From positions 1 to 33,243 of the IMG/VR virus record IMGVR_UViG_3300010885_061961: a stretch of 33,243 nt of DNA; one strand, written 5' to 3'. The stretch comes from a virus. Of this stretch, positions 1 through 33,243 are shown piece after piece. The translations under genes were made by a program, and so were the position numbers. Positions within the stretch are counted from its first letter, which is position 1. Every line of letters begins with the position of its first letter. A model generated the notes under the pieces. It was given only the letters and a program-made list of their open reading frames with translations, was not told the DNA's origin and made no database searches.

Positions 1-22
1 CTTTTGATGTTGATGTGCTCAT
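1..22 (-). CDS. Possible start of a gene running off the left edge
   Basis: On the minus strand an ATG at 22 opens MSTSTSK and continues past the window edge. The 14 bases AAGTTATGAGCACA around this start are identical to those around the start of the gene at 2072, which supports a real initiation site. Only seven codons are visible, so no function can be given. Confidence 0.35.
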
Positions 23-43
23 AACTTGACACGGTTGACCTAT

Positions 44-457
44 ACACCGAAAGGTTTAAAAAGGTTACAATGGATATAATATTCAAACGCTTTGAGCCTA
101 AAACCCTATTTATAGTCGCTCAAACGACTTTAATGAAATATATGGGAGTGAAACTGAATAATCAGTAACCCCTCATTTAATAAAAAACTTGAGGAGTGGG
201 AAATTTGATACAGATTTGCATCAATTCCACCCCCCAAGTGGGAATTTGTGGGAGTTTCACCCACATAATAAGACTATAGTGGGAATTTTCACAGATGTGG
301 GTGAGTTGGGCAAGTAGGCACCTACCCACATCACTCCATTCTCTGGAAAATTCTCCAATATATAAAAGCAGCCGCAGGGGTAATCGACTCCCCTAAGACG
401 TGGTTCCCTTGGCTCTTTCGAGCTGTGACATCACCACAAGTATTAACCTTTCGGTGT
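44..457. repeat. 13-bp inverted repeat, arms 44-56 and 445-457
   Basis: ACACCGAAAGGTT at 44-56 is the exact reverse complement of AACCTTTCGGTGT at 445-457. In a minus-strand transcript the two would pair over 13 bp and close off about 390 nt, so this may be a long-range helix of the candidate structured RNA. It could also be a pair of binding sites. Confidence 0.55.
195..288. repeat. Three spaced copies of AGTGGGAA(a)TTT
   Basis: AGTGGGAA followed by A/T lies at 195-206, 237-247 and 278-288, spaced 42 and 41 bases apart. Copies one and two each pair with nearby CCAC/TTCC stretches, so the repeats probably reflect repeated hairpin arms near the 3' end of the candidate RNA. The units are too short and too few for a CRISPR array. 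Confidence 0.5.
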
Positions 458-546
458 CTTGACCGTCACGGCTGTTCCATCGTAGTTACGTCCACGCACT
501 AATCCCCCACACTCACGTAGTGGTCAACGGTTACTATTAAAGCGAA

Positions 547-562
547 TGTTCCACGTGGAACA
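547..562. promoter_or_regulatory. parS-like 16-bp perfect palindrome
   Basis: TGTTCCACGTGGAACA is a perfect 16-bp palindrome. It fits the bacterial chromosomal parS consensus (TGTTnCACGTGnAACA form) bound by ParB. No parA or parB gene is visible in the window. Because it lies inside the candidate structured RNA, it might instead be a hairpin with an ACGU loop. The match is certain; the function is not. Confidence 0.45.
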
Positions 563-1355
563 TACCACTCCATCCAAACATTCTACTGTTTGGTTTGCCT
601 TTGGGTTGAAGTAGTTCGTTTCACTTCTAAAGTTTAGAAGCAACATCCTTTATACGATGTATCCGTCTACCGACAAAGAATACGTAAACAGAGATTTCTT
701 GCGAAAGAAACCCGAGGCTACGCCCACGTATCCCTTTTAAGTTTGTCTAAGGCTAAGCAGTAACGTACCTGCTAAGATGGTTTGACCTCTTGCCAGTGTT
801 CCATCAACACTCCTACTTTCGTAGTCAAAGCCTCCGATGTTCTGTTTGCTAAACGTCCCACCATTGCTAAGGGTCATTTTCGGTTTTAACACGGTTACCC
901 ACTTAAGTTTGCTCTCTGAGAACAGAGACCATTCTAACCGTCCCGAGGTTTACCTACACATCAACCCAACGACTATTCTGTTCCACTAAGACAAGGGGCG
1001 TAGAACATTTCGCCTTAAGTTTCTCAGATTGTATAGACGGTGTACCCGTCACCAACGCGTGGATAGAGACTACTCCGAAGAGAGTCCAAGGCCTTACACC
1101 CACGCGTCCGTTTGTTACCATTAGTCGCAACTAAGGGAATATACAACGGAGTGCTTACATATTGAGTCTGTGCTCAAGTAATCTTTGAGATTGTCAACGC
1201 TAAGGTACGTTTGTAGAACTCAATCATAGATTACTCTTATGTCAAAGAACTTTGCATAGTTTTGCCATTCTATGCAAACCTTATCTGTTTCGGCTATTGA
1301 AGCCATCATCAGTCAACCTTACTTTGGTTGAGACAGAAATTTTTATTCCGTAAGT

Positions 1356-1382
1356 TTTGAAATTAGGGAGTGCGAAGTTATC
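1356..1382. repeat. Left arm of inverted repeat flanking the 1389-2072 gene
   Basis: These 27 bases are the reverse complement of 2112-2140 except for two single-base insertions in the right arm. The left arm lies 6 bases beyond the stop codon of the enclosed minus-strand gene. Confidence 0.8.
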
Positions 1383-1388
1383 GTTTAC

Positions 1389-2072
1389 TTACTTGCCCGA
1401 TGCAAGTTTCTTTTGTGCTGCTTTTTGGTCTTTTTCTTTCTTTTTTACTTCCAATCTCTTGTAGTGCACGCCTCTGTGAGTATCGGGTAGCATAACCACA
1501 GCCAACTCATCAATGATAAGTTTGTCCGCTGCTCTGTAATACTCATTTGATTTATCAGCCACCCTAACTTTAAGTTGCCCAAAGTCTAACGCTTGTACTT
1601 TTGTTATCGGGTTTTTAACTCCCAATAACTCTAGTACGCGTTGGTTTGTTAACTTTCCATTAGTATTTCCATAATGGGCGACCAACGCCATAGACGTCGC
1701 TGCTGCTGCTTCTTCAACTAGTATCTCAAAACTATTAGACTTGAAACCATTTGTGAACGGGTAAGTACACCCGTCTATCATAATGCTAACATCTAGGGAA
1801 GGGTGAAGATGTTCACACATCTTATCAATTCCCTTTGATATTTGATTTTCAAGTTTAGATAGCATATCAACTTTGAAAGATATAGTTCTAGGCTTCGCCT
1901 CTTTATCTTTTTTCAATTTAACCATAAAGCGAATTATGATTTCAACAAAATCTGAAATTTTGTTTTCTTTCGCTTTTTTACTCTTCGCCTTCTTTACTGT
2001 TTCCTTGTCTGAAGTAACTGTTTCAATAACTGTTTCAACGATATTTTCTTGTGCAATGTTTTGTGTGCTCAT
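1389..2072 (-). CDS. Unrecognised protein enclosed by an inverted repeat
   Basis: A 227-residue protein starting MSTQNIAQEN. I chose the ATG at 2072 because extending to 2081 would need a TTG codon. The first 60 residues are polar and lysine-rich (KKAKSKKAKENK), followed by a globular part with a stretch of small residues (EEAAAATSMALVAHYG, around residues 120-135) and a lysine-rich C-terminus (KKKEKDQKAAQKKLASGK), suggesting a soluble, possibly nucleic-acid-binding protein. I do not recognise the family. Two minus-strand promoter-like repeats lie at 2221-2385 upstream, and the candidate structured RNA lies directly downstream on the same strand, so the two may be co-transcribed. Base composition is somewhat richer in G+C than in the 2758-7711 genes. 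The 27-bp inverted repeat around it would bring the ends of its mRNA together. Confidence 0.85.
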   Translation of the reverse strand: MSTQNIAQENIVETVIETVTSDKETVKKAKSKKAKENKISDFVEIIIRFMVKLKKDKEAKPRTISFKVDMLSKLENQISKGIDKMCEHLHPSLDVSIMIDGCTYPFTNGFKSNSFEILVEEAAAATSMALVAHYGNTNGKLTNQRVLELLGVKNPITKVQALDFGQLKVRVADKSNEYYRAADKLIIDELAVVMLPDTHRGVHYKRLEVKKKEKDQKAAQKKLASGK

Positions 2073-2111
2073 AACTTTCAATTTAATTTGTGTGTGTTAA
2101 ATTTTGTTTAT

Positions 2112-2140
2112 GATAACATTCGCACTCCCGTAATTTCAAA
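2112..2140. repeat. Right arm of inverted repeat flanking the 1389-2072 gene
   Basis: Reverse complement of 1356-1382 with two one-base insertions (27 of 27 remaining positions match). It sits 40 bases upstream of the ATG at 2072, in the leader of the minus-strand gene. Next to it, at 2148-2163, is a TATAGTT-TT-AACTATA inverted repeat. Confidence 0.8.
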
Positions 2141-2227
2141 GAACTTTTATAGTTTTAACTATATTAATTTGCCTTATTCACTATCGAATAGAATCAATTA
2201 ACATAGTGCTATATTTTATTAACAATT

Positions 2228-2235
2228 CAAAGGTA
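2228..2235 (-). promoter_or_regulatory. TAnnTTTG promoter-like box, copy 1
   Basis: On the minus strand this reads TACCTTTG, matching the Bacteroidota -7 consensus TAnnTTTG. About 19 bases upstream is the conserved TAGTTAAAA box. It reads toward the gene at 2072 and the candidate RNA. A canonical TTG -33 box is missing. Confidence 0.5.
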
Positions 2236-2336
2236 TAAACGCATATGCGAGTATTTTTAACTACTAAAAAACTTAGTAGAAAAACTGGTTTAAGGTAGTT
2301 AACCTTTAACTCATTACCCTCAATTTGTTAACACTT

Positions 2337-2344
2337 CAAAGGTA
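2337..2344 (-). promoter_or_regulatory. TAnnTTTG promoter-like box, copy 2
   Basis: Second TACCTTTG on the minus strand, in the same repeat context as copy 1, again 19 bases from a TAGTTAAAA box. It lies 109 bp further upstream of the gene at 2072. Confidence 0.5.
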
Positions 2345-2385
2345 TAACCGCATACGGGAGTAGTTTTAACTACTAAAAAACTTAG

Positions 2386-2716
2386 CATTTTTGGTACTAA
2401 GGAATTTAGCAAAATTGCAAAAACGAGCAGGGCTGGTTTCATATCGACCCCAAAATCTACAAAAGTCCAATATATACTTATATACCACTACTCTCCTCCA
2501 ACCTTCTTAGCGACAACTCCTCTAATAGCAACTCAAGCACCACCACTCCCTACAACAATAGCCCAACAACATCATCACAGCCCCTCAGATGCCCAAATTT
2601 GCCATATCTTTGATCAATCAATACAAATACCTTAGTCAAACAGAATAAGACTTTAAATAGCTTTAAATTAGGGGGTGGGGTATTTTAAATAGTATTTTAC
2701 CTATGTACTTTTTTGT
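2386..2716. other. Gene-free spacer between divergent transcription units
   Basis: No supported gene. Bases 2476-2600 are strikingly poor in G and rich in A and C on the plus strand. A reading frame crosses this stretch to a stop at 2610-2612 but has no start codon. A plus-strand TATCTTTG at 2605-2612 fits TAnnTTTG and could be a promoter for the genes starting at 2758, though no upstream TTG box is evident. Confidence 0.5.
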
Positions 2717-2725
2717 ATATTTATA
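2717..2725 (+). promoter_or_regulatory. ATATTTATA motif upstream of the HExxH gene cluster
   Basis: ATATTTATA, 32 bases before the ATG at 2758. The same nonamer recurs ahead of several other transcription blocks in the window; proposed phage late-promoter core. Confidence 0.45.
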
Positions 2726-2757
2726 AAAGTATAGTGCAAAAAAAATTTTCAGAAAAA

Positions 2758-4095
2758 ATGAAGTTTGTTGATTTATTAGAACATATAGTAAAAGAAGCAT
2801 TGGGGGTCCCAGATGGGATATTAGAATCTGCGGAAGATTTATATAAAGATATTTTGGATCGTCTACCTTCACTTAAAAATAAAATTGATACAAGTAAAAA
2901 TGAGTTTAGATTGGAATTTGATAATTCTACGGGGTATAAGATAGGTGATTTAGTAATAAAATATGTTTCTGTTACTTTTAGATTAAAAAAAAATGGTCGA
3001 TACCTTTTAAATGGGTATGCGGTTAATCCACACCTAGCTCCTGAATTAAATCTTTATATTGATTTAATAGTACCAACTAATTGGAATTTTAATGAAGTAA
3101 TATATTTACTTATTTCAAAAGAAAAAAAGATAGTTCCTAGTATTTCTCATGAACTTATGCACGTATATGATTTTTATAAACGTAAGCACTATAACATATC
3201 AGGTATTGGGAAATATAATGTTAGAAATAGTGATGTTTTTTCAAAAATTTATCCAATAAGTAATTTTCTTAATTTATTATATTTTACACATTCTATTGAA
3301 AATGTAGTAAGGCCAAGCGAGTTTGCCTCTGAATTGAAAAAAAACAAAATCAATTTAAAAAACTTTTTAGAGTTTTTAAAAAGAGATGACACATATTATA
3401 CATTAAAACGAGCAAAAAATTTTTCTTATGAAGAATTAAAAAATGATTTGAAAAATTATATTCCAGAAATAGAGCTTGTAATTAAACATTTTAATGATGT
3501 AGGAAATACAGATGAAGATAAGATTGATAAAATTTTAGAAATGGTTAGGGATTATGTAAAAAATAATGTTGAAAAAAATCATAGTAATATGGTGTTTTTT
3601 GATGTAATTGGTAAAACGTATGGTGACAAAGGAAGATCAATGGGTTTAAATAAAGTTATTAAAACAATAGGAAAGTTTAATAGTAACGATGCTTTTTATA
3701 AAAACGAAGAAAAGATATTTAATGAAGTTGGAGATAAAATGATTAGAAAGTTGTCTAAGCTTTATGATACTACTTATAACAATAATTCATTTTACGGTAA
3801 ATTAATTAAAAAAACTTTAACTAAAGAAGAGTTAAATGTTGATGGTGATCTTAATTTATCAAATACTAATATAAAGTCACTACCAAAAGGTTTAGAAGTT
3901 AGTGGGGATCTTAATTTAATTGGGTGCACTAAATTAGAATCACTGCCTAGTGACTTAAAAGTTGGAAAAGATATTTGGTTGACAGGTACTCCAATAGCTA
4001 AAAAATACACTAAAGAACAATTCAAGAAAGGTAGGAAAAAATGGATTGAGAAAATATACCCAGGAGTATTTATAAAAAGAGATGTTTATTTATAA
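2758..4095 (+). CDS. HExxH putative zinc metalloprotease with leader and leucine-rich-repeat-like tail
   Basis: A 445-residue protein. The start at 2758 is chosen over the ATG at 2713 because it aligns the leader MKFVDLLEHIVKEALG with those of the paralogues at 4885 and 5948 and has an A-rich lead-in. The segment GVPDGILESAE follows the leader. HELMH (residues 131-135) and a Glu in the conserved PSEFAS segment (about residue 188) give the His-Glu-x-x-His plus distant Glu pattern of gluzincin zinc proteases; the proteolytic role is inferred from this. The C-terminal 75 residues hold two or three copies of a 20-22 residue unit (LKSLPKGLEVSGDLNL type) ending TPIAKKYT, a leucine-rich-repeat-like domain. 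The VKE near residue 13 resembles a prohead-protease site, suggesting packaging in the capsid. The gene is very AT-rich. Confidence 0.8.
   Translation: MKFVDLLEHIVKEALGVPDGILESAEDLYKDILDRLPSLKNKIDTSKNEFRLEFDNSTGYKIGDLVIKYVSVTFRLKKNGRYLLNGYAVNPHLAPELNLYIDLIVPTNWNFNEVIYLLISKEKKIVPSISHELMHVYDFYKRKHYNISGIGKYNVRNSDVFSKIYPISNFLNLLYFTHSIENVVRPSEFASELKKNKINLKNFLEFLKRDDTYYTLKRAKNFSYEELKNDLKNYIPEIELVIKHFNDVGNTDEDKIDKILEMVRDYVKNNVEKNHSNMVFFDVIGKTYGDKGRSMGLNKVIKTIGKFNSNDAFYKNEEKIFNEVGDKMIRKLSKLYDTTYNNNSFYGKLIKKTLTKEELNVDGDLNLSNTNIKSLPKGLEVSGDLNLIGCTKLESLPSDLKVGKDIWLTGTPIAKKYTKEQFKKGRKKWIEKIYPGVFIKRDVYL
4086..4094 (+). promoter_or_regulatory. Variant TTATTTATA motif before the flavodoxin-like gene
   Basis: TTATTTATA, one mismatch from ATATTTATA, overlaps the last codons of the gene at 2758 and lies 29 bases before the ATG at 4124. 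Weakest member of the set because it is partly coding and not exact. Confidence 0.25.
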
Positions 4096-4123
4096 AAAAA
4101 TTTATTTCTAAAATATTATTAAA

Positions 4124-4888
4124 ATGAAGTTACTTAACTTACTACTAGAGGATCTCAAGATAGATACGAAATTTAAAAATCAGCTTCAAAGAGCTGTGGA
4201 CTACTTAGATACGAAAAATAAGGTATTGTTACTGACTACGTCTAACAGAGGAGATTTGTCTTCTAAGGACGGAACAGACTCTCCTAAATCTACACGTATT
4301 GCTGAAGTAATACAAAGGACCTTAGGGGGTGATAAATGTACTTTGGTAGATGTGTCTAAACTAAAGATATATTCTTGTGAAGGAAATGTTTCTAGTAAGG
4401 ACGGTAATACCTGTGGGGTTAAAGCTGCTGCTTTGAAGGATAAGAAAAAGAACCCTACCGGGAACCTAAGGTGTTGGGCTTCATATAATAATCCGGATGA
4501 TGAGCTTTGGAAGATTGTTACTCCGTTATTAGAATCAGATGCTGTAGTGTTCATGGGATCTATTAGGTGGGGTCAAACCAATGCTATCTATCAGAAGTTG
4601 ATTGAAAGATTGAATTGGATTGAGAACAGACATACTACATTAGGGGAGAAGAATATTGTTAAGAGCATTGAGTCAGGGTTTATCTTTATAGGACAGAATT
4701 GGAATGGTGCCCAGGTAGTAAAGGTACAGAAAGAGGTACATAGGTTTTATGGGTTTAAACCAGTGGATAAGTTGTACTTCAATTGGCAGTATACGCAGGA
4801 TGAATTAGATGAGACTAAAGCTAGTTATAAAGAAGCTATACATGCTTTAGATAATATTATTGATAATAGGATATTAGATAAAAAATGA
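4124..4888 (+). CDS. Flavodoxin-fold / NADPH-dependent FMN reductase-like protein with leader
   Basis: A 254-residue protein starting MKLLNLLLED, a leader like those of its neighbours with an LLE site. After it, a Rossmann-like strand KVLLLTTSNRGDLSS (about residues 33-47) with a Ser/Thr-rich loop in the FMN-phosphate position, then a region with three Cys, then DAVVFMGSIRWGQTNAIYQK (about 139-158) and GFIFIGQNWNGAQ (about 186-198). This order fits NADPH-dependent FMN reductase and flavodoxin-like quinone reductases, so an FMN-dependent redox role is likely. It overlaps the next gene by ATGA, indicating co-translation. Its sequence is less AT-rich than the HExxH genes on either side, so it may have a separate origin. 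The substrate is unknown; virion packaging is inferred from the leader only. Confidence 0.75.
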   Translation: MKLLNLLLEDLKIDTKFKNQLQRAVDYLDTKNKVLLLTTSNRGDLSSKDGTDSPKSTRIAEVIQRTLGGDKCTLVDVSKLKIYSCEGNVSSKDGNTCGVKAAALKDKKKNPTGNLRCWASYNNPDDELWKIVTPLLESDAVVFMGSIRWGQTNAIYQKLIERLNWIENRHTTLGEKNIVKSIESGFIFIGQNWNGAQVVKVQKEVHRFYGFKPVDKLYFNWQYTQDELDETKASYKEAIHALDNIIDNRILDKK

Positions 4889-5916
4889 AACTTATTAAAA
4901 TTTTAGAACAGGTATTAAACGAGAAGTTAGGAGTTCCCGACGGGATATTAGAAGCTGCTGAGGATATATTTAATAAATGGATTTCCATTTTAGAAAAAAG
5001 AAAAGGCAAAAAAAATAAAGTTTTTGATTTTAGAATAATTCCATTAGAAATTGGGGATTTAGAAGTAAAAAATATTAAAATAGAATTAAAAACGATTAAA
5101 TATAATAATTATAAATTTTATAGTATGCATGTTCTTCCCATTAAAGGGGGAGATTTTTATTTTAACGTAAATATTAAAACCCCCTCTGATTGGGATATCG
5201 ACGGATTAATATCTCACCTACGTAAAGAATCTTCAAATTACATAAGTTTTATTTCTCACGAACTAAAACATTGGTATGATTTTAACAAGCAAAAATATTT
5301 TAGAAAATCTGATATTTTAAGATTTACTAATTTATCTATTATTGATGTCGAAGATATTAAACCTATAGATGATTTTTTGTTTTCGATGTATTATATAAGC
5401 AATGTTGAAAATGTAGTTAGATCCACTGAATTTGCATCTAGATTAAAGTCTGAAAAAGTTACTCGTAAAAACTTTTTAGAGTTTTTAAAAAACGATGACA
5501 CATATTTTGCATTAAATCAAGCAAAAAATTTTTCTTATGAAAAATTAAAAGATGATTTAAAAAATTATATTCCGGAAATAGATAAATTTTTTAAAGAAGT
5601 TGGTATGGACAAAGATTTTAAAAAATATAATATAGTTCTACAAACTGACAAAGAAAAAATTGATGAATTTTTAAAAAATATAAAAATGGTTATAGAAGTT
5701 TATGCAGTGTCTTATTTTAATGAATTAAAAAAATTTGATATGTTAAAAGATTTTGGTATTAAAAAAGAAACATCCGACAATGTTTTTTTAAAAAGCGTAG
5801 GTAAATTTAATAGCGTAGATGCTTTTTATAAACATGGGGAGAAGATGCTAAATAGTTTTGGAGATAAAATGATTAGAAAGATTTCTAAACTCTATGATAT
5901 GGTTGATGATAAATAA
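4885..5916 (+). CDS. HExxH putative zinc metalloprotease, form without repeat tail
   Basis: A 343-residue paralogue of the gene at 2758. Leader MKLIKILEQVLNEK is followed by LGVPDGILEAAED; LNE at residues 11-13 fits an L-x-E prohead-protease site. HELKH lies at residues 125-129 and the putative third zinc ligand Glu is residue 182 in STEFAS, 53 residues on, the same spacing as in the paralogue. The segment after it (VTRKNFLEFLKNDDTY) is nearly identical to the third copy at both protein and DNA level. The protein ends at KMIRKISKLYDMVDDK, just where the other two continue toward the leucine-rich-repeat-like tail, so this copy is protease core only. It begins inside the stop codon of the flavodoxin-like gene. 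Confidence 0.8.
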   Translation: MKLIKILEQVLNEKLGVPDGILEAAEDIFNKWISILEKRKGKKNKVFDFRIIPLEIGDLEVKNIKIELKTIKYNNYKFYSMHVLPIKGGDFYFNVNIKTPSDWDIDGLISHLRKESSNYISFISHELKHWYDFNKQKYFRKSDILRFTNLSIIDVEDIKPIDDFLFSMYYISNVENVVRSTEFASRLKSEKVTRKNFLEFLKNDDTYFALNQAKNFSYEKLKDDLKNYIPEIDKFFKEVGMDKDFKKYNIVLQTDKEKIDEFLKNIKMVIEVYAVSYFNELKKFDMLKDFGIKKETSDNVFLKSVGKFNSVDAFYKHGEKMLNSFGDKMIRKISKLYDMVDDK

Positions 5917-5967
5917 ACTAAATATTTATAAACAATAAAACAATAAAATGAAATTAGTTAAAATTTT
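5911..5967 (+). repeat. 57-bp exact direct repeat, copy 1 (leader region of third HExxH gene)
   Basis: Identical to 7225-7281. The unit contains an ATATTTATA motif, an A-rich lead-in and the first codons MKLVKI. It works as a portable transcription, translation and leader cassette in front of two different genes. Confidence 0.85.
5922..5930 (+). promoter_or_regulatory. ATATTTATA motif before third HExxH gene
   Basis: Exact ATATTTATA 17 bases before the ATG at 5948, inside the 57-bp direct repeat. Confidence 0.45.
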
Positions 5968-7045
5968 AGAACAGGTACTAAACGAGAAGTTAGGAGTTCC
6001 CGATGGGATATTAGAAGCTGCTGAGAATTTGTGTAAAGATATCATAAGAGGGTTAGTTAATTATGAGTCTGATGAAAATAAAATAGAAGGTGGGTTTAAT
6101 ATGTCGTTTGAAGCAGATCCACATTATAAAATAGGTGATTTAACAATAGTGCGTGTTGGAGTTAGTTTTGAAATTTATATTGGTAGAAGATTTTATATTG
6201 AGGGAATGAGTGTACCTAATCGTAACATAGCTCACAATGAATTGTATCTTACTATTAATTTAACAATTCCTCCTAATTGGGATTACTCTGATATAGCTGA
6301 TGTTATTATAGAGGAAGAAAGAACTAAATTTATATCTTCACTTTCTCATGAACTTATGCATTGGTTTGATCATGAAAAAAGAAAAAATATTACCAATAAA
6401 TCAACACTTGCAAAATATGATTACAGAAATATTAGTAAGGATCTTAGAGATATTCATCCAATAAATAATTTTATTTATTTATTATACTTTACACATTATA
6501 TTGAAAATTCAGTTAGATCCACTGAATTTGCATCTAAATTGAAATCTGAAAAAGTTACTCGTAAAAACTTTTTAGAGTTTTTAAAAAACGATGACACATA
6601 TGAAACATTAATACAAGCAAAAGATTTTTCTTATGAAAAATTAAAAGATGATTTGGAAGGTTATACTACAGAAATAGATGATTTTCTTTATTTATTAAAT
6701 GGTTATATAGGAAATACAAATGAAGAAAAAATTGATGTATTTCTAAAGTATGTTAGGAATCTAATAGAAAGTAATGCACGTAATAATTATTATACCAAAA
6801 AGTTATTAAATACACTCGCTGATTTTAATATTAAAGAGTATCTGCCTGATAAATTTATTAAAAAAGTAGGTAAATTTAATAATAACGATGCTTTTTATAA
6901 ACACGAAGAGAAACTACTTAATAATATTGGAGATAAAATGATTAGGAAGTTGTCTAAACTTTATGATACAGTTGATAATTCATTTGAAGATAAAATTAAA
7001 AGTGGAAAAGAAGAATTTTCTGAGGAGGAGTTTGATTGGAGCTGA
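5948..7045 (+). CDS. HExxH putative zinc metalloprotease, frameshifted before its repeat tail
   Basis: A 365-residue third paralogue. Leader MKLVKILEQVLNEK and LGVPDGILEAAE match the copy at 4885 almost exactly. HELMH lies at residues 134-138 and the candidate third ligand Glu at 193 (STEFAS). The frame ends at a TGA just after EEFSEEEFDWS, while the repeat tail seen in the first paralogue resumes at once in the +1 frame (7038-7214). So either this copy has a recent frameshift, or the tail is reached by ribosomal frameshifting, or there is a sequencing error. I see no convincing slippery site at the junction. The protease core looks intact. Confidence 0.8.
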   Translation: MKLVKILEQVLNEKLGVPDGILEAAENLCKDIIRGLVNYESDENKIEGGFNMSFEADPHYKIGDLTIVRVGVSFEIYIGRRFYIEGMSVPNRNIAHNELYLTINLTIPPNWDYSDIADVIIEEERTKFISSLSHELMHWFDHEKRKNITNKSTLAKYDYRNISKDLRDIHPINNFIYLLYFTHYIENSVRSTEFASKLKSEKVTRKNFLEFLKNDDTYETLIQAKDFSYEKLKDDLEGYTTEIDDFLYLLNGYIGNTNEEKIDVFLKYVRNLIESNARNNYYTKKLLNTLADFNIKEYLPDKFIKKVGKFNNNDAFYKHEEKLLNNIGDKMIRKLSKLYDTVDNSFEDKIKSGKEEFSEEEFDWS

Positions 7046-7214
7046 TCTTGATTTGAGGGGATGTACTAGTTTAACATCATTACCCAAAAGGTTAAAAGTT
7101 GATGGAAATATTGACTTAGAAAATACACCAATAGCTGATAAATATACTGAAGAAGAAATCAGAAAAATGTGTTATATAAAGATGTGTGATATCAAAGGAA
7201 AAATTTATTTTTAA
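7038..7214 (+). pseudogene. Out-of-frame leucine-rich-repeat-like tail of third HExxH gene
   Basis: In the +1 frame relative to 5948-7045 the sequence encodes GADLDLRGCTSLTSLPKR, then LKVDGNIDLENTPIADKYTE, and ends IKGKIYF. This matches the tail of the first paralogue (GDLNLSNTNIKSLPKG and TPIAKKYT). There is no well-placed start codon of its own; a frame opening at 6963 overlaps the protease and has no leader. Best read as the detached C-terminus of the upstream gene. Confidence 0.65.
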
Positions 7215-7224
7215 AACTACAAAT

Positions 7225-7281
7225 AAATAAACTAAATATTTATAAACAATAAAACAATAAAATGAAATTAGTTAAAATTTT
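7225..7281 (+). repeat. 57-bp exact direct repeat, copy 2
   Basis: Identical to 5911-5967, placed 1314 bp downstream; covers the intergenic region and the first seven codons of the gene at 7262. Confidence 0.85.
7236..7244 (+). promoter_or_regulatory. ATATTTATA motif before the stand-alone repeat protein
   Basis: Exact ATATTTATA 17 bases before the ATG at 7262, inside the second copy of the 57-bp repeat. Confidence 0.45.
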
Positions 7282-7711
7282 TAAAGAGATGTTGAAAGAA
7301 GCAGAATATACTCAAGGTACTTTTGATTTTGATTCCAAACCTGAATATGGCAGATATCCAATTATTTCTAATATTGAAGATTTAAATAAATTCCTAAGTG
7401 GTAACAGTGGTAAAGAATTTGAAGGTAGTATTGATTTAAAACACAACCAAAGTATAACATCTCTACCTAAAGGTCTTAAAGTTAAAGGCGATGTTAATCT
7501 TTTTGATTGTAGTAAATTGGAAAGTTTACCATCTGATTTAGAAGTTGGCGGAGTATTAAATATAATTTCTACACCCCTAGCTAAAAAACTAGCTGAAAAA
7601 TACAAGGAAGAGAAAACAGAAGAGAAGAAAGAAGAGAGAATAAAAGCAGAACTTAAAAAAATGTTACCTAATGTACCCCGAATAATTTCAAAATACAAAA
7701 TACCAAAATAA
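7262..7711 (+). CDS. Leader plus leucine-rich-repeat-like protein without protease
   Basis: A 149-residue protein. Its first six residues (MKLVKI) are encoded by the same 57-bp repeat that starts the third HExxH gene; the leader continues KEMLKEAEY, with LKE followed by Ala as a plausible L-x-E cleavage site. No HExxH motif is present. Residues 58-105 hold the repeat units (SITSLPKGLKVKGDVNL, LESLPSDLEVGG) ending TPLAKK, followed by a charged helical tail rich in Lys and Glu. It appears to be the tail module of the neighbouring proteases joined directly to the leader, a product of module shuffling. Role unknown; a binding domain is a reasonable guess. Confidence 0.75.
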   Translation: MKLVKIFKEMLKEAEYTQGTFDFDSKPEYGRYPIISNIEDLNKFLSGNSGKEFEGSIDLKHNQSITSLPKGLKVKGDVNLFDCSKLESLPSDLEVGGVLNIISTPLAKKLAEKYKEEKTEEKKEERIKAELKKMLPNVPRIISKYKIPK

Positions 7712-7720
7712 ATATTTATA
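7712..7720 (+). promoter_or_regulatory. ATATTTATA motif before the 7726 gene
   Basis: Exact ATATTTATA directly after the stop of the gene at 7262 and 5 bases before the ATG at 7726. The short distance would give a nearly leaderless mRNA, so function here is less certain. Confidence 0.35.
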
Positions 7721-7725
7721 TAAAA

Positions 7726-8076
7726 ATGATAAACTACTCTTGGGAAGTTTTGCACATGGAGTGCTATGAGAAATTAAACAACTTAGATAAAGTTGTAATT
7801 AAAATAATTAGTAGATATACAGGAGTTAGCGGATCCTGTCATAAAGTGTTGTCGAATATAACAACTTTATCAAATCCCGTACCATCTTCTTTTATTCCAT
7901 ATAATAGTCTAACTAAAAATACCGTTGTGGGGTGGATAGAGGCTGATTTAGGCACTCAAAAGATACAGGCAATGCAAGACTCTATAAAAGAAAAAATAGA
8001 GGCTGATTTAGCCTCTACTTCGACAGTGTCTTTGCCTATACCTTGGAAAGTTGAAACTCCTATTATAGGAGGTTAG
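7726..8076 (+). CDS. Small phage protein, DUF7936-like
   Basis: A 116-residue protein. Its layout fits a family of small phage proteins of unknown function that I recall as DUF7936: an N-terminal beta-rich part beginning INYSWEVLHMECYEK, then FIPYNSLTKNTVVGWIEADL (about residues 57-76), then a short helix with EKIEADL and a C-terminus SLPIPWKVETP. The family assignment is from memory of this F-x-P-[YF]-x-x-L-T...VVGW...LPW pattern. It is the last plus-strand gene before the convergent minus-strand block and ends 10 bases from the thioredoxin gene. A 6-bp hairpin (8057-8071) overlaps its last codons. Confidence 0.7.
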   Translation: MINYSWEVLHMECYEKLNNLDKVVIKIISRYTGVSGSCHKVLSNITTLSNPVPSSFIPYNSLTKNTVVGWIEADLGTQKIQAMQDSIKEKIEADLASTSTVSLPIPWKVETPIIGG

Positions 8077-8086
8077 TTTGGTGTTT

Positions 8087-8350
8087 TTAATGTATAGCGT
8101 TGATTAGTGCTTCATAGGTTGCCTTAGGTCGAACTCCTACTATCCTATTTACTTCTATTCCATCTCTTTCTATTATGATAGTAGGAACGCTATTAATGAA
8201 TTTCTGATTTGCAAATTCTTTATTAAAATCCACATCCACTGATTGGAACTGTGCTCTGCCCGTATATTGAACCTTTAATTGGTCAAATATAGGGGCTAAA
8301 GTTTTGCATGGTTCGCATTTCGTGGATGTGAATCTAATTACTTTTATCAT
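8087..8350 (-). CDS. Thioredoxin-like protein
   Basis: An 87-residue thioredoxin-fold protein. The start at 8350 (MIKVIRFTS) is preferred over the upstream ATG at 8392, because it begins exactly at the first thioredoxin strand and couples to the upstream gene through a TAATG overlap. Redox motif CEPC is at residues 12-15, and the conserved cis-proline segment SVPTIII lies around residues 54-60. Both active-site cysteines are present, so disulfide reductase or electron-donor activity is likely, for instance to ribonucleotide reductase or host targets. It is short for a thioredoxin (about 105 residues is usual), closer to glutaredoxin-sized phage thioredoxins. Confidence 0.88.
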   Translation of the reverse strand: MIKVIRFTSTKCEPCKTLAPIFDQLKVQYTGRAQFQSVDVDFNKEFANQKFINSVPTIIIERDGIEVNRIVGVRPKATYEALINAIH

Positions 8351-8637
8351 TATCTTTCGTTTAATGCGATAAAAGTGAAGATGTACAAGCATATTAGCAT
8401 TATACCGAATACTCCGTAAGTTACTGATACGCCTAAGTTACCCCTGGTGTCAGTACCTGTTACTTTCGTAGGGTCTCCTTTCACTCCTCCGGCCATAATA
8501 CCTGCTAAAATTGCTACAGGAATTGGTGTAAAATACAAATAAAGCTTAGGGAATTCGGTGTAAGTACATAAATAAACTTGTCCCATTGTTAATCCTAGGA
8601 TGATTGCTGCTGCTAAAAACGTTAAAAAAGACTTCAT
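8350..8637 (-). CDS. Small membrane protein
   Basis: A 95-residue protein with three hydrophobic segments: residues 4-25 (FLTFLAAAIILGLTMGQVYL), 33-51 (YFTPIPVAILAGIMAGG) and 70-92 (VSVTYGVFGIMLICLYIFTF). A polar loop of about 18 residues separates the last two. It lies in a minus-strand block with the thioredoxin and overlaps it by one base. Three membrane spans and small size are compatible with a holin, but nothing specific supports that and the endolysin is elsewhere (22407). Confidence 0.75.
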   Translation of the reverse strand: MKSFLTFLAAAIILGLTMGQVYLCTYTEFPKLYLYFTPIPVAILAGIMAGGVKGDPTKVTGTDTRGNLGVSVTYGVFGIMLICLYIFTFIALNER

Positions 8638-8662
8638 GATGCTTGTTTTTTATTGGTTTTTG

Positions 8663-8953
8663 TTAATTTTCTGTGTTTTCTTGTACGCTTTCTTGCGTAT
8701 CTAAGTAGTTTTCTAACAATTCTGATAGGTCATTTAGGACAATAATGTCTGTTTTTAGTTCAGGTTTGATGATTTCTAGTACTTCAAACACTGTTTCTGC
8801 AGCGTCTTCTATGCTTTCTACGTCGATTTCGTCTGTTTCTTCGTCAAAAATTTGGCTAATTGCGGAATAAATTAGCGAATTTGTGAAGTCAGATAGCTCA
8901 AGTCCTTCGCTTTTTTCTAAAAAAGCATTGATTTCTTCCTTAAAATTCTTCAT
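8663..8953 (-). CDS. Small acidic protein, function unknown
   Basis: A 96-residue, strongly acidic, mostly helical protein (EEINAFLEKSEGLELSDF near the N-terminus, DEETDEIDVESIEDAAE in the middle, ending ESVQENTEN). No family recognised. It sits between the MmcB-like gene and the membrane-protein gene in the same orientation with gaps of about 22-25 bases, so it is probably in their operon. Confidence 0.75.
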   Translation of the reverse strand: MKNFKEEINAFLEKSEGLELSDFTNSLIYSAISQIFDEETDEIDVESIEDAAETVFEVLEIIKPELKTDIIVLNDLSELLENYLDTQESVQENTEN

Positions 8954-8975
8954 AATATTTTTGTTTTTTGTAAAG

Positions 8976-9542
8976 TTAATACCTTTCTAACAATAAATCT
9001 CTATATCTGTGATAAAATTTATCTAAAAGTATAGATTTTAATCCGTCTACGGTCTTTTCTTTGTGAATAAATGGTGCTTCTTTAGCTATAATTGGCATTT
9101 TATCAAAGGATTCTATCTCAATTAGCCCAGCATATTCAGGAATCATAGACGTTGCTAGTAGATTTCTAGGGGCCGCATAGAAGAATTTGTTCGGTCTTTT
9201 GCTGTTATTTGTGTCTATTTTTGATTCTAGGAGGATATGTTTGTCTTTTTTGTTGAAATCATCCTTGAAATCACCCCTAGTAACCTTGATTTCGATCTCA
9301 TATACATATCCGGATTCGGATACAGTGAAGAAATCTGACTCCCAATCGTAAATAAAAGCATTATTTATCTGATAGGTGTGGTTGGCAAACTTCAATCTAA
9401 GAGCCTCTATTATGTCTTTTGATGTTATTTCTTCTGCATTTCTTACAGCAGTTATGTTCTTTATGGACTTCTTTTTCATGTAGCTTGGCTTCACCAAGTC
9501 AGATTTCCCCAAAGAACTAAAATTTATTAACGAGTCTGACAT
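8976..9542 (-). CDS. MmcB-like / PD-(D/E)XK nuclease-fold protein
   Basis: A 188-residue protein. After a basic N-terminal stretch comes SKDIIEALRLKFA (about residues 41-53), a helix typical of MmcB-family proteins, then a D-x-x-S-x-F strand, then EIEIKVTRGDFKDD (about 82-95). The last segment has the E-x-K core of the PD-(D/E)XK nuclease fold and the R-x-D-F signature of the MmcB family. NKFFYAAPRNLL and AGLIEI complete the fold. Such proteins are linked to DNA repair in bacteria and are common in large phages; a nuclease role on DNA is inferred. The 62 bases between this start and the 9605 gene hold AT-rich sequence with a TATATACGTATATA palindrome at about 9565-9579. Confidence 0.72.
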   Translation of the reverse strand: MSDSLINFSSLGKSDLVKPSYMKKKSIKNITAVRNAEEITSKDIIEALRLKFANHTYQINNAFIYDWESDFFTVSESGYVYEIEIKVTRGDFKDDFNKKDKHILLESKIDTNNSKRPNKFFYAAPRNLLATSMIPEYAGLIEIESFDKMPIIAKEAPFIHKEKTVDGLKSILLDKFYHRYRDLLLERY

Positions 9543-9604
9543 AATATTTATTTAAATGATAATATATACGTATATACTATGGTTGACCTAAATTCCTAGA
9601 TTTT

Positions 9605-11101
9605 TTATCTTCCGATTCTTTCTTGAATTTTACGTGCATGTTCTTCACCCCACTTTTTCTCATCTGCTGCTGAAGTTGGATTACTTGCTCTATGTCCTTT
9701 GTTTACGTTTTTTAGTTTATCTAAATAATTTCTAAATACGTCTGTTGACATTTGGGCAAATTTTGCAGCATATGCTTTTAAGTCATATGACCCGTTATAC
9801 GAAGGATAAAAACAAGTAGTTGTGACACTACCAGGATTGCCATCAGCATCAGAACCTTTTGTTTTTATTGTATTGGGTATTACATGAAACAATACTTCCG
9901 TCAATTTTTTGAAATCATTTTGGTTCAACCCGAATCCCTTTTTACCGGACTTCATTAATTTAAACTCATATTGTATAAAAGGAACCATACTTAAAGATAA
10001 ATTTTTGATGCCCTTTTCTTTTATGTATTTTTTTAATTCATCTTTACCTTTAGTACTTCCTCCTGCTGTTCCCTCATCTAGTATTGTTTTGCCTAACAAC
10101 CCCTTTCCATCTAAATAATCTAAATACTCATTCCAGGCTTTTCTTTGATCTTCTGTAGTTTCTTTATATCCTGTTGGCATAATAGGTTCGCTTCCCCCCG
10201 TATACTTTAAAAACTCAGGATCTGTGCTTTTATATTCATCATCACTTTTTGATAATGCACCTTTGATTACATTTTTTAATTCTGTTGTATCTCCCTTTTT
10301 TAATTCCCCTACTTCTTTTTTTACTGATTCAATTTTGTCCTTAGGAATGGAATTTGCAACAGTATTAGCTTTTGCTTTATTCATTCCAAACGAGGAAGCT
10401 AAAATAATAGCTAAGGTTGCTGCGGTTTCTTTAAAACCCTCATCTAATGTCTCCTGTTGCTCATAGATATAATCTATAAGTCTTTCATCAGTAATTTTAC
10501 CTTCTTCAACTAATTCTACTAATATTTCTGTTAATTTCATTTTATTTTTTTTGTCAGGCACTTCTTTGGGGTACGTAAAAATTTTATGAGCCCCCCCAAT
10601 AGGAATTTCTCCTGTATAAATTAAATAAGATTTATCTCCTTTTTCTATAAATTTATAATCAGGTATTTTATTTAAATTATTTTTAACTAGATTATTATAA
10701 ATTCTAGTTCTTTTAGACTGAATATCACTACTTAAACTTAATTTACCTTCTTTTTTAGAAAACCATCCCGAGTATTCTATTGCTTCAGGTTTAAACTCTT
10801 TAATAAACTCATATGAAGCTTTAAGAACAGTTGCTAATACCTTCAAAGAATCATAATCATTAGTATCTATTACACCCCTATCATCTTCAAATGTACAATA
10901 AGAAGTCCAATTAATTTTATACCCCTCTATTGTTTTTTCTGAGTATATAGAAGAATACTTAATAACACACTCATATTTTGATTTGGGTGTGAATTTATAG
11001 GAAACATCACTCCACACAGGTGTAGGTTTTCTAATAATAGGTTTTGAAAGAACATAAGCAGAATTTAAATCAATAGCTTCTAATATACTAATAAATTTCA
11101 T
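9605..11101 (-). CDS. Two-part phage protein with leader and possible internal start
   Basis: A 498-residue protein starting MKFISILEAID; ILE followed by Ala fits the I-x-E prohead-protease site. Residues 30-160 resemble a domain often seen in large phages with a conserved D-x-L-K-V-L-A-T-V-x-x-x-x-x-x-F-I-K pattern followed by RTRIYNNLV; its function is unknown. At residue 188 (ATG at 10540) a second, complete leader starts: MKLTEILVELVEEGKI, preceded by AAAAAATAAA, a lead-in like those of true starts here. The rest (311 residues) has a hydrophobic small-residue helix TAATLAIILASSFGM and a C-terminal globular part ending EHARKIQERIGR. The frame may encode two proteins or be a fusion of two adjacent genes. 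It overlaps the upstream gene by TAATG. Confidence 0.75.
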   Translation of the reverse strand: MKFISILEAIDLNSAYVLSKPIIRKPTPVWSDVSYKFTPKSKYECVIKYSSIYSEKTIEGYKINWTSYCTFEDDRGVIDTNDYDSLKVLATVLKASYEFIKEFKPEAIEYSGWFSKKEGKLSLSSDIQSKRTRIYNNLVKNNLNKIPDYKFIEKGDKSYLIYTGEIPIGGAHKIFTYPKEVPDKKNKMKLTEILVELVEEGKITDERLIDYIYEQQETLDEGFKETAATLAIILASSFGMNKAKANTVANSIPKDKIESVKKEVGELKKGDTTELKNVIKGALSKSDDEYKSTDPEFLKYTGGSEPIMPTGYKETTEDQRKAWNEYLDYLDGKGLLGKTILDEGTAGGSTKGKDELKKYIKEKGIKNLSLSMVPFIQYEFKLMKSGKKGFGLNQNDFKKLTEVLFHVIPNTIKTKGSDADGNPGSVTTTCFYPSYNGSYDLKAYAAKFAQMSTDVFRNYLDKLKNVNKGHRASNPTSAADEKKWGEEHARKIQERIGR

Positions 11102-11943
11102 TAGTCTCTTTTTAAACGCACTTTAGCCTTTTTTGTATTTGATACAAATTGTTTTCCTTTTTTAGACGCAGCCACCTTCTTTCTAGAAGTAGCGGCTCTT
11201 TCTTCTTTAGACAAGCTTTCAGCTTTAGCACGAGGTAAACATCTAGTTGTAGGTCTGCCCTTTTTCATAGTCCCACAGGGGCCTGCAATATCTCCTTGAG
11301 TATCTATCCTAACCCAATCTTCTTCAGTAAACCAATCGTGGAGGGATTCCTTTAACTGTTTTTCTTTTTTTAATTTTTCAGTTTTTCTTTTAGAGGCTTC
11401 TTTTATCTTATTAATAAAATCTAAACCATGCTTTAATCTTTCTTTAACATCAGGATTTTTAGCATTTTCATAAGCTGCTTTTAATCTCTGCTGAATCAAA
11501 TTAATAATTTGAGACTGTCTAGCGTGTGGTTTGGATTTGAATGATTCTTTTGATAAAGTATCTCTTATGTCTTTTACAGTCTTAAACTTAACATGTACTG
11601 TATCTTTTGGATTCTCATCCGTATACAATCTTCGATCCGATCCCTTAGGCTTTTTTCCGGTTCCTTCTTTAGGGTCAGCTTCGTATATGAAATTATCTAA
11701 TTCAATATCATTTTGATCTACATAACCACATGTTTCACACTCTGCTATATTTTGCTCGTGAACTCTTCTTAGTTTTTTTCTTTTTTTCTTTTTTATCCTC
11801 CCATTACAAACTTGTACTGCCCTACCCGATAAATAAGCTGATGACTTCTCTCCTGCTCTCCTGCGTTTATTGTAGTAAGCCCTGCCTCTAGGGCAGAGTT
11901 TAGCTTCAATAATTAAGTCTTGTAATATCTCTAGTAGTTGCAT
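11101..11943 (-). CDS. Basic DUF5872-type protein with leader
   Basis: A 280-residue, very basic protein. The leader MQLLEILQDLIIEAK has IIE followed by Ala, a good match to an I-x-E prohead-protease site. Next is LCPRGRAYYNKRRRAGEKSS with C17 and then C46 (VQVCNGR), a motif seen in phage and giant-virus proteins, then a C-x-x-C pair at residues 69 and 72. The C-terminal part has DWFTEEDWVRI, GPCGTMKKGRPTTRCLPRAK and SLSKEERAATSRKK, which I recognise as DUF5872. Cys and basic residues suggest a metal-binding, nucleic-acid-associated protein; together with the leader this fits an internal head protein. Function is otherwise unknown. Confidence 0.75.
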   Translation of the reverse strand: MQLLEILQDLIIEAKLCPRGRAYYNKRRRAGEKSSAYLSGRAVQVCNGRIKKKKRKKLRRVHEQNIAECETCGYVDQNDIELDNFIYEADPKEGTGKKPKGSDRRLYTDENPKDTVHVKFKTVKDIRDTLSKESFKSKPHARQSQIINLIQQRLKAAYENAKNPDVKERLKHGLDFINKIKEASKRKTEKLKKEKQLKESLHDWFTEEDWVRIDTQGDIAGPCGTMKKGRPTTRCLPRAKAESLSKEERAATSRKKVAASKKGKQFVSNTKKAKVRLKRD

Positions 11944-11955
11944 ATTGAGTTATGT

Positions 11956-13380
11956 TTAGAATAATGGAGTCCACGTAGAACCATTCCAATAATATGGTTT
12001 ATTATTTGCACCGCTTCCGGATACAGCAAATGAACCTGTCGGGACACTTACTGTTGGTAGTGGATCTGATATAGCTAAAGTAAGTATTTTACCTATAGTC
12101 ATACTTCCTGTAGCATCAACCACTATTCGCTGATTTCCTGACCCGTCCGCTATAATAACTGTGTTGTCTAGCGAAGATGATAAACCTCCAATTCTAGCGC
12201 CAATTAATGTGTTGTTGCTACCTGTCAATATGCCATACCAAGTAGCAGCTCCTAGAAATGTGTTGTAGGAACCCTGTCCAAAATTATTTGCCGCAGGTTG
12301 ATTTGGATCTATGGATGAATACGCCCCCAAAAATACATTGTAGTCCCCAGAATATCTGAGATAAACACCCGCCCCCGAACCAACAGCGGTATTGCCACTA
12401 CCTGAAGTGTTGTATATTAATGCTTGGACCCCTAAACCGGTATTATTAGACCCCACACTAGTCCAATCTAGGGTCTGTCCACCAAGCGCTGTATTGGCTC
12501 TACCTGTAGTAACCCTTCGCATTATCCCATTGCCTCCACCAAGTGCTGTGTTCCAATCACCTGTAGTACCTGTAGATATTTCTCCTAATCCATAAGTTAC
12601 CTCATATGGATAATTAGCAGTAGATATAGATAAGTTATTACGTATACTACCACTACCATTATTAATTTTAACGGACCCAATTCTAGCATAATTATAAGAA
12701 CTAGTATTAGTAAACAGGTCTAGCGACCCAGTCAAAATAAAATTACCTATAAATCTACCTGAGCCTGATACATCAAAATTATAAGTAGGGTCAGGGTTGT
12801 TAATACCAACCTTCCCGTTTACTGAACCTGAAGTTGGATTTCCACCCAATACAGAATTAATTCCTGATGCAAATAATACACCTCCCAAGTTAATAGAGTT
12901 AGATACTGCATTTCTTAAGGTTATATTATTGCCTATAATTATATTATTTCCACCTATAGTAGATCCACTTACTGCCTGCCCTGCCTTGTATCCAATTAAA
13001 ATCGAATTAGCCGCATTTTGGGCACCATTTCCGGCATAGTAACCTAAGAATATAGATCTTTGGGTATTAGCTGCATTATAGCCCGTATATGAGCCTATAA
13101 ACACCGAATCGTTAGCATAGGTAGCACCATTACCTGCATTATATCCTATGAAATAGGATTTAGCTGCCTGGGCTGCGTCTTTACCCGCATTGCTGCCTAG
13201 CAGTATGGAGTTATCCACATTGAACCCAGTGGTCCCAACCACTGATCCTCTTGTGTATATAGTAGATCCTTGAAGAGATATAGAACTGCTACTAGATAAC
13301 GATTCTAAGTAATCTAAGTTAGCATCCCCTTCAGCAAAAGTTAGGGGACGTCCCTTTACTAATCTTTTAGTTAATCCCAT
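11956..13380 (-). CDS. Tail fibre / adhesin with YadA-head-like repeats
   Basis: A 474-residue protein. It begins MGLTKRLVKGRPLTFAEGDA followed by NLDYLES, an N-terminus common to phage tail-fibre proteins that dock on the virion. Residues 50-150 carry about six units of 15-17 residues (N-S-I-L-I-G-Y-N-A-G style: SYFIGYNAGNGA, SIFLGYYAGNGAQN, SILIGYKAGQ). Residues 260-400 carry more (NTALGGG, NTGLGVQAL, NTAVGSGAGV, NTFLGAAT). These resemble the left-handed beta-roll repeats of YadA-type trimeric adhesin heads. The C-terminus ends PYYWNGSTWTPLF, typical of phage fibres. Host-surface binding is inferred. It is on the opposite strand from the main tail module, 12 bases before the DUF5872 gene. 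Confidence 0.8.
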   Translation of the reverse strand: MGLTKRLVKGRPLTFAEGDANLDYLESLSSSSSISLQGSTIYTRGSVVGTTGFNVDNSILLGSNAGKDAAQAAKSYFIGYNAGNGATYANDSVFIGSYTGYNAANTQRSIFLGYYAGNGAQNAANSILIGYKAGQAVSGSTIGGNNIIIGNNITLRNAVSNSINLGGVLFASGINSVLGGNPTSGSVNGKVGINNPDPTYNFDVSGSGRFIGNFILTGSLDLFTNTSSYNYARIGSVKINNGSGSIRNNLSISTANYPYEVTYGLGEISTGTTGDWNTALGGGNGIMRRVTTGRANTALGGQTLDWTSVGSNNTGLGVQALIYNTSGSGNTAVGSGAGVYLRYSGDYNVFLGAYSSIDPNQPAANNFGQGSYNTFLGAATWYGILTGSNNTLIGARIGGLSSSLDNTVIIADGSGNQRIVVDATGSMTIGKILTLAISDPLPTVSVPTGSFAVSGSGANNKPYYWNGSTWTPLF

Positions 13381-13388
13381 AATTTTAT

Positions 13389-13763
13389 TTATTTTCTATA
13401 CTGAGCCTCAGTAATAATTCCTGCTAGAAACAACGCTCTTTTATTTTCAGTTATAACTTCATCAGGTATATTAGTTTTTTCTTTTTGTAACTCACGCGTA
13501 GCTTGGGTTAAACCTGATATCTCTTGATTAAGATCTGCAGAAAATTGTTTTAGTATAGCCAAGATAGCATCTTTAACTTCTTTAGAACTATCAATTTTAG
13601 AATAGTACGGTGCCAAATTTTTTGCCATACTATCTAGTTTAGCTATAAAGCCCTTTGCGTCAGGAGAAACACCGGTACTTGCTTGAGTGGCGTTGTTATC
13701 TTGTTCTACTATTGACCTAACGTATCTTCTTATATCACTTTTGAATTTAGCTTCAGATTTCAT
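13389..13763 (-). CDS. Small helical protein heading the minus-strand block
   Basis: A 124-residue, helical, charged protein (MKSEAKFKSDIRRYVRSIVE at the start; TQATRELQKEKTNIPDEVI then ITEAQYRK at the end). No family recognised. It is first in the minus-strand set 13389, 11956, 11101, 9605 with gaps of only 8-12 bases or overlaps, so it is probably co-transcribed with the fibre. IVE at residues 18-20 could be a prohead-protease-like site, but the preceding residues do not match the shared leader. A variant late-promoter motif lies 17 bases upstream of its start. Confidence 0.75.
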   Translation of the reverse strand: MKSEAKFKSDIRRYVRSIVEQDNNATQASTGVSPDAKGFIAKLDSMAKNLAPYYSKIDSSKEVKDAILAILKQFSADLNQEISGLTQATRELQKEKTNIPDEVITENKRALFLAGIITEAQYRK

Positions 13764-14250
13764 GTGTATTCTTTTTAATAATAAATATCACATTACTACA
13801 AAACTTTGGATAGTCTGTTTAACCTCTAATTAAGTTTTAGGCACTACACCTTCTATATCCCTGCAAGTACAGCAGCTAGGGAACGTCTACTAGTTTTTAC
13901 TTTTAGTACTAGTTTCAGTGCTATACCTAAGTACCCCTTATATCTAGGGACATAGACAGCTAATATTGATATAGCTTGCAGGTCAGTAGTTGATAAGGTT
14001 GGATCAGTGCTACCTCTTTTCTATCTATGTTGTATTTATTCTATGCACAAGTTCTAATCAACGGCATAGACCTAACTTATATAACAAGCATACTATTTAC
14101 AGCATCACTAATATACTGCGAGGGTAGAAGCTGGACAAGAACCTCATATAATATCATGCAAATGTACATTGGAAATGAGGTTAATAAAAATATTTTTTAA
14201 TTTTTTTTATAAGTTAAAAATGACTATCTTTACAAATAAATACTAATACC
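13764..14250. other. Divergent intergenic region with possible RNA structure
   Basis: No gene seen in 487 bp between divergent blocks. CCTGCAAG (13860-13867) is complementary to CTTGCAGG (13975-13982), and CTATATC (13853-13859) to GATATAG just before the latter. ACTAGT repeats around 13890-13912 form a hairpin, and CAGTGCTA recurs at about 13917 and 14005. No tRNA cloverleaf was found. The right end (14190-14235) is T-rich and holds TATCTTTA at about 14224, a possible plus-strand promoter for the gene at 14251. Confidence 0.4.
13780..13788 (-). promoter_or_regulatory. ATATTTATT motif before minus-strand fibre block
   Basis: On the minus strand this reads ATATTTATT, one mismatch from the proposed late motif, 16 bases before the start at 13763. 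Only minus-strand member of the set. Confidence 0.35.
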
Positions 14251-14451
14251 ATGGTTAATAGAGAGGCAGCATTACAAAAGATTGAACAGATTAAAAACTC
14301 TTTCAGAGATATTAAATTTACAGTATACAGGGGTAAATTTGAAACACTAGAAGATCAAATTAGCTTTTATGAAGAACTAGTCGAAGACTTAGAATCACTT
14401 ATCAGTGTAGAAACAACTGATGATTTTACAAGACCTTATAGAGGATTATAA
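14251..14451 (+). CDS. Small protein of unknown function
   Basis: A 66-residue acidic, helical protein (ALQKIEQIKNSFRDIKFTVY, then DQISFYEELVEDLESLISVE). No family recognised. It opens the plus-strand block and lies 18 bases before the HD-domain gene, suggesting co-transcription. Start codon chosen because AATAAATACTAATACC before it resembles the A/T-rich lead-ins of its neighbours. Confidence 0.7.
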   Translation: MVNREAALQKIEQIKNSFRDIKFTVYRGKFETLEDQISFYEELVEDLESLISVETTDDFTRPYRGL

Positions 14452-14469
14452 ACATATTAATAAAAAGCT

Positions 14470-15198
14470 ATGAATTTATCAGCAGCACAATTAGAATCTA
14501 ACTACTTAAAATTAGTAGATATTGTTGAGAATAAAATATCAGGTCCTAGAAAAAAGGCTATGCTAGATCTTTATGATGAGTGGTCTGTCAGAATGGCACT
14601 AGCTCCTGCCTCTACTAAAAAACAATACCACAACGCATTCCCGGGCGGGTATGTACTGCATGTTTTAAATGTAGTTGCTGCAGCAGAAAAGCTATGTGAT
14701 TTGTGGGAGTCTATGGGAGCTGTGCTAGACTTTAGACAAGAGGAGATGTACTTTTCTGCTATAAATCATGATTTGGGTAAGATTGGTACAGATTTTTTTG
14801 ATTACTACGTTCCTTGTAGGGAAGATTGGATGGTTAAGAAGGGTAGCATGTATATGCTAAATCCGGATATTCAATACATGAAAGTATCTGAAAGATCGTT
14901 GATGATATTAGGTTCAAAAGGAATCAGTATTTCAGAAAAAGAGTATCTAGCTATTAAACTACATGATGGTCTTTATGAAGATAGCAATAAGCCATACCTT
15001 ATGAGCTATAATGATGATCAAGCACTTAAGACATACTTACCACACATTATACATCAGGCTGATTTTATATCTGCTAAATTGGAAAATACGTTTGAGGTTG
15101 TGGCGGCCCCGACTGTTCCTAAGGTGTCTAATGTTAGTAATAAGCCTAGCAAAGCTAGCAACAATAGCAGTTCTCTTGAAAGATTTTTAAATGAATAA
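14470..15198 (+). CDS. HD-domain phosphohydrolase-like protein
   Basis: A 242-residue protein. Metal-ligand candidates of the HD superfamily are in order: H64 (GGYVLHVLNV), H100-D101 (INHDLGKIG), H165 (KLHDGLY) and D198 (HQADFISAK). This fits a metal-dependent phosphohydrolase of the HD fold, acting perhaps on nucleotides or cyclic nucleotides; the substrate is not evident. The last 35 residues are a Ser/Asn-rich linker (KASNNSSSLERFLNE) ending in a short motif that may bind a partner. It overlaps the membrane-anchored protein by 8 bases and lies just upstream of the late sigma gene. Confidence 0.8.
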   Translation: MNLSAAQLESNYLKLVDIVENKISGPRKKAMLDLYDEWSVRMALAPASTKKQYHNAFPGGYVLHVLNVVAAAEKLCDLWESMGAVLDFRQEEMYFSAINHDLGKIGTDFFDYYVPCREDWMVKKGSMYMLNPDIQYMKVSERSLMILGSKGISISEKEYLAIKLHDGLYEDSNKPYLMSYNDDQALKTYLPHIIHQADFISAKLENTFEVVAAPTVPKVSNVSNKPSKASNNSSSLERFLNE

Positions 15199-15490
15199 TA
15201 TGATATCTACATTAGTTATAATTTTTTTCGGGTTAGTTATAGTAGGCCTTTCTTTCACAATCAGAAACCTGCTTGAGAAAGTGGAGTTATATGAAGAGGA
15301 TATTCTCATTAAAGATGAGTTTATTTCAAAATTTCAAAAAGTAGTTGAGGAGTCTGATAGAACATTAAAGACTTTAGATGAGAAAGGTCATTTTGAATCA
15401 GATGATGAAATTGGGTATTTTTTTAAGGTAGTTAAAGATTTGAATTTTTCTTTAGGTGTTTATTTTAAAAATTATGAAAAGGATAAATAG
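15191..15490 (+). CDS. Membrane-anchored coiled-coil protein
   Basis: A 99-residue protein with one N-terminal membrane span (residues 5-22, ISTLVIIFFGLVIVGLSF) and then a charged helix (NLLEKVELYEEDILIKDEF) with heptad-like spacing. This topology is common among small proteins of T4-like phages. No specific function is supported. It overlaps the HD gene and precedes the sigma gene by about 40 bases. Confidence 0.72.
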   Translation: MNNMISTLVIIFFGLVIVGLSFTIRNLLEKVELYEEDILIKDEFISKFQKVVEESDRTLKTLDEKGHFESDDEIGYFFKVVKDLNFSLGVYFKNYEKDK

Positions 15491-15531
15491 AGTTATGAAG
15501 CAATTAAAAATTATTACTATGTTACAAAAAA

Positions 15532-16284
15532 ATGTTGGAACAAAAAGAATTGGATTTAGAAGTTTACACCAAAACGGGTAAACTAAGAAAGAGAAAGAAA
15601 AAAAAAGTTAGAGAGTATTTTAATCAAGAAACGGAAAATGCTATTATTGCTTATATAAACAGTGATAGCAAAGAAGAAAGGGATTTTCTTTTTAGTACTA
15701 AAATAAACGAAAGTATTCACAAGCTTGCTGAGAATATTATCCACACCTTTAAGTTCTACTACACTGAATTAAACAATGTAGAAGATCTTAAGCACGAGGT
15801 TGTGGTTTTTTTATTAAGTAAACTTCACCGCTACAATAAAGATAAAGGAAAGGCCTATTCATACTTAGGTACGATCGCTAAAAGATATTTGATTGTGTAT
15901 AATGAAACCAATTACAAAAATTTAAAAAATAGAGCAGACCTTCAAGATGTCGATGAAGATAGAAAAGTTATGAACGACATCTTTGCTGAGGATTCTAAAA
16001 AAGAAGTTTCTGAGGTTGTGGCATCTTACATAAACTACGTAGAAAAAAACATAGATAAATTTTTTCCATCTGCCTCAGATCAGTCTATTGTGATTTCTGT
16101 TATGCAAATATTTAAAAATGTAGACTCTTTAGAGGTTTTTAGTAAACAGCAATTTTATTTTTACATTAAAGAAATTACAGGACAGAACACCCTATCGGTT
16201 ACTAAATGTGTAAAAGAGTTGAAAAAAATATATAAAAAGGTTTTAAGGGAGTTATATTTATCAGGAGAGTTAGAAACTGATTAA
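15532..16284 (+). CDS. Late transcription sigma factor, T4 gp55-like
   Basis: A 250-residue protein. After a basic N-terminus (KLRKRKKKKVREYF), residues 70-125 fit sigma-factor region 2: NVEDLKHEVVVFLLSKLHRY, then NKDKGKAYSYLGTIAKRYL, the counterpart of the D-L-x-Q-E-x-x-x-x-L...R-F-D-x-x-x-G-x-x-F-S-x-Y-A core that contacts RNA polymerase and melts the -10 region. The C-terminal part is helical and ends YKKVLRELYLSGELETD. Length and lack of a full region 4 fit gp55-type late sigma factors. It stands just before the structural operon, whose first gene carries the ATATTTATA motif, suggesting that it drives these genes. Region 2 identification is by eye. Confidence 0.75.
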   Translation: MLEQKELDLEVYTKTGKLRKRKKKKVREYFNQETENAIIAYINSDSKEERDFLFSTKINESIHKLAENIIHTFKFYYTELNNVEDLKHEVVVFLLSKLHRYNKDKGKAYSYLGTIAKRYLIVYNETNYKNLKNRADLQDVDEDRKVMNDIFAEDSKKEVSEVVASYINYVEKNIDKFFPSASDQSIVISVMQIFKNVDSLEVFSKQQFYFYIKEITGQNTLSVTKCVKELKKIYKKVLRELYLSGELETD

Positions 16285-16287
16285 AGG

Positions 16288-16296
16288 ATATTTATA
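16288..16296 (+). promoter_or_regulatory. ATATTTATA motif before the baseplate operon
   Basis: Exact ATATTTATA 12 bases before the ATG at 16309 and immediately after the stop of the sigma-factor gene. Confidence 0.5.
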
Positions 16297-16308
16297 TAAA
16301 AATTACGT

Positions 16309-16677
16309 ATGTCAAATTTTGATCAAGTTGTATTTGGTAAAAAAAGGTTTTCTGATTTGCTGAGAGAAATATATGATAGGTCATCTACAAAAGAAAAACA
16401 GATAACTGAGTTAATAGCACAACTAAAAGATCTTATTCAGAATATTGGAGATGCTACTATGATGGTACCCCTCATAGCTAAATACGTTGAACTCAACATC
16501 AAGAACGATGACGCACTCATAAAAATGACCGCAATTGTCCAAAATGCTATAAACAAAGGAAACGAGACAGGAGACTTTATGATCCCAGACAGCGAAAAAG
16601 AAGAGTTGCTTAAACTAGCTCAAGAAAGTATGGCTGAAAAAGCAGTTAAAAATAAAAAAATTATATCTACATCATAA
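16309..16677 (+). CDS. Small helical protein at head of baseplate operon
   Basis: A 122-residue helical protein (KQITELIAQLKDLIQNIGDA in the first half). Similar small helical proteins precede the baseplate hub gene in many T4-like phages of unknown function, so a structural or assembly role is likely. Its stop overlaps the next start as TAATG, giving translational coupling to the hub gene. Confidence 0.7.
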   Translation: MSNFDQVVFGKKRFSDLLREIYDRSSTKEKQITELIAQLKDLIQNIGDATMMVPLIAKYVELNIKNDDALIKMTAIVQNAINKGNETGDFMIPDSEKEELLKLAQESMAEKAVKNKKIISTS

Positions 16678-18332
16678 TGGCAGAAAATGATTTGAAAATA
16701 GGTACTAATGCCATGTATGGTGAAGGAGGGGCCTCTAATGGTAGATTTGTTTCTCCCGATGTTGTGCAATCTATAGCCAGGGTTAGTTTTGTTTTATTAG
16801 ATGATTCAAATAAAGCTAAATTTGACGAACTAGGCGGTTGGAAATCAATAGGTGCTGTTGAATGCAAAACATTTATAAACAACAGCAATCCTGAAGCTAA
16901 GCCTATTATAGCTTTCCCAAATAGGACTTCTCTAAACCACTATCCTTTAGTTAATGAATTAATATTAGTAACTCAAAACGTTAGTTACAGGGCCCAAGGA
17001 GGGGCTAGTAATTATGAGCCTAGATATTACTACACTACTGTAATACCTACTCAAAATTCAATAGAACACAATGCTACTCCTGATGAAACTTTTTTCAAAA
17101 ATGGAGAAGAGAGGGTAACTGGTGATTTTAATGAAAAAGGGGATATAAATAGAAAAATTAAAGCTCCTGGTGATATAACCCTAGAGGGTAGAAGCGGACA
17201 CTCTATTAGATTGGGCGCATCTATTGATAAGTTCAACAGCCCTTTCTTAGGTCCTGATAGATCTCCCCTAGTTGTCATATCAAACAATCACCATAAATCA
17301 ACTAATAATAAGATTGCTAATTTTGAAGATATAAATAAAGACGGTTCTTCTTTGTTTATGTTAAACAAACACAGTGTGGGATTTGAGCCATCTAGTTTTA
17401 ATTTTGATTCATACGGAGAAGATGTTGCTAAGACTGTAAAAAGTAATTATGTGGAGCCTACTGTCGTAGCTGACGCTGCCCCTAATGTAGAATCATCTAC
17501 CAATAGCAATGATCAAAAAATAAATACAGTTGTTGATACTACACCGATTATAAGACCTGTAGAAGCTATTACAGAAGCTATTGAGACTAATAGAGTTAGT
17601 GAGGATGAGTCTAGATTACCTTCTGCTGAATCTGATGAGGAGTATGTTTCAGAAACTGAATACATTAACTTTACAGAACAGGTAATTCAGTATGATAATC
17701 TAGTAGAAGATGATAGCAATAGAGTAGAAACTAATGTGTCTAATATACCAACCGTATACACTAAAACAATAGGGTTGACAAGTACAGTTACAATTGGTAA
17801 AGACCCCGTAAATGTCCCTAAAAGAATAGCTCAAGATAAAAGATTTAGAAACTTTATAGCTAAGCCTGGTGTACATGAAAAAGTAAAAAGTATATGTTTA
17901 ACTAAAGGCTGTAGTATTGAAAGTTTATATATTATCATGTATGCCGAAAGCGGGTTTCAAACAAAAATAGTCAACTCTGTTAGAGCAACGGGTTTAATCC
18001 AATTTATGCCAAAAACAGCTCAAAATTTAGGAACAACTGTTGAAAAATTAGCTACTATGGATGAGCTTACACAATTAGATTATGTTGCAAAATATTTTTC
18101 GGGTACGAATAAAAAACTAAAAGACGTTTACGATTTATATATGTATACTTTCTTTCCCATAGCTGTAGGAAAACCCTTAAATTGGATTATACAAGCTAAA
18201 GGGTTATCAGCAGAACTTATATCTAAGCAAAACCCGGCCATAGCTAGAGCCGCAGGAAAAAAAGCAGGGACGCCTTTAACAAAGTATGATTTTTACAAAT
18301 ATGTAGATGGTTTATTAAAATCAAAAATTTAG
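16677..18332 (+). CDS. Baseplate hub / central spike protein with lytic transglycosylase domain
   Basis: A 551-residue protein. Residues 1-130 look like the gp5-type OB-fold hub domain of T4-like baseplates, followed by GDITLEGRSGHSIRLG (about residues 163-178), a segment typical of gp5-like proteins. Residues 250-370 are an acidic, low-complexity linker. Residues 390-550 form a transglycosylase SLT domain: catalytic Glu424 in IIMYAESGFQ, then ATGLIQFMPKTAQN, the usual G-L-x-Q-x-M-P-x-T-A signature. It would cut peptidoglycan glycan strands during tail penetration. T4 gp5 has a lysozyme domain between hub and needle; here an SLT domain sits at the C-terminus instead, and the needle may be the separate next gene. 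Confidence 0.82.
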   Translation: MAENDLKIGTNAMYGEGGASNGRFVSPDVVQSIARVSFVLLDDSNKAKFDELGGWKSIGAVECKTFINNSNPEAKPIIAFPNRTSLNHYPLVNELILVTQNVSYRAQGGASNYEPRYYYTTVIPTQNSIEHNATPDETFFKNGEERVTGDFNEKGDINRKIKAPGDITLEGRSGHSIRLGASIDKFNSPFLGPDRSPLVVISNNHHKSTNNKIANFEDINKDGSSLFMLNKHSVGFEPSSFNFDSYGEDVAKTVKSNYVEPTVVADAAPNVESSTNSNDQKINTVVDTTPIIRPVEAITEAIETNRVSEDESRLPSAESDEEYVSETEYINFTEQVIQYDNLVEDDSNRVETNVSNIPTVYTKTIGLTSTVTIGKDPVNVPKRIAQDKRFRNFIAKPGVHEKVKSICLTKGCSIESLYIIMYAESGFQTKIVNSVRATGLIQFMPKTAQNLGTTVEKLATMDELTQLDYVAKYFSGTNKKLKDVYDLYMYTFFPIAVGKPLNWIIQAKGLSAELISKQNPAIARAAGKKAGTPLTKYDFYKYVDGLLKSKI

Positions 18333-18339
18333 AAAAATA

Positions 18340-18804
18340 ATGATAGACTTTAACACATATGATGGTAATTACGTTATTCTAAGATCTGATAGGTTGATAT
18401 TGGATAGTAAGGAAGAGTCTATTTTTCTATTAGGAAAAAAAGACATAACGCTATCTGCAGTTAATCAAGTTCATATAAATGTAGGTCCTAAAGAAAATAA
18501 AGATCCTGACAAAAATTACTTTATAATAAACGCTCCTAAGATACAACTCGGTTTAGCAAGTAATGGTACTAACGAGCATGTTGCTAAAGCAGAATCTACT
18601 ATATCTTTTATAAATGATTTAATATCAATATTAGATACTTTTGCTAAAACCATAAAAACAGCAACAGCTGTAGGACTTGGTGTCTCAACAATACCACAAA
18701 TAAACATCGGGGCTAATTCAACAATAACGCAATTGCAGACTTTAAAAAATAAATATGGGTTAGATAATTCTCCTATTAAATCAAAAATAACAAGCACTAT
18801 ATAA
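18340..18804 (+). CDS. Putative baseplate spike protein with beta-helical segment
   Basis: A 154-residue protein. The first 75 residues alternate short strands (YVILRSDRLILDSKEESIFL, KKDITLSAVNQVHINVG, NYFIINAPKIQLGL), the pattern of gp5-C or gpV-type spike beta-helices. The rest is helical. It lies directly after the hub gene and couples to the next gene by TAATG. I infer a needle or spike component that complements the hub, which lacks its own beta-helix. Confidence 0.6.
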   Translation: MIDFNTYDGNYVILRSDRLILDSKEESIFLLGKKDITLSAVNQVHINVGPKENKDPDKNYFIINAPKIQLGLASNGTNEHVAKAESTISFINDLISILDTFAKTIKTATAVGLGVSTIPQINIGANSTITQLQTLKNKYGLDNSPIKSKITSTI

Positions 18805-19664
18805 TGGCTGATGTAAATAACATAACAGGAGATTTACCCCAAAATGTGACAACTTCACTATCTGATCCCTTTGGTAGTATTATAACTAACACTTTTACTA
18901 AAGTAGGAAATCTCATAAATAATATAGACAAGAAAATAAACTTGCTAATAAAAGATGTTGCTGAGTCAACTGATAGCAAAGGTAGAGTTACGGTACAAGG
19001 AAGCAGTATTGTGATTACAATAAGCAGAGAGGATTCTCAACAAGCAGAAGAACTTAAAAAAAGGGTAGACAACAAAGTATCCTCTATTCAAAAAACTATA
19101 ACTACTTTAGAAACAGTTTTAAAAACTGCAAAAACCATAAAAACTAGCATACAAATATTACAGCAAGCTTTAGATTTACAGGAGGTGTTATTAAATACTA
19201 ACCCGGCTACGGCTGTTATTTTTACGGTATTGAAACAAGGTGTCAAACTAATATTTTTAAAAGATATGATAAAAGAATATTCTAAGATACTAGATAATCA
19301 AATAGCTTCAAACACTGTAATCTTAGAAAAACTATCTGATAAATTTAAGAATATAAATGTGTCTATAAAAATATCAGATGAAAAAAATAAAGGAAATTAT
19401 GTGACACCAGACACAGCCGAGAATTTATTGTCTCAAGATAAATTGAATGAATACGGGGATGATATTCAAAATATTACAGACGAGTATACTTCTCCAAAAA
19501 ATAAAACATATATACTAAAAGTAGAAAAATATGCAGATAAAAAACTCATAGGAAGGGCTTATGAAAAAGATAGTGGTATGATAGAAGAGCAAACTGCTCC
19601 TAGTTTTTTTGCTACCCCCGACCAATTACTAGAAGAATTAAAAAGCATATTGTACGAAAAATAA
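18804..19664 (+). CDS. Coiled-coil baseplate-region protein
   Basis: A 286-residue protein of unknown family. Residues 70-160 are helical and Lys/Thr-rich (QQAEELKKRVDNKVSSIQKT), followed by a hydrophobic helix (NPATAVIFTVLKQGVKLIFL). The C-terminal part is charged and ends DQLLEELKSILYEK. Its position between the spike and the gp25-like gene suggests a hub or baseplate assembly protein. It starts inside the stop of the gene at 18340. Confidence 0.7.
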   Translation: MADVNNITGDLPQNVTTSLSDPFGSIITNTFTKVGNLINNIDKKINLLIKDVAESTDSKGRVTVQGSSIVITISREDSQQAEELKKRVDNKVSSIQKTITTLETVLKTAKTIKTSIQILQQALDLQEVLLNTNPATAVIFTVLKQGVKLIFLKDMIKEYSKILDNQIASNTVILEKLSDKFKNINVSIKISDEKNKGNYVTPDTAENLLSQDKLNEYGDDIQNITDEYTSPKNKTYILKVEKYADKKLIGRAYEKDSGMIEEQTAPSFFATPDQLLEELKSILYEK

Positions 19665-19677
19665 AATAATTAATCTA

Positions 19678-19686
19678 ATATTTATA
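19678..19686 (+). promoter_or_regulatory. ATATTTATA motif before wedge genes
   Basis: Exact ATATTTATA 5 bases before the ATG at 19692, preceded by TAATCT. The copy at 29708 has the same TAATCT lead-in, so the conserved unit is at least 14 bases there. Confidence 0.45.
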
Positions 19687-19691
19687 ATAAC

Positions 19692-20105
19692 ATGACAAGA
19701 GAAGAATTACTGCTCATGAAAGAGCTTATAAAAGAAACGGTAAGATCGGTTGTTAAAGAAGTTTTAACTGAGGATTTGTCTACAAGTCTAAAAAAAGACA
19801 TGAAAGACGTTAAAAAGTTACTAGTTAAATCAATACAGGAAGGCTATACTGTAAGAAATGTTGGTAACAGTAATGTTGATTCCTCCTATAGTAGGACTGT
19901 CAATAGAGAAAAGCTTAGGGAAATTGTGGGGGGTGATATTAGTGAATACAGAAGAAAGCCTGAACCTATTCCTGGTTTTAGGATATCGGAAGAGCAGGGT
20001 ATGCAAATATCTCAAAATGGTACATTACCTGATATTGATGCTCCTATTCCAATGATAGACAAAAACTCAATTGTTTGGAAGGATTTCAAAGATAAACTAT
20101 TATGA
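19692..20105 (+). CDS. Unknown protein upstream of gp25-like wedge gene
   Basis: A 137-residue protein, helical and charged at the N-terminus (REELLLMKELIKETVRSVVK), then Pro/Ile-rich (RKPEPIPGFRISEEQG, DIDAPIPMIDKN). No family recognised. It overlaps the gp25-like gene by four bases (ATGA), so the two are translationally coupled, and the position suggests a baseplate or virion role. Confidence 0.7.
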   Translation: MTREELLLMKELIKETVRSVVKEVLTEDLSTSLKKDMKDVKKLLVKSIQEGYTVRNVGNSNVDSSYSRTVNREKLREIVGGDISEYRRKPEPIPGFRISEEQGMQISQNGTLPDIDAPIPMIDKNSIVWKDFKDKLL

Positions 20106-20503
20106 TTAGGAATAGGAAAGAGTATAAAATAAATACACTAGATATTAACAAGAACAGAGGTATAGGTATTTCTATACCTTTTGACCCTGTTAGTATATTT
20201 AATATAACCTATAGTACTAAGGATCAGATAAAAAGTAATCTTATAAATTTTTTACTTACTAACAAGGGAGAAAGAGTTTTTAATGTGGATTTTGGGGCTA
20301 ATTTAAGATATATAGTTTTTGATCAGATGAATAATTTAGAAGAAACTAGACAATCACTATCTGATAAAATAAGAATATATTTCCCAACAATCACTATAAA
20401 TAGTTTGACAATTGATCCCGATTATAATAACAATGTTATTAGTATAAAATTAAATTATACAGTAAATACTCAACAAGATAGCTTATCAATACAATTAGTT
20501 TAA
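20102..20503 (+). CDS. Baseplate wedge subunit, gp25/W-like
   Basis: A 133-residue protein of the T4 gp25 / P2 W lysozyme-like family that forms part of the baseplate core and sheath-initiating ring. The family core is visible at residues 50-80: NKGERVFNVDFGANLRYIVF followed by DQMN, with the E-R and F-G-x-x-L pattern shared by this family. Length matches (T4 gp25 is 132 residues). It is followed immediately by the gp6/J-like gene, the usual partner of gp25 in myoviruses and contractile injection systems. Confidence 0.9.
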   Translation: MIRNRKEYKINTLDINKNRGIGISIPFDPVSIFNITYSTKDQIKSNLINFLLTNKGERVFNVDFGANLRYIVFDQMNNLEETRQSLSDKIRIYFPTITINSLTIDPDYNNNVISIKLNYTVNTQQDSLSIQLV

Positions 20504-22396
20504 ATGACACAAAAAGATATAAAATTAATTAATAAAGATTTTACTGGATTTAAGTCCTCATTAGTTGAGTACTCTAAGAATTATTTTTCAGATATTTACA
20601 ATGATTTTTCTGAGGCTTCTCCCGGTAATATGTTTATAGAGATGGCTGCTTATGTTGGAGATGTGTTATCTTTTTACATTGACAAACAGACTCAAGAAAA
20701 CTTTCTTTTGTTTGCTCAAGATAAGCAGAATCTAATATCAATGGCTTATGCTTTTGGGTATAGACCTAAAGTTACAGCTACAGCTATAGTAGATTTAGAT
20801 GTATATCAAAAAGTTCCTTGTTTTTTTAGTGGTTCACAAGCATCTCCTGATTTTTCTTATTGTTTGTCTATTGCCAAAGAAGCTAAAGTAAGAGGATCTT
20901 CAAATACAGATGTAGTATTTTTGACACAAGATTTAGTTGATTTTAGTTTCTCTTCTTCTGCAGATCCTACTCAAGTAAGCGTTTATCAAATAAACACAAC
21001 TACAAACCAACCTGATTATTATTTACTTAAAAAAACAGTAAAAGCTATAGCAGGTACTGTAAAAACAGCTGATTTTTCTTTTGGTGATCCTATAAAATTT
21101 AATAAAATAACTTTACAGGATGACAATGTTATTCAAATATTAGACATTACAGACAGTGACGGTAATAAGTGGTTTGAAGTTCCATATTTGGCACAAAGTA
21201 CTATTTTTAGAGAGGTTAAAAACAATGAATTAAATGATCCATTTTTAGCCCAATATTCAGACACAACTCCTTACTTGTTAAAACTGAGGAAAGTATCAAG
21301 AAGGTTTGTCACTAGATTTGACACCAATTATAAACTAAGTATAGAATTCGGATCAGGTATAAGCATGAATCCGGATGAAGAAATCATACCAAACACAGAT
21401 AATTTAGGAATGGGCCTAATAGACTCCATATCAAAAATGAATCTAGCGTATGACCCAGCAAATTTCGTATACACAAAAGATTATGGATTAGCACCTGCTA
21501 ATACTACCCTTACCGTTAGATACATAGTTGGAGGAGGCGTGGCTACAAACGTAGCATCAAACACTCTTTCTCAAATATATGAAATTAATACAAGCCCTGT
21601 ATCACTAAATCCAAATACACTAAATCAGAGTTTATTAAACTATGTAATAAGTAGTGTATCGTTTAATAACCCTAACCCTGCAACAGGGGGAGGAAATGGA
21701 GATTCTATAGAGGATATAAGATTAAAAACTATTGCTAATTTCCCAACACAATTAAGAAACGTAACAAAGGATGACCACGTTATACGAGCTTTGAGCATGC
21801 CTTCTAAGTTTGGGACAATAGCAAAAGCATATGTTACTCAAGATTTAGCTTTTAGCACGCCTGATAAGCTTACAGATTTTATATCTAATAATCCTCTAGC
21901 TTTAAGCTTATACACATTATCATACAATTCAACTAAAAAATTGGTAAATACTAGTTTTGCAATAAAAGAGAATTTAAAAAACTATATAAACCAATACAAA
22001 ATAACAACAGATGCTATCAATATAAAGGATGCATATTATATAAACATTGGTATAAATTTTGAATTGATCGTTCTCCCATCTTATAACAATAGACAAATAT
22101 TATCTGATTGTATTGACATATACAAAGACTATTTTAACATAGACAATTGGCAAATAAATCAGCCAATTATACTATCAGAATTGTATACAATAATAAATTG
22201 TAAAGTAAAAGGTATACAGAGTATATCTAAAGTGGAAATAGTAAATAAATACGGTGAAGATAAAGGTTATTCAAAATACGGATATGATATAAAAGGTGCT
22301 ACTATGAACAATGTTATTTATCCTAGTTTAGACCCTTCTATATTTGAAGTAAGATATCCTGATACAGATATAATGGGTAGAATTGTAACTTTTTAA
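20504..22396 (+). CDS. Baseplate wedge protein, gp6 / J-like
   Basis: A 630-residue protein of the T4 gp6 / P2 J baseplate family. The N-terminus has IKLINKDFTGFKSSLVEYSK then DFSEASPGNMFIEMAAYVGD and VLSFYIDKQTQENFL, the sequence of conserved helices typical of gp6 wedges. Around residues 405-440 GNGDSIEDIRLKTIANFPTQ and RNVTKDDHVIRAL match the J-family core (E-x-x-R...R-A-V-T-x-x-D). The length agrees with T4 gp6 (660). gp6 dimers form the ring around the hub that drives sheath contraction. Confidence 0.9.
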   Translation: MTQKDIKLINKDFTGFKSSLVEYSKNYFSDIYNDFSEASPGNMFIEMAAYVGDVLSFYIDKQTQENFLLFAQDKQNLISMAYAFGYRPKVTATAIVDLDVYQKVPCFFSGSQASPDFSYCLSIAKEAKVRGSSNTDVVFLTQDLVDFSFSSSADPTQVSVYQINTTTNQPDYYLLKKTVKAIAGTVKTADFSFGDPIKFNKITLQDDNVIQILDITDSDGNKWFEVPYLAQSTIFREVKNNELNDPFLAQYSDTTPYLLKLRKVSRRFVTRFDTNYKLSIEFGSGISMNPDEEIIPNTDNLGMGLIDSISKMNLAYDPANFVYTKDYGLAPANTTLTVRYIVGGGVATNVASNTLSQIYEINTSPVSLNPNTLNQSLLNYVISSVSFNNPNPATGGGNGDSIEDIRLKTIANFPTQLRNVTKDDHVIRALSMPSKFGTIAKAYVTQDLAFSTPDKLTDFISNNPLALSLYTLSYNSTKKLVNTSFAIKENLKNYINQYKITTDAINIKDAYYINIGINFELIVLPSYNNRQILSDCIDIYKDYFNIDNWQINQPIILSELYTIINCKVKGIQSISKVEIVNKYGEDKGYSKYGYDIKGATMNNVIYPSLDPSIFEVRYPDTDIMGRIVTF

Positions 22397-22406
22397 AATA
22401 TAAAAA

Positions 22407-22898
22407 ATGGTAGATTCAATTACAGAAAGCAGAATAAAACTACTCCATCCTAAAGTTAGAGATGAAGTTAGAGCTTTGGTAAACAAGGCAAATGATCAGT
22501 TAACCAAGCATTCTCAGATGAGAATAGTTCAAGGACTTAGAACAATTGAAGAACAGGATGCATTATATGCTCAAGGAAGAACTTTGCCTGGTAAAAAAGT
22601 AACAAATGCAAAAGGCGGTCAAAGTTATCATAACTTTGGTTTGGCAATTGATTTTGCACTAGTTATAGACAATAAAGACATTTCTTGGGATTTAAAGAAG
22701 GATTGGGACGGAGATAAGATAGTGGATTGGATGGAAGTAGTAAGTGTTTTCACTAAAGCAGGATGGGAATGGGGTGGTACTTGGAAGTTCCAAGACAATC
22801 CTCATTTTGAGAAAAGATTCTCTTTAACTTGGCAACAGATGTTAAATAAACACAATAAAAAAGATTTTATACCGGGTACAAACTATATAAATATTTAA
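22407..22898 (+). CDS. M15 peptidase endolysin (L-alanyl-D-glutamate peptidase type)
   Basis: A 163-residue zinc peptidase of family M15, cutting the peptide stems of peptidoglycan. The zinc ligands are visible: H75 and D82 in SYHNFGLAIDF and H133 in NPHFEKR; GWEWGGTWK (about residues 119-127) provides the candidate catalytic acid. RIVQGLRTIEEQDALYAQGR is the standard N-terminal signature of T5-like endolysins. No signal peptide. Placed within the baseplate module, it could serve in host lysis or be a virion-borne enzyme. Confidence 0.88.
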   Translation: MVDSITESRIKLLHPKVRDEVRALVNKANDQLTKHSQMRIVQGLRTIEEQDALYAQGRTLPGKKVTNAKGGQSYHNFGLAIDFALVIDNKDISWDLKKDWDGDKIVDWMEVVSVFTKAGWEWGGTWKFQDNPHFEKRFSLTWQQMLNKHNKKDFIPGTNYINI

Positions 22899-22901
22899 AT
22901 A

Positions 22902-24002
22902 ATGGCAGTATATAAAATATTCGCAGAGAAGGATGCTACTATATATTCAGACTACGAAACTATGAATTCTGGTCTAGATCCTGTATTGGAGTTGACTAAG
23001 AATACTAGTTTGTTGTATCCTAGCCAATCATCAACAGCTAGAATGTTGATAAAATTTTCAGATGACGATATATTAGACATCAAGAATAATTATATACTGA
23101 ACAAACCATTTTCAGCATATTTGAAGATATATTTAGCAGATTCTACGGGTTTACCTACTGATTACACTGTAGAGGCTTATCCCATATCAGGATCTTGGGA
23201 TATGGGCACAGGTAAATATGGGGATGTGCCCATAACATCAAATGGAGTTACTTGGAAATATAGAGGTTCAGGAATGACAAATCAATGGACCACTAGCAGC
23301 TTCGCATCCGGATCCACAGCATATAACACCATATACAATCCAGGAGGGGGTACTTGGTATGTAGCAGCAAAAGCATCACAATCTTTCGGAGTTTACACTG
23401 ACAAAGATATAAACATGGATGTTACAAATATAATAAAATCTTACATATCATCATCCATTCCAAATAATGGAATAATACTAAAAACATCAGGATCCTTAGA
23501 ATTTGATAAAGGGTATAACTATATACTCAATTTCTTCTCTAGAGATACTCATACAGTATATCCTCCGATATTGGAATTAAAGTGGGATGACTCATCTTAC
23601 AATACTTCGGGATCAACTGCTAGCTCAGTAGTAAGCCAAGACATTAGAGTTACAATCTCTAATAACAAGGAAATATTTAACCAATATGAAAAATATAGGT
23701 TTAGATTAAATGTAAGAGATCAATTTCCTACTAGAACTTTCGCCACATCATCCATATACAATCAAGCTAAATATCTCCCAACCTCTTCTTATTACTCTAT
23801 AAGAGATGTTAAATCAGATTCAGATGTTATTGATTTTGATGTAAATTACACTAAAATAAGTGCTGACACAAATGGTAACTATTTTGATGTGTATATGAAT
23901 GGTTTAGAGCCTGAGAGGTATTATAAATTGTTGATTAAAACTGTAATAAGTGGATCTACTGTTGTTTTTGATGATAGATACTTTTTTAAAGTAATAGAAT
24001 AA
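22902..24002 (+). CDS. Virion protein with DNRLRE / CBM96-like domain
   Basis: A 366-residue protein. Residues 1-235 fit the DNRLRE (CBM96-like) beta-sandwich pattern: ATIYSDYETMNSGLDPVLEL, RMLIKFSDDDI, AYLKIYLAD, TVEAYPISGSWDMG, NMDVTNIIKSYISS and NNGIILKTSGS. Proteins with this domain often bind polysaccharides. The remaining 130 residues are strand-rich with an F-R-L-N-V-R-D pattern. Location inside the baseplate-tail module suggests a structural protein, perhaps a receptor-binding or fibre-adaptor element. The domain call is by eye; moderate certainty. Confidence 0.62.
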   Translation: MAVYKIFAEKDATIYSDYETMNSGLDPVLELTKNTSLLYPSQSSTARMLIKFSDDDILDIKNNYILNKPFSAYLKIYLADSTGLPTDYTVEAYPISGSWDMGTGKYGDVPITSNGVTWKYRGSGMTNQWTTSSFASGSTAYNTIYNPGGGTWYVAAKASQSFGVYTDKDINMDVTNIIKSYISSSIPNNGIILKTSGSLEFDKGYNYILNFFSRDTHTVYPPILELKWDDSSYNTSGSTASSVVSQDIRVTISNNKEIFNQYEKYRFRLNVRDQFPTRTFATSSIYNQAKYLPTSSYYSIRDVKSDSDVIDFDVNYTKISADTNGNYFDVYMNGLEPERYYKLLIKTVISGSTVVFDDRYFFKVIE

Positions 24003-24004
24003 TC

Positions 24005-24334
24005 ATGGAACCTGTAAAAATAGAAAGAAAAATATTTGGAAAAAGTACTTTTACTAATGTAGTAGATACTAGCTTTAGTCAACTGATTCCGGTTGAATCT
24101 AAAACTGTAACCCAAAGTCCTGTATCAATAGATACTTTTTTTGATAATTATGATACTCTATTTTATGATATACCATATAGCGGATCTATAAATTCACATG
24201 AAACTCTAGTGATGAGAAGTTCTGAACATATTGGAGTAAATATTTCAGATATGCAAGAAGAGATAAGAAATTTAAGAGAGGAAAATGTCTCTTTAAAGAG
24301 ACAATTATTTATTATAACAAATCCTAACAAATAA
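24005..24334 (+). CDS. Small tail-module protein with C-terminal coiled coil
   Basis: A 109-residue protein. Its middle is strand-rich (TFFDNYDTLFYDIPYSGSIN) and its C-terminus a short coiled coil (ISDMQEEIRNLREENVSLKR). Small proteins of this type, with a trimerising helix, occur in the tail modules of T4-like phages. Translationally coupled to the next, very large gene by TAATG. Function unknown. Confidence 0.7.
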   Translation: MEPVKIERKIFGKSTFTNVVDTSFSQLIPVESKTVTQSPVSIDTFFDNYDTLFYDIPYSGSINSHETLVMRSSEHIGVNISDMQEEIRNLREENVSLKRQLFIITNPNK

Positions 24335-27300
24335 TGGTAGTTTCGGAAAAAAGAATAAACGTAAATTTAAATAAGTACGATACTATAGATGAATCTCTAA
24401 TAGCGTCAAGAGATTTTTTGAGATTATTTGGTATTAAAGAAGACTATGTAGAGGCTCACGTATATACTTTAGATGGTAGAATTTTATACTCGGACTACGA
24501 TTATAAAGACTATAGTATACCCGGGACTTTACAAGGAAAGGAAGTTACTACCACTAGTGAGTTGGTATTTAATCCGAGCAAGCTAGTACAGTATTTAGGA
24601 TACTATGTAGGCACTTTTAGAGTAGAATACAACATATTAAGAAAGAAAGTAATAGATATTAATCAGAAAGTATTTTTTATAAAAGAAATATCTCCTAATA
24701 GAAAAGAAATCAGGATTTCATCAAACTCGATATCTAGTAAAGATATACAAGATGGTGTAGTTAATTTTATAAATGAGATGCAAAATTCATCTTATTATAA
24801 AGATTTTCTTTTAAATTTTGGAGATAATAAGATAATAAATGCTGTAAATATAGCTTTAGATACAAACACTAACCCATATTCTATATTAGTTAAGCTGTAT
24901 CAACCGCTACCAAATGATTTTAATCTAAAGGACTCTTTTTGGTTTGTAGAAGAAATGTCTACTCCGATAGTTTATGAAGTAGAATTATTTCCCGAAATAA
25001 TAAAAGTACCTGATCCTTTTTTAAAATCTGCTAATTTTGATATTGAATTAGATTCTATAAGCAATAGTAGTTCTGATTATGAGAATAAAGAATCATTACT
25101 AAAAGTAGATTCCTTATCTTCTTATCAGCAGCTGCAAAATACTCTTAATAATAAGAGTGTATCTATAAATGTAGACTATTCAGATTATAGTAACTTTATA
25201 CATTTTTCTTCTGCTACCAACAGACTGTATAATTTCATACAGAAATTAGAGGATATAGAATACTATAATTTAAATATCTCAAAATTAAATAATATACCGT
25301 CCGCTTCTCTAAACACAACAGGGAGTGCATATACCTATCAACAAAAGATAGATAGCGTAATAACTAATTTTGATGGGTATGAAACGTATTTATACTACGA
25401 ATCAGGTTCATCTTGTTGGCCCAAATCAAATACAACAAAACCATATACTTTATACCCAACTACAAGTTCTGTAGCTTTATCTTGGGTAGGCAGTCTAGAC
25501 TACAAATCTATATATTACGGTGGTCAAATATTATCAGCATCTTTTTATGATAATGAAAACCAAGACAATCTTTCTGGTACTATACCTGAATACATAAGAA
25601 TAGATGATAGAAATCAAAAGTATGAGTTATTTGTTCAAATGATTGGTCAGCATTTTGATAGTATTTGGTTGTATATAAAATCAATAATAGATTTGTATAA
25701 GACTTCTAATAGCCTAAAAAGAGGAATATCAAAAGATTTAGTGTATTATATACTAAGTTCTTTGGGTATAAAATTGTACAATTCTAAATCAAATTATGAT
25801 CTATATCAATATTATGTAGGTATTCAATCAAATGTAAATCTTAATGATACCTATGATGATTTAGATAATACCAACTATGGTTATTATGATTATTCATATT
25901 TTGGTCCATCTAATGATCAAAATATATTACTAATAAGGGCTGTATTAGAGGATACCTCAGGGGAAAATGTTCAAAAAGAAATACTAAAGAGAATATATCA
26001 TAACTTGTCTCAATTAGTAAAAAAGAAAGGTACTTCAGATGGTTTAGATGATTTAGTAAATTTATTTGGAATTCCTGATACTATACTATCTTCTCAAGGT
26101 TTTGGAGGATCAGATAAGACCAATAATTTCATAGAGTACACTTATGATAGATTTTCATATGCTTTATACACTAGCGGTTCTCAAATAGTTTTACCTTGGG
26201 ATTATCTACAGGCTAGTTATATATCCCCGATAAATAGATACACTCCGGACACAGTAGAACTTCGTTTTAAGCCTGATAAAAACACATACAACCTAACATC
26301 ATCTTTAATAGAGGTTTGTAGCGGTAGTTCAAATTCTAGAAGCCTAGGTGTGACAATATCCCCTAACTCTACTAAAGGGTACCCGTATAGTAATGTCACA
26401 TTACATATTTCCGGTTCAGGAGGTATGTCAACAGCATCAGTATCTTTACCGATATATAACTTAGATTATACTGGTGAAGTGTATTGGTGGAATTTGATGA
26501 TTAAGAGAAATACTCAAAAAAACTTAAATCAAATAAACGATGCCCAAACATACAGCATATTTGTATCTAATAAAATAGATACAAGAATAGGGCATCAAGG
26601 ATCCGCTTCTATTTACGTACCTCCTGGGTCATCATCCTACAACTATTCTTGGAATAAAGGGTACCAAACAATGTATGTTGGGGGATCTAAATATCCCGAT
26701 TTCGGTATATTTAAAAGCGGTAGTAGTTTCGTAGGCTCACTACAAGAGCTTAGGTATTGGGCAGAGCCGCTGAGCACCGCATCATACTTCGCCCACACAC
26801 TGAACCCAGAGTCAATACAAGGAAATACAAGCTCATCTGCTTACGATAAATTAGCTGCTACATTCACATTAGGAAACAATCTATATGTGTACCCACATTA
26901 CTATGTTAAAACATTAGCATCTACTCATCCTAATCAAAAATCAAACATATTTTCTACAGCAGGTATTAGCCAAGTAGCAACTTTTAACTATTTTCCCGAT
27001 ACAAAAAACTATGTTACAAACACAGAACAGTATGTTGCTAATTCACCAAACTCTGTATACGCTAATCCCGTTAATCAAAAAATAAGGATAATAGACAACT
27101 ACATAACAGGAAGTGTATTATCTCCTTTTTTAAGACTAGAAGATGATTCTTTATATAATTTCACAAAAGACACACATATAACTGATGTTTCATTTTCTCC
27201 ACAAAATGAGATAAATAAAGATATAATAGCACAATACGGAAATACTTTCGATATAGATCAGTTAATTGGAGATCCTAGAGATAGTTCAAAAAAAGAATAC

Positions 27301-27696
27301 CCTAACTTAATAACATTAAATTCAGAATATTATAGTAAATTTGTATCTAAATATAATTTAAAAGATTATATAAGAGTTGTGCAATTTTATGATAACTCTC
27401 TATTTAAAATGATAAGGGATTTTGCCCCTAGTAGAGACATCATAAATACAGGATTGACAATAAAGTCACCTATATTAGAGAGACCTAAAAATAAAGTCAC
27501 TCAAACTGAATTAGTAGAAAACTATCAATACTACGAAACTGAAATAACAGGATCAAGTATAGAAGCAGACAGTATTTACATAAGTGGTTTGGGTGACGGT
27601 AGAGATTTTTATACAGGAGAAATTTTTGGAGCAGAGATAGATGTGAATAGAGTTTTTACAACAAAAAACAATAATCCATACAAATTATGGCGATAG
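24334..27696 (+). CDS. Large baseplate/tail protein with concanavalin-like domain
   Basis: A 1120-residue protein. The N-terminal 200 residues are a conserved tail-protein region. Around residues 420-600 KYELFVQMIGQHFDSIWLYI and KEILKRIYHNLSQLVKKKGT, then GLDDLVNLFGIPD, resemble the P2 gpI-like tail proteins. Residues 625-830 form a concanavalin/LamG-like beta-sandwich (VELRFKPD, GEVYWWNLMIKR, QTMYVGGSKYPDFG, GSLQELRYWAEPLS), usually carbohydrate binding. The C-terminus returns to a baseplate-like region (IRVVQFYDNSLFKMIRDFAP). By size and place after gp6 it could be the counterpart of wedge protein gp7, but I cannot prove that. It overlaps the next gene by 10 bases. Confidence 0.7.
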   Translation: MVVSEKRINVNLNKYDTIDESLIASRDFLRLFGIKEDYVEAHVYTLDGRILYSDYDYKDYSIPGTLQGKEVTTTSELVFNPSKLVQYLGYYVGTFRVEYNILRKKVIDINQKVFFIKEISPNRKEIRISSNSISSKDIQDGVVNFINEMQNSSYYKDFLLNFGDNKIINAVNIALDTNTNPYSILVKLYQPLPNDFNLKDSFWFVEEMSTPIVYEVELFPEIIKVPDPFLKSANFDIELDSISNSSSDYENKESLLKVDSLSSYQQLQNTLNNKSVSINVDYSDYSNFIHFSSATNRLYNFIQKLEDIEYYNLNISKLNNIPSASLNTTGSAYTYQQKIDSVITNFDGYETYLYYESGSSCWPKSNTTKPYTLYPTTSSVALSWVGSLDYKSIYYGGQILSASFYDNENQDNLSGTIPEYIRIDDRNQKYELFVQMIGQHFDSIWLYIKSIIDLYKTSNSLKRGISKDLVYYILSSLGIKLYNSKSNYDLYQYYVGIQSNVNLNDTYDDLDNTNYGYYDYSYFGPSNDQNILLIRAVLEDTSGENVQKEILKRIYHNLSQLVKKKGTSDGLDDLVNLFGIPDTILSSQGFGGSDKTNNFIEYTYDRFSYALYTSGSQIVLPWDYLQASYISPINRYTPDTVELRFKPDKNTYNLTSSLIEVCSGSSNSRSLGVTISPNSTKGYPYSNVTLHISGSGGMSTASVSLPIYNLDYTGEVYWWNLMIKRNTQKNLNQINDAQTYSIFVSNKIDTRIGHQGSASIYVPPGSSSYNYSWNKGYQTMYVGGSKYPDFGIFKSGSSFVGSLQELRYWAEPLSTASYFAHTLNPESIQGNTSSSAYDKLAATFTLGNNLYVYPHYYVKTLASTHPNQKSNIFSTAGISQVATFNYFPDTKNYVTNTEQYVANSPNSVYANPVNQKIRIIDNYITGSVLSPFLRLEDDSLYNFTKDTHITDVSFSPQNEINKDIIAQYGNTFDIDQLIGDPRDSSKKEYPNLITLNSEYYSKFVSKYNLKDYIRVVQFYDNSLFKMIRDFAPSRDIINTGLTIKSPILERPKNKVTQTELVENYQYYETEITGSSIEADSIYISGLGDGRDFYTGEIFGAEIDVNRVFTTKNNNPYKLWR

Positions 27697-29687
27697 ATTA
27701 CGAATTTTTTATAAGATCAGACTACAATACTACCATAAACAATGTTTCGGCTAGTAATACATCTTTATTTTTTAAAAAAATAAACAAAGATAATACTAGT
27801 ATATTAGAAGATGTTGAAATGCAAGATTCTAATTATAGTAATACTTCTCATTTGAATTCTAGGTACTACGGTGCTAAGTCAACTAGTAATAATTACACTT
27901 TCTACACAGATGGTGATAATTCTTATGGTAAAAATGCTGCAATAGATATAAACACTACTAAATTTGCTTGGGCTAATTCAATAAGCCCTAAAAATTTAAA
28001 TTTCTGTGATAAAACTACTGTAAATATAAAATATTTAATTGATGCTTCAGGATCTTTAACTGAATTATCAACTAAAAATAATAATTTGTTTGAAGTACAA
28101 AGCATGTACAAACATGGAGATACTTTAAACATATCTCTACTTGATAAACTGAATCCTACCAATCAATCAAATTTAGAAGGAGATAAGATTATTTACGAAG
28201 GAGGTTATAGCTATGCTCCCATAATCTACAGAGAATTAAACGAGAGACTTGATTTTTTATATAATGACCCAAAAACAACAGCAACTAGTAAACTAGGAAC
28301 AAAAACCGTAAATAAAAATTCTTATGTATTTGAAGTTATAGGAAATCAAGACACTGATTTTTATTCCGCAACTGATTCATATACTACTTTTAAAATAAAC
28401 GGATCCCCACAATCAAATCAACGTTTTTCTTTTAACAAAAACCCATCAAAAACTTGGCCATACACAGCTATTTCATTAAGAACAACAGGCCCATACCAAA
28501 TGTACAATGGTAGAACTTTTTCTCTTAATGGACCGGGACAAGCCGAACTAGAATCAAATAGTAATTATTATACTTTAGATTGGTTTACCCCTAACTCTTC
28601 AGCATCGGCTGATGGTGGGTATGTTACAGCTGATAACGTAGGCAGTATGAGAACTAATGCTACGGGTACGGATAGGTATCAATACTACGTAGCCCCTAGA
28701 TATTCAAATTATTCTATAAATGTAAACATTCCTATAAAAATTAAGTATGACATAAATAAAGATGCTGGTTTTTCAACTTTTAAAATACTAGGTATAGTAG
28801 AATATCAAAAGTATGGAGAAACTGGGTGGAATTTTGTCGCAAATACTGAATTACAAATAATAAATATACCTATTAATAATGAGATAGGTGTTGATACTAA
28901 AAATAGTTCTATACGAATAGATGGTGATGGTTCTGTATCATCCGGTAATCCTTACATACAGGTACATTGTGTATTAAACAATGCTAGCTGTGTTATGGAA
29001 CAGGATGATAAAATTAGATTAAAAGTATACTTTGCTGAAACAAAAAATTTTTTTAATAGAACAGAGGGTATTTATTTTGAAATAGGGTCTGGAGATAGTT
29101 CTACTTCTTTCTTTGAAGTGTGGGATCTCACCAATTCCGGAACATCAACAGTATCTTCTGTGAGTCTGCAAGCTGCTCCCTCTATTTTTAATTTGGACTC
29201 AGATAATCAAACTATAGTATTTAATAACTCAGCATCTTTGTTGTACAAAAATGTGGTATTTACTGCTCCTACAGGTAGTGGAAATATAAGCAGTTATTAT
29301 AGTCCTATTGAAGATTCATTTGAATTTAAAGTAGGAGATATGGTTAGATTCGCCACATACAATATTATTAAAGCAGATCTTTATAAAATAATAGAAGTAA
29401 CAGAACCTGTAACATCTTATTTTGGAACTGATGTTGTATTGTTAGAGCCTCTGAAAATAAAATTAGATAGATTAATTAACTACAATGATGTAAATTCTCG
29501 TACCTTTGCATTCTTGAGGAGGAAGGATGATGAAACTAGCATAATATTAGACTTTAAGAAAAAAGAGGGTGCGACTTCTAATGGGCTAGTGATACCATAT
29601 AATTTAGATAAAAATATTAGGAATAATGTGAGTAATATAATATCTCCACTAAAAGATAAAATACTTTCTAAAATTTTAATAGTCTAA
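27687..29687 (+). CDS. Large tail/baseplate structural protein
   Basis: A 666-residue protein starting MAIDYEFFIRSDYN, beta-rich throughout, with Asn/Ser/Thr-rich segments. Residues 545-640 (FEFKVGDMVRFATYNIIKAD and DVVLLEPLKIKLDRL) look like a conserved structural fold, and the end (NNVSNIISPLKDKILSKILI) is helical. No named family recognised. Its overlap with the preceding large gene and its length suggest a baseplate periphery or fibre-attachment protein. Confidence 0.7.
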   Translation: MAIDYEFFIRSDYNTTINNVSASNTSLFFKKINKDNTSILEDVEMQDSNYSNTSHLNSRYYGAKSTSNNYTFYTDGDNSYGKNAAIDINTTKFAWANSISPKNLNFCDKTTVNIKYLIDASGSLTELSTKNNNLFEVQSMYKHGDTLNISLLDKLNPTNQSNLEGDKIIYEGGYSYAPIIYRELNERLDFLYNDPKTTATSKLGTKTVNKNSYVFEVIGNQDTDFYSATDSYTTFKINGSPQSNQRFSFNKNPSKTWPYTAISLRTTGPYQMYNGRTFSLNGPGQAELESNSNYYTLDWFTPNSSASADGGYVTADNVGSMRTNATGTDRYQYYVAPRYSNYSINVNIPIKIKYDINKDAGFSTFKILGIVEYQKYGETGWNFVANTELQIINIPINNEIGVDTKNSSIRIDGDGSVSSGNPYIQVHCVLNNASCVMEQDDKIRLKVYFAETKNFFNRTEGIYFEIGSGDSSTSFFEVWDLTNSGTSTVSSVSLQAAPSIFNLDSDNQTIVFNNSASLLYKNVVFTAPTGSGNISSYYSPIEDSFEFKVGDMVRFATYNIIKADLYKIIEVTEPVTSYFGTDVVLLEPLKIKLDRLINYNDVNSRTFAFLRRKDDETSIILDFKKKEGATSNGLVIPYNLDKNIRNNVSNIISPLKDKILSKILIV

Positions 29688-29707
29688 ATACAAAACAAAC
29701 TAATCTG

Positions 29708-29716
29708 ATATTTATA
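29708..29716 (+). promoter_or_regulatory. ATATTTATA motif before distal tail genes
   Basis: Exact ATATTTATA in the 54-base gap between 29687 and 29742, 25 bases before the start codon and preceded by TAATCTG, nearly the same lead-in as at 19678. Confidence 0.5.
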
Positions 29717-29741
29717 TTAAATAATTTAAAAAAATAAAGCT

Positions 29742-30404
29742 TTGGGATATTTAAATAACGAGGTGGTGACAGTAGATGCTGTACTTACCAAAAAAGGAAG
29801 AGAATTATTAGCTAGAAATGACGGGTCTTTTAAAATAACTCAGTTTTCAATGGCTGATGATGAAATAGATTATACTTTATACAATCCAAACCACCCATCA
29901 GGATCGGCTTTTTACGGAGAAGCTATTGAGAACATGCCTTTACTAGAAGCATTCCCTGACGAAAACCAAATAATGAAGTACAAGTTAGTAACTCTTCCAA
30001 GAGGAACTAGCAAATTACCGGTTATAAACGTTGGCTACAACAACATTACACTAAAACAAGGAGCTTCATTAGTAATAACTCCTCAGACATTAAATTATTT
30101 AGGATCTACTAGTACATTTGAACCAAACGGTTATATACTAACTGTCGGAGATTCTAGATTGTTGTCAACATTTACAGCTATAGGAATAGACACTACTAAT
30201 TTAGGTACACAAAACAACAATACAACTACTACAGGAACTCAGATAAGTAAAACTCTAATAGGAACATCTTTCACATTGGTGGGTACTACTATTGATACTT
30301 TATTTGGAAGCAGTTTAACAAGTTTGAATACTACCATAACTGTTACTGGTAGAGATTCTGGTGCTAGATTTAGTGTGCCATTAACCGTAACAAAGAATAA
30401 ATAA
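29742..30404 (+). CDS. T4-like virion structural protein with TTG start
   Basis: A 220-residue protein. MGYLNNEVVTVDAVLTKKGR with ELLARNDGSFKITQFSMADD following is a strongly conserved opening found in structural proteins of many T4-like phages. The start is a TTG codon at 29742; no in-frame ATG near the conserved N-terminus exists, so a TTG start is required. The middle is strand-rich and the last 70 residues are Thr-rich (NNNTTTTGTQISKTLIGTSF). It starts a new block with its own proposed late motif. Exact role unknown. Confidence 0.78.
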   Translation: MGYLNNEVVTVDAVLTKKGRELLARNDGSFKITQFSMADDEIDYTLYNPNHPSGSAFYGEAIENMPLLEAFPDENQIMKYKLVTLPRGTSKLPVINVGYNNITLKQGASLVITPQTLNYLGSTSTFEPNGYILTVGDSRLLSTFTAIGIDTTNLGTQNNNTTTTGTQISKTLIGTSFTLVGTTIDTLFGSSLTSLNTTITVTGRDSGARFSVPLTVTKNK

Positions 30405-30414
30405 ATAAATACAA

Positions 30415-31437
30415 ATGTCTTTTATACAATTTGGAACAGATGATAGTGTTATTAGCTCAGAATTAATAACATCTCCTTTATGGACAAACAATAATTATGC
30501 TGCTACCGCATCTTTTACCTCAAGTTTACAACAGTCATCAAAAAGCGGTAAAACTTATTTAAATATTTACAACATAGATACTACTATTACGGGATCAGAA
30601 GTGCAATATTCTATTGCTTACGGTCACGTATCAGGTAGTGGTTCTGCTTTGTTTAATTCTAATGTCCAAGGAAATAGCCCTACTAGAGATGTTTATGGTC
30701 AGTATAGGAACTTAATATACGGAGATGAGAACACATATTTCACTTTCGGAAGTAACTTAGTAAGTAGAGACATACTAGTAATAAACGTAAATAGATCTAG
30801 ATATAAGGAAAGCATAAACCTAGGAAGTTGGAACTTAGTTTTATCCGGAAGCGTACCGATAACTCTTACAGATAACAGTAAAGACGTTTCAGTTACTAGT
30901 TTCATAGCAGGAAATAAAGTTTACAACATAGTAAGCGGTTCTTTAGGAAGCAGCTATAATGGACAAACAGTACAAACAAATAGCGGAAGTTATGGACTAT
31001 TTTTCCCTGATATGGGATTTTTGGTTTTAAATCCTAGAGCCCTAGCATTATCTTCTGCAAATGGAGGTATATCATTATCTGTAGATGAAACATCTGCTAA
31101 CACTTATAGTGATACATACAACAAAAGTTTGCATTATTTTTATTTAGCAATAAATAAAGGTTCTTATTTTTCAGGAAGAAGTCAGGAGACTATATCATCT
31201 AGATACTTTTTTGTAAACGCTAAAAGTCCTCAATTTAATTACACTACTAATCCTTCTATCATTGATAATAATGGTAATATACTTTATTCTGTTCTTATAG
31301 ACAGTCCACAAGTATATCCAACTACTATAGGATTGTATAATGATTTTGGTGAGCTTTTGGCCGTAGCTAAACTTAGTAAACCTTTACCTAAAGATTTCAC
31401 TAAACAACTGACCTGTAGAGTTAAATTGGAATTTTAA
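30415..31437 (+). CDS. Virion structural protein, beta-rich
   Basis: A 340-residue protein starting MSFIQFGTDDSVISSELITS, followed by Ser/Gly-rich beta structure (ATASFTSSLQQSSKSGKTYL; SYGLFFPDMGFLVLNPRALA) and a C-terminal part (SSRYFFVNAKSPQFNYTTNP; KLSKPLPKDFTKQLTCRVKL). This arrangement is familiar from structural genes next to the 29742-type protein in large T4-like phages. Function otherwise unknown. Lies 10 bases after its upstream neighbour. Confidence 0.72.
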   Translation: MSFIQFGTDDSVISSELITSPLWTNNNYAATASFTSSLQQSSKSGKTYLNIYNIDTTITGSEVQYSIAYGHVSGSGSALFNSNVQGNSPTRDVYGQYRNLIYGDENTYFTFGSNLVSRDILVINVNRSRYKESINLGSWNLVLSGSVPITLTDNSKDVSVTSFIAGNKVYNIVSGSLGSSYNGQTVQTNSGSYGLFFPDMGFLVLNPRALALSSANGGISLSVDETSANTYSDTYNKSLHYFYLAINKGSYFSGRSQETISSRYFFVNAKSPQFNYTTNPSIIDNNGNILYSVLIDSPQVYPTTIGLYNDFGELLAVAKLSKPLPKDFTKQLTCRVKLEF

Positions 31438-31453
31438 ATTGTTATGAAAAATA

Positions 31454-33243
31454 ATGTCAGCATATAAGAGATTAAATAATTCAGATGTAATATTATTACC
31501 TTACGTAGCAAATAAATTATGGGAGTATAACTCTTGTAGTTTAAGTGGTAGTGGGGTGTATGTATTTACGGGTAAAAAAATGTCAGGCAGTTTTGATCCT
31601 AGTAATGAATTAAAATTTAATGGAAGATATGAAAGACTTGTTTATGATTCTATCAATCACTTATATTATCAAGAGTATTCAGGTTCATTATTGGACAATC
31701 ACTCAAATTTAGCAGGAACTAGATACTCTAGTTCAACTAATATAAGACCATCAGCGTCTTATCATGACTACACTAAGGTGGGGTACATGTTTAAGGATTT
31801 TCCCGAATCATACGGTTCGGAGATAAAAGTAATATCTATATCTAAAGATTTAGCAGGATCGGCAGTACATCCCGGATCAATCAACATATCATCATCAACT
31901 TACCAAATAACTGATGATAGAAAAGGTAATCTGTACGACAATAGCGGTAGTTTTGTGGGAAATATGTTTTATCCTCACGGTATTCTAATAATAACTAATC
32001 AGGATTATCAAAATGCTTTCCCTATTCCACCATACGCTAAAGACGATTATGTTGAGTTTAAACAAACAAATAATTATAAAAGAGTATACCCTTTACAAAA
32101 TGATGATGCAAAATCTTGGAATAAAGTTAATAGTTCTATAATTTTATCAGGATCAGATGCCTCATATTTTACTAATAATTTTGATGGTTCTCTAACTTTC
32201 AACTACAATCAGCCTGGTATATATAATACTAGTTATAGATATAGTAGCACGTCTCCTAATGGAGATTGTTCTCTTCCTTCAAATTATGCTAAAATAGTTG
32301 TTAAGATAATAGAATATTCTTGTAATTTCTCAATAAGTGTAGAGGATGTTACTCCTGATGTAACACCATCTCCCACGCCTACTAGTACTGTTACTCCTAC
32401 AGTCACAATTACACCCACACCAACAAGAACTCCAACTGTTACTCCAACAGTAACACCTACTATAACACCTACAGCTACAAACACACCTACTGTAACACCA
32501 ACTAACACACCAACTAATACGCCTACGGGAACTCCATATCCTACAGTAACACCAACAAAAACACCTACTAGAACGCCTACAAATACACCTACTGTAACAC
32601 CTTCAACAACAGTTGGATTTGTTCCGTCGGCTACACCTACTAACACACCAACTAATACTGCAACACCGAGTATAACTCCGAGTATCACTCTGACTAATAC
32701 CCCCACAATAACACCGAGTATTACTCCTAGTATAACTCCAACTACAACACCTAGTATAACACCGAGTATTACGCCTAGTATAACTCCTAGTATAACGCTT
32801 AGCGTAACCCCGACTATTACTCAAACACCAACTGTTACTCCAACAGCAACACCTACTATAACACCAACTGTTACTCCAAGTATAACATTAACTGCTACTC
32901 CTACAATAACACCAACTGTTACTCCAACAGCAACACCTACTATAACACCAACTGTTACTCCAAGTATAACATTAACTAGAACACCTACTATAACACCAAC
33001 TGTTACTCCAAGTATAACATTAACTAGAACACCTACTATAACACCGAGTATCACACCAAGTATAACACCAAGTATAACACCGAGTATAACGCCTAGTGTA
33101 ACACCTACAATCACAGTAACACCAAGTATAGGATCATCACCAACGCCTACTCCAACCGTTACTCCGACAATTACAGTAACACCAAGTATAACGCCAAGTA
33201 TAACCCCAAGTACTACTCCGACTATTACTCCAAGTATTACTCC
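31454..33243 (+). CDS. Partial virion protein with Thr/Ser-Pro repeat stalk
   Basis: An open frame from the ATG at 31454 to the end of the window (596 codons, no stop), so the gene continues. It begins [20 protein letters not shown]; the first 290 residues are a beta-rich globular part with similarities in style to the preceding structural proteins (YLNY/SGS-rich). From about residue 297 (near 32341) it becomes almost pure Thr-Pro repeats of four residues (V/I-T-P-T/S; also NTPT, RTPT), a low-complexity extended stalk. Two Cys residues (SSCSL-like NGDCSLPSN and EYSCNFS) lie just before the repeats. Such PT-rich stretches usually act as linkers between domains, so a receptor-binding or carbohydrate-related domain may follow beyond the window. 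Confidence 0.8.
32341..33243 (+). repeat. 12-nt coding repeat array (x-Thr-Pro-Thr/Ser)
   Basis: Imperfect tandem 12-nt units of the form ACACC(A/T/G)A(G/C)TATAAC or similar, each encoding four residues with Thr-Pro. Larger identical blocks are nested inside it: a block starting ACACCAACTGTTACTCCAAC near 32825 recurs near 32909, and one ending CCAAGTATAACATTAACT occurs three times between 32870 and 33025. The array reaches the end of the window. Confidence 0.85.

Follow-up and report, generated by a model that had tools for sequence, protein, structure and literature searches.

A large structured phage RNA in a transcription unit that is probably organized like an rRNA operon

Among described phage RNAs, GOLLD and ROOL are the nearest to the locus reported here, and the consulted parts of PMC12286853 suppose an assembly or scaffold role for them. 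The RNA at this locus resembles them in size class, in being phage-encoded, in its elaborate structure with tetraloops and pseudoknots and in having no known function. It differs in that neither the window analysed here nor its relatives gave an Rfam match to these families, and in an ORF-enclosing helix, a boxA-like leader, a Pistol end and a parS, none of which is mentioned for GOLLD or ROOL in those parts of PMC12286853. A second point of comparison is the leader of rRNA operons: in the sections of the two sources used here, boxA goes together with a leader–trailer helix that RNase III cleaves (PMC10250234), and genes other than those for rRNA can have boxA-like sites upstream as well (PMC5725501). 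The phage locus likewise has a boxA-like GTTCTTTGA followed by a long covarying leader–trailer helix, with tandem promoter-like repeats upstream, but the phage helix surrounds a protein gene and not the structured RNA, which comes after it, and the product has no Rfam rRNA match. Mycobacteriophages with parABS, as presented in the excerpted text of PMC7157519, also have a non-coding RNA beside the partition site, but they have their own ParA and ParB genes, and their parS repeats are different ones.

The stretch of DNA analysed, hereafter the window, is a 33,243-base virus fragment (IMGVR_UViG_3300010885_061961). Its far end (32401–33243) is the Thr/Pro-repeat-rich end of a 596-aa open frame with a GC skew near −0.55, and a minus-strand block with tail-spike-like genes (8087–13763), where relatives have largely other genes, lies beside an otherwise plus-strand structural region. 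The baseplate wedge protein is 47% identical over its full length to that of Flavobacterium phage immuto and 65–74% identical to those of the closest ~23 uncultured viral contigs; the phage behind the window appears to infect Bacteroidota-type bacteria. In our view, a single transcription unit of a Bacteroidota-type myovirus probably takes up the minus strand from about position 2,385 to where the record stops, expressing a structured non-coding RNA of ~1.25 kb in the manner of an rRNA operon.

The body of the RNA spans positions 130–1355 of the minus strand, as delimited by the lack of ORFs and by folding and helix statistics. A preliminary description of this DNA had proposed a giant minus-strand RNA at 88–1335, within about 1.3 kb free of reading frames, richer in G+C than the AT-rich genome around it and holding more than a dozen perfect helices. 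Quantification bore these features out: no frame within 88–1335 exceeds 58 aa, GC content is 0.435 versus 0.313 for 1389–33243, and 15 perfect helices of ≥7 bp form between arms no more than 60 nt from each other. In 100 dinucleotide shuffles, such helices averaged 3.5 and peaked at 7; a coding control of the same length had 4. The three outer helices singled out at that stage (891–897/935–941, 1055–1062/1100–1107 and 1161–1167/1218–1224) consist of perfect Watson–Crick pairs throughout. Full-length MFE z-scores of 88–1335, from two runs of 12 shuffles each, were −8.2 and −6.9 for the minus strand and −4.4 and −4.4 for the plus strand; four control segments, on both strands, ranged from −0.6 to −3.6. 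Hairpin scanning of the minus strand recovered the two GAAA loops (813–824 and 412–423) and the C(UUCG)G loop (1073–1082) noticed earlier, together with a GCAA loop (695–706), and the plus strand has one GNRA hairpin, overlapping one of the minus-strand tetraloop hairpins. As a feature the interval 88–1335 is real but somewhat narrow, since the unit has its start at about 2,385 (minus strand), in the promoter region, and its 3′ pairing partners, at 44–56 and 34–40, come close to the end of the record.

The preliminary description had also taken the RNA to be possibly one of GOLLD or ROOL, and that identity found no support. The Infernal search for GOLLD, ROOL and OLE that it had named as a check, run with Rfam 15 over the whole window at the gathering cut-off and over positions 1–2700 at E up to 10, returned no match to them; the sole Rfam 15 match across the whole window was a Pistol ribozyme, and the RNAs of four relatives gave no Rfam match of any kind, to GOLLD, ROOL, OLE or otherwise. 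A divergent GOLLD or ROOL below Rfam's reach would agree with the similar size and phage setting, with a function likewise not known and with the lower conservation of the 5′ part of GOLLD (according to the consulted parts of PMC12286853), but the window has no tRNA genes and no large-RNA family was matched at E up to 10, nor in the relatives, and we regard this explanation as highly unlikely. No nucleotide homologue of the region was found among 50,697 phage records, and comparison with 46 records related through the wedge protein produced short matches only, at chance level or later explained (that in record G067 is the boxA element). The RNA bodies of the window and its relatives do not align: nhmmer found no match between them, and a covariance model of the four relatives' RNA (R1), run with filters off against window positions 1–3000, reached a best E of 0.53. 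Our preferred reading is that the window RNA is a new class of giant phage RNA; the large structured RNA of the earlier claim is supported by its folding, a ribozyme at gathering level, synteny with four relatives and a covarying leader helix.

Those relatives came from a comparison of six stretches around the equivalent place, with gene order fixed by shared genes. Four of them (L233, L235, L236 and L237) resemble the window in having a gene of 175–229 aa followed, on its own strand, by a stretch without ORFs whose GC content is mostly above that of its surroundings, and position and orientation of the structured RNA agree among the five phages; L234 and L238 have no such stretch within the part examined. 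A profile of L233 and L235 matches L237 (E = 5e-68) and L236 (E = 5e-9). The core of the four RNAs aligns (alignment A4) and contains an H-type pseudoknot and hairpins, with 9 of 33 pairs changed on both sides and 92.2% of cells paired, versus 34–47% with slid partners. That count excludes the RNAalifold helix 4–10/170–177, which uses the same strand as the pseudoknot, and the L236 row was left offset by one column in helix 1; RNAalifold alone gave 7 of 35 pairs changed on both sides. Folded at full length, the RNA strands of the relatives have z-scores (−2.4 to −3.5) no more extreme than those of coding controls, and in L236 the opposite strand folds slightly better than the RNA strand. A pattern specific to the core occurred in three of 2.9 million viral contigs, all already known, and at three unrelated-looking places in bacterial genomes: the relatives' RNA family is rare.

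Two further observations concern the relatives' RNAs. The 5′ part in L233 and L237 holds a tRNA T-arm-like GCGGTTCGATTCCGC between CCCTT-like and AAGGG-like arms, and the L236 RNA has a similar T-arm plus a further tRNA-like stretch; ARAGORN called no tRNA at these pieces in L233, L237 and L236. A small ORF in the ATGTCTGTT segment, judged by eye, was dropped as a candidate because changes there are not concentrated at third positions.

Upstream of the RNA lies gene A (1389–2072, minus strand; 227 aa, with a basic tail and no family match), which sits in the loop of a 27-pair helix between its leader (2112–2140) and a trailer directly after it (1356–1382, both minus strand). We evaluated this leader–trailer helix as the pairing of 48 nt from the boxA core onward with 48 nt beginning at the gene A stop codon. 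All five phages form it (22–27 bp, −34.0 to −41.3 kcal/mol), and in each of them 0 of 1,000 shuffled trailers were as stable. Leaders and trailers swapped between phages (20 pairs) reached −11.6 to −24.0 kcal/mol, and in the 5 × 5 table every leader and every trailer pairs best with its own partner. Because the strands have diverged yet kept their pairing, the helix shows selection on RNA structure in the window itself and not only in its relatives. Covariation in homologues, another check named in the preliminary description, was therefore found in part: it is present in the core of the relatives' RNAs and in the leader–trailer helix of all five phages, including the window, but the body of the window RNA has no alignable homologue. 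The inverted repeat 1355–1376/2119–2140, once a candidate promoter motif, was dropped in that role when it proved to be this covarying helix.

No relative of the window's gene A was found in viral contigs or in phage records. The gene A copies of the window and of L235 have no detectable homology to those of the other three relatives, shuffled copies scoring equal or better, and AlphaFold modelled gene A products poorly, with mean pLDDT of 39.2 and 48.9. Beyond the RNA, the next gene starts at 1–22 (minus strand; ATGAGCACATCAACATCAAAAG, MSTSTSK...) and runs off the end of the record; a 14-mer, AAGTTATGAGCACA, comprising its first bases and the five before them, repeats the start of gene A.

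An RNA body without a homologue might also be what is left of a decayed gene or gene cluster, its GC-rich remains folding by chance, and one weak covariance match does lie inside a protein-coding frame on a Nitrospiraceae contig. The excess of helices, the tetraloops, the compensatory changes in the relatives, the window's own covarying leader helix and an intact-looking Pistol ribozyme all speak against decay, which we hold to be extremely unlikely. The Nitrospiraceae match itself (L419, 6472–6670; 24.9 bits with model R1, including a part outside the search pattern) falls in a frame that we take to be YdcF-like and that stops before an exosortase-like gene. Lying in a protein frame and preselected by pattern, it was rejected as an RNA homologue and is treated as chance or unexplained.

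The 5′ strand of the leader–trailer helix overlaps a boxA-like element, AAAGTTCTTTGAAAT, in the gene A leader (2133–2147, minus strand). We take GTTCTTTGA to be boxA from its position and from the E. coli and B. subtilis boxA sequences. In every one of the four relatives, the stretch examined has the extended pattern GTTCTTTGA[AC]A a single time, on the RNA strand and shortly before gene A. The pattern occurs twice in the window, where the second element, AAAGTTCTTTGACAT (1239–1253, minus strand), lies inside the RNA, is found in the window only and had no helix partner that we could find; as an 11-mer, it has 8 occurrences in the 2.33 Mb of loci L001–L199. The exact 9-mer GTTCTTTGA is present in 5 of 8 Bacteroidota 16S leaders, 122–221 nt before the 16S start, and is missing in exact form from those of Flavobacterium (one leader), Chryseobacterium and Flammeovirga; these 8 were drawn from roughly 19 Bacteroidota rows listed and located by a 16S start sequence. 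With up to one mismatch, boxA-like sites occur in 21 of 50 related records and a reversed control pattern in 15 of 50. Inspection of seven of the regions and of the immuto stretch placed several boxA-like sites ~30 nt before ordinary genes and gave no helix partner that clearly surpassed six shuffled leaders, the pairing at the L448 site being slightly better than in shuffles (−23.5 versus −21.8). With boxA-like sites elsewhere having no clear helix, it is the combination of boxA and helix, and not boxA alone, that is special to this RNA. In the isolated Flavobacterium phage immuto (NC_055915.1), a boxA-like CGTTCTTTGAAATA lies at about 20343, 12 nt after a tRNA-Cys gene.

Direct repeats, in 2–3 copies, occupy the divergent intergenic region upstream of the leader in all five phages. 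In the window, two 62-nt copies that are 90% identical lie at 2324–2385 and 2215–2276 (minus strand), each with TACCTTTG (at 2344–2337 and 2235–2228, respectively), which resembles a −7 box pointing to gene A and the RNA and suggests that the repeats are promoters. On the assumption that TAnnTTTG is the Bacteroidota −7 box, the RNA strand within 500 nt before boxA has 2, 2, 0, 3 and 3 such boxes in the window, L233, L235, L237 and L236, and the opposite strand 1, 0, 0, 0 and 0; L235 has no exact box. A conserved DNA block (GCAGG..TATCGACCCCAAAATC..CAATATATA..TATATAC, 2426–2487) aligns in the window and all four relatives and anchors the homology of the locus.

At its other end, the RNA of the window runs into a Pistol self-cleaving ribozyme (RF02679; 62–129, minus strand). 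The Rfam match covers 129–66 at full length with 43.8 bits versus a gathering cut-off of 34.5. It leaves P3 poorly paired, and pairing GGGUU (106–102) with AACCU (66–62) by hand extends the ribozyme to 62; P1 and the loop pseudoknot (UUUGAGC/GCUCAAA) are intact. With about 40 nt between its end and the start of the next gene, the ribozyme is placed between the RNA and that gene. Its setting differs from that of most other viral Pistols examined, which directly abut ORFs: of 36 stretches retrieved through the Pistol motif, only L004/L028 and L014 have an ORF-free run longer than 600 nt ahead of the ribozyme, and no similarity to the RNA was found outside the ribozyme. A search hooked on the tail-fibre protein yielded no Pistol above the cut-off among 41 records. 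In the relatives, the RNAs end in a terminator-like hairpin and not in a Pistol.

Sequences on the two sides of the ribozyme can pair. A 13-nt segment, ACACCGAAAGGTT (445–457, minus strand), is perfectly complementary to AACCTTTCGGTGT (44–56, minus strand), downstream of the Pistol and upstream of the next gene, a match equalled by 1 of 1,000 shuffled leaders, and a fold of 600–1 adds 7 bp between GUUGACC (522–528) and GGUCAAC (34–40, both minus strand). Since these pairings reach across the ribozyme, the next mRNA's leader would stay attached to the RNA after Pistol cleavage; the 13-bp and 7-bp pairing may thus hold it there, as judged from a single sequence. The perfect complement, the ribozyme so close to the start codon and the location of Pistols in other viral contigs, mostly next to ORFs, could also mark the whole RNA as a cis-regulatory leader like those of riboswitch- or ribozyme-controlled mRNAs: an extended 5′ UTR through which ribozyme and 13-bp pairing control the gene that starts at 22. 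A length of 1.2 kb far exceeds what such a leader needs, however, and in the relatives the RNAs stop at their terminator-like hairpins and the downstream genes differ, which makes a purely regulatory role distinctly unlikely.

Within the RNA gene lies a 16-bp parS-type palindrome, TGTTCCACGTGGAACA (547–562), which fits TGTTNCACGTGNAACA, presumably the parS consensus; no such palindrome arose in 100 shuffles of the window. Among 239 sequences, such sites occur, one each, only in the window, its own locus L001, L233, L235, L236 and L237. In 50 related records, many of them fragments that may not cover the place, GTTYCACGTGRAAC was present in exactly the four with the RNA, and its reversed control in none; none of 30 Pistol-bearing records has a parS-type site. 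Chromosomes are expected to hold such sites, and a 1.77-Mb Prevotella record does have a pair of GTTTCACGTGAAAC sites separated by 744 bp; two smaller Bacteroidota plasmids have none. The relatives' form on the RNA strand, TGTTCCACGTGAAAC, would contain a C–A mismatch unsuited to an RNA hairpin, which is why we interpret it as a site in DNA; a terminator-like hairpin lies ahead of it in L236, so that parS there may be outside the RNA. The palindrome is of the same type as in chromosomal ParABS systems, differing in being a single site in a phage, with no phage ParB found: no ParB_N domain was detected in seven related records, of which W01 and W02 are complete genomes and five are fragments. 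Phage phi29 has a parS that binds host ParB, and the site at 547–562 is probably a landing site for the host protein.

parS-like sites are not rare in viral contigs generally. A survey with parS as the hook covered at least 120 stretches, with at least 142 site readings, at least 72 of them in ORF-free gaps, overlapping palindromes being counted twice; the 16 parS loci checked contained no Rfam large RNA. In G111 (L249), a viral contig of 169,219 bases, there are seven parS-like matches, six (at 6, 482, 2145, 2664, 3336 and 169043) within about 3.4 kb of the contig ends and the seventh at 18149, and L303, L332 and L336 have 5–7 parS-like sites. L338, a viral contig, holds at least three perfect parS palindromes in a structured ORF-free region of ~1.3 kb (11107–12500). 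A parS-bearing gap of the phage-like contig L354 (432–1191) has a minus-strand z-score of −10.3, due to long inverted repeats.

The position of parS, 1.5–2.5 kb from the divergent repeat region, raises the alternative that the locus is a replication-origin and partition module, in which the divergent region would be the phage origin, the RNA would prime or regulate replication and parS would let host ParAB move or hold the genome. In four of the five phages, the cumulative GC skew is lowest inside the divergent region or no more than about 0.35 kb from it, and mycobacterial prophages replicate via a non-coding RNA proximal to parABS (in the portion of PMC7157519 used here). The switch in skew tracks the switch in gene direction and may be only that, however, and is absent in L236; the search for ParB_N in the related records was negative; and the repeats resemble promoters at least as much as iterons. 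We see this module as a possible explanation, somewhat on the unlikely side.

On the preferred reading of a transcription unit in the rRNA-operon manner, the tandem promoters in the direct repeats would start the unit, and the boxA-like signal would let host RNA polymerase pass a long, structured, untranslated RNA by antitermination. The 27-bp leader–trailer helix would loop out gene A; RNase III could cut it, giving the 5′ end of the RNA, or the helix might merely insulate the RNA. The 3′ end would be made by the Pistol, or by a terminator in the relatives, and an active Pistol would free the RNA from the downstream gene's mRNA. As to what the RNA does, our first guess, by analogy, is a scaffold or assembly RNA like GOLLD and ROOL, and our second that it acts in replication and partition with ParB. 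At its most extended, the proposal is that the phage has built an rRNA-style operon for a non-ribosomal giant RNA, with host boxA antitermination, a pre-rRNA-type helix, 3′ trimming by its own ribozyme and a host parS inside the gene, the whole serving as RNA factory and segregation anchor; this we put forward as speculation that is rather unlikely to hold in full. We found no description in the open-licence literature of boxA, a leader–trailer helix, Pistol or parS together with a giant phage RNA, and we know of no described counterpart to a coupled RNA-and-centromere module.

Giant phage RNAs still lack a known function, and one reason is that neither a protein partner nor a signal for expression has been tied to them. 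This locus offers several such handles, all predicted: besides parS and a protein gene transcribed together with the RNA, there are a signal for antitermination by the host, a helix for processing and a ribozyme at the RNA's end. If the rRNA-like leader alone is real, it shows how a phage gets a long structured RNA transcribed; if host ParB binds at parS, giant RNAs would be linked with genome positioning.

Follow-up and report, generated by a model that had tools for sequence, protein, structure and literature searches.

An N-terminal leader shared by unrelated proteins of an uncultured T4-like phage is very probably a cleavable capsid-targeting tag

To our knowledge, the proteins injected together with the phage DNA have been determined in only a few model phages. 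In the T4 internal proteins IPI, IPII and IPIII, a leader of 10–19 residues, nearly identical on unrelated bodies, ends in L/I-x-E before Ala (Mullaney and Black 1996; PMC9026906, PMC3012670). T4 Alt, a head-packaged ADP-ribosyltransferase, is packaged after gp21 cleavage and ejected (PMC5512222, PMC9026906); a Pfam scan recognised no ADP-ribosyltransferase domain in the leader proteins described here. In phiKZ-like phages and SPN3US, a diverged protease of the gp21 type cleaves ejection and head proteins after x-x-E (PMC10052503, PMC5694885, PMC9026906), but the motif there is S/A-x-E or A-x-E, and most of the propeptides are far longer, at over 100 residues. The Dar/polyvalent proteins of phage P1 resemble the present set in having an N-terminal packaging signal (DarB), multidomain cargo and metallopeptidase domains, but lack a consensus leader (PMC9024508).

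Analysis of a 33,243-nucleotide stretch of DNA (the window) from an uncultured T4-like phage confirmed a leader family, a short N-terminal tag common to otherwise unrelated proteins (Table 1). As in the T4 internal proteins, the leader is nearly identical on unrelated bodies and ends in L/I-x-E before Ala, and an S77 protease and a gp23 capsid protein are found in the window's relatives. The T4 control shows the same arrangement, ipII and ipIII having MKTYQEFIAE/A in common. The two systems differ in the leader itself (MKLxxIL.. here, MKTYQEF.. in T4), in the larger number of leader genes per genome, in the multi-module cargo with LxE between modules, and in the bodies, which here are flavodoxin-like, HExxH and basic Cys-rich modules. 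No published description of these leaders was found in a limited literature set.

Table 1. Features of the window; a slash marks the predicted cut after the leader E.
Feature	Position	Strand	Description
TATTTATAAA, candidate shared promoter element	2718..2727	+	31 bp upstream of leader protein 1
Leader protein 1	2758..4095	+	MKFVDLLEHIVKE/A leader (2758-2796), HExxH metallopeptidase-like body, LRR-like C-terminus
TATTTATAAA, twice	4067-4076 and 4087-4096 (within 4067..4096)	+	
Leader protein 2	4124..4888	+	MKLLNLLLE/D leader (4124-4150), flavodoxin-like FMN/quinone reductase-like body
Leader protein 3	4885..5916	+	MKLIKILEQVLNE/K leader (4885-4923), HExxH paralogue
Upstream region and leader DNA, copy A (shared cassette)	5909..5985	+	Family D3 reference
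TATTTATAAA	5923..5932	+	
Leader protein 4	5948..7045	+	MKLVKILEQVLNE/K leader (5948-5986), HExxH paralogue
Upstream region and leader DNA, copy B	7223..7299	+	90% identical to copy A over 77 bp
TATTTATAAA	7237..7246	+	
Leader protein 5	7262..7711	+	MKLVKIFKEMLKE/A leader (7262-7300), LRR-like body
Leader protein 6	9605..11101	-	MKFISILE/A, DUF6934-like body (residues about 1-187), fused to second module
Second module of protein 6	9605..10540	-	Starts with internal leader MKLTEILVELVEE/G at Met188
Leader protein 7	11101..11943	-	MQLLEILQDLIIE/A leader, then three modules
Baseplate wedge protein, query for relatives	20504..22396	+	47% to immuto, 66-74% to close IMG/VR contigs

The leader is found at 7 of the 35 gene starts of the window and at only one of 96 internal Met residues, that at 10540 (Fisher 4e-4), and shuffling residues 2–25 of each gene start 500 times gives 0.35 expected leaders (maximum 3), the pattern having been derived from the finding itself and later widened (M-I-K forms) once the relatives had been seen. 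Among seven contigs of close relatives, it is present at 43 of 542 gene starts versus 6 of 1,836 internal Met residues (2e-22), the shuffled mean being 3.4 and the maximum 10. The complete Flavobacterium phage immuto carries about one clear leader gene; its total of 5 is no higher than shuffling can produce (maximum 6). In this phage, gp082 (KNV73_gp082) begins MRLLELLRE/A. Low-GC phages often have gene starts of the MK-hydrophobic type, but a chance resemblance of ordinary gene starts is contradicted by the excess in the window and in the relatives, and its probability is negligible. The shared leader reported in the initial annotation is confirmed, and its coordinates were all correct, including the internal ATG. 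The three HExxH proteins are paralogues and are thus counted once, so that the leader stands on five kinds of unrelated body, not seven.

The E residues of the leaders cluster at positions 8–10 and 13–14, and Ala follows the E in 22% of cases versus 7% in the background. The residue after the predicted cleavage site (P1') is usually small; against this, protein 2 has Asp there, and both protein 3 and protein 4 have Lys. The leaders contain hydrophobic residues, which would also be compatible with membrane or secretion signals. This idea, which we consider extremely improbable, was rejected by inspection only: the leaders are acidic and lysine-rich, they lack an uninterrupted hydrophobic core and show no signal-peptidase or lipoprotein motif, and homologues sit in the head gene cluster.

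The proteins initially described as HExxH proteases do contain the motif, which is conserved, but the structure model did not establish a zincin fold; built from three sequences, it reached a pLDDT of 51 and gave no usable match in the PDB, so no fold is claimed. Single-sequence search found no close relatives of the HExxH protein, and two near-identical loci were recovered by alignment. The Pfam match to MPTase-PolyVal (polyvalent proteins), at 17.2 bits, lies far under the curated cut-off of 27.5 and is not read as membership. The LRR-like body of the 7262 protein resembles the C-terminus of the 2758 protein. Genes 5948 and 7262 have upstream and leader DNA in common and differ in their bodies, which speaks for leaders that can be exchanged between bodies. 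Together with the paralogy of proteins 1, 3 and 4, this arrangement could also mean that paralogy, gene conversion or a conserved translation-start region accounts for the shared N-termini, which would then have no protein function. Such an origin is very unlikely, since the leader occurs on unrelated bodies with differing codon use, on both strands and across many genomes, and since the same bodies bear different leader sequences across S77 lineages.

Proteins 6 and 7 are built of several modules. No relatives of the second module of protein 6 were found. Protein 7 comprises a Cys-rich KLCP module, a DPKxGTGKKPKG module and a module matching PHROG 23735, with IYE/A, IKE/A and LKE/S standing between modules. 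The label DUF5872, previously attached to this basic protein, was unsupported by the Pfam scan, the C-terminus matching the PHROG family instead. The LxE sites kept between fused cargo modules may allow them to be cut into separate proteins.

The flavodoxin fold attributed to protein 2 is backed by a confident structure model; Pfam and PDB sequence searches returned nothing significant, and the match comes from structural comparison only. Phage copies have 36.8 residues before the flavoprotein core and cellular homologues, which are without an N-terminal extension, have 24.5; cut at LxE, the phage copies would retain 24.7, close to the cellular length. In relatives, the gene is located near gp23, among head genes. 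Five gp23-positive contigs bearing the leader-tagged flavoprotein gave no match to PF03420 (S77), and in three of these, where the head clusters were read, no S77 gene lies beside gp23; in all five, the gene may lie elsewhere, may have diverged or may be missing from the fragment.

The S77 (gp21-type) protease is absent from the window, a 33-kb fragment of the genome, but five of the seven close relatives (G001, G002, G003, G004 and G006) encode it, as does G012. The isolated phages immuto and Mel-JY01 have both the protease (Pfam PF03420, E 9e-35 and 6e-30; gp070 in immuto) and a gp23 capsid protein. Motifs of the L/I-x-E type are found in the N-termini of the relatives' own proteases (QLLE/A, QLTE/A, KLTE/A, SLNE/A and LLTE/S), and their gp23-family capsid precursors carry GLLE/G; the window's own capsid gene lies outside the fragment. 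A search for a virion proteome of a relative found none, the 2020 Baltic Flavobacterium phage paper being silent on immuto proteomics. In archaeal-virus-like contigs, a different leader, MSWxxILK, occurs on many genes, and the protease there is S78.

Comparison of homologues places a boundary at LxE, where leaders are exchanged. The window module ADPKEGTGKK... exists as a standalone protein (MADPK/MSKD) in contigs without detected S77, including the complete phage HTVC033P, and LxE stands exactly at the junction (LxE/ADPK) in 9 of 10 independent S77-positive genomes; for module B in the S77-positive contig L142, the junction is lacking. Among long or complete records, the junction is associated with S77 status at Fisher 0.0065, a value weakened by fragments and shared ancestry. 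This comparison takes the place of a binomial P, which carries no weight here, its class having been picked once the data had been inspected. An HExxH homologue from another S77-positive phage reads MKILKESELRLSIKKVLLE/RLGVPEG, versus MKLVKILEQVLNE/KLGVPDG in the window, so that homology resumes after the same E behind different leaders. These natural experiments support a predicted cleavage after L/I-x-E. The leader might instead be an uncut docking peptide that tethers the proteins to the core, portal or tail of the virion, LxE being only part of an amphipathic helix. A helical pattern alone would place E at regular positions, P1' is not always small, and phage P1 DarB is packaged via an N-terminal signal for which the available part of PMC9024508 reports no cleavage. 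Uncut docking is nevertheless unlikely, because in several cargo families homology starts again exactly behind LxE, a cut there would restore the length of the cellular homologue, LxE sites also occur at fused-module junctions, and Ala is enriched after the E.

The capsid-targeting reading of the initial annotation is supported by the relatives' protease, by the motif in capsid and protease precursors and by the exchange at the LxE boundary, and further by homologues that lack the leader, both cellular ones and those from viruses without detected S77, and by the controls with T4 internal proteins. We consider it highly probable that these N-terminal stretches are capsid-targeting leaders like those of the T4 internal proteins, S77-cut, lineage-specific and exchangeable between bodies. 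Very probably the leader directs loading of the proteins into the head and is removed afterwards, as happens in T4. During head assembly, this short leader, probably an amphipathic helix, would dock each protein to the prohead core; the S77 (gp21-type) prohead protease would cut after L/I/V-x-E, near residue 8–10 or 13–14, and the mature body would stay inside the head, probably to be ejected with the DNA. From the sequences we strongly infer packaging and cleavage; ejection of the cargo into the host is proposed by analogy with T4 only, and takeover-effector roles for the cargo are guesses.

A broader reading, which we put forward tentatively, is that capsid-address leaders are general, lineage-specific and exchangeable labels across tailed viruses, cargo modules moving between genomes and gaining the local tag. 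Each lineage's tag would match its own prohead core and protease, with the MKLxxILxExLxE, LTExxL..VINE and MRSFSxFINE types in gp23/S77 lineages and MSWxxILK with S78, and some cargo would be polyproteins diced by the prohead protease. The archaeal-virus-like leader would extend the principle beyond T4-type heads. Cargo families that exist in matched forms, leader-bearing and leaderless, offer ready-made pairs in which to test cleavage and packaging. As the leader very probably loads head cargo, the tag can be used to predict proteins carried into hosts; if it is a packaging label, the virion cargo of thousands of uncultured phages could be predicted from their sequences, along with enzymes that would be active ahead of all phage gene expression.

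Every leader that the initial annotation had placed in the window, each a short shared N-terminal stretch ending in LxE, is present at its position in the sequence. When gene starts fitting the leader pattern with LxE within the first 22 residues were counted, 7 of the 35 in this complete IMG/VR record of 33,243 bases qualified, against a mean of 0.35 and a maximum of 3 after shuffling of the N-termini. The proposed internal leader was the sole match among 96 internal methionines, and in seven close relatives the pattern was found at 43 of 542 gene starts versus 6 of 1,836 internal methionines. The claim that unrelated bodies follow one leader stands for five kinds of body, since the three HExxH proteins are paralogues. 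As paralogue 2758 carries the leucine-rich-repeat (LRR)-like tail fused in frame, gene 5948 appears to be frameshifted or truncated. Between genes 5948 and 7262, 77 bp covering the upstream stretch and the first codons are 90% identical; the bodies that follow differ, a sign of leader movement within the window. All five copies of TATTTATAAA in the window (1.6 expected) lie directly upstream of a plus-strand leader gene, which suggests common regulation of these genes.

Coordinates of the features (window positions unless another record is named)
Feature	Position	Strand	Description
Protein 1	2758 (start)	+	HExxH
Protein 2	4124 (start)	+	flavodoxin-like body
Protein 3	4885 (start)	+	HExxH
Protein 4	5948-7045	+	HExxH
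Protein 5	7262 (start)	+	
Protein 6	11101 (start)	-	DUF6934-like cargo fused to a second module bearing an internal leader of its own
Protein 7	11943 (start)	-	three modules
Internal leader	10540		
Left end	1-2000		G+C 0.41 vs 0.27-0.38 elsewhere in the window; ORFs without matches among the relatives
LRR-like tail	6963-7214		other frame, overlaps the end of protein 4
Fibre-like protein	31454-33241		long Thr/Pro-rich TPTxTPS repeats, extends past the contig end
immuto gp082	L003:12261-12575		labelled tRNA(Ile2) agmatinyltransferase
G044 leader block	12.7-35.0 kb of G044		MSWxxILK leader

The baseplate wedge protein of the window matches those of Flavobacterium phage immuto (160 kb) and Microcystis phage Mel-JY01 (190 kb) at 47 and 46% identity, respectively, and IMG/VR contigs at 66–74%. 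Both phages and eight contigs (the close G001–G007, and G012 at 53%) were examined in full. The gp21-like prohead protease expected by the initial annotation was not detected within the 33,243-base window and was found in its relatives: immuto gp070 and the Mel-JY01 protease match Peptidase_S77 (T4 gp21 family; 9e-35 and 6e-30, respectively), and S77 proteases also occur in G001, G002, G003, G004, G006 and G012, with no match in the fragments G005 and G007. The capsid proteins of both phages match Gp23. In T4, gp21 cleaves after L/I-x-E (PMC9026906). The N-terminal stretch of the relatives' proteases is variable except for a retained QLLE↓A, QLTE↓A, KLTE↓A, SLNE↓A or LLTE↓S (↓, proposed cut), and their capsid precursors contain GLLE↓G; the window leaders thus end in the motif carried by the clade's own head precursors.

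The T4 capsid-targeting sequence is enough for packaging and is taken off by gp21 (PMC9026906, PMC3012670). This known sequence, MKTYQEFIAE↓A, served as a control: it is common to ipII and ipIII, whose bodies are unrelated, and ipI carries ITE↓A. Across the window and its relatives (58 leader genes), the glutamate of LxE lies mostly at positions 8–10 and 13–14 and is followed by Ala in 22% (7% elsewhere). A second form, MIK[LF]xx[IL][LF]xE, is found in relatives, where leader genes are grouped in blocks, several of them near terminase and portal genes. As counter-evidence, the residues after E are unusual in proteins 2, 3 and 4, and immuto has few leader genes.

The flavoprotein has 28 viral relatives with bodies 54–74% identical, the N-termini of which vary by lineage (MRSxxELLLE↓A, MRSFSSFINE↓S, MMSFSKYITE↓S, MKTILQEELNRLRQLMLSE↓E). 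In cellular genomes, both bacterial and archaeal, a scan located 37 homologous loci (46–58% identity), with 24.5 residues ahead of the conserved core versus 36.8 in LxE-bearing phage proteins, or 24.7 once these are cut at LxE (Mann–Whitney p 3e-7 uncut, 0.61 cut, the cut site being chosen among candidates by the analyst). The gene lies among head genes near gp23 in three relatives. Five gp23-positive contigs carrying a leader-bearing flavoprotein gave no S77 match, which is counter-evidence. The protein 2 model (pLDDT 82), confident except for residues 2–10, resembles FMN-binding quinone reductase-like proteins (best E 9e-8, TM ~0.5). A Nudix-like protein starting MNIFEAYKIIKE↓S, near a gp23 head cluster in L253, L254 and L255, looks like a further leader-bearing enzyme.

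In protein 7, the modules are separated by IYE↓A, IKE↓A and LKE↓S. Residues 90–196 (DPKEGTGKKPKGS...RRLYTDENPKDT) belong to a mobile module with hundreds of relatives, found at the protein start in ~35 loci (MADPK, MSKD, KKKD), behind leaders (MISLNNILNEVLSE↓ADPK, MIKLVDLLKEITE↓GDPK, MIKLLEILNE↓ADPK in G012) or behind other domains (FGVMYE↓ADPK, GKPLNE↓ADPK, ELLQE↓ADPK). Predicted cutting at LxE↓ADPK would give the same N-terminus as the leaderless MADPK proteins after Met loss. An S77 protease was found in 10 of the 50 contigs searched. With the near-identical L132 and L134 counted once and G012 added, LxE falls exactly at the module junction in 9 of 10 independent S77-positive genomes; the exception, L142, is counter-evidence. 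No S77 was found in 27 searched contigs with a standalone or W-leader module, or in HTVC033P, a complete phage with a leaderless module; gp23 occurs in nine contigs, all S77-positive. The association is strong evidence, though not independent, as many of the contigs are fragments and interrelated. Relatives G003:37746 and G006:12562 hold the modules in other combinations, with a corresponding junction that reads MITE↓KLCP or LLYE↓KLCP, and the DUF6934-like cargo of protein 6 exists in relatives as a leader gene of its own. We infer that the protease dices the fused cargo of both proteins.

Only two near-identical loci (39%) were found as relatives of the HExxH protein, with a third leader type, MKxI[IV]xLTExxL...[IL]xE; an S77 gene is present on the larger contig, G070. 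Comparison of its protein start, MKILKESELRLSIKKVLLE↓RLGVPEGILE, with MKLVKILEQVLNE↓KLGVPDGILE in the window indicates that the leader is swapped and homology picks up again after E. The same swap is seen in the immuto gp082 family (MRLLELLRE↓A, MINFIKLLTE↓A, MITLLDILQE↓V and, in G070, MKIIITESQLKKLNLE↓E). This small leader-bearing protein has relatives in G002, G012 and G070, and its agmatinyltransferase label is probably a misannotation. The third type (MKxI[IV]xLTExxLxx[IL][IV]K[KR][VI][IL]xE), noted in L206/L205 and G070 (97.7 kb), is borne by 11 genes of an S77-positive contig, versus 0.17 expected from shuffling.

Another leader, MSWxxILK (M-[STN]-W-x-x-[IV]-[LI]-K), begins 16 of the 29 genes of one block of G044, the contig of L151, and none of its other 101 genes; the block also holds terminase and portal genes. 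Because G044 encodes a TCP-1/cpn60-family chaperonin, an AAA clamp-loader-like ATPase and an S78 head maturation protease, it is possibly an archaeal (magrovirus-like) virus. Leaders of this type also occur in L149, L152, L155, L164 and L166, and a similar stretch lies inside proteins directly ahead of the ADPK module (KKSWQDILKKE↓PRKG).

Sequence comparison shows a leader family ahead of unrelated bodies, exchange at LxE and an S77 protease in relatives. In the mechanism that best explains this, the leader would dock the cargo to the prohead core and be cut off by the S77 protease; the mature protein would stay packaged in the head and probably be ejected. The roles of the cargo proteins are likewise putative. 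No published description of these leaders was found in the literature open to search. The principle is already known from T4; what is new is that phages other than the T-even group have lineage-specific leaders, that these are exchanged at the cut site, and that cargo can consist of several modules.
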